Origin: Lunularia cruciata
Taxonomy: Eukaryota > Streptophyta > Marchantiopsida > Lunulariales > Lunulariaceae
Length of the DNA: 64,000 bases
NCBI GenBank assembly: GCA_948567375.1
Contig: OX419756.1
Coordinates: 25,744,333 to 25,808,332 of the forward strand
Direction of reading: 5' to 3'
Each line of letters begins with the position of its first letter. The stretch's first letter is position 1. The notes below the pieces were generated by a model. That model ran no database searches, was not told where the DNA came from, and saw nothing but the letters and a program-made list of their open reading frames with translations. Positions 1 to 64,000 of this stretch are shown here, piece by piece. Made by a program: the position numbers and the translations under genes.

Positions 1-101
1 TTTTACTCAGAAGTTCCAACAATTTCAACATAGCTAGGAGAACAGTCAAGCTAAGCGTAAATTTCCTTTGATAAACTGATATCCCTATGCATGAACCAAA
101 T

Positions 102-130
102 AATCAATCAATCAATCAATCAATCAATCA
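102..130. repeat. AATC microsatellite
   Basis: About seven perfect copies of a 4-bp unit (aatc). They lie in the presumed intron after exon 3 of the deacetylase gene. Confidence 0.95.
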
Positions 131-184
131 TAATAACTTATCAGATGACCAGTGCCTTAGTTTTCATGGTTCATGGTTTCGTAC

Positions 185-1482
185 CTTTCATCATGTGCCA
201 AACTTAACTCCTCCCTGGAAGCAAAAGGGGCGGGATGGGTAACGAGAACATCTCGCATAGCAGCATCTTCTTCTAGCAGCATTCTGGTCGCTCTGTATCT
301 ACTCTTCCACGAGTCAAACAGGCGTGAATAAGTAATTTCTCGTCTATGCAGTTCTAATAATTAGAAATGTCAGGTCTTGGGCAAACAACGACCAAACTTG
401 AACAAGGAAACGAGGAATTGTGAAGGAGGTGAAAGTTTCTACTTGTCCATTGGAAATCGATGACCATCAGGCAGAGGTACAACATAGTGATCGGAATAGA
501 AGCCCACCAGCCCAGCACACTGTTTCACAGCCAGAGCAGCTTCCCTTGTGGTAACAGATTTTCCAGCTTCCGGGCTTTTAGAAAGATTCAAGGATCCAAC
601 AGACAGAGATCTAATGGCTTGCCTTCTCGACCCTGAAAAACAAGACAAGAGTTGTAAGTTCAGTCTCATGACAAGAGATCAAACGAAACATATTCAGCGA
701 TAAATTTCAACAATTTAAAATCTTAAAAATTTTGTACTACAATCTCTTTAGGAGGAAGATCTGAAACAAGGCTGTAAACCTGGCATTCAGTTCTCTCATC
801 GCACAGAACAGTTCCTAGATCATTAAAAATCAATAGCTTTCCAAACCCAAGGTAGTCCAGATTACAACTGCGGGAGCAGAAAAGGGCAACCCTTGAAGTT
901 TTCAATATTCTCAACCGCGCAGTTTCGGCCATTCCAACACAACTCAACCCACCACAAACGGAATTCACCTCGATCATCACGCTTGAAACACAGACAGACG
1001 AACGCCACATGACTCTACCACGAAGGAATCAAGCGACAGCTACTGGAAATTCCCGACCATGAAACCAATGCCCTGAGTTGAAACTTCGAACCCATCCATA
1101 AGACATATTAAAGGCACGATACTCAAAGCAGCAATTCTTGTCGTCATTTTAACAAATCCTCCTCGTAAATCTTTTAAAAAATTGGTCACTTCCATGAATC
1201 GTTTAGAATTTCTAACCATCCTTCAAATTCCGAAAGCAGAGCAGGATCAGAACAACCATAACCCTTACATATGAAAGAGTCCCTATCTGATACCAAGCGG
1301 AACAGCTGCTGGCACTTAGCGCCTCCCTCGCAGTCCTTGCTGCGGCCACCGATGCAAACCTCCCGGGCACCACTGAGCAGCAAGCTTGCTGGTGCGAACC
1401 TGGCGAGATGCAAAGCTTTTGCACAAGTAAACATTGTTCGGATCGAGATCATCGCTGGAAGAGTGGAGGCGAGGATCGTCAT
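185..1482 (-). CDS. Histone deacetylase-family protein, 5' part (three exons, continues off left end)
   Basis: Seen: three minus-strand exons join in phase. Exon 1 is 1482-1269, starting at ATG and ending before donor GTAAGG. Exon 2 is 632-443, after the strong acceptor TTGTCTTGTTTTTCAG and before donor GTAGAA. Exon 3 is 298-185, before donor GTACGA. Exon 1 encodes an Arg/Ala/Ser/Leu-rich start with few acidic residues, like an organelle-targeting presequence. Exons 2-3 encode FYSDHYVVPLPDGHRFPMDK and then a YRATRMLLEED segment followed by LAHDE. Known: this HRFPM-type start is typical of arginase-fold Zn-dependent deacetylases of the bacterial AcuC-like kind; the Zn-binding His/Asp residues would lie in later exons outside the window. 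Inference: an organelle-targeted deacetylase. Introns are 636 and 144 bp. The weak points are the exon 3 acceptor and the absence of exon 4 in the window. Confidence 0.75.
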
Positions 1483-3964
1483 GGTGGAGCAGTGTTAGCA
1501 GAGATATGGTACTTTCCTGTACCACTTGTAGGCGTGAGTGAAGCAGCGCGTGGGATTTACTAAACACGATCGTTTTGCAATGGCATCCTGAGAGTTCCTC
1601 AGACTACGAAGCCAAGGTGGCAAGACGTGCATTATTAGCAAAGCCGGACTTAAATTGGCAATTCGGTAGCTTTTCTCGTTTAGAGGACGTCTTGGAGCAA
1701 TTCTCTGTGCTGTGCAAATTGAATGGATTTCGCTATATGACAGATAAATCTTGACTTCGTCTTGATAAACTCTATGTTTGAGTTTGATGATTCAATATGG
1801 TACTTGGGTTTCTCTTCAGTCAGAGTTACACGGTCTTCCGTATCCTCTGTACAAAACCTAGCCCTAAAAAACTAATCAGTTTCCAAGGATTCCACCGGCC
1901 ACCTGGTGTATCGTGTTTTTGGTGATTATATTCACTGTCCTCACGCAGGCTCGACGAGATTGTCGACTTCTTGCCACCCTCAGGGATGATTGGAAGGTTT
2001 TAAGACCGATTGGTACCAGTTCATGGAAATTAGTCTTTTGCATGTGCAAGCCATAATACCAATTCTTGTTGGCTACCAATCACTAGAACCTCTTTTCGGC
2101 CTCTTTGCAAGATAACTTACGAACTCAACCCAGCTCATGGAATGCTTATCCATAGAGCTCTTGAGCACAAGGTTGAACAACACTGTGGGAGCTGCGTGCA
2201 ATATACAAACTAAGTGATGTGCCAATTCACACTGCAAGTTGGAAGTAACTGCACCTTGAAGGCCAAAGATTCCATGTTATACAGCTCTGTCATTCACATT
2301 TGTAGCTATGCTTTTACTCAGCCGTTTGGCCATAAAATGATTTCCTGATCAAGTATCTAACAAGAGAATGTTACGGTCTATGATAGTCATATCAACCACC
2401 CTGTTTCTCGAATCCAAGAGCTCACAGGGAAGTGATCTTCGTGTGACAACTGTCCATTGAAAGTCATTCTCATGAGGAAACAACTGTATTTGTAGAGACT
2501 AGAGGCAACCTACTCAAAGGGCGAGAATCCATCCCTTCGCTGATGATACAAATACTGGCACATCATCTGGGAATCGCCAAATTGGTCAAGGCAAACTTGG
2601 TATCATTAACAAGTACTGAAGTTAGTGAAGAGTATATCTATGAGAGCTTGCAAAATCACGACCAAAATAAAATCAACTACAAGATATAGAGATCCAAGCT
2701 AACCTACCTGAAACACTCGAAACAAAATGTTCCCTGAATCACATGATTATTATGTACCCGAATACATTCAATAGAGATGACCTTTAATGAGACCTTGCAA
2801 CGGTAACAGGCACGGCAAGAAGACTGGAAGTCAACGAGTGTTAGATCAATAGAATTAACTAGAGTGGAAAAGGATACTCATTTGTCAGAAATACATTCAT
2901 TGTTTCTGGAGGCCTGTAGAATTTGCAGTTCAATATCCTATTCCATGATCCGAAGGCTTGTATGTGTGACTACGTATGCAATTAGTAGCTGCCCTCACTT
3001 GGCATCACTTGTGTCTGGCGACCCAAGGACGAACAAACTTCAACCTGTTTCACATGACGCCTCCAACCAATATGCTGCCAAGGTAAGTAGCATTCCTTAG
3101 GAAAGCAAATATCACTGAGGACCTTGACACCCCTATGATGAAGTCACGAGACCAGTCCAAAATAATCTGGGGTAGCTGTCCAGTTAAGTAATTACAGGTC
3201 ATGAGCCATCCAAGAATTACACTGAGTAACTGTGTAATATCCGGATCCTCATTTCGAGGGTCCCCCTGATTCCAAGATATAACATAGAGCCATTGTTAAA
3301 AGCAATCATCACTAGTAAGTACTGCGGAGCAAAATAGCGCACTATGTTGTTCAAACATATATATAAAATCTTGGGCGTGAATTTAAGTACAGATAAAAGC
3401 GTCAGGGAATGGGTTTGAGCTGCTTGATACATCAGTTCAGTTTAACATTGTTCCTTTCAGAACTGCTACCCAGATATAAGAAAATGCTCTAACGAAAAAT
3501 ATCTGTAAAAGTCTCCTGTTAGCTCCAGCATATGACAAACCCTCTCCTGTGAAACGAGATAGGCCGCTCCCAAAGGTGAGGGTATCAACAGCCACTGAGG
3601 AAGACACAACCCGCATCATGAACTCAGTTAGTAGAGAAGTCCTCTACACCAGCTAAAGAGCAACTTAACCTAAAGAAGGTTAACATAACCTGGCTCCAAG
3701 AACATGACATGAGCATGACATGAGCTTTGAACAGTAAATTAGGCCACTCATAGTAGAGGCCTCTTGCCATCGTTCCAGCCTGGAACCACTATCTTATCCA
3801 CGTGCTGGTGTTTACAAAGTATCATGTACACTAAAACCTCTCCCACCTTCGCAACGGAGACGTTGGAAAAACTGGCAAAACAGCATAGACAAGACGGATC
3901 ACTGCAACTAGAACTCCTAAGGAACCTGAAGAAACAAGTCCACAGTGGTGGTGGTGGAACTTAC
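1483..3964. other. Intergenic stretch without an assignable gene
   Basis: This includes the upstream region of the deacetylase gene. Short open stretches with fair splice signals occur on the minus strand, for example near 3,643-3,506 and 2,600-2,560. They do not join in phase with the exons upstream, so no gene is called. No repeat family from the rest of the window is recognised here. Confidence 0.4.
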
Positions 3965-5159
3965 TCCTCGGGCTAAAGGATAACCATCTGTGCCATAAGA
4001 GTTTGATAGCGTCAAACGTCTCCAGCTGGTGTACGATCCTGGTGATCTGGAAACAAACAGTGTAACTCAGAGACTATCATCTATTGCCAATCAGCTCTGT
4101 TCACAAAGCATCATGTGCATACGACAACGCTCCTTCCGGTAAAGTGCGTGGGAAAATGATCAAAACACTATAACATTCCAGTTAGTTCCTCTAGGGCTGA
4201 TCTAATGATTTTCATGTCTCTTCTCAGGGATATTTCAAAACAGATGAAAAGCTTGGACCCTTACCCCATATTTCCCCGTACAAGCTGTTACTGGCAGTGG
4301 AGATCTTCCAGATCCTCTAGTACTCATAGGATCGGACCTGATAGGCTCTGAATGGGTTGCATTGGAACGAAACAAGCGCTCGAAGTCATTTCGCCACGCG
4401 TGGAGACTTAGACCTCCCATGGGTGACCTGGTAACAATTTTCAGCTCCAAGCAAGTATTAATACTGGCTCAAAACTTGTAAAATTTACTGCATTTTTAGT
4501 ATTGCGTTCCCATGTATACTAATGAATGGATCATGAATCTTGATATGATCAAGATTCTGCTGAGCATGTACTACCCTGAGATATCTCACGTTTCTTATGG
4601 AAGATGGAAGATCAATCTGTGAAATATCATGGTATAAACAGTGATCGGATCTTACTACCTATCAGTGTAGCTCCCTCATTGTCCTCTCTTTGTGTTGCTC
4701 GATTCTGCTTCAATCTCCTAGCGTTTGTTCTCAAACTGTGAGGCTGAAAAGAAGAGTGGCCCTCGAACACTCAATCGTTTTTCCTACCAAGTGCTTTCCA
4801 GGAGACGAATTACATTGTAATGCCCTGTTTGGTTTATGCTGCAACAGCTCAAAACTGATTCTTAGGCATTGAGTTCTCGTGGGAACGGATTGGCGGAAGG
4901 ACTCTATCCAACAATATCCGAAGCCTTCACGACTCCCGAAATCGGTGAACTTCTTGTGTGTAGAGTCGTTAAAGCCAATGTTCACACCCCTATTTCCAAA
5001 ACGACCACTGTATCTTTAGTTTAACTCATCCTCAGTTGCGGCCTAAGTAAAGATAATAAACCTGATTGGACCTCCCTCTCGTAGATTCAGAGCATTTGAA
5101 ATTGAGTGTGGAGTTGTATCTTCAGTTGTATCTAGAATCGGTCGCTGAATGGTCGCCAT
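3965..5159 (-). CDS. Possible three-exon gene of unknown function (3' end unresolved)
   Basis: Seen: three minus-strand segments with splice signals and matching phases. Exon 1 is 5159-5062 (starts MATIQRPILDTTEDTT, donor GTTTAT). Exon 2 is 4427-4265 (contains LSLHAWRNDFERLF, ends at donor GTAAGG). Exon 3 is 4046-3965 (after acceptor TGTTTGTTTCCAG, contains IVHQLETFDAIKLLWHRWL, donor GTAAGT). The reading frame runs through all three without a stop. I could not find a following exon in the right phase. A competing open segment at 4985-4731 could be an alternative second exon. I do not recognise the protein. It could be a real short gene, a gene remnant or chance; the phase agreement and two strong donors are the main support. 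Confidence 0.32.
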
Positions 5160-5685
5160 TCTTGATCGGTCAGTAGCTTATACACGCCTTACTGCACACA
5201 TAGCTTATACACCCCTTACAGCACTCATCAGGGTCTCCGAATCCCGAGAAGGACATCACATATTAATACATACAGGAAGTAAAACCGAGAGGAACATCAC
5301 AGATGAATACATTCAGGACGTAAAACGCGGGTTTTTCTTTCAAAAGACGTTTCAAAACTCTAGTTCCGCCACAATGATTGTAAAATGAGGTGGACAAGAA
5401 CTGTATCAAAAATTAAATTGAGTAGCCGTATCTAACAGACTCGCTGTCTTGGAGTGCAAGATCTTAGCAAAACACCTCCATCGAGCTCTAAACAAAACAC
5501 CGATTCTAGTAGAACTCCTGTATCTCTTGGTGACTCGGTATCTAGACGGTCACCAGCAAGCCGACTGCTGCAACGACGGCAGGGCACCCTGTCGCGACTC
5601 CTCCCGTCCTTGATCACTCACTGCCATTGAGACATAAGGCAAGAGTTCTCAATTTCTTCAATTCCAACTATAAAAAGTTCTGGAA

Positions 5686-5883
5686 TTATCGTAACCTTCG
5701 TGCTTCACGCTCAGACTCGAGGAGGGTAAGGATGTCTCCTTCTCGGACGGGCCCCTTGACGTTCCTCATGATGAGACGATTTTGGTCGTCCAGAAACTTC
5801 ACGCGCACCTGGGTGACTTGACCCCTTGATCCTGTGCGGCCGATGACTTTCATGACAATCGCGAGCTTCACTTGGGTATCCAT
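5686..5883 (-). CDS. RPS28: 40S ribosomal protein S28 (eS28)
   Basis: A 65-residue protein starting [20 protein letters not shown] and ending in the [12 protein letters not shown] tail that is nearly invariant in plant eS28. It is a small-subunit protein near the mRNA exit channel, acting in cytosolic translation. The length equals the family's usual length and there is no intron or break. The frame is open for eight more codons upstream to an earlier ATG (5,907), but family members begin MD(S/T)QVK, so the ATG at 5,883 is chosen. Small differences from the common plant sequence (for example LAIVMKVI) are conservative. The gene sits about 200 bp downstream of the 3' end of a dead LINE, which therefore lies in its promoter-side flank. 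Confidence 0.96.
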
Positions 5884-6090
5884 GGTGTAGCAAATGCACA
5901 AATCCACAGGCCGCCGGTGATCAACACTTCGCAGCGAGAACGAAAAGAAGGAGCTAGACCCTTTGCTCGTTAGATATGCGGATCGGCTGTGGACGTAGGA
6001 TTACTTCGCTTTCCTCCCCTCAACTGCGTTCTTTTCTACGCTGTTTCCTTCACTGAGGGCCCGACACTTGCAAAATCCCCCGAGCGCATA
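5884..6090 (-). other. 5' flank of eS28
   Basis: A GC-richer stretch between the eS28 start codon and the LINE tail, presumably holding the eS28 5' UTR and core promoter. No clear TATA box was seen. The open frame on the plus strand here (5,989-6,174) has no recognisable content. Confidence 0.4.
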
Positions 6091-9000
6091 ATTACTCTTT
6101 TCTTCTTTTTTAGAAAAACGAAGGATGGGAAGACCCCATCAAGCCGTACAAGGGAGAGACAACAAAAGAAGTAACATGGGGCTAAGCTCCATTAGAGTCT
6201 ATATGAGAAATCTGCCCTACCGCACCTAAGATATCCAAGCTATGCAAGTCATACGATCTACACACAACTGGAGTATCCGAAGAAACATCATCTAATGTGA
6301 TTGCTCTCCTATGGATTACACCAACCATTGCTCTATGTAGAGCAATGGACACACGCTGTCTAAAATATAGTACAAAGTATGAGAGTGAGAATGTTACCCC
6401 ATGACGCCTAACATGATAAGCTCTCGCGCACTCCCTGACAAATATGTCAAATGTCGTGTCCATCACTCCATATAAACTCCAAGGCTAGAGGAACTAAGAG
6501 GTGACCTCGTTGCATGCTCCTATACTTGGAGACCTTGCGACCTATTGCAGCACTCGCCGTCCATCCAGGGGGATGGGTAATCACTCCCTCCGAAACTGTA
6601 TCCAGCGTAGGGTCCGTAACCACGACATCCGCTACTGTCACCTGATCATCTTGGACCAAGTATAAGTCTGCCCTGACACGTGTCGTCTGCAAAACATATG
6701 AGCACTCCCTCCAAGCCAAGTATCCACTCTCTCGTGCCATAGCAAACACTATATCTCTAATGGCATCATGGGTAGCTATCCTTTGTCTTCCAAAATGACA
6801 CCGTGTCATGTGGACCACGGCTGCATCTAGTGAAGAACCACACTCACAAGTGAGTAATGAAGATGTAGATGGGTGGACCAAACCTAGGCAAAACCTCATC
6901 GTTGTAGAAAAAGTAGTTGGTGCGAGTCGGAAAGCCCTAGTGCACGGTCGAGCTAGGATCCAAGAGCCTACACCCTTGCCAAAGCAAGAGCGAAGACGTG
7001 CTCTAGTATTCTGAGGAATGGACGAGTCAACTAAGAGAGAATGTAGCGTATGCTCACACTGTTGCTCCATCAAGGAAGACTGTAAACCTCTAGTCCAATC
7101 TGATGTTAGTGAAGCAAAAGGTGGAAAATCCTCTTGTGCTCGTGGGGATAGACTATCTCTCGTCTGCCACAATAACACTTGGAGAGAAAAGGATCCTTCC
7201 TCCACCTCTATCACATAAGTCTCCAAAACCGGCCTATCAGCAACCACAAAATGAGAGGAAAGTAGGGGTGTCGAGAGAGTCCAACTACCCAAAAACGCTT
7301 TAGGTGCCATCTCCTCCATAGAAAGCAAGCCAACCCCACCACATGAGATCAATAGAGCTGTCTGTCTACGTGCCAAATCCCCAGTCACACACTCAAAAGT
7401 CCATGGTCCAATAATATCACCAAAGACTCCCATAATCCTCCTATCAAATGCTCTTAGACATGATAGGAAGGACGGTGAGAGGGGAACTGTACGGATGAGG
7501 TAGGATGGTCGACGAGCAATACTGGAAGAGAGTATACCAAATGCCACATGCGGATCTCCTAGTAATGGAAGGTCATCCACATGGAGAACATCCTCTGCAA
7601 GGGCGGCGTCTAAGAAGCGTGTGACAAAATCCTCCGATCCTACTGGCACTCCAAGAACACAAAGTCCATTTGTGGATGTGATACAACCCTCTGGAAGCTC
7701 AAGGTGGGGAGGGATACCTAAAGGGGACCATGCCCTACACTTTGACACCTTGACTCTCAAGCCTACTAGATGTAGCTTGGTAGTCAAGTAGTCAAAGGCC
7801 TGCCTAATCTGATCTATAGGGCCTACAATGTGTGTTTCATCTGCCAAGGAGGGAAATACACAACCTGGCATGGCCAAAGTAGTAGATATGAGAGCTCTAA
7901 AGTGAGCCATGGCAAATAAGGGTCCCCCTAAAGGATTTCCCTGACGTGTACCAACAATTGACTCCAAGATGGTGACTCCCTCTTATGAACCACCATGCTG
8001 GTAGTAAAGGGAAGCCGGAGAGCCATAAAAAGACCACACAAAAGGAATGAGACTCGCCAAGGATCCACCAGCCTCCCTAAGCTCTCTAAAGATAGATGCA
8101 CATGGGACTCTATTAAAAGCGTTCTCAACATCCACCTGTAGGACGATCCACTCCGGATGGATATCTAGGAGTGCTCTAATGCCTAGAGATATAGCCTCAC
8201 ATCCTCTCGGTGTAGCTACTCCAAATTGATGTGGACTAAGGTGTTGTCGAAAGTGAGAATGATGTTGAAGGACAATGGTACGACTGACCAAATGCAAAAA
8301 GATCTCTCTAATAGCAATTGGTCTAATGCCTCCCGTGTCCTTCTCTATCGCGAGAAGTCAACTAGCACCTAACACCCAACTAACAGATATAAGAATGTTT
8401 TCTCTCGCTATTACTACAGCCACCTTGAACAACTCGGTAAAACCACTAGAAGGATCATCTGCCTGGAAGCAATCTCTAAGGTGCTCATAAACCATCCTTG
8501 ACAAGCCTCCTAAGGAAAGGCAAGGGGCAATGCACAATGCTTGTGCAAATAGCAACCTATCAAGACATAAAGGCTGCTCAGGCTGATAATCTAAGACCTC
8601 TAGTGGTAGTCCCTTTATTGCTATAGGATGTAGCGAGCGTAGGGAAGAGATGGTCTCATCAGTAGGACTTGCTATAGACAAAGGATGTAGCGCTTGTGTT
8701 GCTCTACTAAACTCTCCCGCTTGACCTAATGTCCTACATTGTTGTGATCAAGTGGAATCTATGGTATCCCATGGCAATGCATGTCTCCTAAATCATGTAG
8801 CCCTGATAGACTCCTCCTAAAGGGCTGCCCAATCTCCCGCTCAAAATTGACAAAATCTAGCAGCCACCTCTCTATGCTCCACATGTCCCCCTCTAGCATA
8901 ACAAAGACACCATCGAGGGAGTAAGAGGAATAGGAACCATGCTAACTCATCCAAGGGATCACGTGCCAAATGGTCTAGTGGTAGGCAAAAAGCCTGTCTA

Positions 9001-9359
9001 GCCTCATCATGGAGTGTGCGGGTAAGCCTATGGAATAGACGTGAACATGGAAAACTAGTCTTAAATAACCCTAAAATGCAACCCGCCTGAGAAGCTAACC
9101 ACTCCCATGACTCAATCGGTATCCTTGGAATGATCAACAAAGGTATAAAAGAAGCGTGCGTCATCCCGAGTGTCATTGTTGTCGATGTGGTTGCTTGTCT
9201 CACGTAGGCATCCCAAGTGGTCCAATCATAGTCCTTGTGCATCCTTCCCACATGGGTCTTTACCCCTTGCAAGGTAAAGTGTCGATGACACACTGGGCAT
9301 GGTGTATCCCGACCCGCTCTAGGCAACCCCACATGGGAAGGTGTAGCCATGGCTAGCAC
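6090..9359 (-). mobile_element. Degenerate non-LTR retrotransposon (LINE) of the restriction-like-endonuclease type
   Basis: One long minus-strand coding region covers 9,359 to 6,182. Its domain order is N-terminal C2H2 zinc finger, reverse transcriptase, then a C-terminal cysteine/histidine motif followed by a PD-(D/E)XK-like nuclease region. That order is characteristic of R2/NeSL-like early-branching LINEs, not the L1/RTE types usual in seed plants. An A-rich stretch (about 6,110-6,096 on the minus strand) just after the coding end looks like the 3' tail. No target duplication was identified. The host site is the upstream flank of eS28. Confidence 0.8.
6182..9359 (-). pseudogene. LINE polyprotein: zinc finger, reverse transcriptase and RLE-like domain (inactivated)
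   Basis: From 9,359 to about 6,470 everything is in one frame. A C2H2 finger lies at the N-terminus (CPVCHRHFTLQGVKTHVGRM then H). RT motif A is LQVDVENAFNRVP, motif B is TRQGNPLGGPLFAMAHFRAL, and motif C reads SLADETHIVG, where the second catalytic Asp of ADD is Glu. The C-terminal part has CECGSSLD, then H-x3-CH, then RADLYLVQDD and VADVVVTDP, resembling the CCHC plus restriction-like endonuclease of R2-type elements. Breaks: in-frame stops around 8,841-8,700, at 8,358-8,360 (TGA) and at 7,983-7,985 (TAA). Several TGAs sit where Arg (CGA) is expected. A single frameshift near 6,470 moves the last 94 codons to another frame (6,466-6,182). The protein would be about 1,050 residues if whole. 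It is clearly dead. Confidence 0.85.
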
Positions 9360-10879
9360 AAGAATAATGATAGTAACACATGCTGCTCCTCTCCATATCT
9401 CCCTATCTTTACCAAATTACTAGTTTTGCACTAAAGACTTTCTTTATCCACTCAGCAAGTTTTGGGAATCAATTAGAACTCCGGGATGTACCATTAGATT
9501 TTGGTTGCAGAACTGAAAGAGGAATAGAAACAATTCAACAAAGGAAATCATTTAGCAATTCTAATAATTAACAATTTTGAGATAAGATATGTTCATAAAC
9601 CTTGGACTTTATTCTTGAATGCTTCAATTTAGTGTTGTTTTAATAATAAATTTTTACTAAAGTAGTTTGGAATATTTCTACTTATGTTCATCGATGTCTT
9701 GTTATCTTCATATAAAGTGTAATCTTTCAAGAGAAAATCTAGTGAGCATATGTTGGAGTTTGAAGCAAGAGATAAACCATTCCAAAGTTTGAGTTCAGCT
9801 GCATTCTTTCATCATAGTTTACCTCATGCTTTAATTATTTTGTATAATAATAAAGTGGAAAATTGTGTTTCATTTAACATGTTTTAGAAAAAAAATTTAT
9901 ATATATATATATATAATTTCATATACTAATGGTTACTATGATATTGATTGATTGATATGTGATAGATAATAGTATTCAATCATTTAATCTATTCCTTACA
10001 TTATAAAGGAATAGAAAATGTTTAAATTGAAATTGGTAAAGTCTAATAAAGAGGAGAGCAGTTGATTAAATGATCAAAATCTCTAAAAACTTCTAACATT
10101 AGCTTATTATCATAATTATAAATATAAAATAAATCATTTACTATAATTTTCTCTAAAAGAAAAACATCCATAACCATTGAAAGATGATAATATTTCTATA
10201 TTGATACCAAATATTAGCACTATTTACCTATTAAAAACTTTTATCATCTACACATGTTCTCTTTTAGCTCATTCTCATAACCTTTGACTAAATTATTTTC
10301 TGAACCAATAAAGAGTTTTTAATTTCAATAAATATTAATGTAATTTCACTCATTAAATAGAAATAACTGATCCAATTTTGAACTTTTGTTCATGATGTAC
10401 TTGAAGTGTGTTATTTTTTCTACATAAACTTATGGTCGTCATTAGGACCTTTACTAGAGCCCAAGGTTCATTTTCCATCTAGTAATGAATAGTAAAAATA
10501 GATTATCATAAGCTTACTTCATAGAGGATATTATATACCCTTTTTCACTTTCTCCTTAATATATTTTGTCAGGATAAAAATTCACAGAACTTTTTATTAA
10601 AAAAAATTTGTGGCTTATCTTTTGAGGAAGGATGAACTTGATATTTTAAGGAAGCAATATGAAATAGAAAAGCAAGTTAATTGAATCCAACTTAAAACTT
10701 CATAATTATATTAGTATTTATTTGACACGAAAGAAATCTAGGAATAACCTCAATGAAATACTAGAAGTCTTGTCAATCAAAGGATCAATTAAGATTACCT
10801 AAAGTTAATCAAATTTTTTAAATCAAAATTTTGTTGTGCTATGAAGTCAAATTGGGATAAAATCATCTTTGGTGATATT
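9360..10879. other. AT-rich stretch without recognisable genes
   Basis: Strongly AT-rich with frequent stops in all frames. It contains a (TA)n run of about 18 bp near 9,899-9,916. It lies downstream of the gag region of the X1 element on that element's strand, where pol would be expected, but no RT, RNase H or integrase motif is visible. Confidence 0.6.
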
Positions 10880-13017
10880 GAATAGCTAAAATCTTCTTGT
10901 CCTTAGTAGACAAGATGGACTTGGGGTGAAATTGCTTCATCTTCCATGAGGAGGACAACATAGTGCTTACTTCCTTAGGATCAAGTTTCTTCTTTCTCAA
11001 ACATGTTTTAACTTGGAACACATCAATATTTGGCCATTCTCACTCCAAGGCTAGAATCAACTTATTTGGAACTTCTTCCAAAGTTATACAATTCACTATA
11101 GCTTCCACCTTGGCTTGCGGTGGAGGAAGTTCCAATGGGATCTACACATACTTCACTAGAGGCTTTGCATTTGGGGGCTGGGGACATTGGCTAGGCACAT
11201 GACTCAAGCCCTTACAATTCCACACAAAGGATCATATCCAAAGTGCACCAAGGCTCAAGACAATTAGGTGATCATTCTCCAAGCAACCCATAATTATAGC
11301 AAGTCCCAAGTGCAACATTTTAGATTCAATTTTGATTTGGCATTAGCATCCATATGGGTGGAACATTATTCATATATTCCCTGATCCATAGCATGGACCT
11401 TGGAACGACATACTTGATTGTGGTTGGACTCCTTTAGTATGATAGACCACTTCTTCCTCCAGTTCTTGATATTACTTGTGATCCCAAGTTGGAACCCAAT
11501 CAATTTGTTGTATGGGGTACATAGATGTATTGGTCAAGCACTCAGTGTTTGCATGATCTGATTTACAACACAAATTACACCATACATTTGGTCTTGCAAA
11601 TGAGGGAGGTTTCCTTCTGTCCTTCACCCCAACCATCTAAATCTTGAAATTTTCAAACTCTTTTATAAGAGTCTTCAACTTAGTGTTCGTCTTCTTGATA
11701 GGTTTTGCTGGAGCTTGCAATATTTTTCTTCCCAACCTCCACCAATTCCTCTTCTATTTATCATCATTCCTCATCATCTTTTAAGGATGATGAGGAAATT
11801 GACAAGGTGGATGTGTGATCAGAAAATAGAGAGGTATTGTGCAATAATCTTCTTCTTGCCTTTCACTCTTTCTTCTCCTGATTCCTTTGGTTATTGGCAG
11901 AATGAGAGTGAGCCACCTCATACCGGGTGACATGTTTGAGTACTTTGTCAAGAGAGGTCACGTTCCTCTCTCTCTTAGTGACAAGTCTCCAAGAAACCTG
12001 GTGATAGCTTGGGCATCCAAATAGCCAACCCTTGCTTGCTTAGGCACTTGGTTCAATAATGCCATGAACCATTCTGCATAATCTCTCAACTTCTTATTCT
12101 TAGCCCAATCCAAATCATTAAGTGTGGCAAAGATACTCATATAGTAATCCACTTCTCAAAACCGTTCCAAGAAGTTATCCCAAAGTTCCACCCAATTGGC
12201 TAGTTTAAACCTATTTTTAGTTACATGGTTGTACCAACTCCAAGCTTTCTTCCAGAGCCAACTTGGAAAATTTGCAATCTACTTTGGGAGTCATGTTCCT
12301 TGTTGGCAAAGGAAATCACTCCAAATTCATGAATAAATTTGTTAGAATCTTCATCCCATTCCATTCCCTTATAATTTTGGTAGGCTTGCCTTGGAATAGG
12401 ATGTGACAACATGATGACCGGTCAAAGGACAAGCTAGTAGGGTACCAAACTTGGTTGCTTGAGTCACTCTCAAAGGGTCATACTTTGGGTTTGGGCCAAG
12501 CTGCCGATGGTACCAAATGTAATGGTGGGTCCTCTATAGAGACTTCCTCCTCTTTGATCTGAGGTTGTGGAAGGGTATCAATATCATCAAATTGTTCTTC
12601 AAGATCTTGCCAAATTGATCAAGGAATGTTATGTAAGATGTATTGGCACTCTTCCTCTGTCAAGATTTGTGTAGTCTTATCAAGAATCAATTCTTTCAAG
12701 CAATTGGCTCCCTTCACAATTTTTGGGGAAGTCAGTGTGTTGTGTCTTAACAAACATGTCTATCTATTGGCATCCTTCTTTCATTTAGGATGAGGTGGTG
12801 TAAACATATCTCCCTACCCAACTTCTCATTTTTGTTGTTCAAGTTGTTTCAACTCATCTTGTACATCATGAAGAAGTTTTAAGTCCAACCTCCTTCTCCA
12901 ATTTTTCAAAAATGAGTTGGTTCTTTTGGCATTCTTCTTCTTCATGTTGCAAATTTCATCTACACACCTTCTCTTCTCTTTGATCTCTTGATGTAGACAT
13001 TTATATTTGTGGGACAA
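10880..13017 (-). pseudogene. Retrotransposon gag region with CCHC zinc knuckles (broken), internal to X1
   Basis: Minus strand, following the primer binding site. It opens with a Lys/Glu-rich coiled-coil-like segment (13,017-12,826). Gag-like pieces follow at 12,412-12,221 and 12,152-11,958 (the latter contains DYAEWFMALLNQVP). A perfect CX2CX4HX4C knuckle is encoded at 11,579-11,538 (CNLCCKSDHANTEC). Two decayed knuckles follow at about 11,301-11,260 (CYNYGLLGE then a stop and SPNC) and 11,227-11,184 (WNCKGLSHVPSQC). Role: Gag proteins form the particle and the knuckles bind genomic RNA. Many frameshifts and stops make it non-functional. No pol follows, so this copy is gag-only or truncated. 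Confidence 0.7.
11538..11579 (-). other. CCHC zinc-knuckle coding segment
   Basis: It encodes C-x2-C-x4-H-x4-C exactly (CNLCCKSDHANTEC), the signature of retroelement nucleocapsid domains. It is the best-preserved of three knuckles in this gag. Confidence 0.8.
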
Positions 13018-13060
13018 TCAGCATAAAAGCCACTTCATATTCTTTGACTCCCAAGGTTTG

Positions 13061-13080
13061 TATTCCTGGCAACGGTGCCA
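13061..13080 (-). promoter_or_regulatory. Primer binding site, tRNA-Asp type
   Basis: The minus strand reads TGGCACCGTTGCCAGGAATA. The complement of the plant tRNA-Asp 3' end is TGGCGCCGTTGCCGGGGATC, so this differs mainly by G-to-A changes. It starts 7 nt after the end of the X1 LTR (13,088), as expected for minus-strand priming in Ty3-type elements of the Tat/Athila kind. It marks X1 as a 5' LTR and the gag region as its internal domain. Confidence 0.75.
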
Positions 13081-13749
13081 AAAATCAAGTGACAACCTAA
13101 CAAGTATCACTTTTGCAATAATGTGTGCATAATCATTTTTTTTCCTTTAGAGATATAGGTCAGGAATGGTCAAATACAAAGAAAAAAGTAACAATATAGA
13201 TCTCTTGATTACATCTTTAATCTCTTGGTTAGAAACCACACCAAGACAAAAGCAAATGCTCAACAACATTCTTGCTACGAATAAGTGTCACTTAAAATCA
13301 CAATTCTTCAGTTACATTCCAAATTGGTCTTTATGTGATGATTCAATTGATACAAAGGAGGCTACTTCACCATGAAGTTACTTCATTTTGGAATTTTATT
13401 CCACCTTTCCATTGAAGGTACAACTTCCTAATTTGAAATGACTTTGTATTAGTTGCTTGCTTGCAAACACAAATGACAAATACTACCAACACTACAATTC
13501 TCATATATCCATCAAGGAATTGATTTGGATGCACTTCATTCAAGATCAAACACATAGAATGAAATACAAAGTTGTAGAATCCAACATCTAATAATCTCTC
13601 AATTGCAATTTGAATTTCTCTATACACTCACAAATAAAGACAATTGATTGATACTTAAAATTAAGTGAAACAATGAATGATTCTTCAACACTTTATTTTA
13701 CTCTTTTTTTTTCTCAAATACTAAATAAAAAGTATTGTGAATAGTTCCT

Positions 13750-13757
13750 TTAAATAG
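13750..13757 (-). promoter_or_regulatory. Conserved downstream TATA-like box of X1
   Basis: TATTTAAA on the minus strand, 662 bp from the LTR 3' end. The same box occurs at the matching place in X5 (675 bp from the end), X6 (659 bp) and X9. Confidence 0.5.
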
Positions 13758-14091
13758 GCAAACCACTTGGCAATAATAAAAACTGTCTAAACTACTTAAC
13801 TATTTCCTACAAATCTTCAGATATGAAAGTGTTACTTACTAGTCTTCCACTTTGAATTTGTAATTACTATTGGTTCTAATCCAATTCAAGTACTACCTGG
13901 ACTTTGGCTTCATCACTCAAATTGACTACAAGTGCCTCTTGCACTTTGGGTTCATCATCTACCTCTATATCTACATCTATTGTTGTCACATCCTCAGTCT
14001 ATATTGAGACTAAAGTCATAGGTGTCTTAATTATGTTCTCCTTCTTTATTCTAGTTGTCTTAGATGACTTGGGTAAGTTGTCCAAAGTCAC

Positions 14092-14379
14092 CTACACTCC
14101 TATCTTGACTACTTTGTATTGGATCACTCTATTCTCACTCAAAGTATGAGTGAGGTTGTCTATATCATTCTTGACTAAATCTAATCTAAGGCATATATCA
14201 TCTCCTACTTTAGTCATCTTCTTATCTTCTCTATCTCTAAGGCAAATTAACAAGGTGTTCAAATCTACATCCTTTGCCTTCTTCCTTTGGATTTTCGGAA
14301 CTAAAAAATTAAGCTTGTGTTGATGAAGGCCAATGATTAACACTTTGTCAAAATGGGATGGAAAAAGCCATGACCACAT
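14092..14379 (-). pseudogene. C-terminal fragment of the family X LTR protein (X1)
   Basis: It encodes the coiled-coil segment with AKDVDLNTLLICLRDRE and ICLRLDLVKNDIDNL, matching AKDVDMNTLLI and SLRLDLVNSELEKI of X9. The upstream part of the protein is absent. Function unknown. Confidence 0.65.
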
Positions 14380-14399
14380 AAGTTCCTAAGTCAAGAAAG

Positions 14400-17300
14400 C
14401 ATACTAAACTTGAGGGAGCTATGTTGATATACATAAGAAGAAAAAGTTGAAGACCTAACCCCTCCCAAGCCAAACCTATAATGGACTTGCCTTTAGAATA
14501 AAAAGAGGAAGGAGCCAAGTTGAATACTAAATTGGAAGAAGAAGAATACCTCACTCTAAAAATGAGAGATTTGGCAACAAAGAGTAAAGGAGAGCTGGAG
14601 TTACAGCAAGAGGATAAAGATCTGGATGCTAGCTTAGAGAATGAATTCCATTAGAAGATTGGTAAGTTGGAAGGCATCATGGTGCAAAGTATAGAGGTAA
14701 TGGAAGTAGACACACCAAGAGAAGAAGACAATGAAGAAGCTTGGATTGTGATCAATTGTGGAGTAAGAACAAGTTGAGGATAGAGAATAATCCAAAGTTG
14801 GGAGAAAGTCTTCAACCAAATTTTCTAGAGAGCTATGCAGATTCAGATCAGTTCTACATAAGAGCTAGCAAAAGAATTCAACAAATTTTGCAACAAGTAG
14901 AAATGGTGCCAATCTATATGCAATTGGGCAACTTGTGCAATTTCAACAATGGAAATGAGATGAGGAGTAACATAGAGATGTGCAAGATCTAGAATATTAT
15001 TGCCCACAAGTTCTACTTTCTAAGAAACAAGGATCTTACTAGAGTGTTGGAGATGGTAGAAGAAATACAAGTGGATTTGAAGGTGATCTACTTGCCAATT
15101 CTTGACCAAAAGCTTGCCCAAAACCATTTCATGTAACCAAGGACACAAAATGGGAGGTATTTTCTTTACCAAAGACGTCAGCCAATGTTCTCCTAGCTTG
15201 GAGGGAATCCAATTAACTCATTACATCTACAAGGGCTATTTTTCTTAAAGTCTTTGGAGAATCTATACAAGAACATGCACATAAATGGATTCCCAATGGT
15301 ACCGGTCACATATTTGTCATAGTTCTTTACTATTAATAATTTTCACTAGCTTATTAGAGGCCAAGGAGATGTATCTTAATTGAATGTGTCACTCACAAAC
15401 ACTCTAATCCAAAGTGTGATCTATGGAAAAGCATCCGCTTATACCCTCATATTATTTAAAAAGTTGCGGGAATGTTGTATTGGTTTCAAGAAGGCACTCT
15501 TGACCAATAAAACAAAAAGAGGAAACCCTTTTACTATGGAGCTTGTCATTATGACAATTAATGGAATATTTAGCTTCAAGACTTTCTAAATGAAGAAGAA
15601 TCTCATCAAGGAAGTAACACCAACATCACAAATTCCAATTTTCAAGAAAAGCCACCAAGAGCAAAGTGGATTACAAGGTAGAATATGAGCTCCCATGTGG
15701 TGGCCTATTTGATCTCCCACTCTACCAAATGGACCAACAAGGAGTAGGAGAATCCCTTGAAGTTGCAAATGAATGTAACTCTTAAAACACAAGAAGTAGA
15801 ACTATGAGAAACCCTCAATCCCATAGATGTAGGGGCTAAAGAGAACAAAAAGAAGAAGATTACCACCTTAGAGAAGGGTGTAACAATATCATCAACCCTA
15901 ATAAAAGAGAAAAGGAAGTTCAAGGTTATGATTAGGAAGCTACTAATGATGTGAAGCAAGCAAAACATGATTTCCCAAAGATGAAGGATGAAGCAAAAGG
16001 GAAGAAAGCAGTAACAAAGATCCTAAAAATCAACCAAGCATATGCAACAAGAGGAGCTGGACATCATTAACTTGGAGGAGGATTCACCAAAACCTCATAG
16101 AAATGTGTTTGACCTACCATAGTAAAGGAAGGAAGTAAAAGGTCTTCCTAAAAGGGAGGATGTTGTGTCTCTAATCTGGTTTTGTTGCTACACCCAACAT
16201 GGATTTCTTGGTCTATGGACTACCTTACCACTAATATCACCAAGGAGAAGGTTGTTCCCTATCATTGAGACCATACACTTTTTTCAAGGAGTGCCAAAGA
16301 AGAGGCCAAGCAGTTCTTTTGACACCAATATAGTGACAAGAAGGCTACAAGTAGCTGATCTTGTAGAACAGAACAGGTTGAAGGCATCCACCAAAATGAA
16401 CAGTGCTCTAGTTGATGATCTTGTGAGTGAGGAATACCACACTCGATGAGTAGACAACTCTAGCCAAGCATGGAAGCTTGGTTTGGTCCCTATATTGTTG
16501 GAGTTAAGATATGGCCATCTAGCTGATAGTGAAGTATTGCCACTATGAGAGGAACAAGAAAAACTCTTACAAGAAAACTCTTGTGAGTTACAAGAGGCAG
16601 AGCTTGCATGGGCTAAGAAGTAGGCTACATGGCAATCGTAGTCTATCAATGTTAGGAAAGAGTTAGGAGAAGCATTGACTCAACTTCAATCAGTTTAGTT
16701 TCTTTGTTGGACCAACAAAGCAACTATCAGTCAACAATTAGCAACCAAGAAGACAAAGACTCAACGGATATAGAAGAACTCCGTATCCTATAAGATCAAG
16801 TAGCAAGCACCAATGAGAACTTGAAGGAAGTGAAGGATAGACTATGGGAATTGACCACTACTTCTGAGAACCCATAAGGAAGTAGAGGACTTGAAGTTGT
16901 TGTAGTCTACACTAGAAGCAAAGAACACAATTTTAGAGAAGAAGAAAATCAATTGTGAAAAGCTTACGAAAGCTCTAGAGGGAGAACTAGCTTCCCATCC
17001 ATTAATAATAAATGAGCTCACTATTGAGAAGGTAAAATACTAGAATGATCTTCTCTTCTACAAGGAGAAAATGAAGGAGGAGCAAGCCAAGGTCAAGGCT
17101 CAAAAAATCTATAAAGGACCTAACATTGCAAAACCTGAAGTTGAAGTAGAGAGTAAGCTAATTGGTCCGGTTTACTAATCACAAGTTAAACTCCCACAAA
17201 GGAAGAAGACTCCAAAGCAAAAGATGAGCTCAATGAGAATCAAGAGGAAGATGAACCTAAAGGGTCCATGAGACATAGATTAAAATGAGGGGGTCATGGA

Positions 17301-17600
17301 GAACAAGGCGGCCATTAGGAACAAAGTCTAGAGGTAATCTTGTAGATGGTAGTTCATGCACATCCAATCCATCATGACCTACAACTCCTAGTGATACTTA
17401 TGGTAGTAAGAAGAGGTCAGGTCCCAACATGCCTAACAAAGGGAGTCCAAAATCACCCAAGAGTCCATGGAGGAAAGCTAAAGGTAGTCCCATAGGAGTG
17501 GGAACTAGGGAAGAAAGTCTTCAAGGAAGAAATAGCCAAGATTGTGTGCATTAGTAGCCATAGACCTAAAATTACTACATGACAAGAGACACCAGCTTGA
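14400..17600 (+). mobile_element. A1: family A repeat with broken coiled-coil coding region
   Basis: From about 15,600 it is homologous to 57,470 onward (A2). For example, both have ACCAAATGGAC followed by AAGGAGTAGGAGAATC. Both also encode PLxSPRxxLFPIxE and VPKKxPSS segments (16,165-16,449 here, 58,015-58,242 in A2). The part near 16,540-17,170 encodes, across several stops, Glu/Lys/Gln-rich heptad-like sequence (EEQEKLLQENS, EAKNTILEKKK). The upstream portion (14,400-15,600) has open pieces such as 14,741-14,992 with no recognised domain. No termini or target duplication were found. It could be the internal region or the LTR of an element whose pol is missing. Confidence 0.5.
16165..16449 (+). 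pseudogene. Fragment of unknown family A protein
   Basis: An open stretch of 94 codons with ISPRRRLFPIIETIHFFQGV and VPKKRPSSSFD, then an RRLQVADLVEQNRL helix-like segment. The A2 counterpart at 58,015-58,242 has VSPRQMLFPILEATP and VPKKGPSSFQD. Conservation between two decayed copies suggests a formerly real protein. I do not recognise the family. Confidence 0.4.
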
Positions 17601-17665
17601 GGAGAGATGGGGATTAGTGAGTATCAAAATATAGGAAGTACTATAGAGGAAACGTATATTGTGGA

Positions 17666-18841
17666 TGTGGTACCCATAAATTTTTTTGGGTAGAAATTAG
17701 AGTAAAATTAGCTACTTGAGGTAGAAAGAGTTCTACAAACAAACTTCCTACGTAGAATAGGTCTATAGCAGTTCATAAGAAGAAGAGTAGTATTAATCAG
17801 ATCAATTAGTAATAATCCAATCCAAGAAAACACAAGGTAGGAAGGAATGACAAATCGAGTAAGGAAGGTCTAATCTAGTCTTCTTAACCTCACTTTTGGT
17901 GCGTAAGCTTCATGATCTGAGGATGGATTTACTTTGGGTTCTAAGACTAAGAAGGCAAAAGGCAAAGAACTTCAGGTTGGATGGATTAAAGGCCTGATGC
18001 AAGGCAAAGAACTTCAGGTTGGATGGATTAAAGACCTGATGCAAGGCAAAGAACTTCAGGTTGGATGGATTAAAGACTTGATGCAAGGCAATCTGGACTG
18101 AGAATTGAATAGGTTCCATATGAGGAAAATTGAAGGCATTGTCACAAAACAGCTGACTTGTCTGAACTAAGATTGACAAGGATGGGTGAGAGTGGCATGT
18201 AATCTACGTGAAATATTGACTGAAAAATGAGCAAGAATTCTTCTTAACATGATAAGTTTGGGGCAAAGGAGTGACAAATTTGCATTGATTAGCTCAAAGC
18301 AATTAAATTAGTTTGGAAGCACAAGTAATTGCAAGAACATGAGGTTCTTGTACTCTTTTCAAGGGCCCACATTCACAAGAATAGCACAATGCAAAAAAAG
18401 AGATGGAGGAGAACTCTTGTAATTTCAATGAGGAACCCAATAATTTGGAGATTGGATATGATGGTGCATTTTGATTTATTAGTAAAATTGCAAGTAAATT
18501 TTTTGGCATGGAATTATAATCTCACTCTACCAAAAGTCATGACCAACATTGTGGCAAGTAACTATGTAGAAGGTACTAAAGGAGAAGGTAAATGAGGTAA
18601 TTCTTCACAATGGATAGAAGAAGACTAGCGGTTGGTGTTGAGAGCAAAGGTAGGCAAGCCACAAGGGATCACCTTTGATCAAAACTGTGATGCCTAGAGA
18701 AATAAAAGAAATGAAGACATCATCTTGAGGGCTGAGGAGGAAGAACAGATATCAAGTGGAGATGTATAGCAACCCAATGAAGAGAAGTATTTTCAACTCC
18801 ATCATGGCCATATTCAAAGCCAACCAAACCAAATATGTTGG
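17666..18841 (+). mobile_element. X2: 5' part of a family X LTR, cut by X3
   Basis: It starts TGTGGTACCCATAAATTTTT, the family 5' end. It carries the N-terminal part of the LTR protein gene (18,329-18,595 contains RRTLVISMRNPIIWRLDMM and FLAWNYNLTLPKVM; compare FLAWNWNFSFSGVM in X9). It stops abruptly at 18,841 within the segment equal to FKPEQTTYV of X9, exactly where the terminus of X3 begins. The rest of X2 is not found beyond X3. A 42-bp triplicated repeat lies within it. Confidence 0.7.
17961..18086. repeat. Three tandem copies of a 42-bp unit
   Basis: The unit begins ggcaaagaacttcaggttgg and repeats at 17,961, 18,003 and 18,045 with one or two differences. Other X copies do not show this triplication, so it is private to X2. 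The 14-residue periodic reading on the minus strand is a by-product. Confidence 0.9.
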
Positions 18842-19602
18842 TGTGACAACCCAAGAAGTATCATTGTTGCAATAATGTCTGAGTAATTGTTTGTTCCTAC
18901 AGAGATACATGTCCAGAATGGTCAAATACAAAGTAAAAGGTACCAATGTAGTTCTCTTGATTACATCTTTGATGTCTTGCATAGAAACCACACCTAAAAG
19001 AGAGTAGCAAATGCTCAACAACAGTCTTGCCACAAATAAGTATCACTCAAAATTACGATTCTTCAATTACATTTCAAATTGGTCTCAATTGTGATGATTA
19101 AGTTGATACAAAGAAGGCTACCTCACCATGAAATGAATTCAACTTGGAATTGTATTCCACTCCTCTATTGAAGGTACAACTTCCTAGTTCAAAATGATTT
19201 TGCATCGATTGCTTGCCTACAAACACAAACTGAAAATACTCCCAACACTACAATTCTTATAGATATATCAAGGCATTGCTTTGGATACAATTCATTCAAG
19301 ATCAAACACACAAAATGAAAGGCAAAGTTGTACAATCCATCATCTAACAATCTCTCAAATGAAATATGAATTTCTCCATACACTCACAAATGCAAATGAT
19401 TGACTGATACTTGGAATTAAGCAAAACAACTTCAATTTACTCATTCTTCTACTCAAATATTGAATACTAAGCATTGAAAGTGACTACTTTAAATGGATAG
19501 ACCACTTGGAAATTATAGAAACTGTCTAAACTGCTTGTCTATTTCCTAGAAATCTTTATGAGGCATCTTACTACCACTTTAGATTTGTAACTACTACTAA
19601 TT

Positions 19603-20183
19603 CTAATTTGATCCAAGTACTACCTCAACTATGGCTTCTTCACTTGAGTCAACTACAAGTGCCTCATGTACTTTGCATTCATCAACTACTTCTACATCTA
19701 CATCTATTGTTGTCTTGTCCTTATTTTGTATTGAGACTAATGTCATAGATGTCCTAACTATCTTCTCTTCATCTATACTAATTGTTTTAGATGACTTGGG
19801 TAACTCATCCAAAGTCACTTGCATTCCAATCTTGACTACTTTGGATCAGGTCATTATATTCTCACTCAACGTAAAAGTGATGTTGTCTACATCATTCTTG
19901 ACTAAATCTAATCTAAGGCATATATTATCTCCTACTTCAATCATCTTCCTCTCTACTCTATCTCAAAGTGTTCAAATCTACATCCTTATCTTATTCCTTT
20001 GGGTTCTTGCACTAGCAACTTGAGTTCATGTAGGTAGGCCTCCTCTAACTTTGGCTTGGCTTGGGTATTGAGCATCACCTTTGAGTGGGTAGCAACCTCA
20101 CTTATGGAACCCAAACTCTCCTTTGATGAGAGTGACACGCCTTGGGTTACCTCCTCCTCCAACTTTGTATAGAGTTGCTGCAA
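19603..20183 (-). pseudogene. Coiled-coil fragment of the family X LTR protein (X3)
   Basis: Minus strand. It encodes QAKPKLEEAYLHELKLLVQE, matching the EARLHELKLLVQETRKRR landmark of other copies, followed by an Asp/Glu-rich tail. Frameshifted between 19,986 and 19,824. Confidence 0.6.
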
Positions 20184-20988
20184 CTCCTTAGCTTACTTCA
20201 CCTCCATCTTCTTTTGCTCCACCTCCTTGTGGGCCACCTAAGCTTCAGCCTGCTTGATAAGATCATACATGCATTGTTCTTCCCATGTTCAACTAGCAAG
20301 CTCTCTCTACCAAGCTTGATACGTCTCTGCCGCTACTTGCTTGAGTTCCTCCATAGCCTATTCTTTCATTTGGGTTTGGGTTTTATGGTGAACTAAGTTA
20401 TTTTGGGCATCATCAAGTTCCTCCTTTAGTTTCTTGAGTGCTTTCTCTTGGTTTGCCAACTCTTCTTTTTGTTGCTCTAGGTAGCCTCCACATTGCTGAA
20501 AACTCCTTTGCAAGTCATTGAAGCTCTATAATCTTATTATAGCATCAACCTAAAGTTCCTTGGCTTCATGTCTACTTTGAGCAAGCATTGCCTTCAACTA
20601 TAATATCTCTCTACTTAACGTCTTCACCATCTAAAGCTTGTTCTTTACCTTTGGATGCTCTTCTCTTGATTCCTGCATCCTTGCTTGTAAATGTACTAAT
20701 AAAGGACATACCACACTCAAGAGGTAGTTAATGCCTTTGAACATATCTTTGTCTGGTCCTCCTTTGTCCTCAAAGGCGGATACTTGTGCCGTAACCCAAA
20801 GTCAAGATCTTTGTATGTCTAGGCTTATCTCCTTTGAGCTCTCTTCATCATCCGTAGGCTCACTTGGTCCAACACAAACAGTCTTGGCAAGACGCCAAGA
20901 TCATATTCCTTGTTGAACACCATCTTAGGCCTGTCTTCCTTCTCCTCTAGAAGGTTGTCTTTTGGTAGGTCCACACATGTGGCATCTT

Positions 20989-22882
20989 TGTGACAACCCG
21001 GCAAATATCACTTTTGCGGTAATCGGGTCAATAAAGTTTGTTCCCGCAGAGATACAAGTCAAAATTGGTCAAATATAAAGTCAAAGTAACAATGTAGTTC
21101 TTCGTGGTTGCGTCTTTAATCTCTCAGGTAGAAACCTCACCCAGAAGAGAGTAACAAGCACTGACTTGTAGTCTTGTCACAAATTTCACACTCCTTAATC
21201 ACAACTCCTTCAATTCTTGCTAAACAATCTTGATTGTGATGATTCAGGCTCTCCCAAAAACGGCACTTCACTGCAAAACGACTTTGCCTCAGAATTTTGT
21301 TCCACTCTTCCACTAAAGGCACAACTTCCTTGATTGAAATTGCTTCATATCAACTTTGCACTGCATTCACAAATGCAAAATACTACCAACACTACAATTC
21401 CTCTCAGATATGTCAAGGCATTGCTTTGATTGCATTTCACTCAGGATCAAACACACAGAGTAAAGATCAAGGCTACAAAATGCAATATCCAACAAACACA
21501 CTGACTTGCACTTCAAATTTCTCCACACACTCACAAACACAATTGCAAAGTTGATACTCGGAATCAAGCTCAAGCGACGAGCACTGCTTCACAGCACTTC
21601 GCTTTATCTATTCTCAGAATTATGAGCACTGAATAACATTTCTCTACGAATGCCACTCTTAAGTAGTGAACAAATCAACAATTCTAACAACTATACCGTT
21701 TTACAACAACTTTTCTAACCTGCAGATCCGAAATGACAATGCACCTCTTCATATCTGCCCCTTCAAATCTCAAAATTGTTACTAGTTTGATCTGATGTCT
21801 ACTTTGTTATCGGCTTTCAAACCCAAACCCAAAGTAAATTTACTTCCTACTTCTCTATCCTCGGGTTTCACAACTTCTAATTCTTCTACCAGATCCAACA
21901 ATTGTCTTTCTTGATCTGAAATTCCACTAGTGGGTAATCTATCTAACTCCTTATCTCCCGACCCACTCTTCTCTAAAGTATCAAATGTCAAATCTGAAGA
22001 CACATGCACTACTATCTCTCTTACTTTGGGTCTAACTACTATCAATTACTTTACTAATTCTATTGTGTCATCATCAAGAATTGTAATTGAAAGCATGAAT
22101 ACACTATCTACACCTTCAATTTGTAACCCACTTTCCCCTGATCACTCATGTAACTAGCCCAAAGACACTTACTGTCTGATCTTGCACTTCGGGTTTATTC
22201 ACTACTGCTACTTCTCCTTCAATTCATGTTCCATCTTAAATCAGAACTGAAATTGAAATCATGTGTATCTTAACTATCTTCTTTCCCTACTCTAACTTCC
22301 TCTGATCCCTCTGGCAAAACTCCCGAAGTCACCTTCACTGCACTCCGAGATTCAACTTCCTCGGGTTGAAGCACATTTGTCTTGAGGCAAAGTCTTTAGA
22401 CCCAAATTCATGTAAACCCGAAGTCCGAAGTCACGTTGACCCGAAGACATCAAACTACTCTTCACATCTACTCCCAAAACTTCAAATGCTTGTAACTTCT
22501 TCTATAGACCTTCAAACTTTACAATTTTGGTGGCAATGGAAAGCCCTGAACGAGACGCTTCCAATCAAATACATCACGCTTGATTTGGACTTGTGGTCAC
22601 TGAGATATGGCCCCCGCAAGAATCTTGACCTATAACCTTCATTCAGATGCGAAGAAACCCTCCTTCGGCGTCTGATCCGAGTTTTTCCCTCCTCTGACAC
22701 GAAGTAAACTTCTTCAGGTTTGATTCAGTCCAAGTCCTTCTTCCTCTAACACAAAGTCGACTTACTCAAGCTTGATCAAAACACACGTTTCCACTCATTT
22801 CTTCTCCATTTGGTTTCAATTTGGTTTCAACAAGGCATTTCTTCTTCAAAACTCGTCCAAAAAGAAAAATGTGTGTACCACA
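20989..22882 (-). mobile_element. X4: short-form family X solo LTR with perfect target duplication
   Basis: A 1,894-bp unit. The left end is TGTGACAACCC (20,989) and the right end on the minus strand is TGTGGTACACACATTTTTC (22,882). The 5 bp on either side are identical: atctt at 20,984-20,988 and atctt at 22,883-22,887. It sits inside X3 in the same orientation. It lacks most of the long reading frame but keeps its C-terminus (22,045-21,782, ending LGLKADNKVDIRSN). It has its own block near 22,700-22,512 (FLRGPYLSDHKSKSSVMYLI on minus) shared with X6 and X10. Confidence 0.9.
21782..22045 (-). pseudogene. C-terminal piece of the family X LTR protein (X4)
   Basis: 87 codons with VHVSSDLTFDTLEKSGSGDK and a LGLGLKADNKVDI end, matching the C-terminus of X7 and X9. 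In this short form the N-terminal and central parts are absent, so the segment probably does not make a protein alone. Confidence 0.6.
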
Positions 22883-22930
22883 ATCTTTGCACTCCATTCT
22901 CTTAACTTCCTTGTGAAATTCTCAATCCGA

Positions 22931-23161
22931 TTATTCCTTGGCCACTTCCTCTACTAATTTTTGGACCTCGGGTGCTTCCTTGCTTTCACTACTTGACTCT
23001 TTACTCTTCAAAGTCAGCTCCTCATCAAAGTCTTCATCATTTGACTTTGCTTCTTCATCTTCCTTTGCTCCTAATGACAAGTCAACCATTGCTATAGCCC
23101 AATTTGGGTTCAATTGCCAAGTAGTTTGCCTCATTGTTGGAGAATTGTGTCTTTGGGTCAA
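22931..23161 (-). pseudogene. Acidic middle segment of the family X LTR protein (X3)
   Basis: It encodes MVDLSLGAKEDEEAKSNDED and ELTLKSKESSSESKEAPEVQ, equivalent to the ELTLKSGESGSKSDGEPKVQ of X9. It lies upstream of the X4 insertion in the same X3 copy. Confidence 0.6.
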
Positions 23162-24429
23162 CTTCTCTTCTTAGGTCAAGGTACTATGACTATCAACATC
23201 TTCTCTCATCCAATCATGGAAAAATGTTGGTCAAAACATTTAGGTCAGAATATTTTTGACCATTGCCATGTATCACTCCTCCTCCTTATCTACATCCTAA
23301 TGCAAGTTTGGATGAAAATGCAATACCATCTGCCTTCTCTCCTTGGGGTTGAGTAAATTCAATCCCAAATAGTAATGGGCTGCAAAAGGCATGAAGTAAT
23401 GGGGTGGCAATTTTATCTTCCACTACCCTATCATCTACTTTATCCTAACATATAAACACCTCATCCAATTGAGATGGAAGAATATTGCATGCTAATTTAT
23501 TACATAGGTAGTTTTCTCCAGCTTCATCATAGCTATCACTGCCCTAATGATAGTTTGCATCATTGGATGTACATAATTGTCTACCTTATATTAGTGTTTC
23601 TTTTGAGGTTCACTAAAGGACTCCTTCAGTTCCTATGTTACTTCCATAGGATCACACTTTCGATTGAAGATGATCCTCATAAGCTCTCTTGCATCCCATC
23701 CTAAAATTATTTGCCAATCAAATTCAGTCCATTGGGTTGGGTTTCCTTTGTTCCCTTCCTTGCCCAGACCTTCCTCATAGTTGCTAGCGGTAATTTTACC
23801 ATAAATCTTAGAAAACTAAGATTCTAGTTCCATGTCAAGAAAGTGATCCAAATTCAGCTCAAGACCTCAAATCTGGCCACCATGTCAACATTGAAAAATC
23901 CTCTCAATGAAATCTTGGTTTTATACTCTTCTAAATTGTAGTCATTCTTTAGTCAAACCTTGGTCAAGAATCACATCTAATGCATATATGTATTACTCCT
24001 ATACCTTTTGAATATATCCTCACACAAAGTAAGAATTAATGTTGAGTATACCTTCTTGGTTGGTATAGCCCAAGTCAACATTGTGAAGGATCCTTGGATC
24101 AAGTGTCTTCATCCCAATGTGAAGTGTCCTCACTTCAAGTCTTCTATCTTCCCAAGGCAAATTTGAGGCTTCATCACCTCTTATGTCAAGTTGAAATCCT
24201 GAGCTTGGATCAAATCTCCTACTTTGGATCTAAAAAACCAATAATCTTTGTCTAACCTCCTTTTCTACTTAAAAATACACTTTCTATATTAAAAATTTAT
24301 CAAAAAAAGAAAATGTGGGTACCACATATCTCCTCAAAAGTGAGTGTCCTCAAAAACATTGGTTCTATTTCTTCCTTCTATGTCAGAGTCCACACTCCAA
24401 TCATGACATACATTCCAACCATTTACTTT

Positions 24430-24960
24430 GGTGGCAAAAGGGTTTCCTTCCTAGTCTACCAATTGAATAGAATCATTTTAAAAATATACATCACTTGGTA
24501 TGGCCCCATCCACCTTAAGTGCTACTTCCTTGGAAAGAATATTTGGCATGTTGTTATATTGTATATAACAACACTAATCTGCCATCACAGTGTGATAGGC
24601 CATAACCTTTTATCATGCCTATCCTTCCTTTGAACTTGTATTTCTCTTGTAGTTTGCAAACCATTGGCTCACTTCTCTTCCAACCACATCAGCAATTGAA
24701 TCCAAAGATCTTGACTTTCTTCCTTTGACAATTGTTCCTCAAGCATGATATGGTATGAATCCACTTCAAATTCAACTTTTAATATGGGATGCAATCCATA
24801 TGTTAAGAAATATGAAGTCTGCTTAGTGGTAATCTTTTTAGTTGTCCTATATGCCCACAAAGATATAGGTAACTTTGTGTCCTAATCATAGATATAGTTG
24901 ACTCTCACCTTATTCAAAATTTTACAAAGTACCCCATAGCCTTCTCTTTCAAACCATGTT
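24430..24960 (-). pseudogene. Ty3-type integrase C-terminal fragment
   Basis: Minus strand, 24,860-24,669 encodes MWAYRTTKKITTKQTSYFLT and GLHPILKVEFEVDSY. These correspond to the conserved LWAYRTTxKTxxxxTPFxLxYG and LPxEFEV stretch after the catalytic core of plant Ty3 integrases. Degenerate sequence continues to about 24,430. No catalytic residues remain in the fragment. It is related in type to the minus-strand element at 41,887-47,360. Confidence 0.7.
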
Positions 24961-25580
24961 TGTGTGAGGTGCCCAAACTTTAGAGCATTGGTGTTGTGGT
25001 GTACTCTTGGTAGTGAGGCTAGAATAATGACCAATTAGACTACCTATGTTTCTCCCTAGTGAGGCAAGAAATGATGACCTGCAGACCATGAGAGTACCTG
25101 TTGTTATAGTAGATTATAGGTTGTCGTTTCTCCTAGTGTAGTTGTTGTAGTTAGAGCTACATTAGTTGGTGATGTTTAGTTGGAGGTATTGGCACTTGGT
25201 GGTGATTTTTGGTGGGGGTACTTGTGGTGGTTCTAGTTGTAGGTTGTAGTTCTTGGTTACTTTATCACACAAAGTTCTTTGGGGATTCGGGAGGAGATAA
25301 CACTATTGTACATAGTGAGTTTAGTTGAAGTGGTGCTCAATATCAACCTATATCTCAGGTCCCAATGAAGGAAGAAATAGATTCTAAGTTGGAGTTTGAT
25401 ACATGAGCTGATTCAGTTGAGAGTACACTTGGTATATTTGCACTATTGTTATGGGACATGGATGAGATTTATGGGGCCTCCAAAGGCCCCAAGTGTTTCT
25501 CTTGTATAGTGGGTACCATTGAGTTGGATGACTCAATCTAGGAGTTTGATAGTTGGTGTGATTTGCAATGGATGTGGAAC
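24961..25580 (+). other. Unresolved 5' region of the G1 Ty3 element
   Basis: GT-rich low-complexity sequence between the integrase fragment and the first recognisable gag codons of G1. The 5' LTR and primer binding site of G1 could not be delimited here. Confidence 0.35.
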
Positions 25581-26900
25581 CCAACATTGTTCATACCTCA
25601 TGGCGTGGAATGATTTTTTTTAGCACTTGGAGGGTCCACCAATTACCGACTACCATGAGTTTTGGAGAGCTTACTTGGAGGAGATTGAGCTATGGAGACA
25701 ATATTGGTCTCTGAACTATATCTCCATTACTTCATGCTTGGTTTCTAGGGGTAGATTGGCAATACTCACAAGTTCTAGCTCTAGTAGCGCTGGTGGGTCT
25801 CTTGGAGATGGTGCTACTACGAGTGGAGGTACTACTATAAGAGGTAGTTTAATACCAAGGTTTAACTCCATGGTGGAGTTCTTCCAATGTTTGAGGTAGA
25901 ACTACCAAGGAGTGCGGATTGACAAGCTAAGTAGCTTGTAGGAGTTCCAACGGAAGGCTAAAGAGAGCCTATGCAAGGCATATACTTGCATAAGACGGCT
26001 AATAAATTTTACTTAGGGAGTTACTAAGGCCCAAGCAATCCAATTTTGGTATGGGATACTAAATAGGGAGTTGCAATGTAGAGTCTGTGATACTACAAGC
26101 TATGTTGTTACAGGCTACATCATCTACTTTGGTAGTGGTCTTTGGTTTGGTTTGAGCATATTGAGCTCAACATGGTGGAGGAGAGAGTGGTGACATTTGG
26201 ATTTGGTAGGGAAACCTCATCCATAGCTATAACTTCTTCCTAAGTGCAGTAGAGTGCACCATGCCAAGTTGGTTTTTGAGGATAAGATGGACAGCCCAGA
26301 TCCTATGGAACAAGGGCCTATTATAGCTAGACCCTTACATTCATTTTTGGGTCAAGATTAGCTAGTGAGTGGTGGTGTTGCTTGTTGGACTTGTGGTGGA
26401 CCTCACCATATCAGAGAGTGCACTCAAGGCAATGGACTTGATACCTCTGGTGCATCATAGCAAGCACAAAGATAGTGTGAGCATTGCCAAAGATTTGGTC
26501 ATACTAGTGATTGATGCTTTGACCTATACCCAAAGTTATAAAGTGGTAGAGCTATTATGGCAAGTGGTAGAGGAGCTCTAGGTCATAGAGGATGAGGTGG
26601 TGGTAGAGAATCCACACCTAGTAGGGATGCAATACCTACCTTTACTTATAATACAACCATGGCTAGTTGGACTGAGTAGTTGGAATAGAGATTGGCTAGC
26701 ACGGCCATAGCTCAGAGGAGATCAGATTTGGGTGCTGAGGCTTCCACCTCATATGCAGGTGATAGAGACATCTTAGACTTCATGTGCAAAGCAACATTGG
26801 TGGATGAATCTTTAGCAATGACTAGGAATGCAATATGTGCTCCAAAGCTTAGATGAGCATCAATGGAGTTGGACCCATAGAGAGGAGAGGATGGTAGATA
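25580..26900 (+). pseudogene. G1 gag with two zinc knuckles
   Basis: A gag core is visible as PPITDYHEFWRAYLEEIELW and then, across stops, GVTKAQAIQFWYGIL (about 26,005-26,060). Two CCHC knuckles follow: CWTCGGPHHIREC near 26,379-26,420 and CEHCQRFGHTSD, stop, C near 26,480-26,515. Both have CX2CX4HX4C spacing. The role would be particle formation and RNA packaging. Multiple stops and frameshifts. Confidence 0.75.
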
Positions 26901-27339
26901 AGTCAGACTTCCCTAGTCTTTTACACTCTTTGAGGTACTATAGATGACATCCATGGCTCCTAGACATCTTAATGTAGGTGTGGTAGGTGGTGATAGGATG
27001 CATGATGGAATACCTACTAGTCAGCCACTTGTTATTACACAAACTAAGTCTAGCACAATGTTGGGGGCGGCTCAACTGATTATGGGCTTTCTATTATTCT
27101 CAACCAGTGACATATGTACATTGGGAGTTGACCTAGCCCTAGTGTCCAGTTGGCTGCCATGCTTTGTGAGAGTAAGGATGATGTAGTCCCTACTACTAGA
27201 GCAAAGGTGGTTGATAGTGGAGCTGAGTTGGTTGAGGAGCATGGGATCTGCTTAGCAACTAGTGGTTTATGGCAAGCAACAATGATTAGATTGGAGGAGT
27301 TACCAGCTAGACTAGCCATTGAGTGAGCGTGTTTTACAC

Positions 27340-27810
27340 TTGGGGTTGTCCTATTAGATAACCAGAGGGGGATTTTGTTTTGGTGGGACCTTTAAGGAAG
27401 GTCTATATACCAAAGAAGGTCTTACTAGGCTCTGGTGCGTAGCCCTTTATGTTGGGAAAGGTTGCAGTTGTCGGTCTAGAATTACAGAAGACTGATGTGA
27501 AGAGGTGTCTATTTTTCAAATCCAAACATCTCTAGGTGATGGTTTTACATAGTACATCATATGCGGAGAGCTTGTTGTTCAGATTCAGCCCAGTCATCCG
27601 ACTAATAGCTTTGTGGTGAGACCTCAAGCCATTGCGATCGTAACAAAGTCATATGATGTGTTAGTTGGGGTAGCAATGTTATACCTCATGGGATTCAATA
27701 TTGACTATTGGGAAGAGATAGCCTCTTATAGACCACATTGGCAGTCAGGTGAGGGACGGATATGTTGCATACCTATATGCTTTAGTAGTGGTAGTCTTAG
27801 CTCACTATAG
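27340..27810 (+). pseudogene. G1 aspartic protease region
   Basis: The active-site motif expected as LLDSGAQP reads LLGSGA, stop, P (about 27,421-27,450), so the catalytic Asp codon has become Gly. A downstream open segment has AIAIVTKSYDVLVGVAMLYL and YRPHWQSGEGRI, typical of the C-terminal half of this protease in the same element type. The enzyme would process the polyprotein; it is inactive here. Confidence 0.65.
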
Positions 27811-28082
27811 TCTAGGACCATGGCAACATCAATTTTAGCTTTTAGAGGTTTTGTTACTTGGCCTAGTGATTAACTAGAGGGGAATGCCCATGCACAAGAC
27901 ACTCCAATACTAGAGGAGATCACTCAAATTTGGAGTATGAGTGGGATTTTTCCATCCACCTTGGATATTCCTTTGTGGAGTTCAAAGGAGGCATTGTAGT
28001 AGCATGCAGATCAATTGGTGCAATAGGCTTGGAGTAGAGCCTTTGTACACTAGGCAACCAGTGTAAGGATGAGCCTCCTAAG

Positions 28083-29090
28083 TTGATTACCTTGACACCT
28101 TTAGATACCACACTCATTGCTTGGTACTATCCAGTAGAGGAAGTATGTCTATTGGAGTTATTTGGTGGGATAAGCATTGGACTAGTTGCAGTACTACAGG
28201 CAAGTATACGAGTACAAAGATATTTGTATGTGGAGAGAGATGAGACTGCTAGGCAAGTCTCTCTACATCATGTGGCACACTTGGCCTATTGGTATCTTGA
28301 GTTATTACCGATGTCAAAATTCATGGGTTACCAAAAGATCCTACCAATAAACATTTCCTTACTGGGGGTGAAGGATTTGGAGAGACATAGTCCTATTCAT
28401 TTGGTGATTTTTGGATGGCCATGTTAGAGGCATACACGTGTTGGCCAAGGTTTGGGTCTTTAAGATCCCTATTTTGGTGTGTTTTGGGAGATGTTGCGGA
28501 TACTACAACATCTCTAAGTTTGTCAATCCATTTCTCCAGCTTACATTTTGGAGAACGTCCCTTTGATGGATGATTCTCACACTCACCTCAGTGGTGGCAA
28601 GTACACATCAAGTTCATTCTTAGATGGGACCTATCATGTTGTTAAATGTAGCCAGAATGAGATCACAAGTTCATTATCTTCATCTTTAGTGGATAAAGCT
28701 CTTACCTAGAGAGGTTCTACAATGTGCTTATGATGGGATTAGCAACTAGACCACATCATTGTTGATGACACCTTGGATGTTGGGCGTCAATCTCAAACAA
28801 TAGTAGTGGCTAATAGGTCACTTATGGCAATGGTGAACCTAGTTGGATAGCCTAGAGGCACTTTTCCCATACTTATGAGTTTCCCAAGCTCCCATGCTTT
28901 TTGAGAGGGAGGTCTTTGATTGGTTTGGGACTCACAATTATAGCCATTAGTGGAGCCTAACATTGATGAGAGAGAGGAGGTGATGGGTTTTTACATTGGT
29001 ATTACCATAGTTCAAGCAGTGTTAGAGGCATCTAGGCATCAGGTGTTAGGTCAGGCTATGGACCTGAATTGTTTGACCTAGCTTGTGAGC
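28083..29090 (+). pseudogene. G1-encoded C5 cytosine DNA methyltransferase domain
   Basis: Motif I (AdoMet binding): CLLELFGGISIGLVAVLQAS at 28,146-28,205. A motif II-like strand follows (RYLYVERDETARQ). Motif IV: IFGWPC at 28,407-28,424 with the catalytic Cys present, followed by TAG where Gln of PCQ is expected. Motif VI: PAYILENVPL with ENV codons at 28,551-28,559. Further on are TFPILMSFPSSHAF, PNIDEREEVMGF and, near the end, VLGQAMDLNCLT (29,043-29,078). The latter occupies the place of motif X. Role: methylation of cytosine at carbon 5. It lies between protease and RT in the pol frame region. Several stops make it inactive. The motif set and order leave little doubt about the family; target specificity cannot be read. 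Confidence 0.87.
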
Positions 29091-29456
29091 CTTGGCTAAG
29101 TAGAGCAGCAGAGGGTGTGCTTGATAGGCATCACCACTCGGACACTTGTGAGCTTTGTGCCTATCAAGACAATTTAGGCACATGCTAGGGGTGATGGACC
29201 AAGTGGATAAGGTATTCTTGGGACACAACCAGTGGCTACTAGAGAGAGTGGTCTACTTGGAGTCCATCCAAGTGAGTGTGGTCTACTTGGATTACACCCT
29301 TGGTCTACTTGGGATGCAGCTAGAGGTCATATGGAGCTTGCAGCCAGATTAGAGGGAGTTTTTCACACTAAGGTTGGGACCTCTAGTGGTTAGAGGCATG
29401 ATATTACTGCTCCCAAGGGCCCAAGGTAGCAACTAGTCAATACATCTTCCACTCCT

Positions 29457-30922
29457 ATGACAATAACAACGGATATTTGGGAGCCAGATTTGGGACCCAA
29501 GCTTTTAGGAGAGGAAAAAGGAAGAGTTTGGAGGTTCTTGAGGAGCTACACAAGTTATTTAGCCTTTAGTATGAAGTATTTGGGTGTTATGAAAGGACAT
29601 GGTATTTGGATTGAGCTGACTAGTGATACACCAATTTTCTAACGTCCCTATTGATATAGTGACATGGAGAGAACATTGATTCAAAGCCAAAGTAGTGACC
29701 TTTTTGAGGTTGGTTTGGTAGAGATTTCATATGGAGATTATACGTCAGCTACAATGATGCCAGCCAAGAAGGATATGCATAGCAACTACACAAATAGGCA
29801 AACGTGTGGAGATTACCATCATATCAATCAATGGACTAGGGCTCATTGGTATGCAATGCATACACCAAAGGAGATCTTTGATAGAATTGTGCATGTAGAG
29901 GTCTTTAGTACTTTGGATCTTTGAGCAAGATATCATCAATTGCCAATCAAGGAGGAATATAAGTCCAAGATAACATTTTGGAATATTGATCCTCATGGCA
30001 AGGATGTGTTATATCAATAGAGCTTCTTACCATATGGGATAAAGAACACTCTTGCAAAGTTCCAAGGGGTCATGGATAGGATCTTAGCTGGATTGGATTT
30101 TAGTTGGTGCTATATTGATGACATTTTGGTCTATAACATTACTGTGGAGGAGCATGAGAGACAATTGTTAGAGGTGTTTGAGAGGTTGAGATCTCATGGA
30201 CTCAAATTACATCTTGGGAAGTGTAGGTTCTTCCATGAGTAAGTTGAGTATTTTGGTCACACTATCTACCCTGAAGGACTTGGTGTTTAGTAGACTAAGG
30301 TGGAGGTTATTGCATGTATTCCTAGGCCTATGGATATGAGCAGAGTGTGAGCATTCCTTGGGTTGGAAAACTTCTATTGCCGCTATGTTAGAGGTTTTAG
30401 TGCCATTGCCAAGGCCTTGAAAAAGCTGACCAAGCTTACACATGAGTGGTGTTGGGGAGATGAGCAAGAGAGGGCTTTTCTAGAGCTCAAGGAAATGTTG
30501 ACATCTGCTCCTATTTTGAGGAGACCAATTAGAAGGTGGCCATTTCAGGTTCACACTGATTGGAGTATGTTGGGGCTTGGAGTAGTGCTCACTCAACATG
30601 ATGATGAGCGGAAGGAGTTTTTGGTGACCTATGCTAGTTGCTCCAACAATTCAATGGAGGTGGTATAATTCATATGAGGGAGAGTGCTTGGCAATAGTAT
30701 GAGCCGTAGCACATTTCCAATGTTACCTATTTGGTAACCCCTTTACTCTCATCATTGATCATCAACCACTAGAGTGGTTGATAGAGTCCAAAAAGCTTTT
30801 TTAGGGAACCTTGCACAATGGGATTTGATGTTACAGGAGTATGATTTCACGGTTATTCATAGACATCGAGTGGTGAACCATGATGTAGATGGGTTTAGTA
30901 GAAACTCATGTCCTAGCTAGCA
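29457..30922 (+). pseudogene. G1 reverse transcriptase and RNase H
   Basis: The RT starts near 29,457 and includes TMMPAKKDMHSNYTNRQTCG, IFDRIVHVEVFSTLDL and an intact YIDD catalytic box (CYIDDILV, about 30,108-30,131). The FLGL..FYCRYVRGF connection follows, then RNase H with HTDWSMLGLGVVLTQHDD and DHQPLEWL. It ends in the GFSRNSCPS linker just before the S insertion at 30,933. Several in-frame stops are present (for example TAG after WKF-type positions near 30,019). Role: reverse transcription of the element RNA. The order RT-RH-IN defines the Ty3 lineage. Confidence 0.85.
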
Positions 30923-30927
30923 TGATC

Positions 30928-30932
30928 AGACC
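30928..30932. repeat. Target-site duplication AGACC (left copy) of S
   Basis: The second copy is at 33,718-33,722. Deleting S plus one copy restores a continuous G1 reading frame (HDQTERSPRQRWHGEIDEE), which supports this assignment. Confidence 0.65.
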
Positions 30933-31242
30933 AGAGCACATTGTTGTCAAAAAATAGCCCATGTGTACCCTTGAAGCTTTTGGTGTGATAAATTTTCTTT
31001 TCTCTTTTATTTGTTGTAAGGAACAGGGATTTATGATAATATGTCTCGGGTGTGGTTTTGCTACCTGGTTTTGGGAGAAAGTGAGGAGACAGAGAAGGGC
31101 TGAGGGTTTTCAGAAAATGCCAAAAGATTTTGAGATGGAAGTTTGCAGAGGATTTTGAAAGAAGTTGCAAAAATTTTCATGAGAAGAGAGGAGTAGGGTT
31201 TTTCGGAAAGGGAGGGGGGGACACACAAAAAGGATTTTTTTC

Positions 31243-31780
31243 GAGTTGGACAGGAGTGCTTGAGAGTGCAAGGGGGAGAAATTCTCGAGAACTGAAGGGT
31301 TTGGATAGAGAGAGAATGTGCAGGAATTTTTGAGTTGGACAGGAGATGGTTTGGCAGGACAGAAATTCTCAAGAGTGAAGGGTTTGGACAGAGAGAGAAT
31401 GTGCAGGAAATTTCGAGTTGGACAGAGAGAGAATGTGCAGGAATTTTTGAGTTGGACAAGAGGGCTTGAGAGGGCAGGGAAGAGAAATTATCGAGAACTG
31501 AAGGGTTTGGACAGAGGAACAATCAGGAGAAGGAATTTTTGAGTTGGACAGGAGGGCTTGAGAGTGCAGGGAAGAAAAATTCTCGAGAACTGAAGGGTTT
31601 GGACAGAGGAACAATCAGGAGAAGGAAATTTCGAGTTGGACAGAAGAGGCTTGAAGGTGCAGGACCAGGTGAAGGAGATTTTTGCAGGTCTGTTAGGACT
31701 AGAGATTTCAGGGCAAAAGGTGTTCATGAAGGAAATTTTTGCAGGACAGAAGGGGCTTGAAAGTGCTGGACCAGGAGAGG
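31243..31780. repeat. Minisatellite block 1 (irregular units of about 83-92 bp)
   Basis: The landmark gagttggaca recurs at 31,243, 31,332, 31,415, 31,449, 31,541 and 31,633. The last two intervals are 92 bp. Units share gaactgaagggtttggacag. Long open frames across it are a by-product of the repeat. Confidence 0.85.
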
Positions 31781-31789
31781 AATTTCGAA

Positions 31790-32140
31790 ATGTGAGAGTG
31801 CAAGGCTGTGCTTGGACCAGGAGATGAATTTCGAAATGTGAGAGGGCAGGGTTGTGCTTGGACCAGGAGAGGAATTTTTGAAAAGTGAGAGTGCAGGGCT
31901 GTGCTTGGACCAGGAGAGGAAATTTTGAAAAGTGAGAGGGCAGGGCTGTGCTTGGACCAGGAGATGAATTTCGAAATGTGAGAGGGTAGGGCTGTGCTTG
32001 GACCAGGAGAGGAATTTTCAAAAAGTGAGAGGGCAGGGCTGTGCTTGGACCAGGAGATGAATTTCGAAATGTGAGAGGGTAGGGCTGTGCTTGGACCAAG
32101 AGAGAAACTTTCAAAATGTGAGAGTCTTGTAGGGCTGTGC
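31790..32140. repeat. Minisatellite block 2 (46-47-bp units)
   Basis: The landmark gctgtgcttggaccag recurs at 31,805, 31,851 (gttgtg variant), 31,898, 31,945, 31,991, 32,038 and 32,084, then 32,134. Spacing is 46 or 47 bp until the last step of 50. Confidence 0.9.
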
Positions 32141-32880
32141 TTGGACCAGGATAGGAATTTTCAAAATGTGAAAGGAGTCTTGAAGGCTGAAGGCTTTTGG
32201 AGATGCCCGAGGGCTGTGTTTTGGACCAGGAGAGAACTTTCCAAAATGTGAGAGGAGTCTTGAAGGGCTGAAGGCTTTTGGAGATGCATGAGGGCTGTGT
32301 TTTGGACCAGGACAGAAATTTTGAAATGTGAAGGGAGTCTTGAAGGGCTGAAGGCTTTTGGAGATGCCTTAGGACTGTGTTTTGGACCAGGATAGGAATT
32401 TTTGAAATGTGAAAGGAGTCTTGAAGGCTGAAGGCTTTTGGAGATGCATGAGGGCTGTGTTTTGGACCAGGACATAAATTTCAAAATGTGAAGGGAGTCT
32501 TGAAGGGCTGAAGGCTTTTGGAGATGCATGAGGACTGTGTTTTGGACCAGGATAGGAATTTTCAAAATGTGAAAGGAGTCTTGAAGGCTAAAGGCTTTTG
32601 GAGATGCATGAGGGCTGTGTTTTGGACCAGGAGAGAACTTTCCAAAAGGTGAGAGGAGTCTTGAAGGGCTGAAGGCTTTTGCAGATGCATGAGGGCTGTG
32701 TTTTGGACCAAGACAGAAATTTCAAAATGTGAAGGGAGTCTTGAAGGGCTGAAGGCTTTTGGAGATGCCTTAGGGCTGTGTTTTGGACCAAGAGAGAAAT
32801 TTTTGAAATGTGAGGGGAGTCTTGCAGGGCTGAAGGATTTTGGAGATGCCTTAGGGCTATGCTTGGTACAGGAGATGTTA
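32131..32880. repeat. Minisatellite block 3 (80-81-bp units, about nine copies)
   Basis: The landmark agggctgtgttttggacc recurs near 32,210, 32,291, 32,371, 32,451, 32,531, 32,611, 32,692, 32,772 and 32,853. Each unit is the 47-bp unit of block 2 plus about 33 bp (contains cttgaagggctgaaggcttt). Confidence 0.92.
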
Positions 32881-33734
32881 TTTTGAAATTTGAGTCTGAA
32901 GGGGATTTGCTGCAGAAGTTGCCAAAGGATATCTCCCAAAGTCAAGAAGAAGAGGAGGAGAATTTTTGAAGTGGATCAGTTCATCTGAAGCAAGGGCAAG
33001 AAAATATTTGAAGTTGGTTGGCCTATCTGAATGGAGTGAATCTGATCTGCAAAACAAGGCATAGGAGAATGAAGAGGTTCAGAGGGTGAGTTGCCTTGTC
33101 TGCTGTTGGACAGAGTATATGTGAAGTGCCAGCTGAGTTGATGAGCAGTTGCAACCTTAGGGGCAGGCATTGCCTTGACTAGAACTATTTGACTTATCCA
33201 ACCTTGTGAACTTTGTTGTTGGAATTCTTGTGAATGATGAGTCTTGGAAGCGGATTTGTGTTATGAATTGTGACTAGAGTTGAGGAAACTCCATTCTAGG
33301 AGCTCTTAGTCTGGTCCAGGTGAAAGCATAATTAAATGATCTGAGTGCCGGATTTATGTTCAGTTAGATCACTCAATTGTTGTTTATTTTATTTTATCAA
33401 AGGGCCACCGGACCTAGGTCTATGAACTGCCAAATCCCGAACCATAGCTTGAACCTGACGAGAAAATAGGATATGAGACCAGGCAGAGGTAGAAACCATA
33501 ACACCAGCCTCGCATGACAAGATTGGTTTTACAAAAGTCAAGGATAACACAAAACCTTCAAGGTGAGTCAACCTCAGGGAAACTAAAACAACAAGTTCAT
33601 AGAGACAAATTCCCGACAATCTAGGAGTAGGTAAGGAATGTCAGTCTGCAGGAAAATCCAAAAGAAAGACAGTAAGGAAAACTAAGCACAAGCAACCATG
33701 TGCTCGGCGCACTCTCAAGACCGAACGTTCCCCA

Positions 33735-33905
33735 CGACAACGTTGGCATGGTGAGATAGATGAGGAGACGGTGCCATGTTGGCATGCATCTACCTTTCTT
33801 TGTATATTTTTTGAGGCTTTGGTGGTTTCTCTCAATGCATATAGGAGGAGTTATTGATGTCATAGATCCAGAGAGTGGAGACAATAGTATAGTTCAGCGA
33901 GACAT
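33735..33905 (+). pseudogene. G1 pol segment between RNase H and integrase
   Basis: It encodes RWHGEIDEETVPCWHAS and then, after a frameshift, VIDVIDPESGDNSIVQRD, which continues after X5 as IHKDILVMDYL. It shows that the S and X5 insertions are only about 190 bp apart in the same gene. Confidence 0.75.
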
Positions 33906-34289
33906 TGTGGTATCACATTTTTGTTTTTTTTTCTCAATTTTGAAGAAGAAGTGTATAGAGAAGTTGAATTGCGCCTATATGGCCAAAGAAGGCAAAGAAA
34001 AGTGTCCTCGGGATGTAACCCAAGATAACATGACTTTGGATCATAAGGTGAGGTACTCGGAATTGCCCAATTAGCATACAACCTGAACTAAGGAGTCTTT
34101 GTATCGGGGGTGCTCAACCCTAGGCAAGGACAATGTAACAACTTTCCTTTGGGGTGAGACATTCAAGAAGGTACCGTTCAAAAATGGTGGTCATATGTGT
34201 GAAGGACACTTGACAATGACAAGAGCATGCTGGAGGTGTGATTTCTTGGTACACACTCAAATTGAAGAAAGACGGAGAAGGTACAACTC

Positions 34290-34297
34290 TATAAAAA
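34290..34297 (+). promoter_or_regulatory. TATA box just upstream of the X5 LTR reading frame
   Basis: TATAAAAA, 384 bp from the LTR 5' end and about 20 bp before the ATG. The equivalent in X7 is TATAAAAA at 45,559-45,552, and in X9 TATAAAA at 48,945-48,951. Confidence 0.5.
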
Positions 34298-34316
34298 TTG
34301 GGCTAAAGATGAAGTG

Positions 34317-36899
34317 ATGACAAGCAATTTCCCATTGCCGCTAAGAAGTTGTCCTACAAGAGATCGTGGGAAGGGAAGTATAGTCAAAAACGCGCTGGTG
34401 TGTCGAGAGGAAGACGAGAGAGTTAATCTGGGAACCAATAGGAAGAATAGTCCCCAGCCCAGAGTGGAAGAGAGAAAGATGGGAGGTGAGAAGAAGAACT
34501 CCAAATTTGTAGGGAGAAATCATGCAGTTTGGAGGTTAGATGTGATCGCAAGAATTGAGGTCTTGAGCAGGCTTTGGATCACATTCTTGGCATGGAACTG
34601 GAATGTTAGCTTTCTAGGTTTCATGACTGCAATTATTGAGAGTAAGTGTCTTGATGGCCCTGAGGAAGAAAGGAAGAGGGGAAATCCGGCTTGATGGATA
34701 GAGTTGGATTGAAGGTTAGTACTCAAGAGAGAGGCAAGCGCAGAGCATGGTGCCATGTTCTTGGGGAAGGGAGAAGTAGCCAAAGAAACCCAAGAGGTGA
34801 GAGATGCCTTCTCTTTGAAGTGCATGAAGAATGGCTACAAAGTGGAGAGCTATAAGGATCTTGTCAAGAGAGGGAGCGTGAGTGCTTTAATGGCAATCTT
34901 GAAGTCGGAGAGAACGACTTATGTGATGAAGCACCAAGCGGTGTTCTTCCATAAGCTGTTTGCAAGAGAGCCAATTAACTAGGCTAAGTGTCTTCATGGG
35001 AGGACGAGACAGATAGTGTGGAATTTGCGGGACAAGTCGCCTCCACACTACATTGTGCCGTTTGTAGCCCATTTCTATCTGGGGCTGAACTTGCTCAATG
35101 TGGCAAAGTGAAATAAGATAGCATCCCATTTCCATCCCAATTTAAGAAGAGATGTCGATGCGGAGGAGCAGCAATACATTCTTCAAATCAGGAGTAGTGA
35201 TGAGTACTATGCACAGACGGGGTAGAGTGTGCAATTAGAAGTAAGCACTCTAAAGTCAAAGAAGAGGAGTCAACAAGGAGAAGAAGGAGTAGAGAAAGCA
35301 AGACCTTGGAAGGCTAGAAGAGTAAACCCAAGGAAAGAGCAGGTCATAATTGCATCGTCGGAAGAAGAGTTAGAAGGAGAAGCCAAGGGCAAGTCCGAAG
35401 ATTTGGAGAGGGAGGAAGAACCCTGAGTTCACACTATAGAGTAGAGACACAAGTAGTGACAACAACGATGGAGTGGAGGTGAAATTGGTACCCAAAGAGG
35501 AGGAAGCCAAGATGGAGATAGAGGAGAAAGATAACTCAAAATTGGAAGACAAAGTTCCAAAACAAGAGGAGAAAAGAGTTACTATTTAGAGCGGAGTTTG
35601 TTCCAGATGGAAAGCAAAGTGTGGAGCGGGGCCAAGTAAGGTAAGAGAAGAGGAGGATGGAAGTTCAGGGAGTGAAGAATCTATTCCTATAAGGCGATTG
35701 CGGCTTAGAAGGCAAGTGTCGAGTGAGGAAGAGGTGAAGAAGGAGACAGGTTCGCAAGTGGAAATAAATATGAGTGAAGGAGTAGAGTATCTACAAGAGG
35801 TTGTGTGCCTGTTGTTGGTGAAGTTAGAGCACAAGAAGAAGGAGATGCAGTCAAAGTGTCCGGAGGTGAAGATTGTATTGTAAGTGTTAGCTCGATTAGA
35901 AGAAGAGAACTCGGAGTTAAAGAAGAGTATAATCCGAGGTGAGGAGGAAAGGGAAATACTACGAGTAGATGTTGTAGTATAGAATCAAGTGATCGAGGAC
36001 TTGAAGAGAGAAGCAAGGAATAAAGAGGGGCTTATAGAGTAGAGTGACATAGCAAGGGAGAGGCAAGTAGATGAGTATGAAATCTTGAAGCAGCAGTTTG
36101 CTGATTTGGAATTAGAAATTATCCATGCTATGGCAAGAGTAGCAGAGAAGGAGCAAGAGCTCGATAGAGTGATGGAGAGTGTAGAAGAGAAAAGCAACTC
36201 TAGCAAAGAGAGTTGACAACAAGAAATAGAGAGGAAGAAAGGTTGAGAGAGTTACTTTGCAATTAGGAGGAGAAGATTGTGCAAAAGGAGAAGGAGAAGG
36301 AAACTATGAAAGTTGAGTTCAAAGTGGAATTGGCAATGTACAGAGAAGATTGGCTTGCAAATCAAGAATGGGAGAGAATAATGAGATTGGAACCATTGAA
36401 GGAGATTGTGATCAAGATGAATGTAATGCTGAGTATAGAAGCCAATGTGCAGATTGAAGAAACAAGACTGCATGAGTTGAAGTTGTTGGTGCAAGAGACA
36501 AGGAGGAGAAATGCAAAGGATAAAGATTTGAATTCATTGTTGATCAGTCTCAAAACTCGTGTAGATAGAAAGATATTGGAAGTAGAAGACAATATCACAA
36601 TTAGATTAGACTTAGTGAAATTAGAGATAGATAAACTTCGGAAGGATGTAAGAGCAAAACCCGAAGTAGATGATATAAGAGTGCAGATGACTTTGGAGTT
36701 ACCATAGGAGATGTTAGAGAAGAGTGGGTTGGGAGATAGAGGTTTAGAAGGATTACCTACTAGTGGAATTGTAGATCAGAGCAAAGAAGTAGTAGAATTA
36801 GTAGAAGATTTAGTAGTTTTCAAACCTGAGGATAGAGTAGTGAGTGAAGTTACTTTGGGATTGAAAGCCGAGGAAGAAGTAGACATCGGATCGGAGTAG
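34317..36899 (+). pseudogene. Family X LTR-encoded protein (X5 copy), unknown function
   Basis: It starts MTSNFPLPLRSCPTRDRGKG. The N-terminal part has WRLDVIARIEVLSRLWITFL and AWNWNVSF, then KNGYKVESYKDLVKRGS and HYIVPFVAHFYLGLNLLN. A basic/acidic middle (35,250-35,430) and a long Glu/Lys-rich coiled coil follow, with RLHELKLLVQETRRRNAKDK near 36,470. The end is EEEVDIGSE at 36,899. About 860 codons. Stops occur at Trp positions (INWAK reads IN, stop, AK) and after GNPA; at least one frameshift. The N-terminal segment with FFHKLF..IN(W)AK and APF/VPF..HFYLGLNLL loosely recalls plant-transposon-protein domains such as Transposase_32, which is only a suggestion. Confidence 0.65.
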
Positions 36900-37015
36900 T
36901 AATAGATTTGATATTTGAAGAGGTAGATATGAAGAGGTGCATTGTCATTTCGGATCTGCAGGTTAGAAGAGTTGTTGTAGAACGGTATAGTTGTTAGAAT
37001 TGTTGTATGCTTCAC

Positions 37016-37023
37016 TATTTAAG
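37016..37023 (+). promoter_or_regulatory. Downstream TATA-like box of X5
   Basis: TATTTAAG, 675 bp from the LTR 3' end and downstream of the reading frame's stop. Conserved in place and sequence with X1, X6 and X9. It is one of two candidates for the LTR promoter. Confidence 0.5.
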
Positions 37024-37691
37024 AGTGGCATTGGCAATCATATGTTGTTCAATACTCATAATTCTAAGAATAGATAAAGCAAAGTATTGTGAACCAATAC
37101 TCATTGTTTGAGCTTAATTCTGAGTATCAACTCTATGTCTATGTTTGTGGTTGTTGGGAGAATTTCAAAGTGCAAATCAGTTTGTTTGTTGGATGTTAAA
37201 TTCCGTAGCCTTGATCTTTACTCTGAATGTTTGATCTTGAGTGAGGTGCAATTGGAGCAATGCTTTGACATATCTGAGAGGAATTGTAGTGTTGGTAGTA
37301 TTCTGCATTTGTGAGTGCAACATAGAGTTGATGTGAAGCAATTTTGATTGAGGAAGTTGTACCTTTAGTGGAAGGGTAGAACTTCTAAGGCAAAGTTGTT
37401 TTGCAGTGAAGTGTCATTTTTTGGGAGAGCTTGAATCATCACAATCAAGATTTTTTGGAAAGATTTGATGGAGTTGTGATTGAGTATGACCAATTGTTGT
37501 GATAAGACTGCGAGTCAGAGCTTGTTACTCTCTTTTGGGTGTAGTTTCTACCTGAGAGACTAAAGATGCAACCAAGAAAAATTGAAGATTGTTACTTTAC
37601 TTTGTATTTGACCAATTCTGAATTGTATCTATGCGGGAACAAACTTTACTTACCCGATAACCGCAAAAGTGATATTTGCCGGGTTGTCACA

Positions 37692-38740
37692 AACATTCAT
37701 AAAGATATCTTAGTAATGGATTATCTTTGCACTACTATTATGGGTGGCATAGTTGGGGCCAAGGAGAAAGATTGTGTTCTTTAGCAAGCCAGATTGTTCA
37801 GATTGGAGGGTAGATACCTTCTTTGTGTATGAGAGGATGATATAGTGAGAGGAACACCGGTTCCATCTTAGAGACCATAGTTGGTCCATCATGCTCATAC
37901 AGAGCTAGGATATTTTGGAGTAAAGCGTACATATAGCTTACTCCAAAGTCATTATTAGTGGCGTGGTATAAAGATTGATGTATAACAATTTGTTGCCAAA
38001 TATGTGGTTTGTGACCAAGTTAGAGCATCATTTAATGCTCTTATGCCACAATTACACCCATTACCTATCATGGGATTGGGTTACTATTGGAGTTTGGACT
38101 TTGTTGGACCTTTACCATAGATTGTGAGACATCATCAGTATGTTTTGGTGATGGTGGAGCACTTCTCCAAGTGGATTGAGTTGGTGGTACTTCTTGACAA
38201 GTCCAATGAAGGGACGACTTACTCATTCCTAGATTGGGTTGTTAGTAATTTTGGTGCACATGTTGAGGTTTTGATTGATCAAGGTACAAAGTTCTTAGAA
38301 GAGTTTCAAGTCTTGTGTGACAAGGCTTTGATTGATCATCATACTACTTCCCAAGGTCACCTTGAGGTAGCTGGCTTAGTAGAGAGTGGTTTAGACTATG
38401 AAGAGAGGATTGTGGAAGTATGGTTTGCAAATAGGTCACTTGGGAGATTGGGATCTCCAGTTACCTTGGTTAGCCATGGGCTATTAGTTCAGCCAGTAAG
38501 CCTCCTCAACATCCTTCTTTCCTTACTTTCTCCTCTATGAACAAGACCCAAATTTACCTATAGCCATTCATCAAGATGCTACTATAATGTTGGACTTGGA
38601 TGATCAAGATATATGGATGAGCGCATGTTCTTAATGGGTAGAGATCTTTTGGAGAGTGATGCCAATGGCTTTTAAGAACTTGGTGATTGCTCAAGATAAT
38701 GATATCTTACGCTATGCTATCATTTGAGGAGGAGGTTATA
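37692..38740 (+). pseudogene. G1 integrase
   Basis: An HHCC zinc-binding region is visible as HHAHTELGYFGVKRTYSLLQ with a decayed Cys pair (YVVCDQ instead of CxxC). The catalytic core has WSLDFVGPL (Asp codon at 38,097-38,099), VLIDQGTKFLEEFQVLCDKA with the second Asp, and HLEVAGLVES with the Glu. All three DDE residues remain. Stops interrupt both the N-terminal domain and the part after the core. Role: insertion of element cDNA into host DNA. Confidence 0.85.
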
Positions 38741-38745
38741 GACTT

Positions 38746-39132
38746 GTGATCCATCAATTTCATCCAGGTGATTATGTATATCTACAGCAGATAGCACCAA
38801 CAACACTTGATGTTTCTACAAGCCGCACTATCTTGAGAGTGCACGAGGTTTTGCCATTTGGAGTCCTTGTGTTGGAAGGATGTGATGGTTTTGTTTGTAA
38901 GGATCATGTGCACAATTGTGCTCAATGCCACTTCCCAAATGTTGATGGTACTATGGACCCAAGCTTGGCACTTGTACATGTAGGCTTACTATGCATGTTA
39001 TGTGGCTCTTTTGGTAGAGCTGCTACTATGTTAATATGTGATAATTGTTCAAGAGGATGGTATATGGCATGTATGATTCCTCCCCTCATGGTGGTTCTTC
39101 AAGGACAGTGGTTATGTCCTAGATGTACTTGA
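38746..39132 (+). pseudogene. G1 integrase C-terminal domain fused to a PHD finger
   Basis: An open segment of 128 codons ending in TGA. First comes the integrase tail: HPGDYVYLQQIAPTTLDVST and RTILRVHEVLPFGVLVLEG. It then runs into LLCMLCGSFGRAATMLICDN, CSRGWYMACM and GQWLCPRCT, a PHD-type zinc finger of C4-H-C3 pattern. The expected His of RGWHMAC is Tyr here, which should weaken metal binding. Known: PHD fingers read histone tails. Inference: in a working element it could guide integration to particular chromatin, in the way chromodomains do in chromoviruses. Confidence 0.82.
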
Positions 39133-40019
39133 CCTATAGCTACTTCATCCTTTATACGGTATAAATTGCAAACAAGCGACTAACAATGGGGCTTAATAGC
39201 ACCCGACCTCCTGATCTTTTCCCACCATAGGATATACCATACACTTAGAGTAGATAGCTACATGGAGTTAGAGGGACCTAATTGCCAACTAGGAGGGATT
39301 GTGGCACTTTAGAGTCCATCACATTAGGTCAAAGACTAAGAAGGCAAGGAACCACCAACTCCATCATATTCCTCCAAGGCTATCACTCCAAGACTCAAAC
39401 CATTGCTCACTAGAGAACTCAATGAGAGAGAGAGATAGTTGCAAGTGAAAGGATGAGTACCTCCTCAACCCTAGTTTATATACTTGTGAAATAATTATGC
39501 ACCAAAGTTTCTAATTATTGGAGTAACTCAAGTTACTAGGCTAGAAGTCAAATCAAATCAAAAGTCTAAAGGAATATCTATACTCATGAGAATATTCCCC
39601 TAAAAATGTAGTCTTATCTTAACCTAACCACTAAGTCAAGGATTCCTTCACATGGGTGATCCTTGGACTATAAAAGAATCCAAAGCAAAAAATCTTGTGG
39701 GTCCAAGAGTTTTCAATTCTTTCTTCAAAGCCAAACACCTAAGAATAATATCAAGTCAATACATTAGAATCCAAAATATCTAAGAATAATACCAAGTCAA
39801 CACACTAGAATCCAAAATAATGATGTTCCTCTTTTCCACTTCCTCTAAAATAAGGTCCACTTTATCTTATTTATGACTAACTCTAGATAATCATGACTAA
39901 TGTAGAATCAACCTTTATCTCTTTATAAGTAATATCTTGCAAGTACTTGTTATACCAAACTAAATATCATAATAGCATATACATGCACAAATGGGTTTTC
40001 CATTTACCTCCGGACTAAG
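39133..40019 (+). other. Region after the G1 PHD finger, possible 3' LTR
   Basis: No coding content. It contains a TATA-like TTTATATACTT near 39,472-39,482 and a GA repeat near 39,422-39,436. It could hold the G1 3' LTR, but no matching 5' copy was found near 25 kb, so this stays open. It ends at the target duplication ctaag of X6. Confidence 0.4.
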
Positions 40020-41807
40020 TGTTGTACACACATTTTTTGGTTTTGATGTGTTTTGAAGAAGAAATGTACGGTCAAGGTGGAATTGAACCCGAATGGAGAC
40101 AAAAGAAGAAGAATTGAGTCTTTGGGTCAAACCTGAAGAAGCTTATTTTGTGTTAGAGGAAGAAGGACTCGGATTAGATTAGACCTGAAGAAGCTTACTT
40201 CATTTCAAAAGAAGGACTCAAATGGGATCAGACCCAAAGAAGCGTACTTCATGTCAGAGGAAGAGGGGGAAGGAGATCAGACACCGAAAGAGGGTACTTT
40301 GCATCGGAATGAAGGTTGTAGGTTAGGATTACTGCGGGGGACATATCTCAATGACCACATGTCTAAAACATGCGTGTTGTATTTCGTTAGAAGTGTCTCT
40401 TTTAGGGCTTTCCATTACCACCAAAATTGTTGAGTTTGGAGGTTTGCAGCAGAAGTTACAAGTATTTGAAGTTTCTATAGTAGATGTATAGCGTAGTTGA
40501 GTGACTTTGGGTTGAGGCTCTTCATATCTACAGCCTTATATTTTGGGTCTATAGGACTTCAAACTTATATGACTTTGGGTCAAGAGACTTTGCCTTAGGA
40601 CAAAGGCGACCCAATCCAAAGTAGTCAGATGTCGGATGTAGGAGTCTTTGGATCAAATATCTAAACCATCTGAAATAGTTAGGATGGAGAAAGAAGAGAT
40701 AGTTAGGATACCCATGCCTTTAATTTCGGTTCAAATTGAAAATAAGATAGAAATTGAAGGAGAAGTAGCAATAGTGAATAAACTCAAAATGTAGGATCAA
40801 ATAGTAAGTGTCTTTAGGTCAATTATTTGAGACATTAGAGAGGAGTGGGTTGCAAGATAAAGAAGTAGATAGATTACCTATGAGTTTAATTGCATATCAG
40901 AGTGAAGAAGTAGTAGAAATAGAGAAGTTAGTGGTATTTGGTAGACCCAAAGACACAAAAGTCTGTGAAGGAACCTTGGATTTAGTAGAAGTAGAAGTAG
41001 ATATCAGATCGGAGTAGTAACAGATTCAAGATTTTGAAGGGCAGATATGAAGAGATGCATTGTTATTTTGGATCATTTTGGATCTGTAGGTTGGTAAGTT
41101 ATTAGGAAGTAGTTTAGGAAGCTAGATAACTGCTAAAGTGCTCTATCTATTTAAAGGAGACATTTGCAGTATGTTGTTGTTCAATGCTTATAATTCTAAG
41201 AATAGATAAGCAAAGTGCTTTGAAGTAGTGCTCATCACTTGAGCTTAATTTTGAGTATCAACTTTGTGTTTGCATTTGTGAATGTTGAAAGAATTTTGAA
41301 GTGCAAATCAATATGCTTGTTGGATGTTAGATTCCGTAGCCTTGATCTTCATTTTGTGTGTTTGATCTTAAGTGAAGTGTAATCAAAGCAATGCCTTGAC
41401 AAATCTAAGAGGAATTGTAGTGTTGGTAGTATTTTGCATTTATGAGTATAGCGCTAAGTTGATGTGAAGCAATTTCAATCAAGGAAGGGTGGAACACAAT
41501 TTTGAGGCAAAGTTGTTTTGCAGTGAAGTAACCATTTTTGGGAGAGATTGAATCATCACAATCAAGATTGTTTGGAAAAATTTGATGGATTTGTGATTAG
41601 GAGTGTTAATTTGTGACAAGACTGCACCTCAATGCTTGTTACTTTCTTCTGGGTGTGGTTTTTACCCAAGAGACTAAAGAAGAAAATTAAGAAGAACCAA
41701 ATTTATGACATTTGACTTTGTATATGGAAATTTCTGACCAGTATCTCTGCGGGAACAAAATTTTCTTACTTGATTACCGCAAAAGTGATATTTGTTGGGT
41801 TGTCACA
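40020..41807 (+). mobile_element. X6: short-form family X solo LTR with perfect target duplication
   Basis: 1,788 bp, from TGTTGTACACACATTTTTTG to GGGTTGTCACA. Identical flanks: ctaag at 40,015-40,019 and 41,808-41,812. It shares the short-form block (LLRGTYLNDHMSKTCVLYFV near 40,330-40,390) with X4 and X10. It keeps only the C-terminal codons of the long reading frame. The downstream TATA-like box TATTTAAA is at 41,148-41,155, 659 bp from the end. Confidence 0.9.
41148..41155 (+). promoter_or_regulatory. Downstream TATA-like box of X6
   Basis: TATTTAAA at the position equivalent to that in X1 and X5. Confidence 0.5.
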
Positions 41808-41886
41808 CTAAGGTTTCAATTTGTCCTTGGAGTAAATGGGTCTCTACCTTTTATGATACATGTTCAACTAATCATGGTTAATCTTA

Positions 41887-42179
41887 TCAAACTATGTTCT
41901 TCTCAATTCGCACCTTTTCCACCATGAAAGGTCCAAAATACTTAGGTAAAAACTTCTTTTGCACTCTCTTGAATTGAATGAAATCAAAAAACACTAACCA
42001 ATCACCTTCTTTGAAGGGCTCTACCTTCTTCTTGCCTTGCCTCTTGTCACAACTCTTTTTTTTCCTTTGGGCTTGCTCCACTTGAACCATAGAAATTGCT
42101 CTTATCTCCTCCAATTCCATGAGTTAATCCTTCTTTGACTTCTTTGCATCACCTCCTTGTACTTTCTTCAATCTCCTAT
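41887..42179 (-). pseudogene. G2 Ty3-type integrase C-terminal part
   Basis: It encodes KKVEPFKEGDWLVFFDFIQF and FLPKYFGPFMVEKV, the GPY/F module at the C-terminus of Ty3 integrases. It is separated from the rest of its element (45,970-47,360) by the X7 insertion at exactly 42,180. Confidence 0.75.
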
Positions 42180-42972
42180 TGTGACAACCTGGCAAATATC
42201 ACTTTTGCAGTAATCAGGTAAGTAAAGTTTGTTCCTGCAGAGATATGAGTAAGAAAATCCAAATACAAAGTCAACCAATAACATGTAGTTCTTCTTGGTT
42301 GCGCCTTTAATCTCTCAGGTAGAAACCACACCCAGAAGAGAGTAACAAGCATTGATTCACAATCTTGTCACAAATTAACACTCCATAATCACAACTCCAT
42401 CAAATCTTTCCAAACAATCTTGATTGTGATGATTCAAGCTCTCCCAAAAACGGCACTTCACTGCAAAACGACTTCGCCTCAAAATTGTGTTCCACCCATC
42501 CACTAAAGGTACAACTTCCTCGATCAAAATTGCTTCACATCAACTTTGCACTGCACTCACAAATGCAGAATACTACCAACACCAAAATTTCTCTCAAATC
42601 TGTCAAGGCATTGCTTTGATTGCACTTCACTCAGGATCAAACACACAGAATGAAGATCAAGGCTGTGGAATCCAACATCCAACAAGCACACTGACTTGCA
42701 CTTCAAATTTCTTCACACACTCACAAACACAAGTACAATGTTGATACTCGGAATCAAGCTCAAGCGACGAGCACTACTTCACAGCAGTTTGCTTTATCTA
42801 TTCTCAAAAATAATGAACACTGAACAATATTTCTCTGCAAATGCCACTCTTAAGTAGTGAACAAATCGACAGTTCTAACAACTATACCGTTCTACAACAA
42901 ATTTTCTAACCTGCAGATCCAAAATGACAATGCACCTCTTCATATCTGCCTCTTCAAATCTCAAAACTGTTA

Positions 42973-45532
42973 CTACTCCGATCCGATGTCTACTTTGTCA
43001 TCGGCTTTCAAACCCAAACCCAAAGTAAATTTACTTCCTAATACTCTTTCCTCGGGTTTCATATCTTTTACTTCTTCTACCAGATCCAACAATTGTCTTT
43101 CCTGATCTGAAATTGCACTAGTGGGTAATCTATCTAATTCTTCATCTCTCGACCCACTCTTCTCCAATGTCTCCATTTCTAACTCCGAAGACATCTGCAC
43201 TCCTATGTTATCTACTTTGGGTTTGGCTCTAACGTCTTTCCAAAGTTTTTCTATCTCTATTTTCACTAAGTCTAATCTGATTGCAATATTATCTTCTACT
43301 TCTAAAATCTTCCTGTCTACACAAGTCCAGAGACTTATCAACAACGCGTTCAAATTTGTATCTTTTGCATGTCTTCGCCTCGTCTCCTGCACCAACAATT
43401 TCAACTCATGCAGCCTCGTCTCTTCAATTTGAACGCTGGCCTCTATACTCAACATTGCGTTCATCCTGAGGAAAATCTCCTTCAATGGCTCCAATCTCAT
43501 CGTCCTCTCTCGCTCTCAATCTGCAAGCCAGTCCTCCTTGTACATTGCCAATTCCGCTTCAAACTTGGCTTTCACCGTCTCCTTCTCCTTCTCCTTCTGT
43601 ACAACCTTCTCCTCTTGATTACAAAGTAACTCTCGTAATCTCTCTTCTTCCCTATACCGTGCTGCCAACTCTCTTTGCCAGAGTTGCTTCTTCTCCTCGA
43701 CACTCTCCATCACCCTATTGAGCTCTTGATCCTTTGCTGCTACTCTTGCCATAGCATGGATAACTTCTACTCTTGAATCAGCAAACTGCTGCTTCAAGAT
43801 CTCATATTCTGCTACTTATCTCTCCCTTGCTATGTCACTCTTCTTCACAAGATCATCTTGATATCTCACTTCTCTCTTCAAGTCTTCAATTACCTGAGTC
43901 CTCACTATTGCCTCCGCTCACAGTACTTCCCTCTCTTCCTCACCTCGGGTTATACTATTCTTCAACTCCGAATTCTCTTCTTCTAATCTGGACAACACCT
44001 GCAAGATAGTCTTTACCTTTGGACAAGTCGACTGCATCTCCTTCTTCTTGTACTCTAGCTTCACCAACAAAGGACACCACCTCCCACAGGTACTCGACTC
44101 CATCGCTTGGGGTTACTTCTTCTTGCATGGCCACTTCCCTTTGTACTTCTTGTTCATCCGATACTCACCTTCTTCTCTGCAGTCTTTGTATCGGAATGGA
44201 CGCCTCGCTTCTCTAGCTTGCATTTGCTTCTTCTTGCACATTACTTGGACCTGCATTGTACTTTGCCTTACATCTTGAGCGGACTCCTCTCTGAACTTCG
44301 ATCTTTTCTGCTGCTTTAGGTACTTCGTGTTGTCCTCGGCCTTGATCTCTGCCTGCACTTCTTCTTCTTCTGCTGCAGCAGCTGCTGGTGCCGATGTCAT
44401 TTCTCCACCCTCATTGCTGTTGCTACTCGTATCTCCACTCTATAGCGTTAGCTCGGGTTCCTCCTCATGCTCCAAGTCTTCGGTCTTGAGCTCGGCATCA
44501 CCTTCCGAGTCTTCATCTTCCGACTCGATCACCATCATACCTTGCCTCGGGTTTCCTCTCCTGGTCTTCCAAGGTTTCTTTGTGTCTTTGGCTTTGCCCT
44601 GCCGACTTCTCTTCTTTGAGTTTGGAGTACTCACTTTGATCTCCACATTCTTCCCTGTCTTCTTGTAGTACTTGTCGGTGCTTCTGATTTGCAAAATGTA
44701 CTATTGCTCCTCTACATCAACCTCCTTTCTCAAATCAGGATGGAAATGCGACACCATCCGAGTTTGCATCCGAGTTCAGCAAATTCAACCCGAGGTAGAA
44801 ATGCAATGCAAACGGCACGATGTAGTGTGGAGGTGATGTATCCCACAGACTCCACACCATTTGTCGTGTTCTCCCATGGAAACACCTTGCCCAATTGATC
44901 GGTTCTCATGCAAACAACTTGTAAAAGAACACTGCTTGGTGTTTCATCACATATGTTGTTCTCTTTGACTTCAGGATTGCCATCAGAGCACTCACAATTC
45001 CTCTCTTCATAGGGCTTTTGTAGCTCTTGACTTTGTACCCATTCTTTGTCCGCTTTGACAAGAATGCATCTCTCACTTCTTGGGTTTCTTGAGCTATCTC
45101 TCCCTTCCCCAAGAACCTGGCCCCCTGCTCCAAGCCTACTTCTTTCCTGAGGACTAGTCTCCAATCCAACTCTGTCCAGCGAGCCGGATTTCCTCTCTTC
45201 CCTTGTTCCTCGGGTCCATCGAGACACTTGCTCTCGATGATTTCTATCATGAAACCTGGAAAACTCACATTCCAGTTCCACGCCAAGAAAGTGATCCAAA
45301 GTCGGCTCAAGACTTCGATCCTAGCGATCACATCTAACCTCCAAATTGCATGATTTCTCACTACAAATTTGGAGTGCTTCTTTCCTCCTCCCATCTCTCT
45401 TGCTTTCTCATTGTCCCTTGATTTCACTCTTGCAACTTCTCCCTTACACACTAATGCGTTTCCAACTCTATTTCCCTTCCCACGATCACCTACAAGACGA
45501 CTTCTCAACCGCAAATGAAAATTACTCGACAT
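42973..45532 (-). pseudogene. Family X LTR-encoded protein (X7 copy), unknown function
   Basis: The chosen start is MSSNFHLRLRSRLVGDRGKG at 45,532; the frame is open to an earlier ATG at 45,577, but copies agree at MSSNF/MTSNF. About 210 codons of globular N-terminal part follow without a stop (WRLDVIARIEVLSRLWITFL, FLAWNWNVSFPGF, RWTELDWRLVLRKEV). A frameshift lies between about 44,905 and 44,720. From 44,694 to 42,973 a single frame continues, with stops near 44,440, 44,113, 43,918, 43,800 and 43,516, mostly explained by C-to-T changes. Lys/Arg then Asp/Glu-rich middle; coiled coil with ETRLHELKLLVQETRRRH; end KADDKVDIGSE. Function unknown. Confidence 0.7.
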
Positions 45533-45551
45533 TTCATCATTGCAAGTTTGA

Positions 45552-45559
45552 TTTTTATA
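45552..45559 (-). promoter_or_regulatory. TATA box just upstream of the X7 LTR reading frame
   Basis: TATAAAAA on the minus strand, about 410 bp from the LTR 5' end and 20 bp before the chosen ATG, matching X5. Confidence 0.5.
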
Positions 45560-45974
45560 GAGTTGCACTTTCTTCATCTTTCTTCACTTTGAGTTTCTAC
45601 CGAGAAATCACACCTCCTGCATGCACCGGTTACTATCAATCAAACTTTGCACATATGGGCCGCCGGTTTTTGAACGGTCCCTTCTTGAATTTCTTGCCCC
45701 GATGAAAGGTTGTTAGACTGACTTTGCCTCGGGTTGAGCTCCCCCCGATACAAAGACTCCTTACTTCGGATTGTGTGCTGACAGGGCATTTCCGAGTACT
45801 TTGCCTTATGACCCGAAGTCACTTTACTTTGGGTTTCATCCCGAAGACTCTTTTCTTTGGGTTTCATCCCGAAGACTCTTTTCTTTGTCTTCTTTGGCCA
45901 TACAAGCGCAATCAGACTTCTCTATACACTTCTTCTTCTTTATTTTGAAAAAAAAATGTGGGCACTACACCTAT

Positions 45975-47360
45975 GAATCAATACTATATGCTAAATGAAA
46001 TGGAGAATATTTGGTGGAAGTCTTCATGGTTGTCCTATACTCCCACAAAATTGCATGAATCTTCTTGTCACAATGATACTTAGCCCCTTCCATTTTTCAT
46101 CTCTGCCAAACATCATGCACAAGGTCTAATGGGTTCTCTGTGCCAAGGTGTTTGAGTTTGGCTTATTGGATGTAGTTACTCTACATGTGATAGAGAAATA
46201 TTGTAGCATGGCTATAAACTTCTCTCTACCTGGCTAATGCTTCCTATAAACTCTCCTCTTCTATCACCCAAACCTAGTAATAATGCATTCATAGAGAAAT
46301 CTACCAACTTCATCTTCATTCTTGTCCTTCAACGGTCTAGCCTCAACCCACTTGGTAATGTAATCAATAACTACCACAATGTACCAACTTTTCCTTAAGG
46401 TTCTATTGAGAGGACCTACAAAGTCAATTCTCCACTTCTCAAAAGCTCCTAGCAAAGGAATCAATCTAAGAAGTGGAGTGGAAGTAGAATTTCTAGCAAA
46501 AGCTTGATAAACATTACAAGTTTTCCAATAATCAAGACAATCATTGAAAATCTCCCTCCAATGGTAACTTGCATCTAGAATCTTGAAAGTAGTCATCTTT
46601 CTTGCAAAGTGTCTCCCACACATTAAAGCTTCATGAGTAGGATAGACTCCTGGTTACTCACTGCTCTTTGAAGTAGACCATATGCTCCTTGGTAAAAAAG
46701 AATATCTTCCACCATTATGTAAGGTCTGGATCTTTTTGCAAGGGCCTTCCTCTCCCTAACATGCATCCCTTCTAGATAGTTACCTATTTTAACAAAGTCC
46801 AAAATCTCCTTCTACTCTATTGGAAACTCTTGGTTGATTGAGATTGTCATGAGCTTCTCATCCAAGAAAGAATCATCCATTGGTTCAACTCCAGCATGAT
46901 CATAGGCCATAGATAATAAATCAGCATTTGCATGCTTCTTCCATGGCCTATCCTTAATGGTGTAGTCATTCTCAAACAAGAGTATCATCCACCTTGCTTC
47001 CACATTAGGCTGGTTGAAGATGTACTTCAAAGCCTTGTGATCCGTGATAATGGTTGCTTTCCCTCCAATCAAGTAGTGTCTAAACTTCTTAAGACTAAAG
47101 ATCATTACCAACATCATAGAGAAAAGTGTCATTCTCTTTCTATGACTAAGTGGTTCCTTTCTATTAAAACCATCTATCTACTAGCATAAGCTATTGGATT
47201 ATCATGCCTATCTTGGTCTAATTGATTAAGAGTGCATCTTATAGCTACATTGGAAGCATTAGTGTAGAAGATGAAAGGCTTACTCCAATAAGCTTTATCA
47301 AGAATTGGAGCTACAACAAGGGATTGCTTGAGCTCATCAAAAGCTTTGAGAGCCACATTA
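45975..47360 (-). pseudogene. G2 Ty3-type RNase H and integrase
   Basis: Minus strand, in order. 47,356-47,174 has KAFDELKQSLVVAPIL and FIFYTNASNVAI, the end of RT and start of RNase H. 47,132-46,812 has KKFRHYLIGGKATIITDHKA and YIFNQPNVEARW (RNase H and tether). 46,623-46,264 has the integrase core with FEKWRIDFVGPLNR (first catalytic Asp) and VVVIDYITKWVEARPLK. Between these are stops and frameshifts. Downstream it resumes at 42,179 after X7. Upstream RT sequence is missing beyond about 47,360. It is a different Ty3 lineage from G1: no PHD or methyltransferase was seen. Confidence 0.8.
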
Positions 47361-48367
47361 GAGCACTCTCAAGCTAGGGGTCTTCATAGGCAAGCAGTAG
47401 TAGGAGTACACATCACATCTATTGCCTTTTCAAGTCACTTATCAAATAGATTGATAGAGTACTTCTATCACACAACCCAACAAAAATTTTCATGTTGCTT
47501 ATCAGGTGGTGACTACATGGTCTCTCCCTTGGGTTGGCTTGGGGGTCTAAGTTTTGTTTGGTTTGTGACCCTTGGGTTTCATTAGACTACCCAATCCCTA
47601 CTTGGATTCCCCTTTGTACTTCTTTCCTTTAAGGTCTTTTTTTTGTGCAATTAAAAGTCAATGACAAATATCTTGCAATTTTGGAAACCCTTATTCTCCA
47701 TTCATTGTGTCTTTTATGATTATTTAGTCAATTTAGTTATTTAGAGTACACATTTTGGATTCAATCTAGCTATTATTGAAAGGATAATCTATCCCAAAGA
47801 ACAAACTTGGACACATGTTTAAGTAGCTTGTTGTTTGATTCAAGTGCTATACTATAGATGTTGTGCAGCAGATTGAAGGTCATTAATACAAATATTCTTC
47901 CTATCTTTTGTTGTTTTATCATGAAATGATCTATCAAATTTATCAATTTGGTTGGATCAGATTCCATTTTGAAGAACAATAGATGCATCAAGGAGGAATC
48001 AACAAGCAATTCATAAAGCCAAAGTCATTGATCAAAGAGACTTAGCCCCATTTTACCTTTGTATTTATCCTCTTTTATCCTTGCATGGCTTGATGGGTCT
48101 TTTCCATCCTTCTTGTTAATCTATATGGTCAAATTTGTTAGTTGATTAGAGAGTAGCATGCACTTCTTTTCTCAAGTCATAATAGTTTTTTACCATAACA
48201 CTAAGTTTCAATCAGCCAAAGGGTTTAAGATCTTAATGTTGGGATTCAGATTTGGATCCAAAAAACACAAGTCAAATAGAAACTTTAATTATAATGAGTA
48301 AGAAATTTTTATAGTACCATGTTATTCTAGTATTTACACTAGTAATTGGACCAAAGCTTTCCGTCAT
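47361..48367. other. AT-rich stretch without assignable content
   Basis: The sequence between the truncated G2 element and the terminus of X8. The open frame at 48,009-47,773 (minus) has no recognisable motif. No repeats shared with the rest of the window were seen. Confidence 0.5.
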
Positions 48368-48924
48368 TATGACAACCCGGCAAATATCATTTTTTGATAA
48401 TTGGGTAAGTAAAGTTTGTTCCCATAGAGATATTGGTCAGAATTGGTCAAATACAAAGTAAAGTAACAATTTCAGTTCTTCTTGGGTTCCTCTTTAATCT
48501 CTTAGGTAGAAACCACACCCAGAAGAGAGTAACAAGCTCACAATCTTGACAACTTATCACAAATTCACACACTATGGTACCCATATTTTTTATTTTTTTA
48601 TGGTTAGTAGTGTTTAAGAGACGAAGTAAGCACGGAAAAGTCAAATTGCGGACAAAGAAGAGGCAAAAGTAACTTCAGAGGAAAGCCAAAGAAGCTGACA
48701 TCGGATCCGATGATGGAGGTACTCGGAAGAGGAGTGCGCCGGAAGCAGGCCGAAGATCATCGTATTTGGGTTGGAAAACACGGAAATGATGAGGACATTT
48801 AACAGCCTCGGTACGTGGCAAGAAAGTACATTTCAAGAAACGGCGGGGGCAGAAGAAGCATATCTTGATAGTGACCAGTAGTGCAAGCAGAAGAGAGAAA
48901 CTCATAGACAAAATTGACTGAAGA

Positions 48925-51474
48925 ATGACTGCAATTTGGGGCAATATAAAATTGCGAATGCGCAGGGGGAAGTTGAATTTGCTGAGTAAATTTCCAATTC
49001 CTTTGAGTAGTCATCCTACAGGAATGCGTGTCCGAAAGCCCATCGAGAGTGAAATTTTCCAAAACCCTGAGGGAGTTAGAGTGTCTCGTCCAGGAGAGGG
49101 GCTGATCTTCCAACAGCGTATAACGAGAGAACAAATCATGGCAAAGAAGGTGGCCAACGCGCTGGCAGTGAGAGGTTTTGCAATTCAAAGGGTAGATGTA
49201 GTAGCGAGGATCGAAGTCTTGGTTAGACTTTGTATCACCTTTTTAGCCTGGAACTGGAATTTCAGTTTCTCGGGAGTGATGGCAGAGATCGCTGCCAGTA
49301 ATTGTGAGGAGTGTCCCAAAGTGGAGGGGAAGAGAGGCAATCCGGCTTGATGGACTGAGTCGGATTGGAAGTTAGTCCTGGGGAGAGAAGTAGGAGAGCC
49401 GATAGGAATCACCTTCTATCGGAAGTGTGATGCTATAGAGGAGACAGCGGAGATTCATAATTCGTTTTTCGTCCCAAGAACTACGAATGGTTACAAGGTG
49501 GAGTCCTATTGGGACCCGATCCGAAGAAGTATCATAGGGGCGATGATGGCTATGTTCAAGCCGGAGCAAACAACATACGTAACCATGCAGCAGGTGGTTT
49601 TCTTCCACCAGATGTTTGCAGAAGTACCCGTGAATTGGGCGAAGTGTTTCCATCACCGAACAAGGTAGATGGTGGTGAAGTGGAGAACGGGTTCACCACC
49701 GCATTATTTTGCACCATTCGCAGCACATTTCTACTTCAGCCTAAACTTGCTCTCTAAAGACAAGAGGCATCGTATGGTCTCCCACATGCACCCTGATTTG
49801 AGACAAGAAGCCGACGAAGAGGAGCGACAGTATATGCTTCAGCTGCGGGCAAATGACGAATACTTTGCGAGAACGGGACAGTGGAAGATCAAAGATGTGG
49901 CCAGTCCAAAGACGAAGAAGCAAAGTAAACCTGAAGAAGCTAAACCATTGGCCATCCAATGCAAGACTCGGAGGCTGATGTTGAAGACCACTAACGTCGT
50001 GAGAAGGACATCTTCGGGATCGGATTCGGATGAAGAAACTGAGTCGCAAGAAGAGGACTCAAAAGAAGAAGAGCTCACGTTGAAGAGTGGGGAGTCGGGT
50101 AGCAAAAGTGATGGAGAGCCCAAAGTCCAGCAATTGGTGGTGGTGAGTGAAGCTGGTGAGGCAATGGTGGAGAACAAGCCAACACCCGAAGCAAAGAAGA
50201 AATATCCCGCGTGGCCGAGTTCAAGAGGCCAAGACGAAGATAGCGCTGACACTATGAAGATACAAAGATCGCGACTTCAGATGAAGGAGCCAATGACACA
50301 GGAAAAGACTCCATACAAAGGAGGCAATGATGAAGAAGAAACTTTTGGCGAGATAGCATATTTGACAAGGGTGATCACACCTATGCTCAAACTATTGAAA
50401 GAACATCGGATGGGAATTGCCCAAGATCGAGTAAAAGGGATGAATGAGCTACAGGTGGTGGAGCATCTGTTGAAGGAAGTGAAGGAGCTGCAGGAGCATC
50501 AAAGCCGAAGAAGTGCGGAAATTGAAGATCTTCGGAGGGAGGAAGACTCGAGGAAGAAACTGCTGAGCCTGCTACAAGAGAGTTGCACAAAGAAGGAGAG
50601 GGACCTGCAAAAGCAAGCCGGAGAGTTGAAGGAGTAGGCGATGTGGCTCAGCAAGATGCAGGAGGAAGTAAGTAATGTGCGCATCAAGAATGTCCATTTT
50701 AAGGCGATGAACATCGTGATGGAGCAAGAATTGGACAGCTTGAAGAAGAGTGCCGCAGCAAAAGATCAAGCATGGCAGAGAGAATTGGCGTCTAGGCAAG
50801 AAGAAGAAGAGCATTTGTGTGAAATTGTCAAGAGTGCGGAGCAGCAGAAAACACAGTATGTAGAGGAGAAGAAGATGCTCGCTGCAGAATACAAAGACGA
50901 GTTGCAGATGTATCGGGAGGAGTTGAAGGTGGAACGTTCTCGAGGATACGCATCGGAATCAGTAGGGGACCTTGCTGGGAGATTACAAGCAATCTTAAGC
51001 ACGGAGGCTGAAGGAAGATTGGAAGAAGCTCGTCTGCATGAGTTGAAGTTACTTGTGCAGGAAACTCGGAAGCGAAGAGCCAAGGATGTGGATATGAACA
51101 CATTGCTGATTTAGTTGAGAGAACGCATAGATAGAAAAATGTTGGAAGTAGAGAATAATGTTAGTCTTAGATTGGATTTAGTCAATTCGGAGTTAGAGAA
51201 AATTCAGAATAGTGTGACAGTAGAGAAGAAACCCAATGTCGCAGAAGTTGGAATTCAGGTGTCATCGGACTTGATAATTGACACATTAGAGAAGAGTGGA
51301 TCGGGAAATAAGAGTGGAGATGGAGTAACCTAGAGTTCAATTACAGATTGTAGTAAAGAAGTTGTAGAATTAGTAAAGAAATTAGTAGAATCAGTCATGC
51401 CCGAGGAAGGTGAAATAGCAAGAAGATCATCGGGTTTGGAAGCCGATGATGAGGTAGACATCGGATTGGGATAG
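48925..51474 (+). pseudogene. Family X LTR-encoded protein (X9, best copy), unknown function
   Basis: One frame of 850 codons with no frameshift. The only five internal stops are TGA at 49,348-49,350 (Arg position) and TAG at 49,666-49,668, 50,635-50,637, 51,112-51,114 and 51,331-51,333 (Gln positions); each is one C-to-T change. The N-terminal ~270 residues look globular: VDVVARIEVLVRLCITFLAW, FKPEQTTYVTMQQVVFFHQM, VPVNWAKCFH, YFAPFAAHFYFSLNLLS. Next a Lys-rich then Ser/Glu/Asp-rich stretch, then about 400 residues of Glu/Lys/Gln heptads with EARLHELKLLVQETRKRRAK, and the end DDEVDIGLG. No RT, integrase or zinc motif. The ancestral start is probably 48,982, where ATG has become CTG. Coiled-coil structural or RNA-binding roles are possible; none is shown. 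Confidence 0.75.
48945..48951 (+). promoter_or_regulatory. TATA box upstream of the X9 LTR reading frame
   Basis: TATAAAA, 373 bp from the LTR 5' end and about 37 bp before the codon that aligns with the start Met of X5 and X7 (CTG at 48,982 here). Confidence 0.5.
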
Positions 51475-52570
51475 AAGTTGATTTGGAGATAGGAAGGGTC
51501 AGATATGAAGAGATAGATTGTCACTTGGGATCTATAGGTAGGAATAGATGTTAGGAAGCGGTGCCTAGGAAGACAAGTCTGCCGTTTGCTTCAGTATTTA
51601 AGTGTAGCATTCGCAGTATGATGTTATTCAGTATTCATATTTCTGAAGATAGATAAAGCGAAGTGTTGTTCTCAGTACTTGTCGCTTAAGCTTAATTCCG
51701 ATTGTCAATTTTGTGTGTGTATTTGTGAGTGTGTGGAGAATTCTGAAGAGCAAGTCAGTGTGTCTGTGGATGTTGGAATCTGCAGCCTTGATCTTCATTC
51801 TGTGTGTTTGATCCTGAGGGAAGTGCATCGGAGCAATGCCTTGATAGATCTGAGAGGAATTGTAGTGTTGGTAGTATTTTGCATTTGTGAGTGCAACACG
51901 AAGTTGATGTGAAGCAATTTTGATCGAGGAAGTTGTGCCTTCAGTGGAGGGGTGGAACACAATTCTGAGGCAAAATCGGTCTTTGTAGTGAAGTGCCGTC
52001 TTCGGGAGAATGTGAATCATCACAATCAAGAGTTGTTTGGACAGAATTTACTATGATGTGATTATATGTGTGTATTCGTGACAAGTTGTCAAGTTTGTGA
52101 GCTTGTTACTCTCTTCTAGGTGTAGTTTCTACCTGAGAGATTAAAGAAGCAATCAAGAAGAACTGCAATTGTGAATTTTGACTTTGTATTTGACCAATTC
52201 AAGGCATTGCTCCGATTGCACTTCACTCAAGATCAAAAACACACAAAATGAAGATCAAGGCTATAGAATCCAACATCCAACATGAACACTGACTTGGACT
52301 TCAAAATTCTCCACACACTTAAAAACACAAACACAATGTTGATACCCAGAATCAAGCTCAAGCGACGAGCACTAAAATCAGCACTTCACTTTATCTATCT
52401 TTAGAAATTATGAATACTGAACAATATTTTACTATGAATGCCACCTTTAAATAGTGAAGCAATCAACAATTACTAACAACTATACCATTCTACAACAACT
52501 CTTCTAACATGTAGATCCAAAATGACAATGCACCTCTTCATATTTGTCTCTTCATATCTCAAAATTGTTT

Positions 52571-55110
52571 TTACTCCAATCTAATGTCAATCTCTTCATT
52601 GGCTTCCAAACCCGATGATCTTCTTATTACTTCTCCTTCTTTGGGTATATCTAGTTTTACAAAATCCATCACTATTTCTACTACTTCTTCACTAGGAACT
52701 ACAATTGAGGTCATAGGTAACCCTTCTATCTCTTTATCTCCTGACCCACTCTTCTTTAATACCCTAGATAATTGATCCAATGACACTTGTACTCCTACCT
52801 CTGCAACATTGGATCTCTTCTCCTCCTTCACACTACTCCTAATTCTTTCTAACTCTGAATTCACTAGATCTAATCTGAGACTGATATTGTCTCCTACTTC
52901 TAACATCTTCCTATCTACTTGCTCCCTTAGTTGAATCAAAAGAGTCTTCATATCAACATCATTTGCTCTTCTCCTTTGAGTTTCATGCACAAGCAGCTTT
53001 AACTCGTGTAGTCTTGCTTCTTCCAACCTTCCTTCAGCCTCCGTGCACAACATTGCTCGCAATTTTCCAACAACTTTTCCTATTGATTTTGATGCATAAC
53101 CCAAGATCACTCTGCCTTCAACTCCTCACGGTACATCTTCAACTCGTTTTTGTACTCAGCAGCAAGCATCTTCTTCTCCTTTGCATATTGAGAACTCTAT
53201 AACTCAACACTTCTTACCAAGTCTTTCAATCTTCCTTCCTCTTGATGTTTGATTGCCAACTCTCTTTGCCATGCTTGATATTTCTTGGTTGCACTCTTCT
53301 TCAAGCCCTCTAACTCTTGCTCCATCACTGCTGCCATTGCTTTCACATGAATACTTTTGATGCATGCCTACTGACCTGAACTGACCTCCTCTTCATCTTT
53401 GTCAGCAACATTGTCTACTCCTTCAACTCTTCAGCTTGACATTGCATTTCTCTCCCTCTCAACTCAAAAAATCTCTTGCAATTTCTTGCAAGTCTTCTTC
53501 TTTAAGACTATATCTACCTAGAGCTCTTCAACTTCTTCTTCTCTTTGAGTTACTCATTCCTGCAATCCCTTCATCTCCACTAGCCAATACTTCATCACCT
53601 GCAACTCATTCTTTGCCTTCATACAAGATTGCGGAATTACCTTATGTTGCTCTTTCAATAGCTCCAACAATGGAGTCACAACTTGTGTTAAATAATGTAC
53701 TCCTCCAAAGTCCTCTTTGTCTTTGGCTCCTTCTTCATACTTTGTCTCTTCTGTCGGCTCCTTCTTCCAAAGTCTTGATCTTTGTACTTTCAACAATACT
53801 GCATTTGAGCTTCCTTCTTCCTTACCAGCTGAACTTGGGCCTATAGGGTCTTCCTTCTTTTGCTTGGTCTCCATCTCTTCCATGACCAGGGCTACATAGG
53901 GATTAGCACTTCCCTCTATATAGTCAATCATTGCATGAAAGTCTTCATATTCTTCTGCTTTGACCAATTGCTGAACTTCTTCTTTACCTTCACTCTCACT
54001 TCCAAATTCCCCACTTTGCAATATGAGTTCCGCTCCTTTTGTGTCTTCTCTTCTAGACTCTGCCTCCCCTTCAAACTTGGTTTCCGATGACTCTTCTTTC
54101 ACTGCCTTCTTACTCCGCACAATGAGTCTTTGGATCTTCTATTGCACTAGAGGCAACTCTTCTTCTTTAGGTTTAGTTCGCTTCTTCTTCTTTGGACTTC
54201 TGACTTCTTTCATCTCCCACTATCTTGTTCTAAGGAAATGGTTATCACTTGCTCGTAGGTGTGCCATGTAGTGCTATTCTTCTTCATCCACTTCTCGTTG
54301 GCAATCAAGATGGAAATGTGACACCATGCAATGCCTCTCCTCCGCTGTCAGCAAATTCAACCCAAAGTAGAAATGTGTTGCAAACGGTGCAAAATAATGT
54401 GGAGGCAAATTAGTTCTCCAATTGATGACCATCTGCCTTGTTTGCTGGTGGAAGCACTTTGCCCAATTCACCTTCATTCCTGCAAACATTTGGTAGAAAT
54501 AGACTGCCTGCTGCATGTTCACGTATGTTGTTTGTTTAGGTTTGAACATAGCCATTATTGCTCCTACGATGCTTTGTTTAATCAGGTCCTGATAGGACTC
54601 CACCTTGTAACCATTAGTTGTATGGAGAGCAAAGAATGAATTGCAAATTTCTGTAGTCTCCTTTGCAGCATCACACTCTCGATAGAAGGTGATCCTAGTT
54701 GGCTCTATGGCTTCCTTCCCCAACACTAACCTCCAATCCGACTTAGTTCATTGGGTCAAATTTCTTCTCTTCTCCTTGACTTCAAGGCCTTCTGCACAAT
54801 TACTGGCAGCTATCTCTGCCACAACTCCTGGAAAACTGAAATTCTAGTTCCACGCTAAAAAGGTAATACAAAGTCTATTCAAGACTTTGATCCTTGCTAT
54901 GACATCTAACCTCCAAATTGCAAAGCTCCTTACTGCAAGGGCGTTCTTGATCTTCTTCACCATGATTTTCTCTCGTGTTCTTTGGCACTGGAAAACTATT
55001 CCCTCACCTGGACGTGACACTCTAACCTCTTCTAGACTTTGGAAATTTTCACTCTCGATCGGCTTCTTGACATGTATTAGTGCAGGATGACTAATCAAAG
55101 GGACAAGACA
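52571..55110 (-). pseudogene. Family X LTR-encoded protein (X8 copy)
   Basis: It begins MSSRCLVPLISHPALIHVKK (about 55,119). Segments follow at 54,726-54,274 (RITFYRECDAAKETTEI, PPHYFAPFATHFYFGLNLLT), 54,120-53,554 (acidic, then helix-rich) and 53,110-52,571 (EARLHELKLLVHETQRRRAN, end LEANEEIDIRLE). It is more decayed than X9, with frameshifts between segments. It is closer to X9 than to X5 and X7 in the N-terminal part. Confidence 0.65.
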
Positions 55111-55533
55111 TCTACTTGACATATTTGATTTCCCCCTGCACAATTGCAATTTTTATTACCCCGAAGTGCAATCATTCTTCAATCAATTTCAAAATTGACT
55201 CCCTCTTCTTCTGCATGTTCATTTTGTTTTATTGTCACAACATGCTTCTTTTTCCTCCGCTGTCTTTTTGAAGTGTACTTTCTTGCCACGTAGAGAGGTT
55301 GTTACACTGTCTTCATATCCACCCTTGCTGCACAATCTGAAGATGATTCTCTTCAAACTTGTCTCTTTGTACACCCCTTCCGAGTACTTCCATTTTCCAA
55401 CCCAAAGTCAACTTCTTTGGGTTTACTCCAAAGATACACCCATCCATTCTTTTCTTCATAATTTGGCTTTCTTACTCACTTCTTCCTCAAAAAGCTAACA
55501 AAATAGAAGAAAACAAAAAATGTGGGCACCACA

Positions 55534-56969
55534 ATCACCAAATTCTATTTTTTTTTATTAACTGAATTGTCACCAAGATAGTGGCCAATAGGCCCAAAAA
55601 TGTAACCAATAGGAAAGGAGAAAAGGAAACCCAAAAGGTCCATAAAGGAAGGAAGGATACAAGATCCAACAAAAGAGGGAAAAAGGCATGGAGAAATCAA
55701 AGCCCACATGGCATAAAGAACAAAGCACAATGTAGCAATGCAAATAGTAGAATATACAATCTAAGTGACAAAGGTACTATTTAATGGCAGAGTGTGATAT
55801 AGATCTTCCAACAATATGTTTGGGAAAAGTTGGGGTGTGGTGCTTTCAATGAATTGAGCATTCCTACTATTGAGGCTTGTTGATGAAGACTTAGAGCTTA
55901 TGACCTTTGTAGGGAGTTAGAGACCCTTTGCCAAAAATACAAAGTCATCATGGTGAGTGAGGAAGTCAAAGTGTCTCTCTTTTGTAGTGAGCCCCATGTT
56001 GTCTCTTGAAGGAGCACATCAAACTGATGGTGAAGGTTGCTAAAAAGCTCCATTGCTAGGGGGAGAAAGGTGCTAGAGGCAAGCCATGGGGCATAGTTAT
56101 CCTCCTTGCCTTAATGGTGATGATTGTTGCAGCTCTTGCTTAATTGCTAGCTTGTGCCAATGACTTTGGTCTAAGTGGGTTTGCCACCACCACATATACA
56201 ATGTACATTATCTATGGTGTCCTATTTATTCAAATTTTTCTTTTGTTGATCATATTATGCCTAAGTGCTATAGAACAACTAGAAATGCTATAGTTACTCA
56301 AAGATTGCCTCAAATGGAGAGGTACTCAAAGAAATGACAATGAAAGCTAGGATGGGAGGAGCACTCAAAGTAACATAGGATAATCCTAAGTACTTACAAG
56401 CTAGACTACTTGTAGGATGTTAAGCACTTAGAGTAATGTAGGATGGTCTTGAATGCTGACAAGAAGGATGAGTCTATAGGCCAAATGATTTACATGGCTA
56501 AGTATCATGGTGGCAAGAAAAGCTCTATCATAAAGGAAGATGAGAAGCACTCAAAAGAGGTGTAGAATAGCCCCAGGTGCCCAAGGAGGGAATAACACTT
56601 GGAGTGATGTGGAATCATTTGGAGTACTTGCAAGAGATGCAACAATTGGGGTGCCAATAGGTGAGGCATACAAGCCCTAGTGCCACCTTGGCACTTGGAC
56701 TTAAGTGCCATTGCGATTTGAACATGTAGCTAATAGCACTTGCCACCAAGGACCGTTACCTACAAGATAATTGTTGGCACTTGATGGCAAGCATGGCACA
56801 AAGGAAGGTAATTGGGAATGAATTTTGGCATGTGGGAGGATGACTTCTCATCAACTCCTTGCTTGCCTCCTTGTCTTCCAAAATCACTATGTGTTCTACA
56901 CCCTTCTTCATGTAGATGGTCAATGCATAAACCTTGTTCGAAAATGAGAAGATTAACCTCCTACAGTGC
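55534..56969. other. Decayed repeat DNA without recognisable coding
   Basis: The sequence between X8 and the minus-strand RT fragment. Short open pieces (for example 57,004-56,756 on minus) continue degenerate Ty3 sequence. Nothing else is assignable. Confidence 0.4.
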
Positions 56970-57415
56970 CTAGCCATCCTCAAGAATTGGCATAACTTTG
57001 TCAAGCTTGAAAGGAATAGAGGGGTCTAAGATTTTCCTCACCTTCTCAAGATCAACTTCTATTCCATCCTTGGAAATGATGTGCCTCAAAAGTAAACCTT
57101 CTTCACAACCAAAAATGCACTTCTTTGGGTTGAGTGATGCATTTGCTTCATCTAAGCATTGCAAGACCTTGATCATTTTCTTGAAGTGCTCATCCCTACT
57201 TCCATAGACACAAAAGTCAACAATGAGATCTTTGAGAAATTTCCCAATGAAAGTTTCTAACACCTTGTTCATGAATCATTGGAATGTGGCTAGAATATTG
57301 CAAAGCCTAAAAGGCATGACCTTGAAAGCATAAGTCCCCCAAGCTGTGGTGAATGTGATGAGTTGTTGATGCTTTGGTGCAATCCTGATTTGGTTGTACC
57401 CACTCTAACCATCTC
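56970..57415 (-). pseudogene. Ty3-type reverse transcriptase fragment
   Basis: Minus strand. It encodes GYNQIRIAP, TTAWGTYAFKVMPFRLCN, ATFQ, then MNKVLETFIGKFLKDLIVDF, CVYGSRDEHFKK and NPKKCIFGCEEGLLLRHIIS. The catalytic box expected as IDDFCVYG reads IVDFCVYG, so the first Asp of the DD pair is Val. It is typical of the plant Ty3 lineage also represented by G2. Only the palm and start of the connection remain. Confidence 0.8.
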
Positions 57416-57469
57416 CAAAACTGTACTTTTGATGACTTGCAACCTTCTCCAAGGTCTCATTAATGAATG

Positions 57470-59970
57470 TCAAGGAAGTAGCTCTGACATCTCAAATGGC
57501 AATTTTCAAGAAGAGCTACCAAGAGATGACAAAGTAGATAGAGGAACAATATATGAGCCCCCATGTAATAGGACAATTGGTCTTCTACATCACCAAATGG
57601 ACTAGCAAGGAGTAGGAGAATCTCTCAAAGTTGCAATGCTTGCAACTTTGGGAGCATAAGAATAGAGCTACAAGAACTACTCAATCTCATAGAACTAGAG
57701 GCTATGGGCAATAAACCAAAGAACATTAACTAGCTTGGAGAAGAGTGTAATAATCTCCCCAACCTCAACAAAGGAGAAGAAGAAGCTATGAGTGATGATG
57801 AAGAAGCTTCCTAGTGATGGAGAGCCAGCAGAACTGGCTCAGGTCAAGATGAGGAGCTCTATTGTCAAAGGAAAGAAGGTGATAAGGGAATATCCAAGAA
57901 GCTCCCCAAGCACCAACAGCAGGAGAAGGTGGATATCATTGAACTTAAGGATGATTCAATGGAACCCCATAGAAAAATGCCCACTCCACTAGGGCAAAGA
58001 GAGGAAGTAGGAGGATGCTCCCAAGAGGAAGAGGTAGCATCATTGACCTGATTTTGTTGTTAAATGATGACATGGAAGTTGTTGGCATGTGTGCTTCCTT
58101 ACCACTAGTATCCCCAAGACAGATGTTGTTTCCTATCTTGGAGGCTACTCCCATTTTGCACCCGGTGCCCAAGAAAGGGCCAAGCAGTTTTCAAGATGCC
58201 AATGCTATGACTAGGAAGCTACAAGAAGTGGATCCTGCATAACAAAATTGGTTGGAGTCATCTACCCAAGTAATAGATGTACTTGCTAATAACCTAATAA
58301 GCAAGGAATACTACAACCAATGGCTAGAAAAACCTAACCCAACATGAAGCATCATTTTTGTATTAATGGAGCTAAGATGTGGTCATTTTGCCTATAGTGA
58401 AGTGTAGTCATTACAAGAAGAAAAAGAGCATATATTACAAGAGGATTCCCATAAGCCCCAAGATGCAAAGAAGGAAGCCAGGTGATAGAAGCAGTCTATC
58501 ACTACTAGAAAATAGTTAAGGAGAGACTAACTCAACTTCAAAAATTCTTTGGACCAACAAGGCAACTATTGATCAATAGTTGGAAGCCAAAAAGTTGAAG
58601 ACCCAACAGCTAGAGGGAGATCTTTGCACACTACAAGAAGAGGCATCCCATGCAAAGGAGTATTCCAAGTAAGCTTCAAAGAAGATATGGTAACTATCCA
58701 CAACCATTGACACTTCCTACAAGGAGGTGGAGGAATAAAGTGGTCATAGTCTGTTTTAGAAGTAGAGGCCATAACTTTGGAGAAGGAGAAAAGCAATTAA
58801 GAGATATTAAGGGAAATTCAAGAGGGAGAACTAGTGTCTCATTGGCTGACTATAAGTTAGCTCATTTCAAAGAAGTTATGGTATTGGAAGGACCCTCTCT
58901 ATTACAAGGAGAAAAGGAAAGAGGAGAAAGTGGAGTTCAAAGCACAATAGAAGTCCAAGAATGACCTCATGTTGCAAAACCAGAAATTAGAGCAAAGAGT
59001 AAGCTAATGATTCCAGTTCATTAGTTATTGCAAATTGATAACTCCCTTAGATGAAGAAGACTCCAAAGCAAAAGATAAGCTTGATGATAATAAGGAAGGA
59101 GATGAGCAGAAAGGATCTATAGGGAGTAGATGACCAAGAAGGGGACCCAAGCATGATAGAAGAGGTCCCTTTGAGACATAATCTAGAGGCATCCTGTAGG
59201 TGGAAGTTCACCTACCTCAAAATCTTCAAAACTTCCTACTCTAAGCAATACCGTTGGTGGTACGAAGAGGTTGTGTCCCAACTCCTTAACAAAAGGAGCC
59301 CAAAGACATCACAAGGCACAAAGAGGAAAATTGAGGATAGTTCCATAAGGATAAGTGCTATAGAAGATCACTAGGAATGAGAGTAATAAAATTCCCATAC
59401 ATAAGGGACTATGGGACAAGAAGAACAAGTGAAAGAAGAATTGTTAACTAAAAAAGTACCAAAATATGGGTGAGCACTATAGAGTTAACATGTATACCGG
59501 ATCTCTTGGAGCCAATCATGAAAGAAGAACCTTAGAGTCCCTATAGGGAAGAAACCATTTTGGACATCCTAGACAAGGACATAGCCAATTAAACCCATAT
59601 GTAGAAAGGGAAGAAGCTTCTACAAGACCTACACTACAATGATCTAGGATGATGGATATTGCAAGATCTTTTGCAATGGAAGGAGAGTATCAACAAGCCC
59701 CCTACATGGGAGAGCTTGTTAAGCAATGGATGGAAGGAACAAGTCCACTTGCACTTGAATTCCCATACTTCATGTGTGCTACACAAGCCCTGGAGTTCCA
59801 ATAGCCCTTAAAAAGGTGTTGATTGCTTCTTAGATATAGAGGATCCAAGGGTTGGAGACTTGTGCTTGGGAGGTTATTGCCTTACAATCACTAGGTAGGC
59901 AACCTCTCCTATGACCAGAATAGTTGAGCCAAGTCTTGTAAGGGACTCAAGACTTCCAAGAATGGCTAAA
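57470..59970 (+). mobile_element. A2: family A repeat with broken coiled-coil coding region
   Basis: Homologous to A1 from its start (AATTTTCAAGAAGAGCTACC; compare AATTTTCAAGAAAAGCCACC in A1). It encodes, in shifting frames, VSPRQMLFPILEATP and VPKKGPSSFQD (58,015-58,242) and Glu/Lys-rich helices (58,380-58,980). It extends further than A1, to a segment with MMDIARSFAMEGEYQQAPYM (near 59,650). Stops and frameshifts throughout. Protein family not recognised. Confidence 0.5.
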
Positions 59971-60978
59971 GCTCGTCATTCTATGAGTCATGGGTCATGG
60001 GTCTAGTTATAACCCAATCATAATAACAACTCTCCTATTATTCATGATCTTTTGAGCTCCTTGAGTGATTAACATGGACCAAGGAAGAGGTAGAAGCCTG
60101 GTATTGCAAAGATAAGGAAAACTTAGCTTGATATCCATTCCTCCATGACCAAGGTTGATGCAGGATATACAAAAGAAGTATTAAAAAGTTGCAACAAGAA
60201 GCATTGGTTTTCAGATTGGTAGAATAGATCTACCGGTTTGATCTTGCCTTATTGTAATACCATTAGCTAGATAGATTATCTAGAGGTGGAAAATGGCTTG
60301 GTAATACCTTTAGGGATATTATATACAATGGTCTAAGTAGATCAAATAGAGGTGTCACCAAAAGAATACTTCTACTAATAAGGTAGAGGTCAAAGCACCC
60401 CTAAAACTTTAAAGCCAATTTTAAAGGCCTAAATAAATGAACTAGGTCTCAAAAGTGGGACAATCCCTCCTAGTGATCTTTCCAATAGTACCTTACCTGT
60501 GTATTGTTGAGATCTTTTCAATGGTACCTTTACCCATGCTATTCTAAGCTTCTTACAAGAATATTATCCAAAGATTCCCTTTGATCAAACTTGATTGACC
60601 AACCAAATAGTGCAAGGATTGACATGTCACCAGTCCATAAGGCTAATCTAAGGGTGGAGCTCATTTACATATCACCAATTCATGCATTTGATCCAAGGGT
60701 GTAGCTCTCTTTGAGTAGATCTTCTTTGCTATGTAATAAATACAAGATGCTCATTTGGGGCATTAGAGTATTGAGGAATGAAACCTTGTGTTTCTCTTGG
60801 GGTTTCTAATGTTTGTAGAACATTACAATTGTATCAAATCAGGTTTTAATCCAAGTGAGTGGATCACTCTCTTGGAGGAACACGGACTATTTAGATTGAG
60901 TAATTTTGAGGAGATAAAAAGTGCAAATGAATGCAATTGATAGATTGGGATGTTTGAGAGAGAAGATGGGATGGATGT
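59970..60978 (+). other. Possible LTR end and initiator-tRNA-type primer binding site
   Basis: A TATA-like taataaatacaag lies near 60,734-60,746. About 85 bp later comes TTGTATCAAATCAGG (60,829-60,843), 12 of 15 matches to TGGTATCAGAGCAGG, the primer site complementary to the plant initiator tRNA-Met. This would make the sequence to its left a 5' LTR and the following 130 bp the start of an internal region cut by X10. A2 lies upstream, so family A may itself be LTR sequence; this is unproven. Confidence 0.35.
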
Positions 60979-61605
60979 TGTGGTACCCATATGATTTCAT
61001 TTTTGACAAGTTTTAAAGAAAAATTACATTATTGAACCCAAACTAGGAGAAGCTTATGTTTTGATCCAACCCAAGGAAGGCAACTTTGTGTTAAAGGAAG
61101 AAGGACTTGGAGTGCAAACCCGAAGGAGTGTTACTTCACGGGGCGTGTATCTTAGTGACCACTTGTCCAAATCATAAGTACTATATCTCATTGGAAGCTT
61201 CTTGTTTAGGGTTTTCCATTACCACCAAAATTGTAGAGTTTGGAGGTTTGTAGCAGAAGTTACTACCATTTGAAGTTTATGTAGTAGATATATGGAGTAG
61301 TTGAGTGACTTCGGGTTGGGTTCTTTGGGTCTGTGTGACTTTGGGTATACGTTCTTTGGGTTAGAAGCTACTTTGCCTCAGGAAAAAGATGACCCAATCC
61401 AAGGTAGTCAGACATCGGATGGATGAGTCTTTGGGTCATATATCTAAAGTGTCTAAAATAGTTAGGACAAAGAAAGAAGAGATAGTTAGGATACCCATGA
61501 CTTTAATTTCAGTTCAAATTGAAGATAGGATAAAAGTTGAAGGAGAGGTAGTAGTAATGAATGAACCCAAAGTGTAGGATAAGACAGTAGGTGTCTTCAA
61601 GTCAA
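60979..61605 (+). mobile_element. X10: 5' part of a short-form family X LTR, cut by X11
   Basis: It starts TGTGGTACCCATATGATTTC. It contains the short-form block also seen in X4 and X6 (61,146-61,250: gtgtatcttagtgaccactt ... ccattaccaccaaaattg) and a small open stretch 61,389-61,577. It is interrupted at 61,606 by X11, at the point corresponding to about 40,822 in X6. Its remainder would lie beyond the window. Confidence 0.75.
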
Positions 61606-64000
61606 TGTGACAACCCAATAAATAACACTTTTGCGGTAATCAGGTAAGTAAAGTTTGTTCCCGCAGAGATACTAGTCAAAAATTTCCAAATACAAAGCAA
61701 ACAGTAACAATGTAGTTCTTCTTGGTTACGTCTTTAATCTCTCAGGTAGAAACCACACCCAAAAGAGAGTAACAAGCAATGACTCATAGTCTTGTCACGA
61801 ATTAACTTCTTAATCACAACTCCATCAAATCTTTCCAAACAATCTTGATTATGATGATTCAGGCTCTCTTGAAAATGGCACTTCATTGCAAAATGAATTT
61901 GTCACAAAATTGTGTTCCACCCCTCCATAGAAGGCACAACTTCCTTGATCAAAATTGCTTCACATCAACTTTGTGTTGCACTCACAAATGCAAAATACTA
62001 CCAACACTATAATTCCTCTCAGATTTGTCAAGGCATTGCTTCGATTGCACTTCACTCAGGATCAAATACACAAAATGAAGATCAAGGCTATGGAATCCAA
62101 CATCCAACAAGCACACTAACTTACACTTTGAAATTCTCTACACACTCACAAACATAGACACAATGTTGATACTCGGAATTAAGCTCAAGCAACAAGTACT
62201 AAAATCAGCACTTTGCTTTATCTATTCTCATAAATTATGAGCACTGAACAACATAATACTGCAAATACCACTTCTAAATAGTGAAGCAAACGATAGTTCT
62301 AACAACTATACCGTTTCCTAACAACTCTTTTAACTTGCATATCCAAACTGACAATGCAACTCTTCATATCTGCCTCTTCAAACTCAATCTGTTACTACTC
62401 TAATCCGATGTCTACTTCTTCCTCGGCATTCAAACCCGATCCCAAAGTAACTTCACTCACTACTACTCTATCCTTGGGTTTCACAACTTCTAATTCTCTT
62501 ACCAATTCTACTACTTCTTCACCCTAATCTGCAATTACACTAGTGGGTAATCCATCTAACTCCTTATCTCCCGACCCACTCTTCTCTAATATCTCCAATG
62601 GTAACTCCAAAGACATCTGCACTCTTATGTTATCTACTTTGGGTTTTGCTCTTACATCCTTCCAAAGTTTATCTATCTCTAATTTCACTAAGTCTAATCT
62701 AATTGTGATATTGTCTTCTACTTCCAATATCTTTCTATCTACACGAGCTCTGAGACTAATGAGTGAAGCATTCAAATCTTTATCCTTTGCATTTCTACGC
62801 CTCGTGTCCTGCACCAACAACTTCAGCTCGTTCAGTCTTGTTTCTTCAATTTTCATGTTGGCTTCTATACTCAACATCACATTCATCTTGATCACAATCT
62901 CCTTCAATGGCTCTAGTTGCATTTTTCTCTCCCGTTCTTGATCTGCAAGCCAATCTTCTCTATACATTGCCAATTCTGCTTCAAAATTGACTTTCACAAT
63001 CTCCTTCTCCTTCTCCTTTTGCACAATCTTCCCCTCCAAATTGCAAAGTAACTCTCTCAATCTTTCTTCCTCTTTGTATCTTGTTGTCAACTCTCTTTGC
63101 CAGAGCTACTTCTTCTCTTCTACACTCTCCATCACTCTATTGAGTTCTTGCTCTTTCTTTGCTACCCTTGCCATAGCATGGATAATTTCTAATCTTGAAT
63201 TAGCAAACCGCTGCTTCAAGATTTCATACTCAACTATTTGCCTTTCCCTTGCTATGTCACTCTACTCTATGAGTTCTTCTCTACTCCTCACTTCTCTTTT
63301 CAAGTTCTTGATCACTTAATTATGTGCTACTGCATCTACTCGCTGTGCTTCCTTTTCCTCCTCACCTTGGATTATACCCTTCTTTAATTCTGAGTTCTCC
63401 TCTTCTAATCAAGCTAACACTTGCAACACAGTTTTCACCTCTAGACACTTCAACTACATCTCCTTTTTCTTGTGCTCTAACTTCACCAACAATGGGCACA
63501 CAACCTCCAACAGATACTCTACTCCTTCACTTGCATTCATTTTGACTTGCGGACTTTTATCCTTCTTCACCCCTTCCTCACTCGACACTCGCCTTCTAAG
63601 CCACAATTGCCTTATAGGAATGGATTCTTTGCTCCCCAAACTTCCATTTTCCTCTTCTCTTACCTTACTTGGCCCCGTTCCATACTTTGCCTTGAATTGT
63701 AACTCTTTTCTCCTCTTGTTTTGGAACTTTGTCTTCCAGTTTTGAGTTACCTTTCTCCTCCGTCTCCATCTTGGCTTCCTCCTCTTTGGGTACCAATTTC
63801 ATCTTCACTCCATCATTGCTGTCACTACTTGTGTCTCCGCTCTGCAGCGTGAACTTGGGTTATTCCTCCCTCTCCAAATCTTTAGACTTGCACTCGGTTC
63901 TCCTTCCGACTCTTCTTTTGATGACGGGATTACCACCAATTCTTTCCTTTGGTTTACCTTTCTAGCCTTCTAAGGTCTTGCTTTCTCTACTTCTTCTTCT
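61606..64000 (-). mobile_element. X11: long-form family X LTR, truncated by the window end
   Basis: Its 3' terminus TGTGACAACCC is at 61,606; the 5-bp flank is gtcaa. It contains the C-terminal two-thirds of the LTR protein gene (stop near 62,400). The 5' end lies outside the window. Confidence 0.82.
62400..64000 (-). pseudogene. Family X LTR-encoded protein (X11 copy), partial
   Basis: The clearest part is 63,090-62,524 (188 codons) with ETRLNELKLLVQDTRRRNAK, KILEVEDNITIRLDLVKLEI and LEILEKSGSGDKELDGLPTS. Upstream, toward 64,000, are coiled-coil and acidic parts with stops. It is close in sequence to X5 and X7. Confidence 0.65.

Follow-up and report, generated by a model that had tools for sequence, protein, structure and literature searches.

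The window, a 64,000-nucleotide stretch of Lunularia cruciata DNA, contained an old copy, now dead, from a repeated family of Ty3/Gypsy retrotransposons whose members carry a DNMT3-like C5 DNA methyltransferase (DNMT) in the gag polyprotein and a PHD finger behind the integrase. Retrotransposons of this kind are already known; the land-plant variant has a PHD finger, a readthrough-type stop codon behind the DNMT, and two domain orders in the wider group.

The element copy in the window

A preliminary description of this DNA had proposed a land-plant Ty3 element with a DNMT between protease and reverse transcriptase (RT), joined to gag, pol and a PHD finger. All of these parts were located, and the DNMT lay where it had been placed:

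24953..25429, + strand: leader remnant upstream of gag (blastn, 76% over 498 columns against the leader in a same-genome copy)
25458..27144, + strand: gag with CCHC region, frameshifted and broken (tblastn of the Marchantia proteins P0032 and P0037, 36-66% identity, piecewise)
27347..27514, + strand: aspartic protease core (tblastn of P0032, P0036 and P0037)
28083..29117, + strand: DNMT3-like C5 DNA methyltransferase domain, decayed (motifs, profile and tblastn)
29427..29429, + strand: in-frame TAG, then CAA-CTA (CAR-YYA), at the position that closes the first open frame of same-genome copies
29538..30381, + strand: RT, approximate limits (PF00078 at about 29874-30266, E=5.3e-19)
30382..30943, + strand: RNase H, approximate limits (PF17919/PF17917 and tblastn)
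30944..33739, no strand: later insertion or rearrangement, foreign to the element, holding tandem repeats (31238-32858)
33740..33906, + strand: element piece between both interruptions (blastn 86% against a same-genome copy)
33907..37692, no strand: later insertion, from a different repeat family (42179-45956 on the opposite strand is similar)
37693..38450, + strand: integrase (H2C2 at about 37866-38027; DDE core, rve, at about 38082-38357)
about 38992..39126, + strand: PHD finger behind the integrase (PF00628, E=2.9e-7)
39299..39319, + strand: first 21 bp of repeat B1, where the copy is cut off (comparison with a same-genome copy)

The motifs named in the preliminary description, FGG (I), GWPC (IV), ENV (VI) and the C-terminal LGQAMDLN, were all present in order in a single frame at 28083-29090. 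On its own, the window DNMT scored 17 bits against PF00145 (E=0.0041), below the Pfam cut-off of 22, and matched DNMT3A in the PDB at E=0.017; both matches were weak because the sequence has decayed. The similarity nevertheless exceeded chance by far, as a tblastn search with P0001, an open 368-aa relative, covered 28086-29111 at 51% identity (E=6e-103). The PF00145 cut-off was passed by two same-genome copies (29.8 and 29.9 bits) and by nine of 10 relatives in one scan and five of eight in a second; for the other three of these eight (P0037, P0041 and P0042), whose gene models have gaps in the DNMT, Pfam did not list PF00145.

A same-genome copy aligned to the window in three blocks, with nucleotide identities of 83.5% at 25162-30943, 86% at 33740-33906 and 87% at 37693-39319, which places two later interruptions in the window copy. 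The tandem arrays within the first interruption had units of about 46, 80 and 92 bp. Repeat A, one of the family's two terminal repeats, gave no match in the window copy, and only 21 bp of repeat B, the other, were left. These missing terminal repeats and the two interruptions mark the copy as a relic. The protease motif read LLGSGA in the window copy versus LLDSGA in the relatives, and Pfam gave no match on the piece at 27347-27514. There were 12 in-frame stops in the DNMT stretch 28050-29111, and the window copy encodes no working enzyme.

From gag to RNase H, with three young copies used in turn as reference, C-to-T changes had occurred in the window copy at about 44% of CG, 36% of CHG and 10% of CHH sites, compared with 4% for A/T transitions. 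This pattern may be read as methylation at CG and CHG, as is usual for plant transposons. Ordinary host methylation would produce such decay, which cannot tell host from element methylation.

Family copies and relatives

The genome (565.8 Mb in 74 contigs) was searched with two queries, and the resulting copy numbers are lower bounds, as only the best-scoring candidates were scored. With the window DNMT as query, the domain was present in all 115 places scored (the best 115 of 16,722 first-look candidates, window included), and 56 of them had no internal stop in the DNMT when counted by hand. With a Marchantia protein as query, the protease-DNMT segment was present in all 35 places scored (the best 35 of 52,339 first-look candidates); these were 59-60% identical to the Marchantia protein in protease-DNMT and 79-81% in RT-RNase H, and a hand count found the protease-DNMT segment free of stops in 19. 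The DNMT segment is therefore repeated in the genome and not a one-off insertion. Neither outcome that the preliminary description had named as refuting its proposal, a missing DNA_methylase profile match or other copies all lacking the segment, was obtained. The earlier claim that the element encodes its own DNMT accordingly stood for copies of the family and failed for the copy in the window.

Ten copies of 9.9 kb each, picked for few stops, were compared for their domains. Protease, DNMT, RT and RNase H were found in all ten, integrase and PHD finger in nine, some match to gag in nine (two of them as a fragment or in another frame) and the CCHC region in eight. The order was constant: gag-CCHC-protease-DNMT-RT-RNase H-integrase-PHD. 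RT-RNase H of the genome's copies was 77-82% identical to that of Marchantia, and the best solved relative of the RT of a same-genome copy was the Ty3 RT (E=1.5e-69). The RT-RNase H-integrase order and the Ty3-like RT place the family in Ty3/Gypsy. The genome also contains a LEAFY gene whose DNA-binding part reads MRHYVHCY, as in liverworts and vascular plants, and this form, taken with the RT-RNase H identity to Marchantia, indicates that the host is probably a liverwort. Elements also cluster or nest: at the end of the stretch fetched for copy L012, about 5 kb behind the first DNMT, lay a second one that was 60% identical to the Marchantia protein and 89% identical to a same-genome copy.

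The terminal repeats were analyzed in the five copies with both flanks. In all five, a 449-bp repeat A occupied the 5' end and recurred close to the 3' end, where two copies of a 106-bp repeat B flanked it, which gives the arrangement A1...B1-A2-B2. B1 and B2 differed at 0-3 of 106 sites in the five copies compared (located by search in two). Termini of the form TGT...ACA and 4-bp target duplications, read by eye, were also found in all five. A1 and A2 had diverged by 0.7-3.5% (K2P), with 39 transitions versus 3 transversions summed. This repeat arrangement is split and DIRS-like.

Each of the 18 loci examined, which represent 15 distinct copies, had an in-frame TAG at a distance of exactly 246 nt downstream of the DNMT match. 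The next two codons were CAG-CCA in 17 loci and CAG-CCT in one, so that 14 of the 15 distinct copies (17 of 18 loci) fit UAG-CAR-YYA, which is the tobamovirus-type readthrough context. At the corresponding position, the window copy read TAG-CAA-CTA in frame with its DNMT. Among 12 further loci, which included the window and one known copy, nine fit the context (frame not rechecked), one had the UAG with a changed next codon, and two were not located. In the same-genome copies the gag-protease-DNMT frame is thus closed by an in-frame UAG, mostly in a readthrough-like context. In other relatives the protein often ended about 25-153 residues behind the DNMT (18 examined, several of them partial models). 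In six gene models from Marchantia and Sphagnum (P0036, P0037, P0038, P0041, P0042 and P0048), the protein ran on into RT, RNase H or integrase, and we suspect that introns were predicted across the stop in these six.

The enzyme is nearest to DNMT3 by profile and fold, with its motifs in unrearranged order. The nearest solved structures were DNMT3A/B, and the match to DNMT3 was stronger than that to the tRNA methyltransferase DNMT2 (E 1.9e-16 versus 8e-5). The alignment gave the motif order I-IV-VI-VIII-X, without the DRM-type rearrangement; host DRM enzymes differ in this respect, having the C-terminal motifs before motif I. The family shares its nearest structures with host DNMT3, but its domain lies within a gag polyprotein, and Pfam listed no ADD or PWWP domain in the polyproteins scanned.

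Motifs were counted with P0077 and P0092 placed in group A and with rows gapped at a column left uncounted. The catalytic Cys was kept in 77 of 80 rows, the other three having Tyr, and the motif VI Glu in 86 of 87, so the catalytic motifs are conserved across most relatives. In environmental clade B, the motif IV proline was replaced in 12 of 26 rows (by Glu in 10), and for this reason some clade B relatives may not be active enzymes.

The first protein search yielded 31 relatives at E<=0.01, the best of which (1.9e-98) was 51% identical to the query across 97% of its length; the named hosts were Sphagnum troendelagicum (two proteins) and Marchantia paleacea. The second, for longer proteins, gave 12 matches, including Marchantia polymorpha, Calypogeia fissa and Sphagnum fallax. 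The third, with a Marchantia protein as query, gave 74 matches at E<=10; the 12 lowest-ranking ones were fish proteins with DNMT3 domains (E 0.002-3.8).

Two domain orders were distinguished by blastp and profile. Order A, with the protease before the DNMT, comprised 33 proteins (Marchantia, Sphagnum, Calypogeia, P0051-P0061 and others), in six of which RT, RNase H or integrase follows the DNMT. Order B, with RT and RNase H before the DNMT, comprised 18 environmental proteins, 13 of which were complete to integrase and PHD. One more environmental protein had RNase H before the DNMT, 10 shorter ones showed only DNMT-integrase with or without PHD, and P0092 had the order DNMT-RT-RNase H-integrase-PHD. 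The two positions of the DNMT recall those of the retroviral dUTPase, which some retroviruses carry near the protease and others between RNase H and integrase. P0062-P0091 except P0077, all from environmental contigs, followed the polyprotein order RT-RNase H-DNMT-integrase-PHD. Two order-B proteins, P0067 and P0076, had the further precomputed Pfam domains PF21743 and PF01585. P0093, a DNMT-integrase-PHD fragment filed under a Spirochaetia metagenome bin, perhaps comes from a misbinned eukaryotic contig.

Trees of both domains, as the preliminary description had proposed, were built. In a DNMT tree of 40 chosen rows, B (94/84) stood apart from A, and the fork joining all of A reached only 83/66. 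The window and same-genome DNMTs were joined at 100/100 within an order-A clade of 12 rows (100/99). A larger DNMT tree used 89 of 106 rows, short rows being left out, and the position of P0051-P0061 was unsettled there; a further DNMT comparison left out P0077 and P0092 as well. The RT tree (25 rows) likewise separated A (six rows, 99/98) from B (17 rows, 100/99). DNMT distances correlated with those of the protease (r 0.95 on 29 rows; 0.89 when reduced to 18 rows with a single Marchantia row), RT-RNase H (0.83, 18 rows) and integrase-PHD (0.70, 24 rows), values reached by none of 5000 permutations. The DNMT has thus kept pace with protease, RT and integrase in its divergence, and we take it for a stable component inherited with the element.

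Between the window and a young copy, dN/dS was 0.33 for gag, 0.35 for protease, 0.41 for DNMT, 0.44 for RT, 0.40 for RNase H, 0.48 for integrase and 0.43 for PHD. Among young copies chosen for few stops (seven for gag, eight for integrase and PHD, 10 for the other domains), the values were 0.31, 0.41, 0.60, 0.44, 0.46, 0.58 and 0.55, respectively. Long-term constraint on the DNMT looks about like that on the other domains, and it looks weakest on recent branches.

Known systems and possible role

The alga Klebsormidium nitens has an element, KnitGypsy-Dnmt3 (de Mendoza et al. 2018, PMC5890265), with Gypsy domains, an unrearranged DNMT3 in the polyprotein and DIRS-like repeats. The liverwort family is alike in its Gypsy RT, RNase H and DDE integrase, in the unrearranged DNMT3-type methyltransferase inside the polyprotein and in the DIRS-like (split) repeats; its host is a land plant, whereas that of KnitGypsy-Dnmt3 is an alga. 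The available text of the same article describes for KnitGypsy-Dnmt3 no PHD finger ('PHD' occurs 0 times in the main text), readthrough stop, target duplication or domain order. It gives a Ka/Ks under 0.2 for the KnitGypsy-Dnmt3 DNMT, compared with 0.41 (window versus young copy) and 0.60 (among 10 young copies) in the present family. The land-plant DNMT3 may have been captured independently of KnitGypsy-Dnmt3, with the split repeats being convergent or general for the group. This possibility is favoured by the matches of our three relative searches, restricted by length and shared words, among which no protein was named for K. nitens or for Klebsormidium. However, the combination of Gypsy domains, a polyprotein DNMT3 and DIRS-like repeats is rare and common to both, and we consider independent capture unlikely.

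PMC5890265 agrees with the earlier statement that retrotransposon DNMTs occur in dinoflagellates and charophytes. SymbioDIRS-Dnmt3 and SymbioLINE-Dnmt, described in that paper, are also retrotransposons with a DNMT, and SymbioDIRS resembles the present clades A and B in that it occurs with two different domain orders. The former is a DIRS element with a tyrosine recombinase and the latter a LINE, whereas the present family has a DDE integrase and the Ty3 RT-RNase H-integrase order. The family differs from DIRS in its DDE integrase and in the 4-bp target duplications of five of five copies; in the pieces searched, Pfam listed rve and H2C2 and no tyrosine recombinase (PF00589). In chromoviruses, a group of Ty3 elements, the integrase is followed by a chromodomain; the present family likewise has a chromatin-reader domain in that position, but it is a PHD finger, and Pfam listed no chromodomain in the pieces searched. 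Orchid Ty3/Gypsy elements, as described in PMC9289625, are likewise plant Gypsy elements with a captured nucleic-acid-modifying enzyme; that enzyme is a different one, an m6A demethylase domain, and lies in an additional open reading frame. PMC12344493, citing the 2018 paper, mentions DNMT3 members that reside in Copia (LTR) and DIRS elements 'in streptophytes and dinoflagellates'. In the titles and abstract starts of the open-licence papers listed by our searches, no DNMT-bearing transposon was reported for a land plant, and the literature consulted gave no account of the PHD finger, of the UAG site or of the second order of domains seen in the environmental relatives. The occurrence in a land plant contradicts a printed statement as far as bryophytes are concerned (tracheophytes are outside the present scope).

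As a whole, the explanation that we lean towards, with slightly more confidence than doubt, is an inherited DNMT3-like enzyme that is made in excess because the UAG behind it is seldom read through, and that acts on cDNA or new copies of the element itself, with tethering by the PHD finger. The UAG would be read through at a low rate, giving gag-protease-DNMT in excess over RT-integrase-PHD, and the methyltransferase would thereby be present in the particle at about the level of gag. In the particle or at the insertion site, it would methylate the element's own cDNA or new copy, probably at CG, as is in print for another retrotransposon DNMT3. The new copy would then start in the methylated state of the host. 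The PHD finger on the integrase would tether integration to chromatin by histone H3 state. The gain would be tolerance, as the copy would neither look foreign nor disturb its neighbours.

Several observations counted against this explanation. The dN/dS of the DNMT was the highest of the seven domains among young copies (0.60; others 0.31-0.58), the motif IV proline was lost in 12 of 26 clade B rows and the catalytic Cys was replaced by Tyr in three rows. One of the 15 distinct copies was off CAR-YYA, and six gene models ran past the DNMT. In such genomes, elements that lack a DNMT retrotranspose as well (PMC5890265), and ordinary host methylation would account for the CG/CHG decay of the window copy.

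With the same anatomy, the DNMT, once released, could instead act in trans, methylating genomic DNA, silencing competitors or setting host CG methylation. Many copies with an open DNMT frame could supply much enzyme, and such a role was speculated for Symbiodinium (PMC5890265). Nevertheless, a DNMT that sits in the gag polyprotein should be confined to particles, and the Klebsormidium methylome is reported in that article as not highly divergent; we regard action in trans as improbable. Equally improbable in our view is a captured domain without enzymatic role, either a passenger or a nucleic-acid-binding part of gag: the dN/dS among young copies and the motif changes listed above speak for it, but the retention of the catalytic Cys in 77 of 80 rows and of the motif VI Glu in 86 of 87, together with co-inheritance with protease, RT and integrase, speak against it. 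Since gag particles contain RNA, the genomic RNA or primer tRNA might be methylated in place of DNA, which is very improbable because profile and fold indicate DNMT3 and not DNMT2. RNA methylation has been suggested for a LINE-borne DNMT (PMC5890265).

If the explanation that we lean towards is extended, the family could belong to an ancient streptophyte lineage with a private de novo methylation kit, consisting of a DNMT3-like writer at the level of gag and a histone-reading PHD finger on the integrase, and would place 5mC on its own cDNA or at its landing site; the methylomes of liverworts and mosses would possibly be shaped by its copy number. We hold this extension only tentatively and think it rather unlikely. 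If true, the kit would divide between two proteins the pairing of reader and writer that animal DNMT3 combines. Plant transposons are the main target of cytosine methylation, and a transposon with its own writer would reverse the usual picture. Family members are present in Marchantia polymorpha, a genetic model in which the gain of the transposon from its DNMT is directly testable.

Other repeats in the window

Two ORFs of 511 and 191 aa on the - strand (6447-7982 and 8841-9416) resembled by eye a non-LTR RT with a zinc finger; Pfam gave nothing for the former and weak matches only for the latter. Remains of other Ty3-like elements lay on the - strand at 46090-47370 (RNase H and integrase) and about 56982-57446 (RT), and no DNMT match for them was found in the window. 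ORFs near a further repeat family looked coiled-coil-like, with no Pfam match in the two tried. Several copies of this family were found on both strands, at 20988-22031, 36708-37692, 40829-41807, 42179-45956 and 61606-64000.
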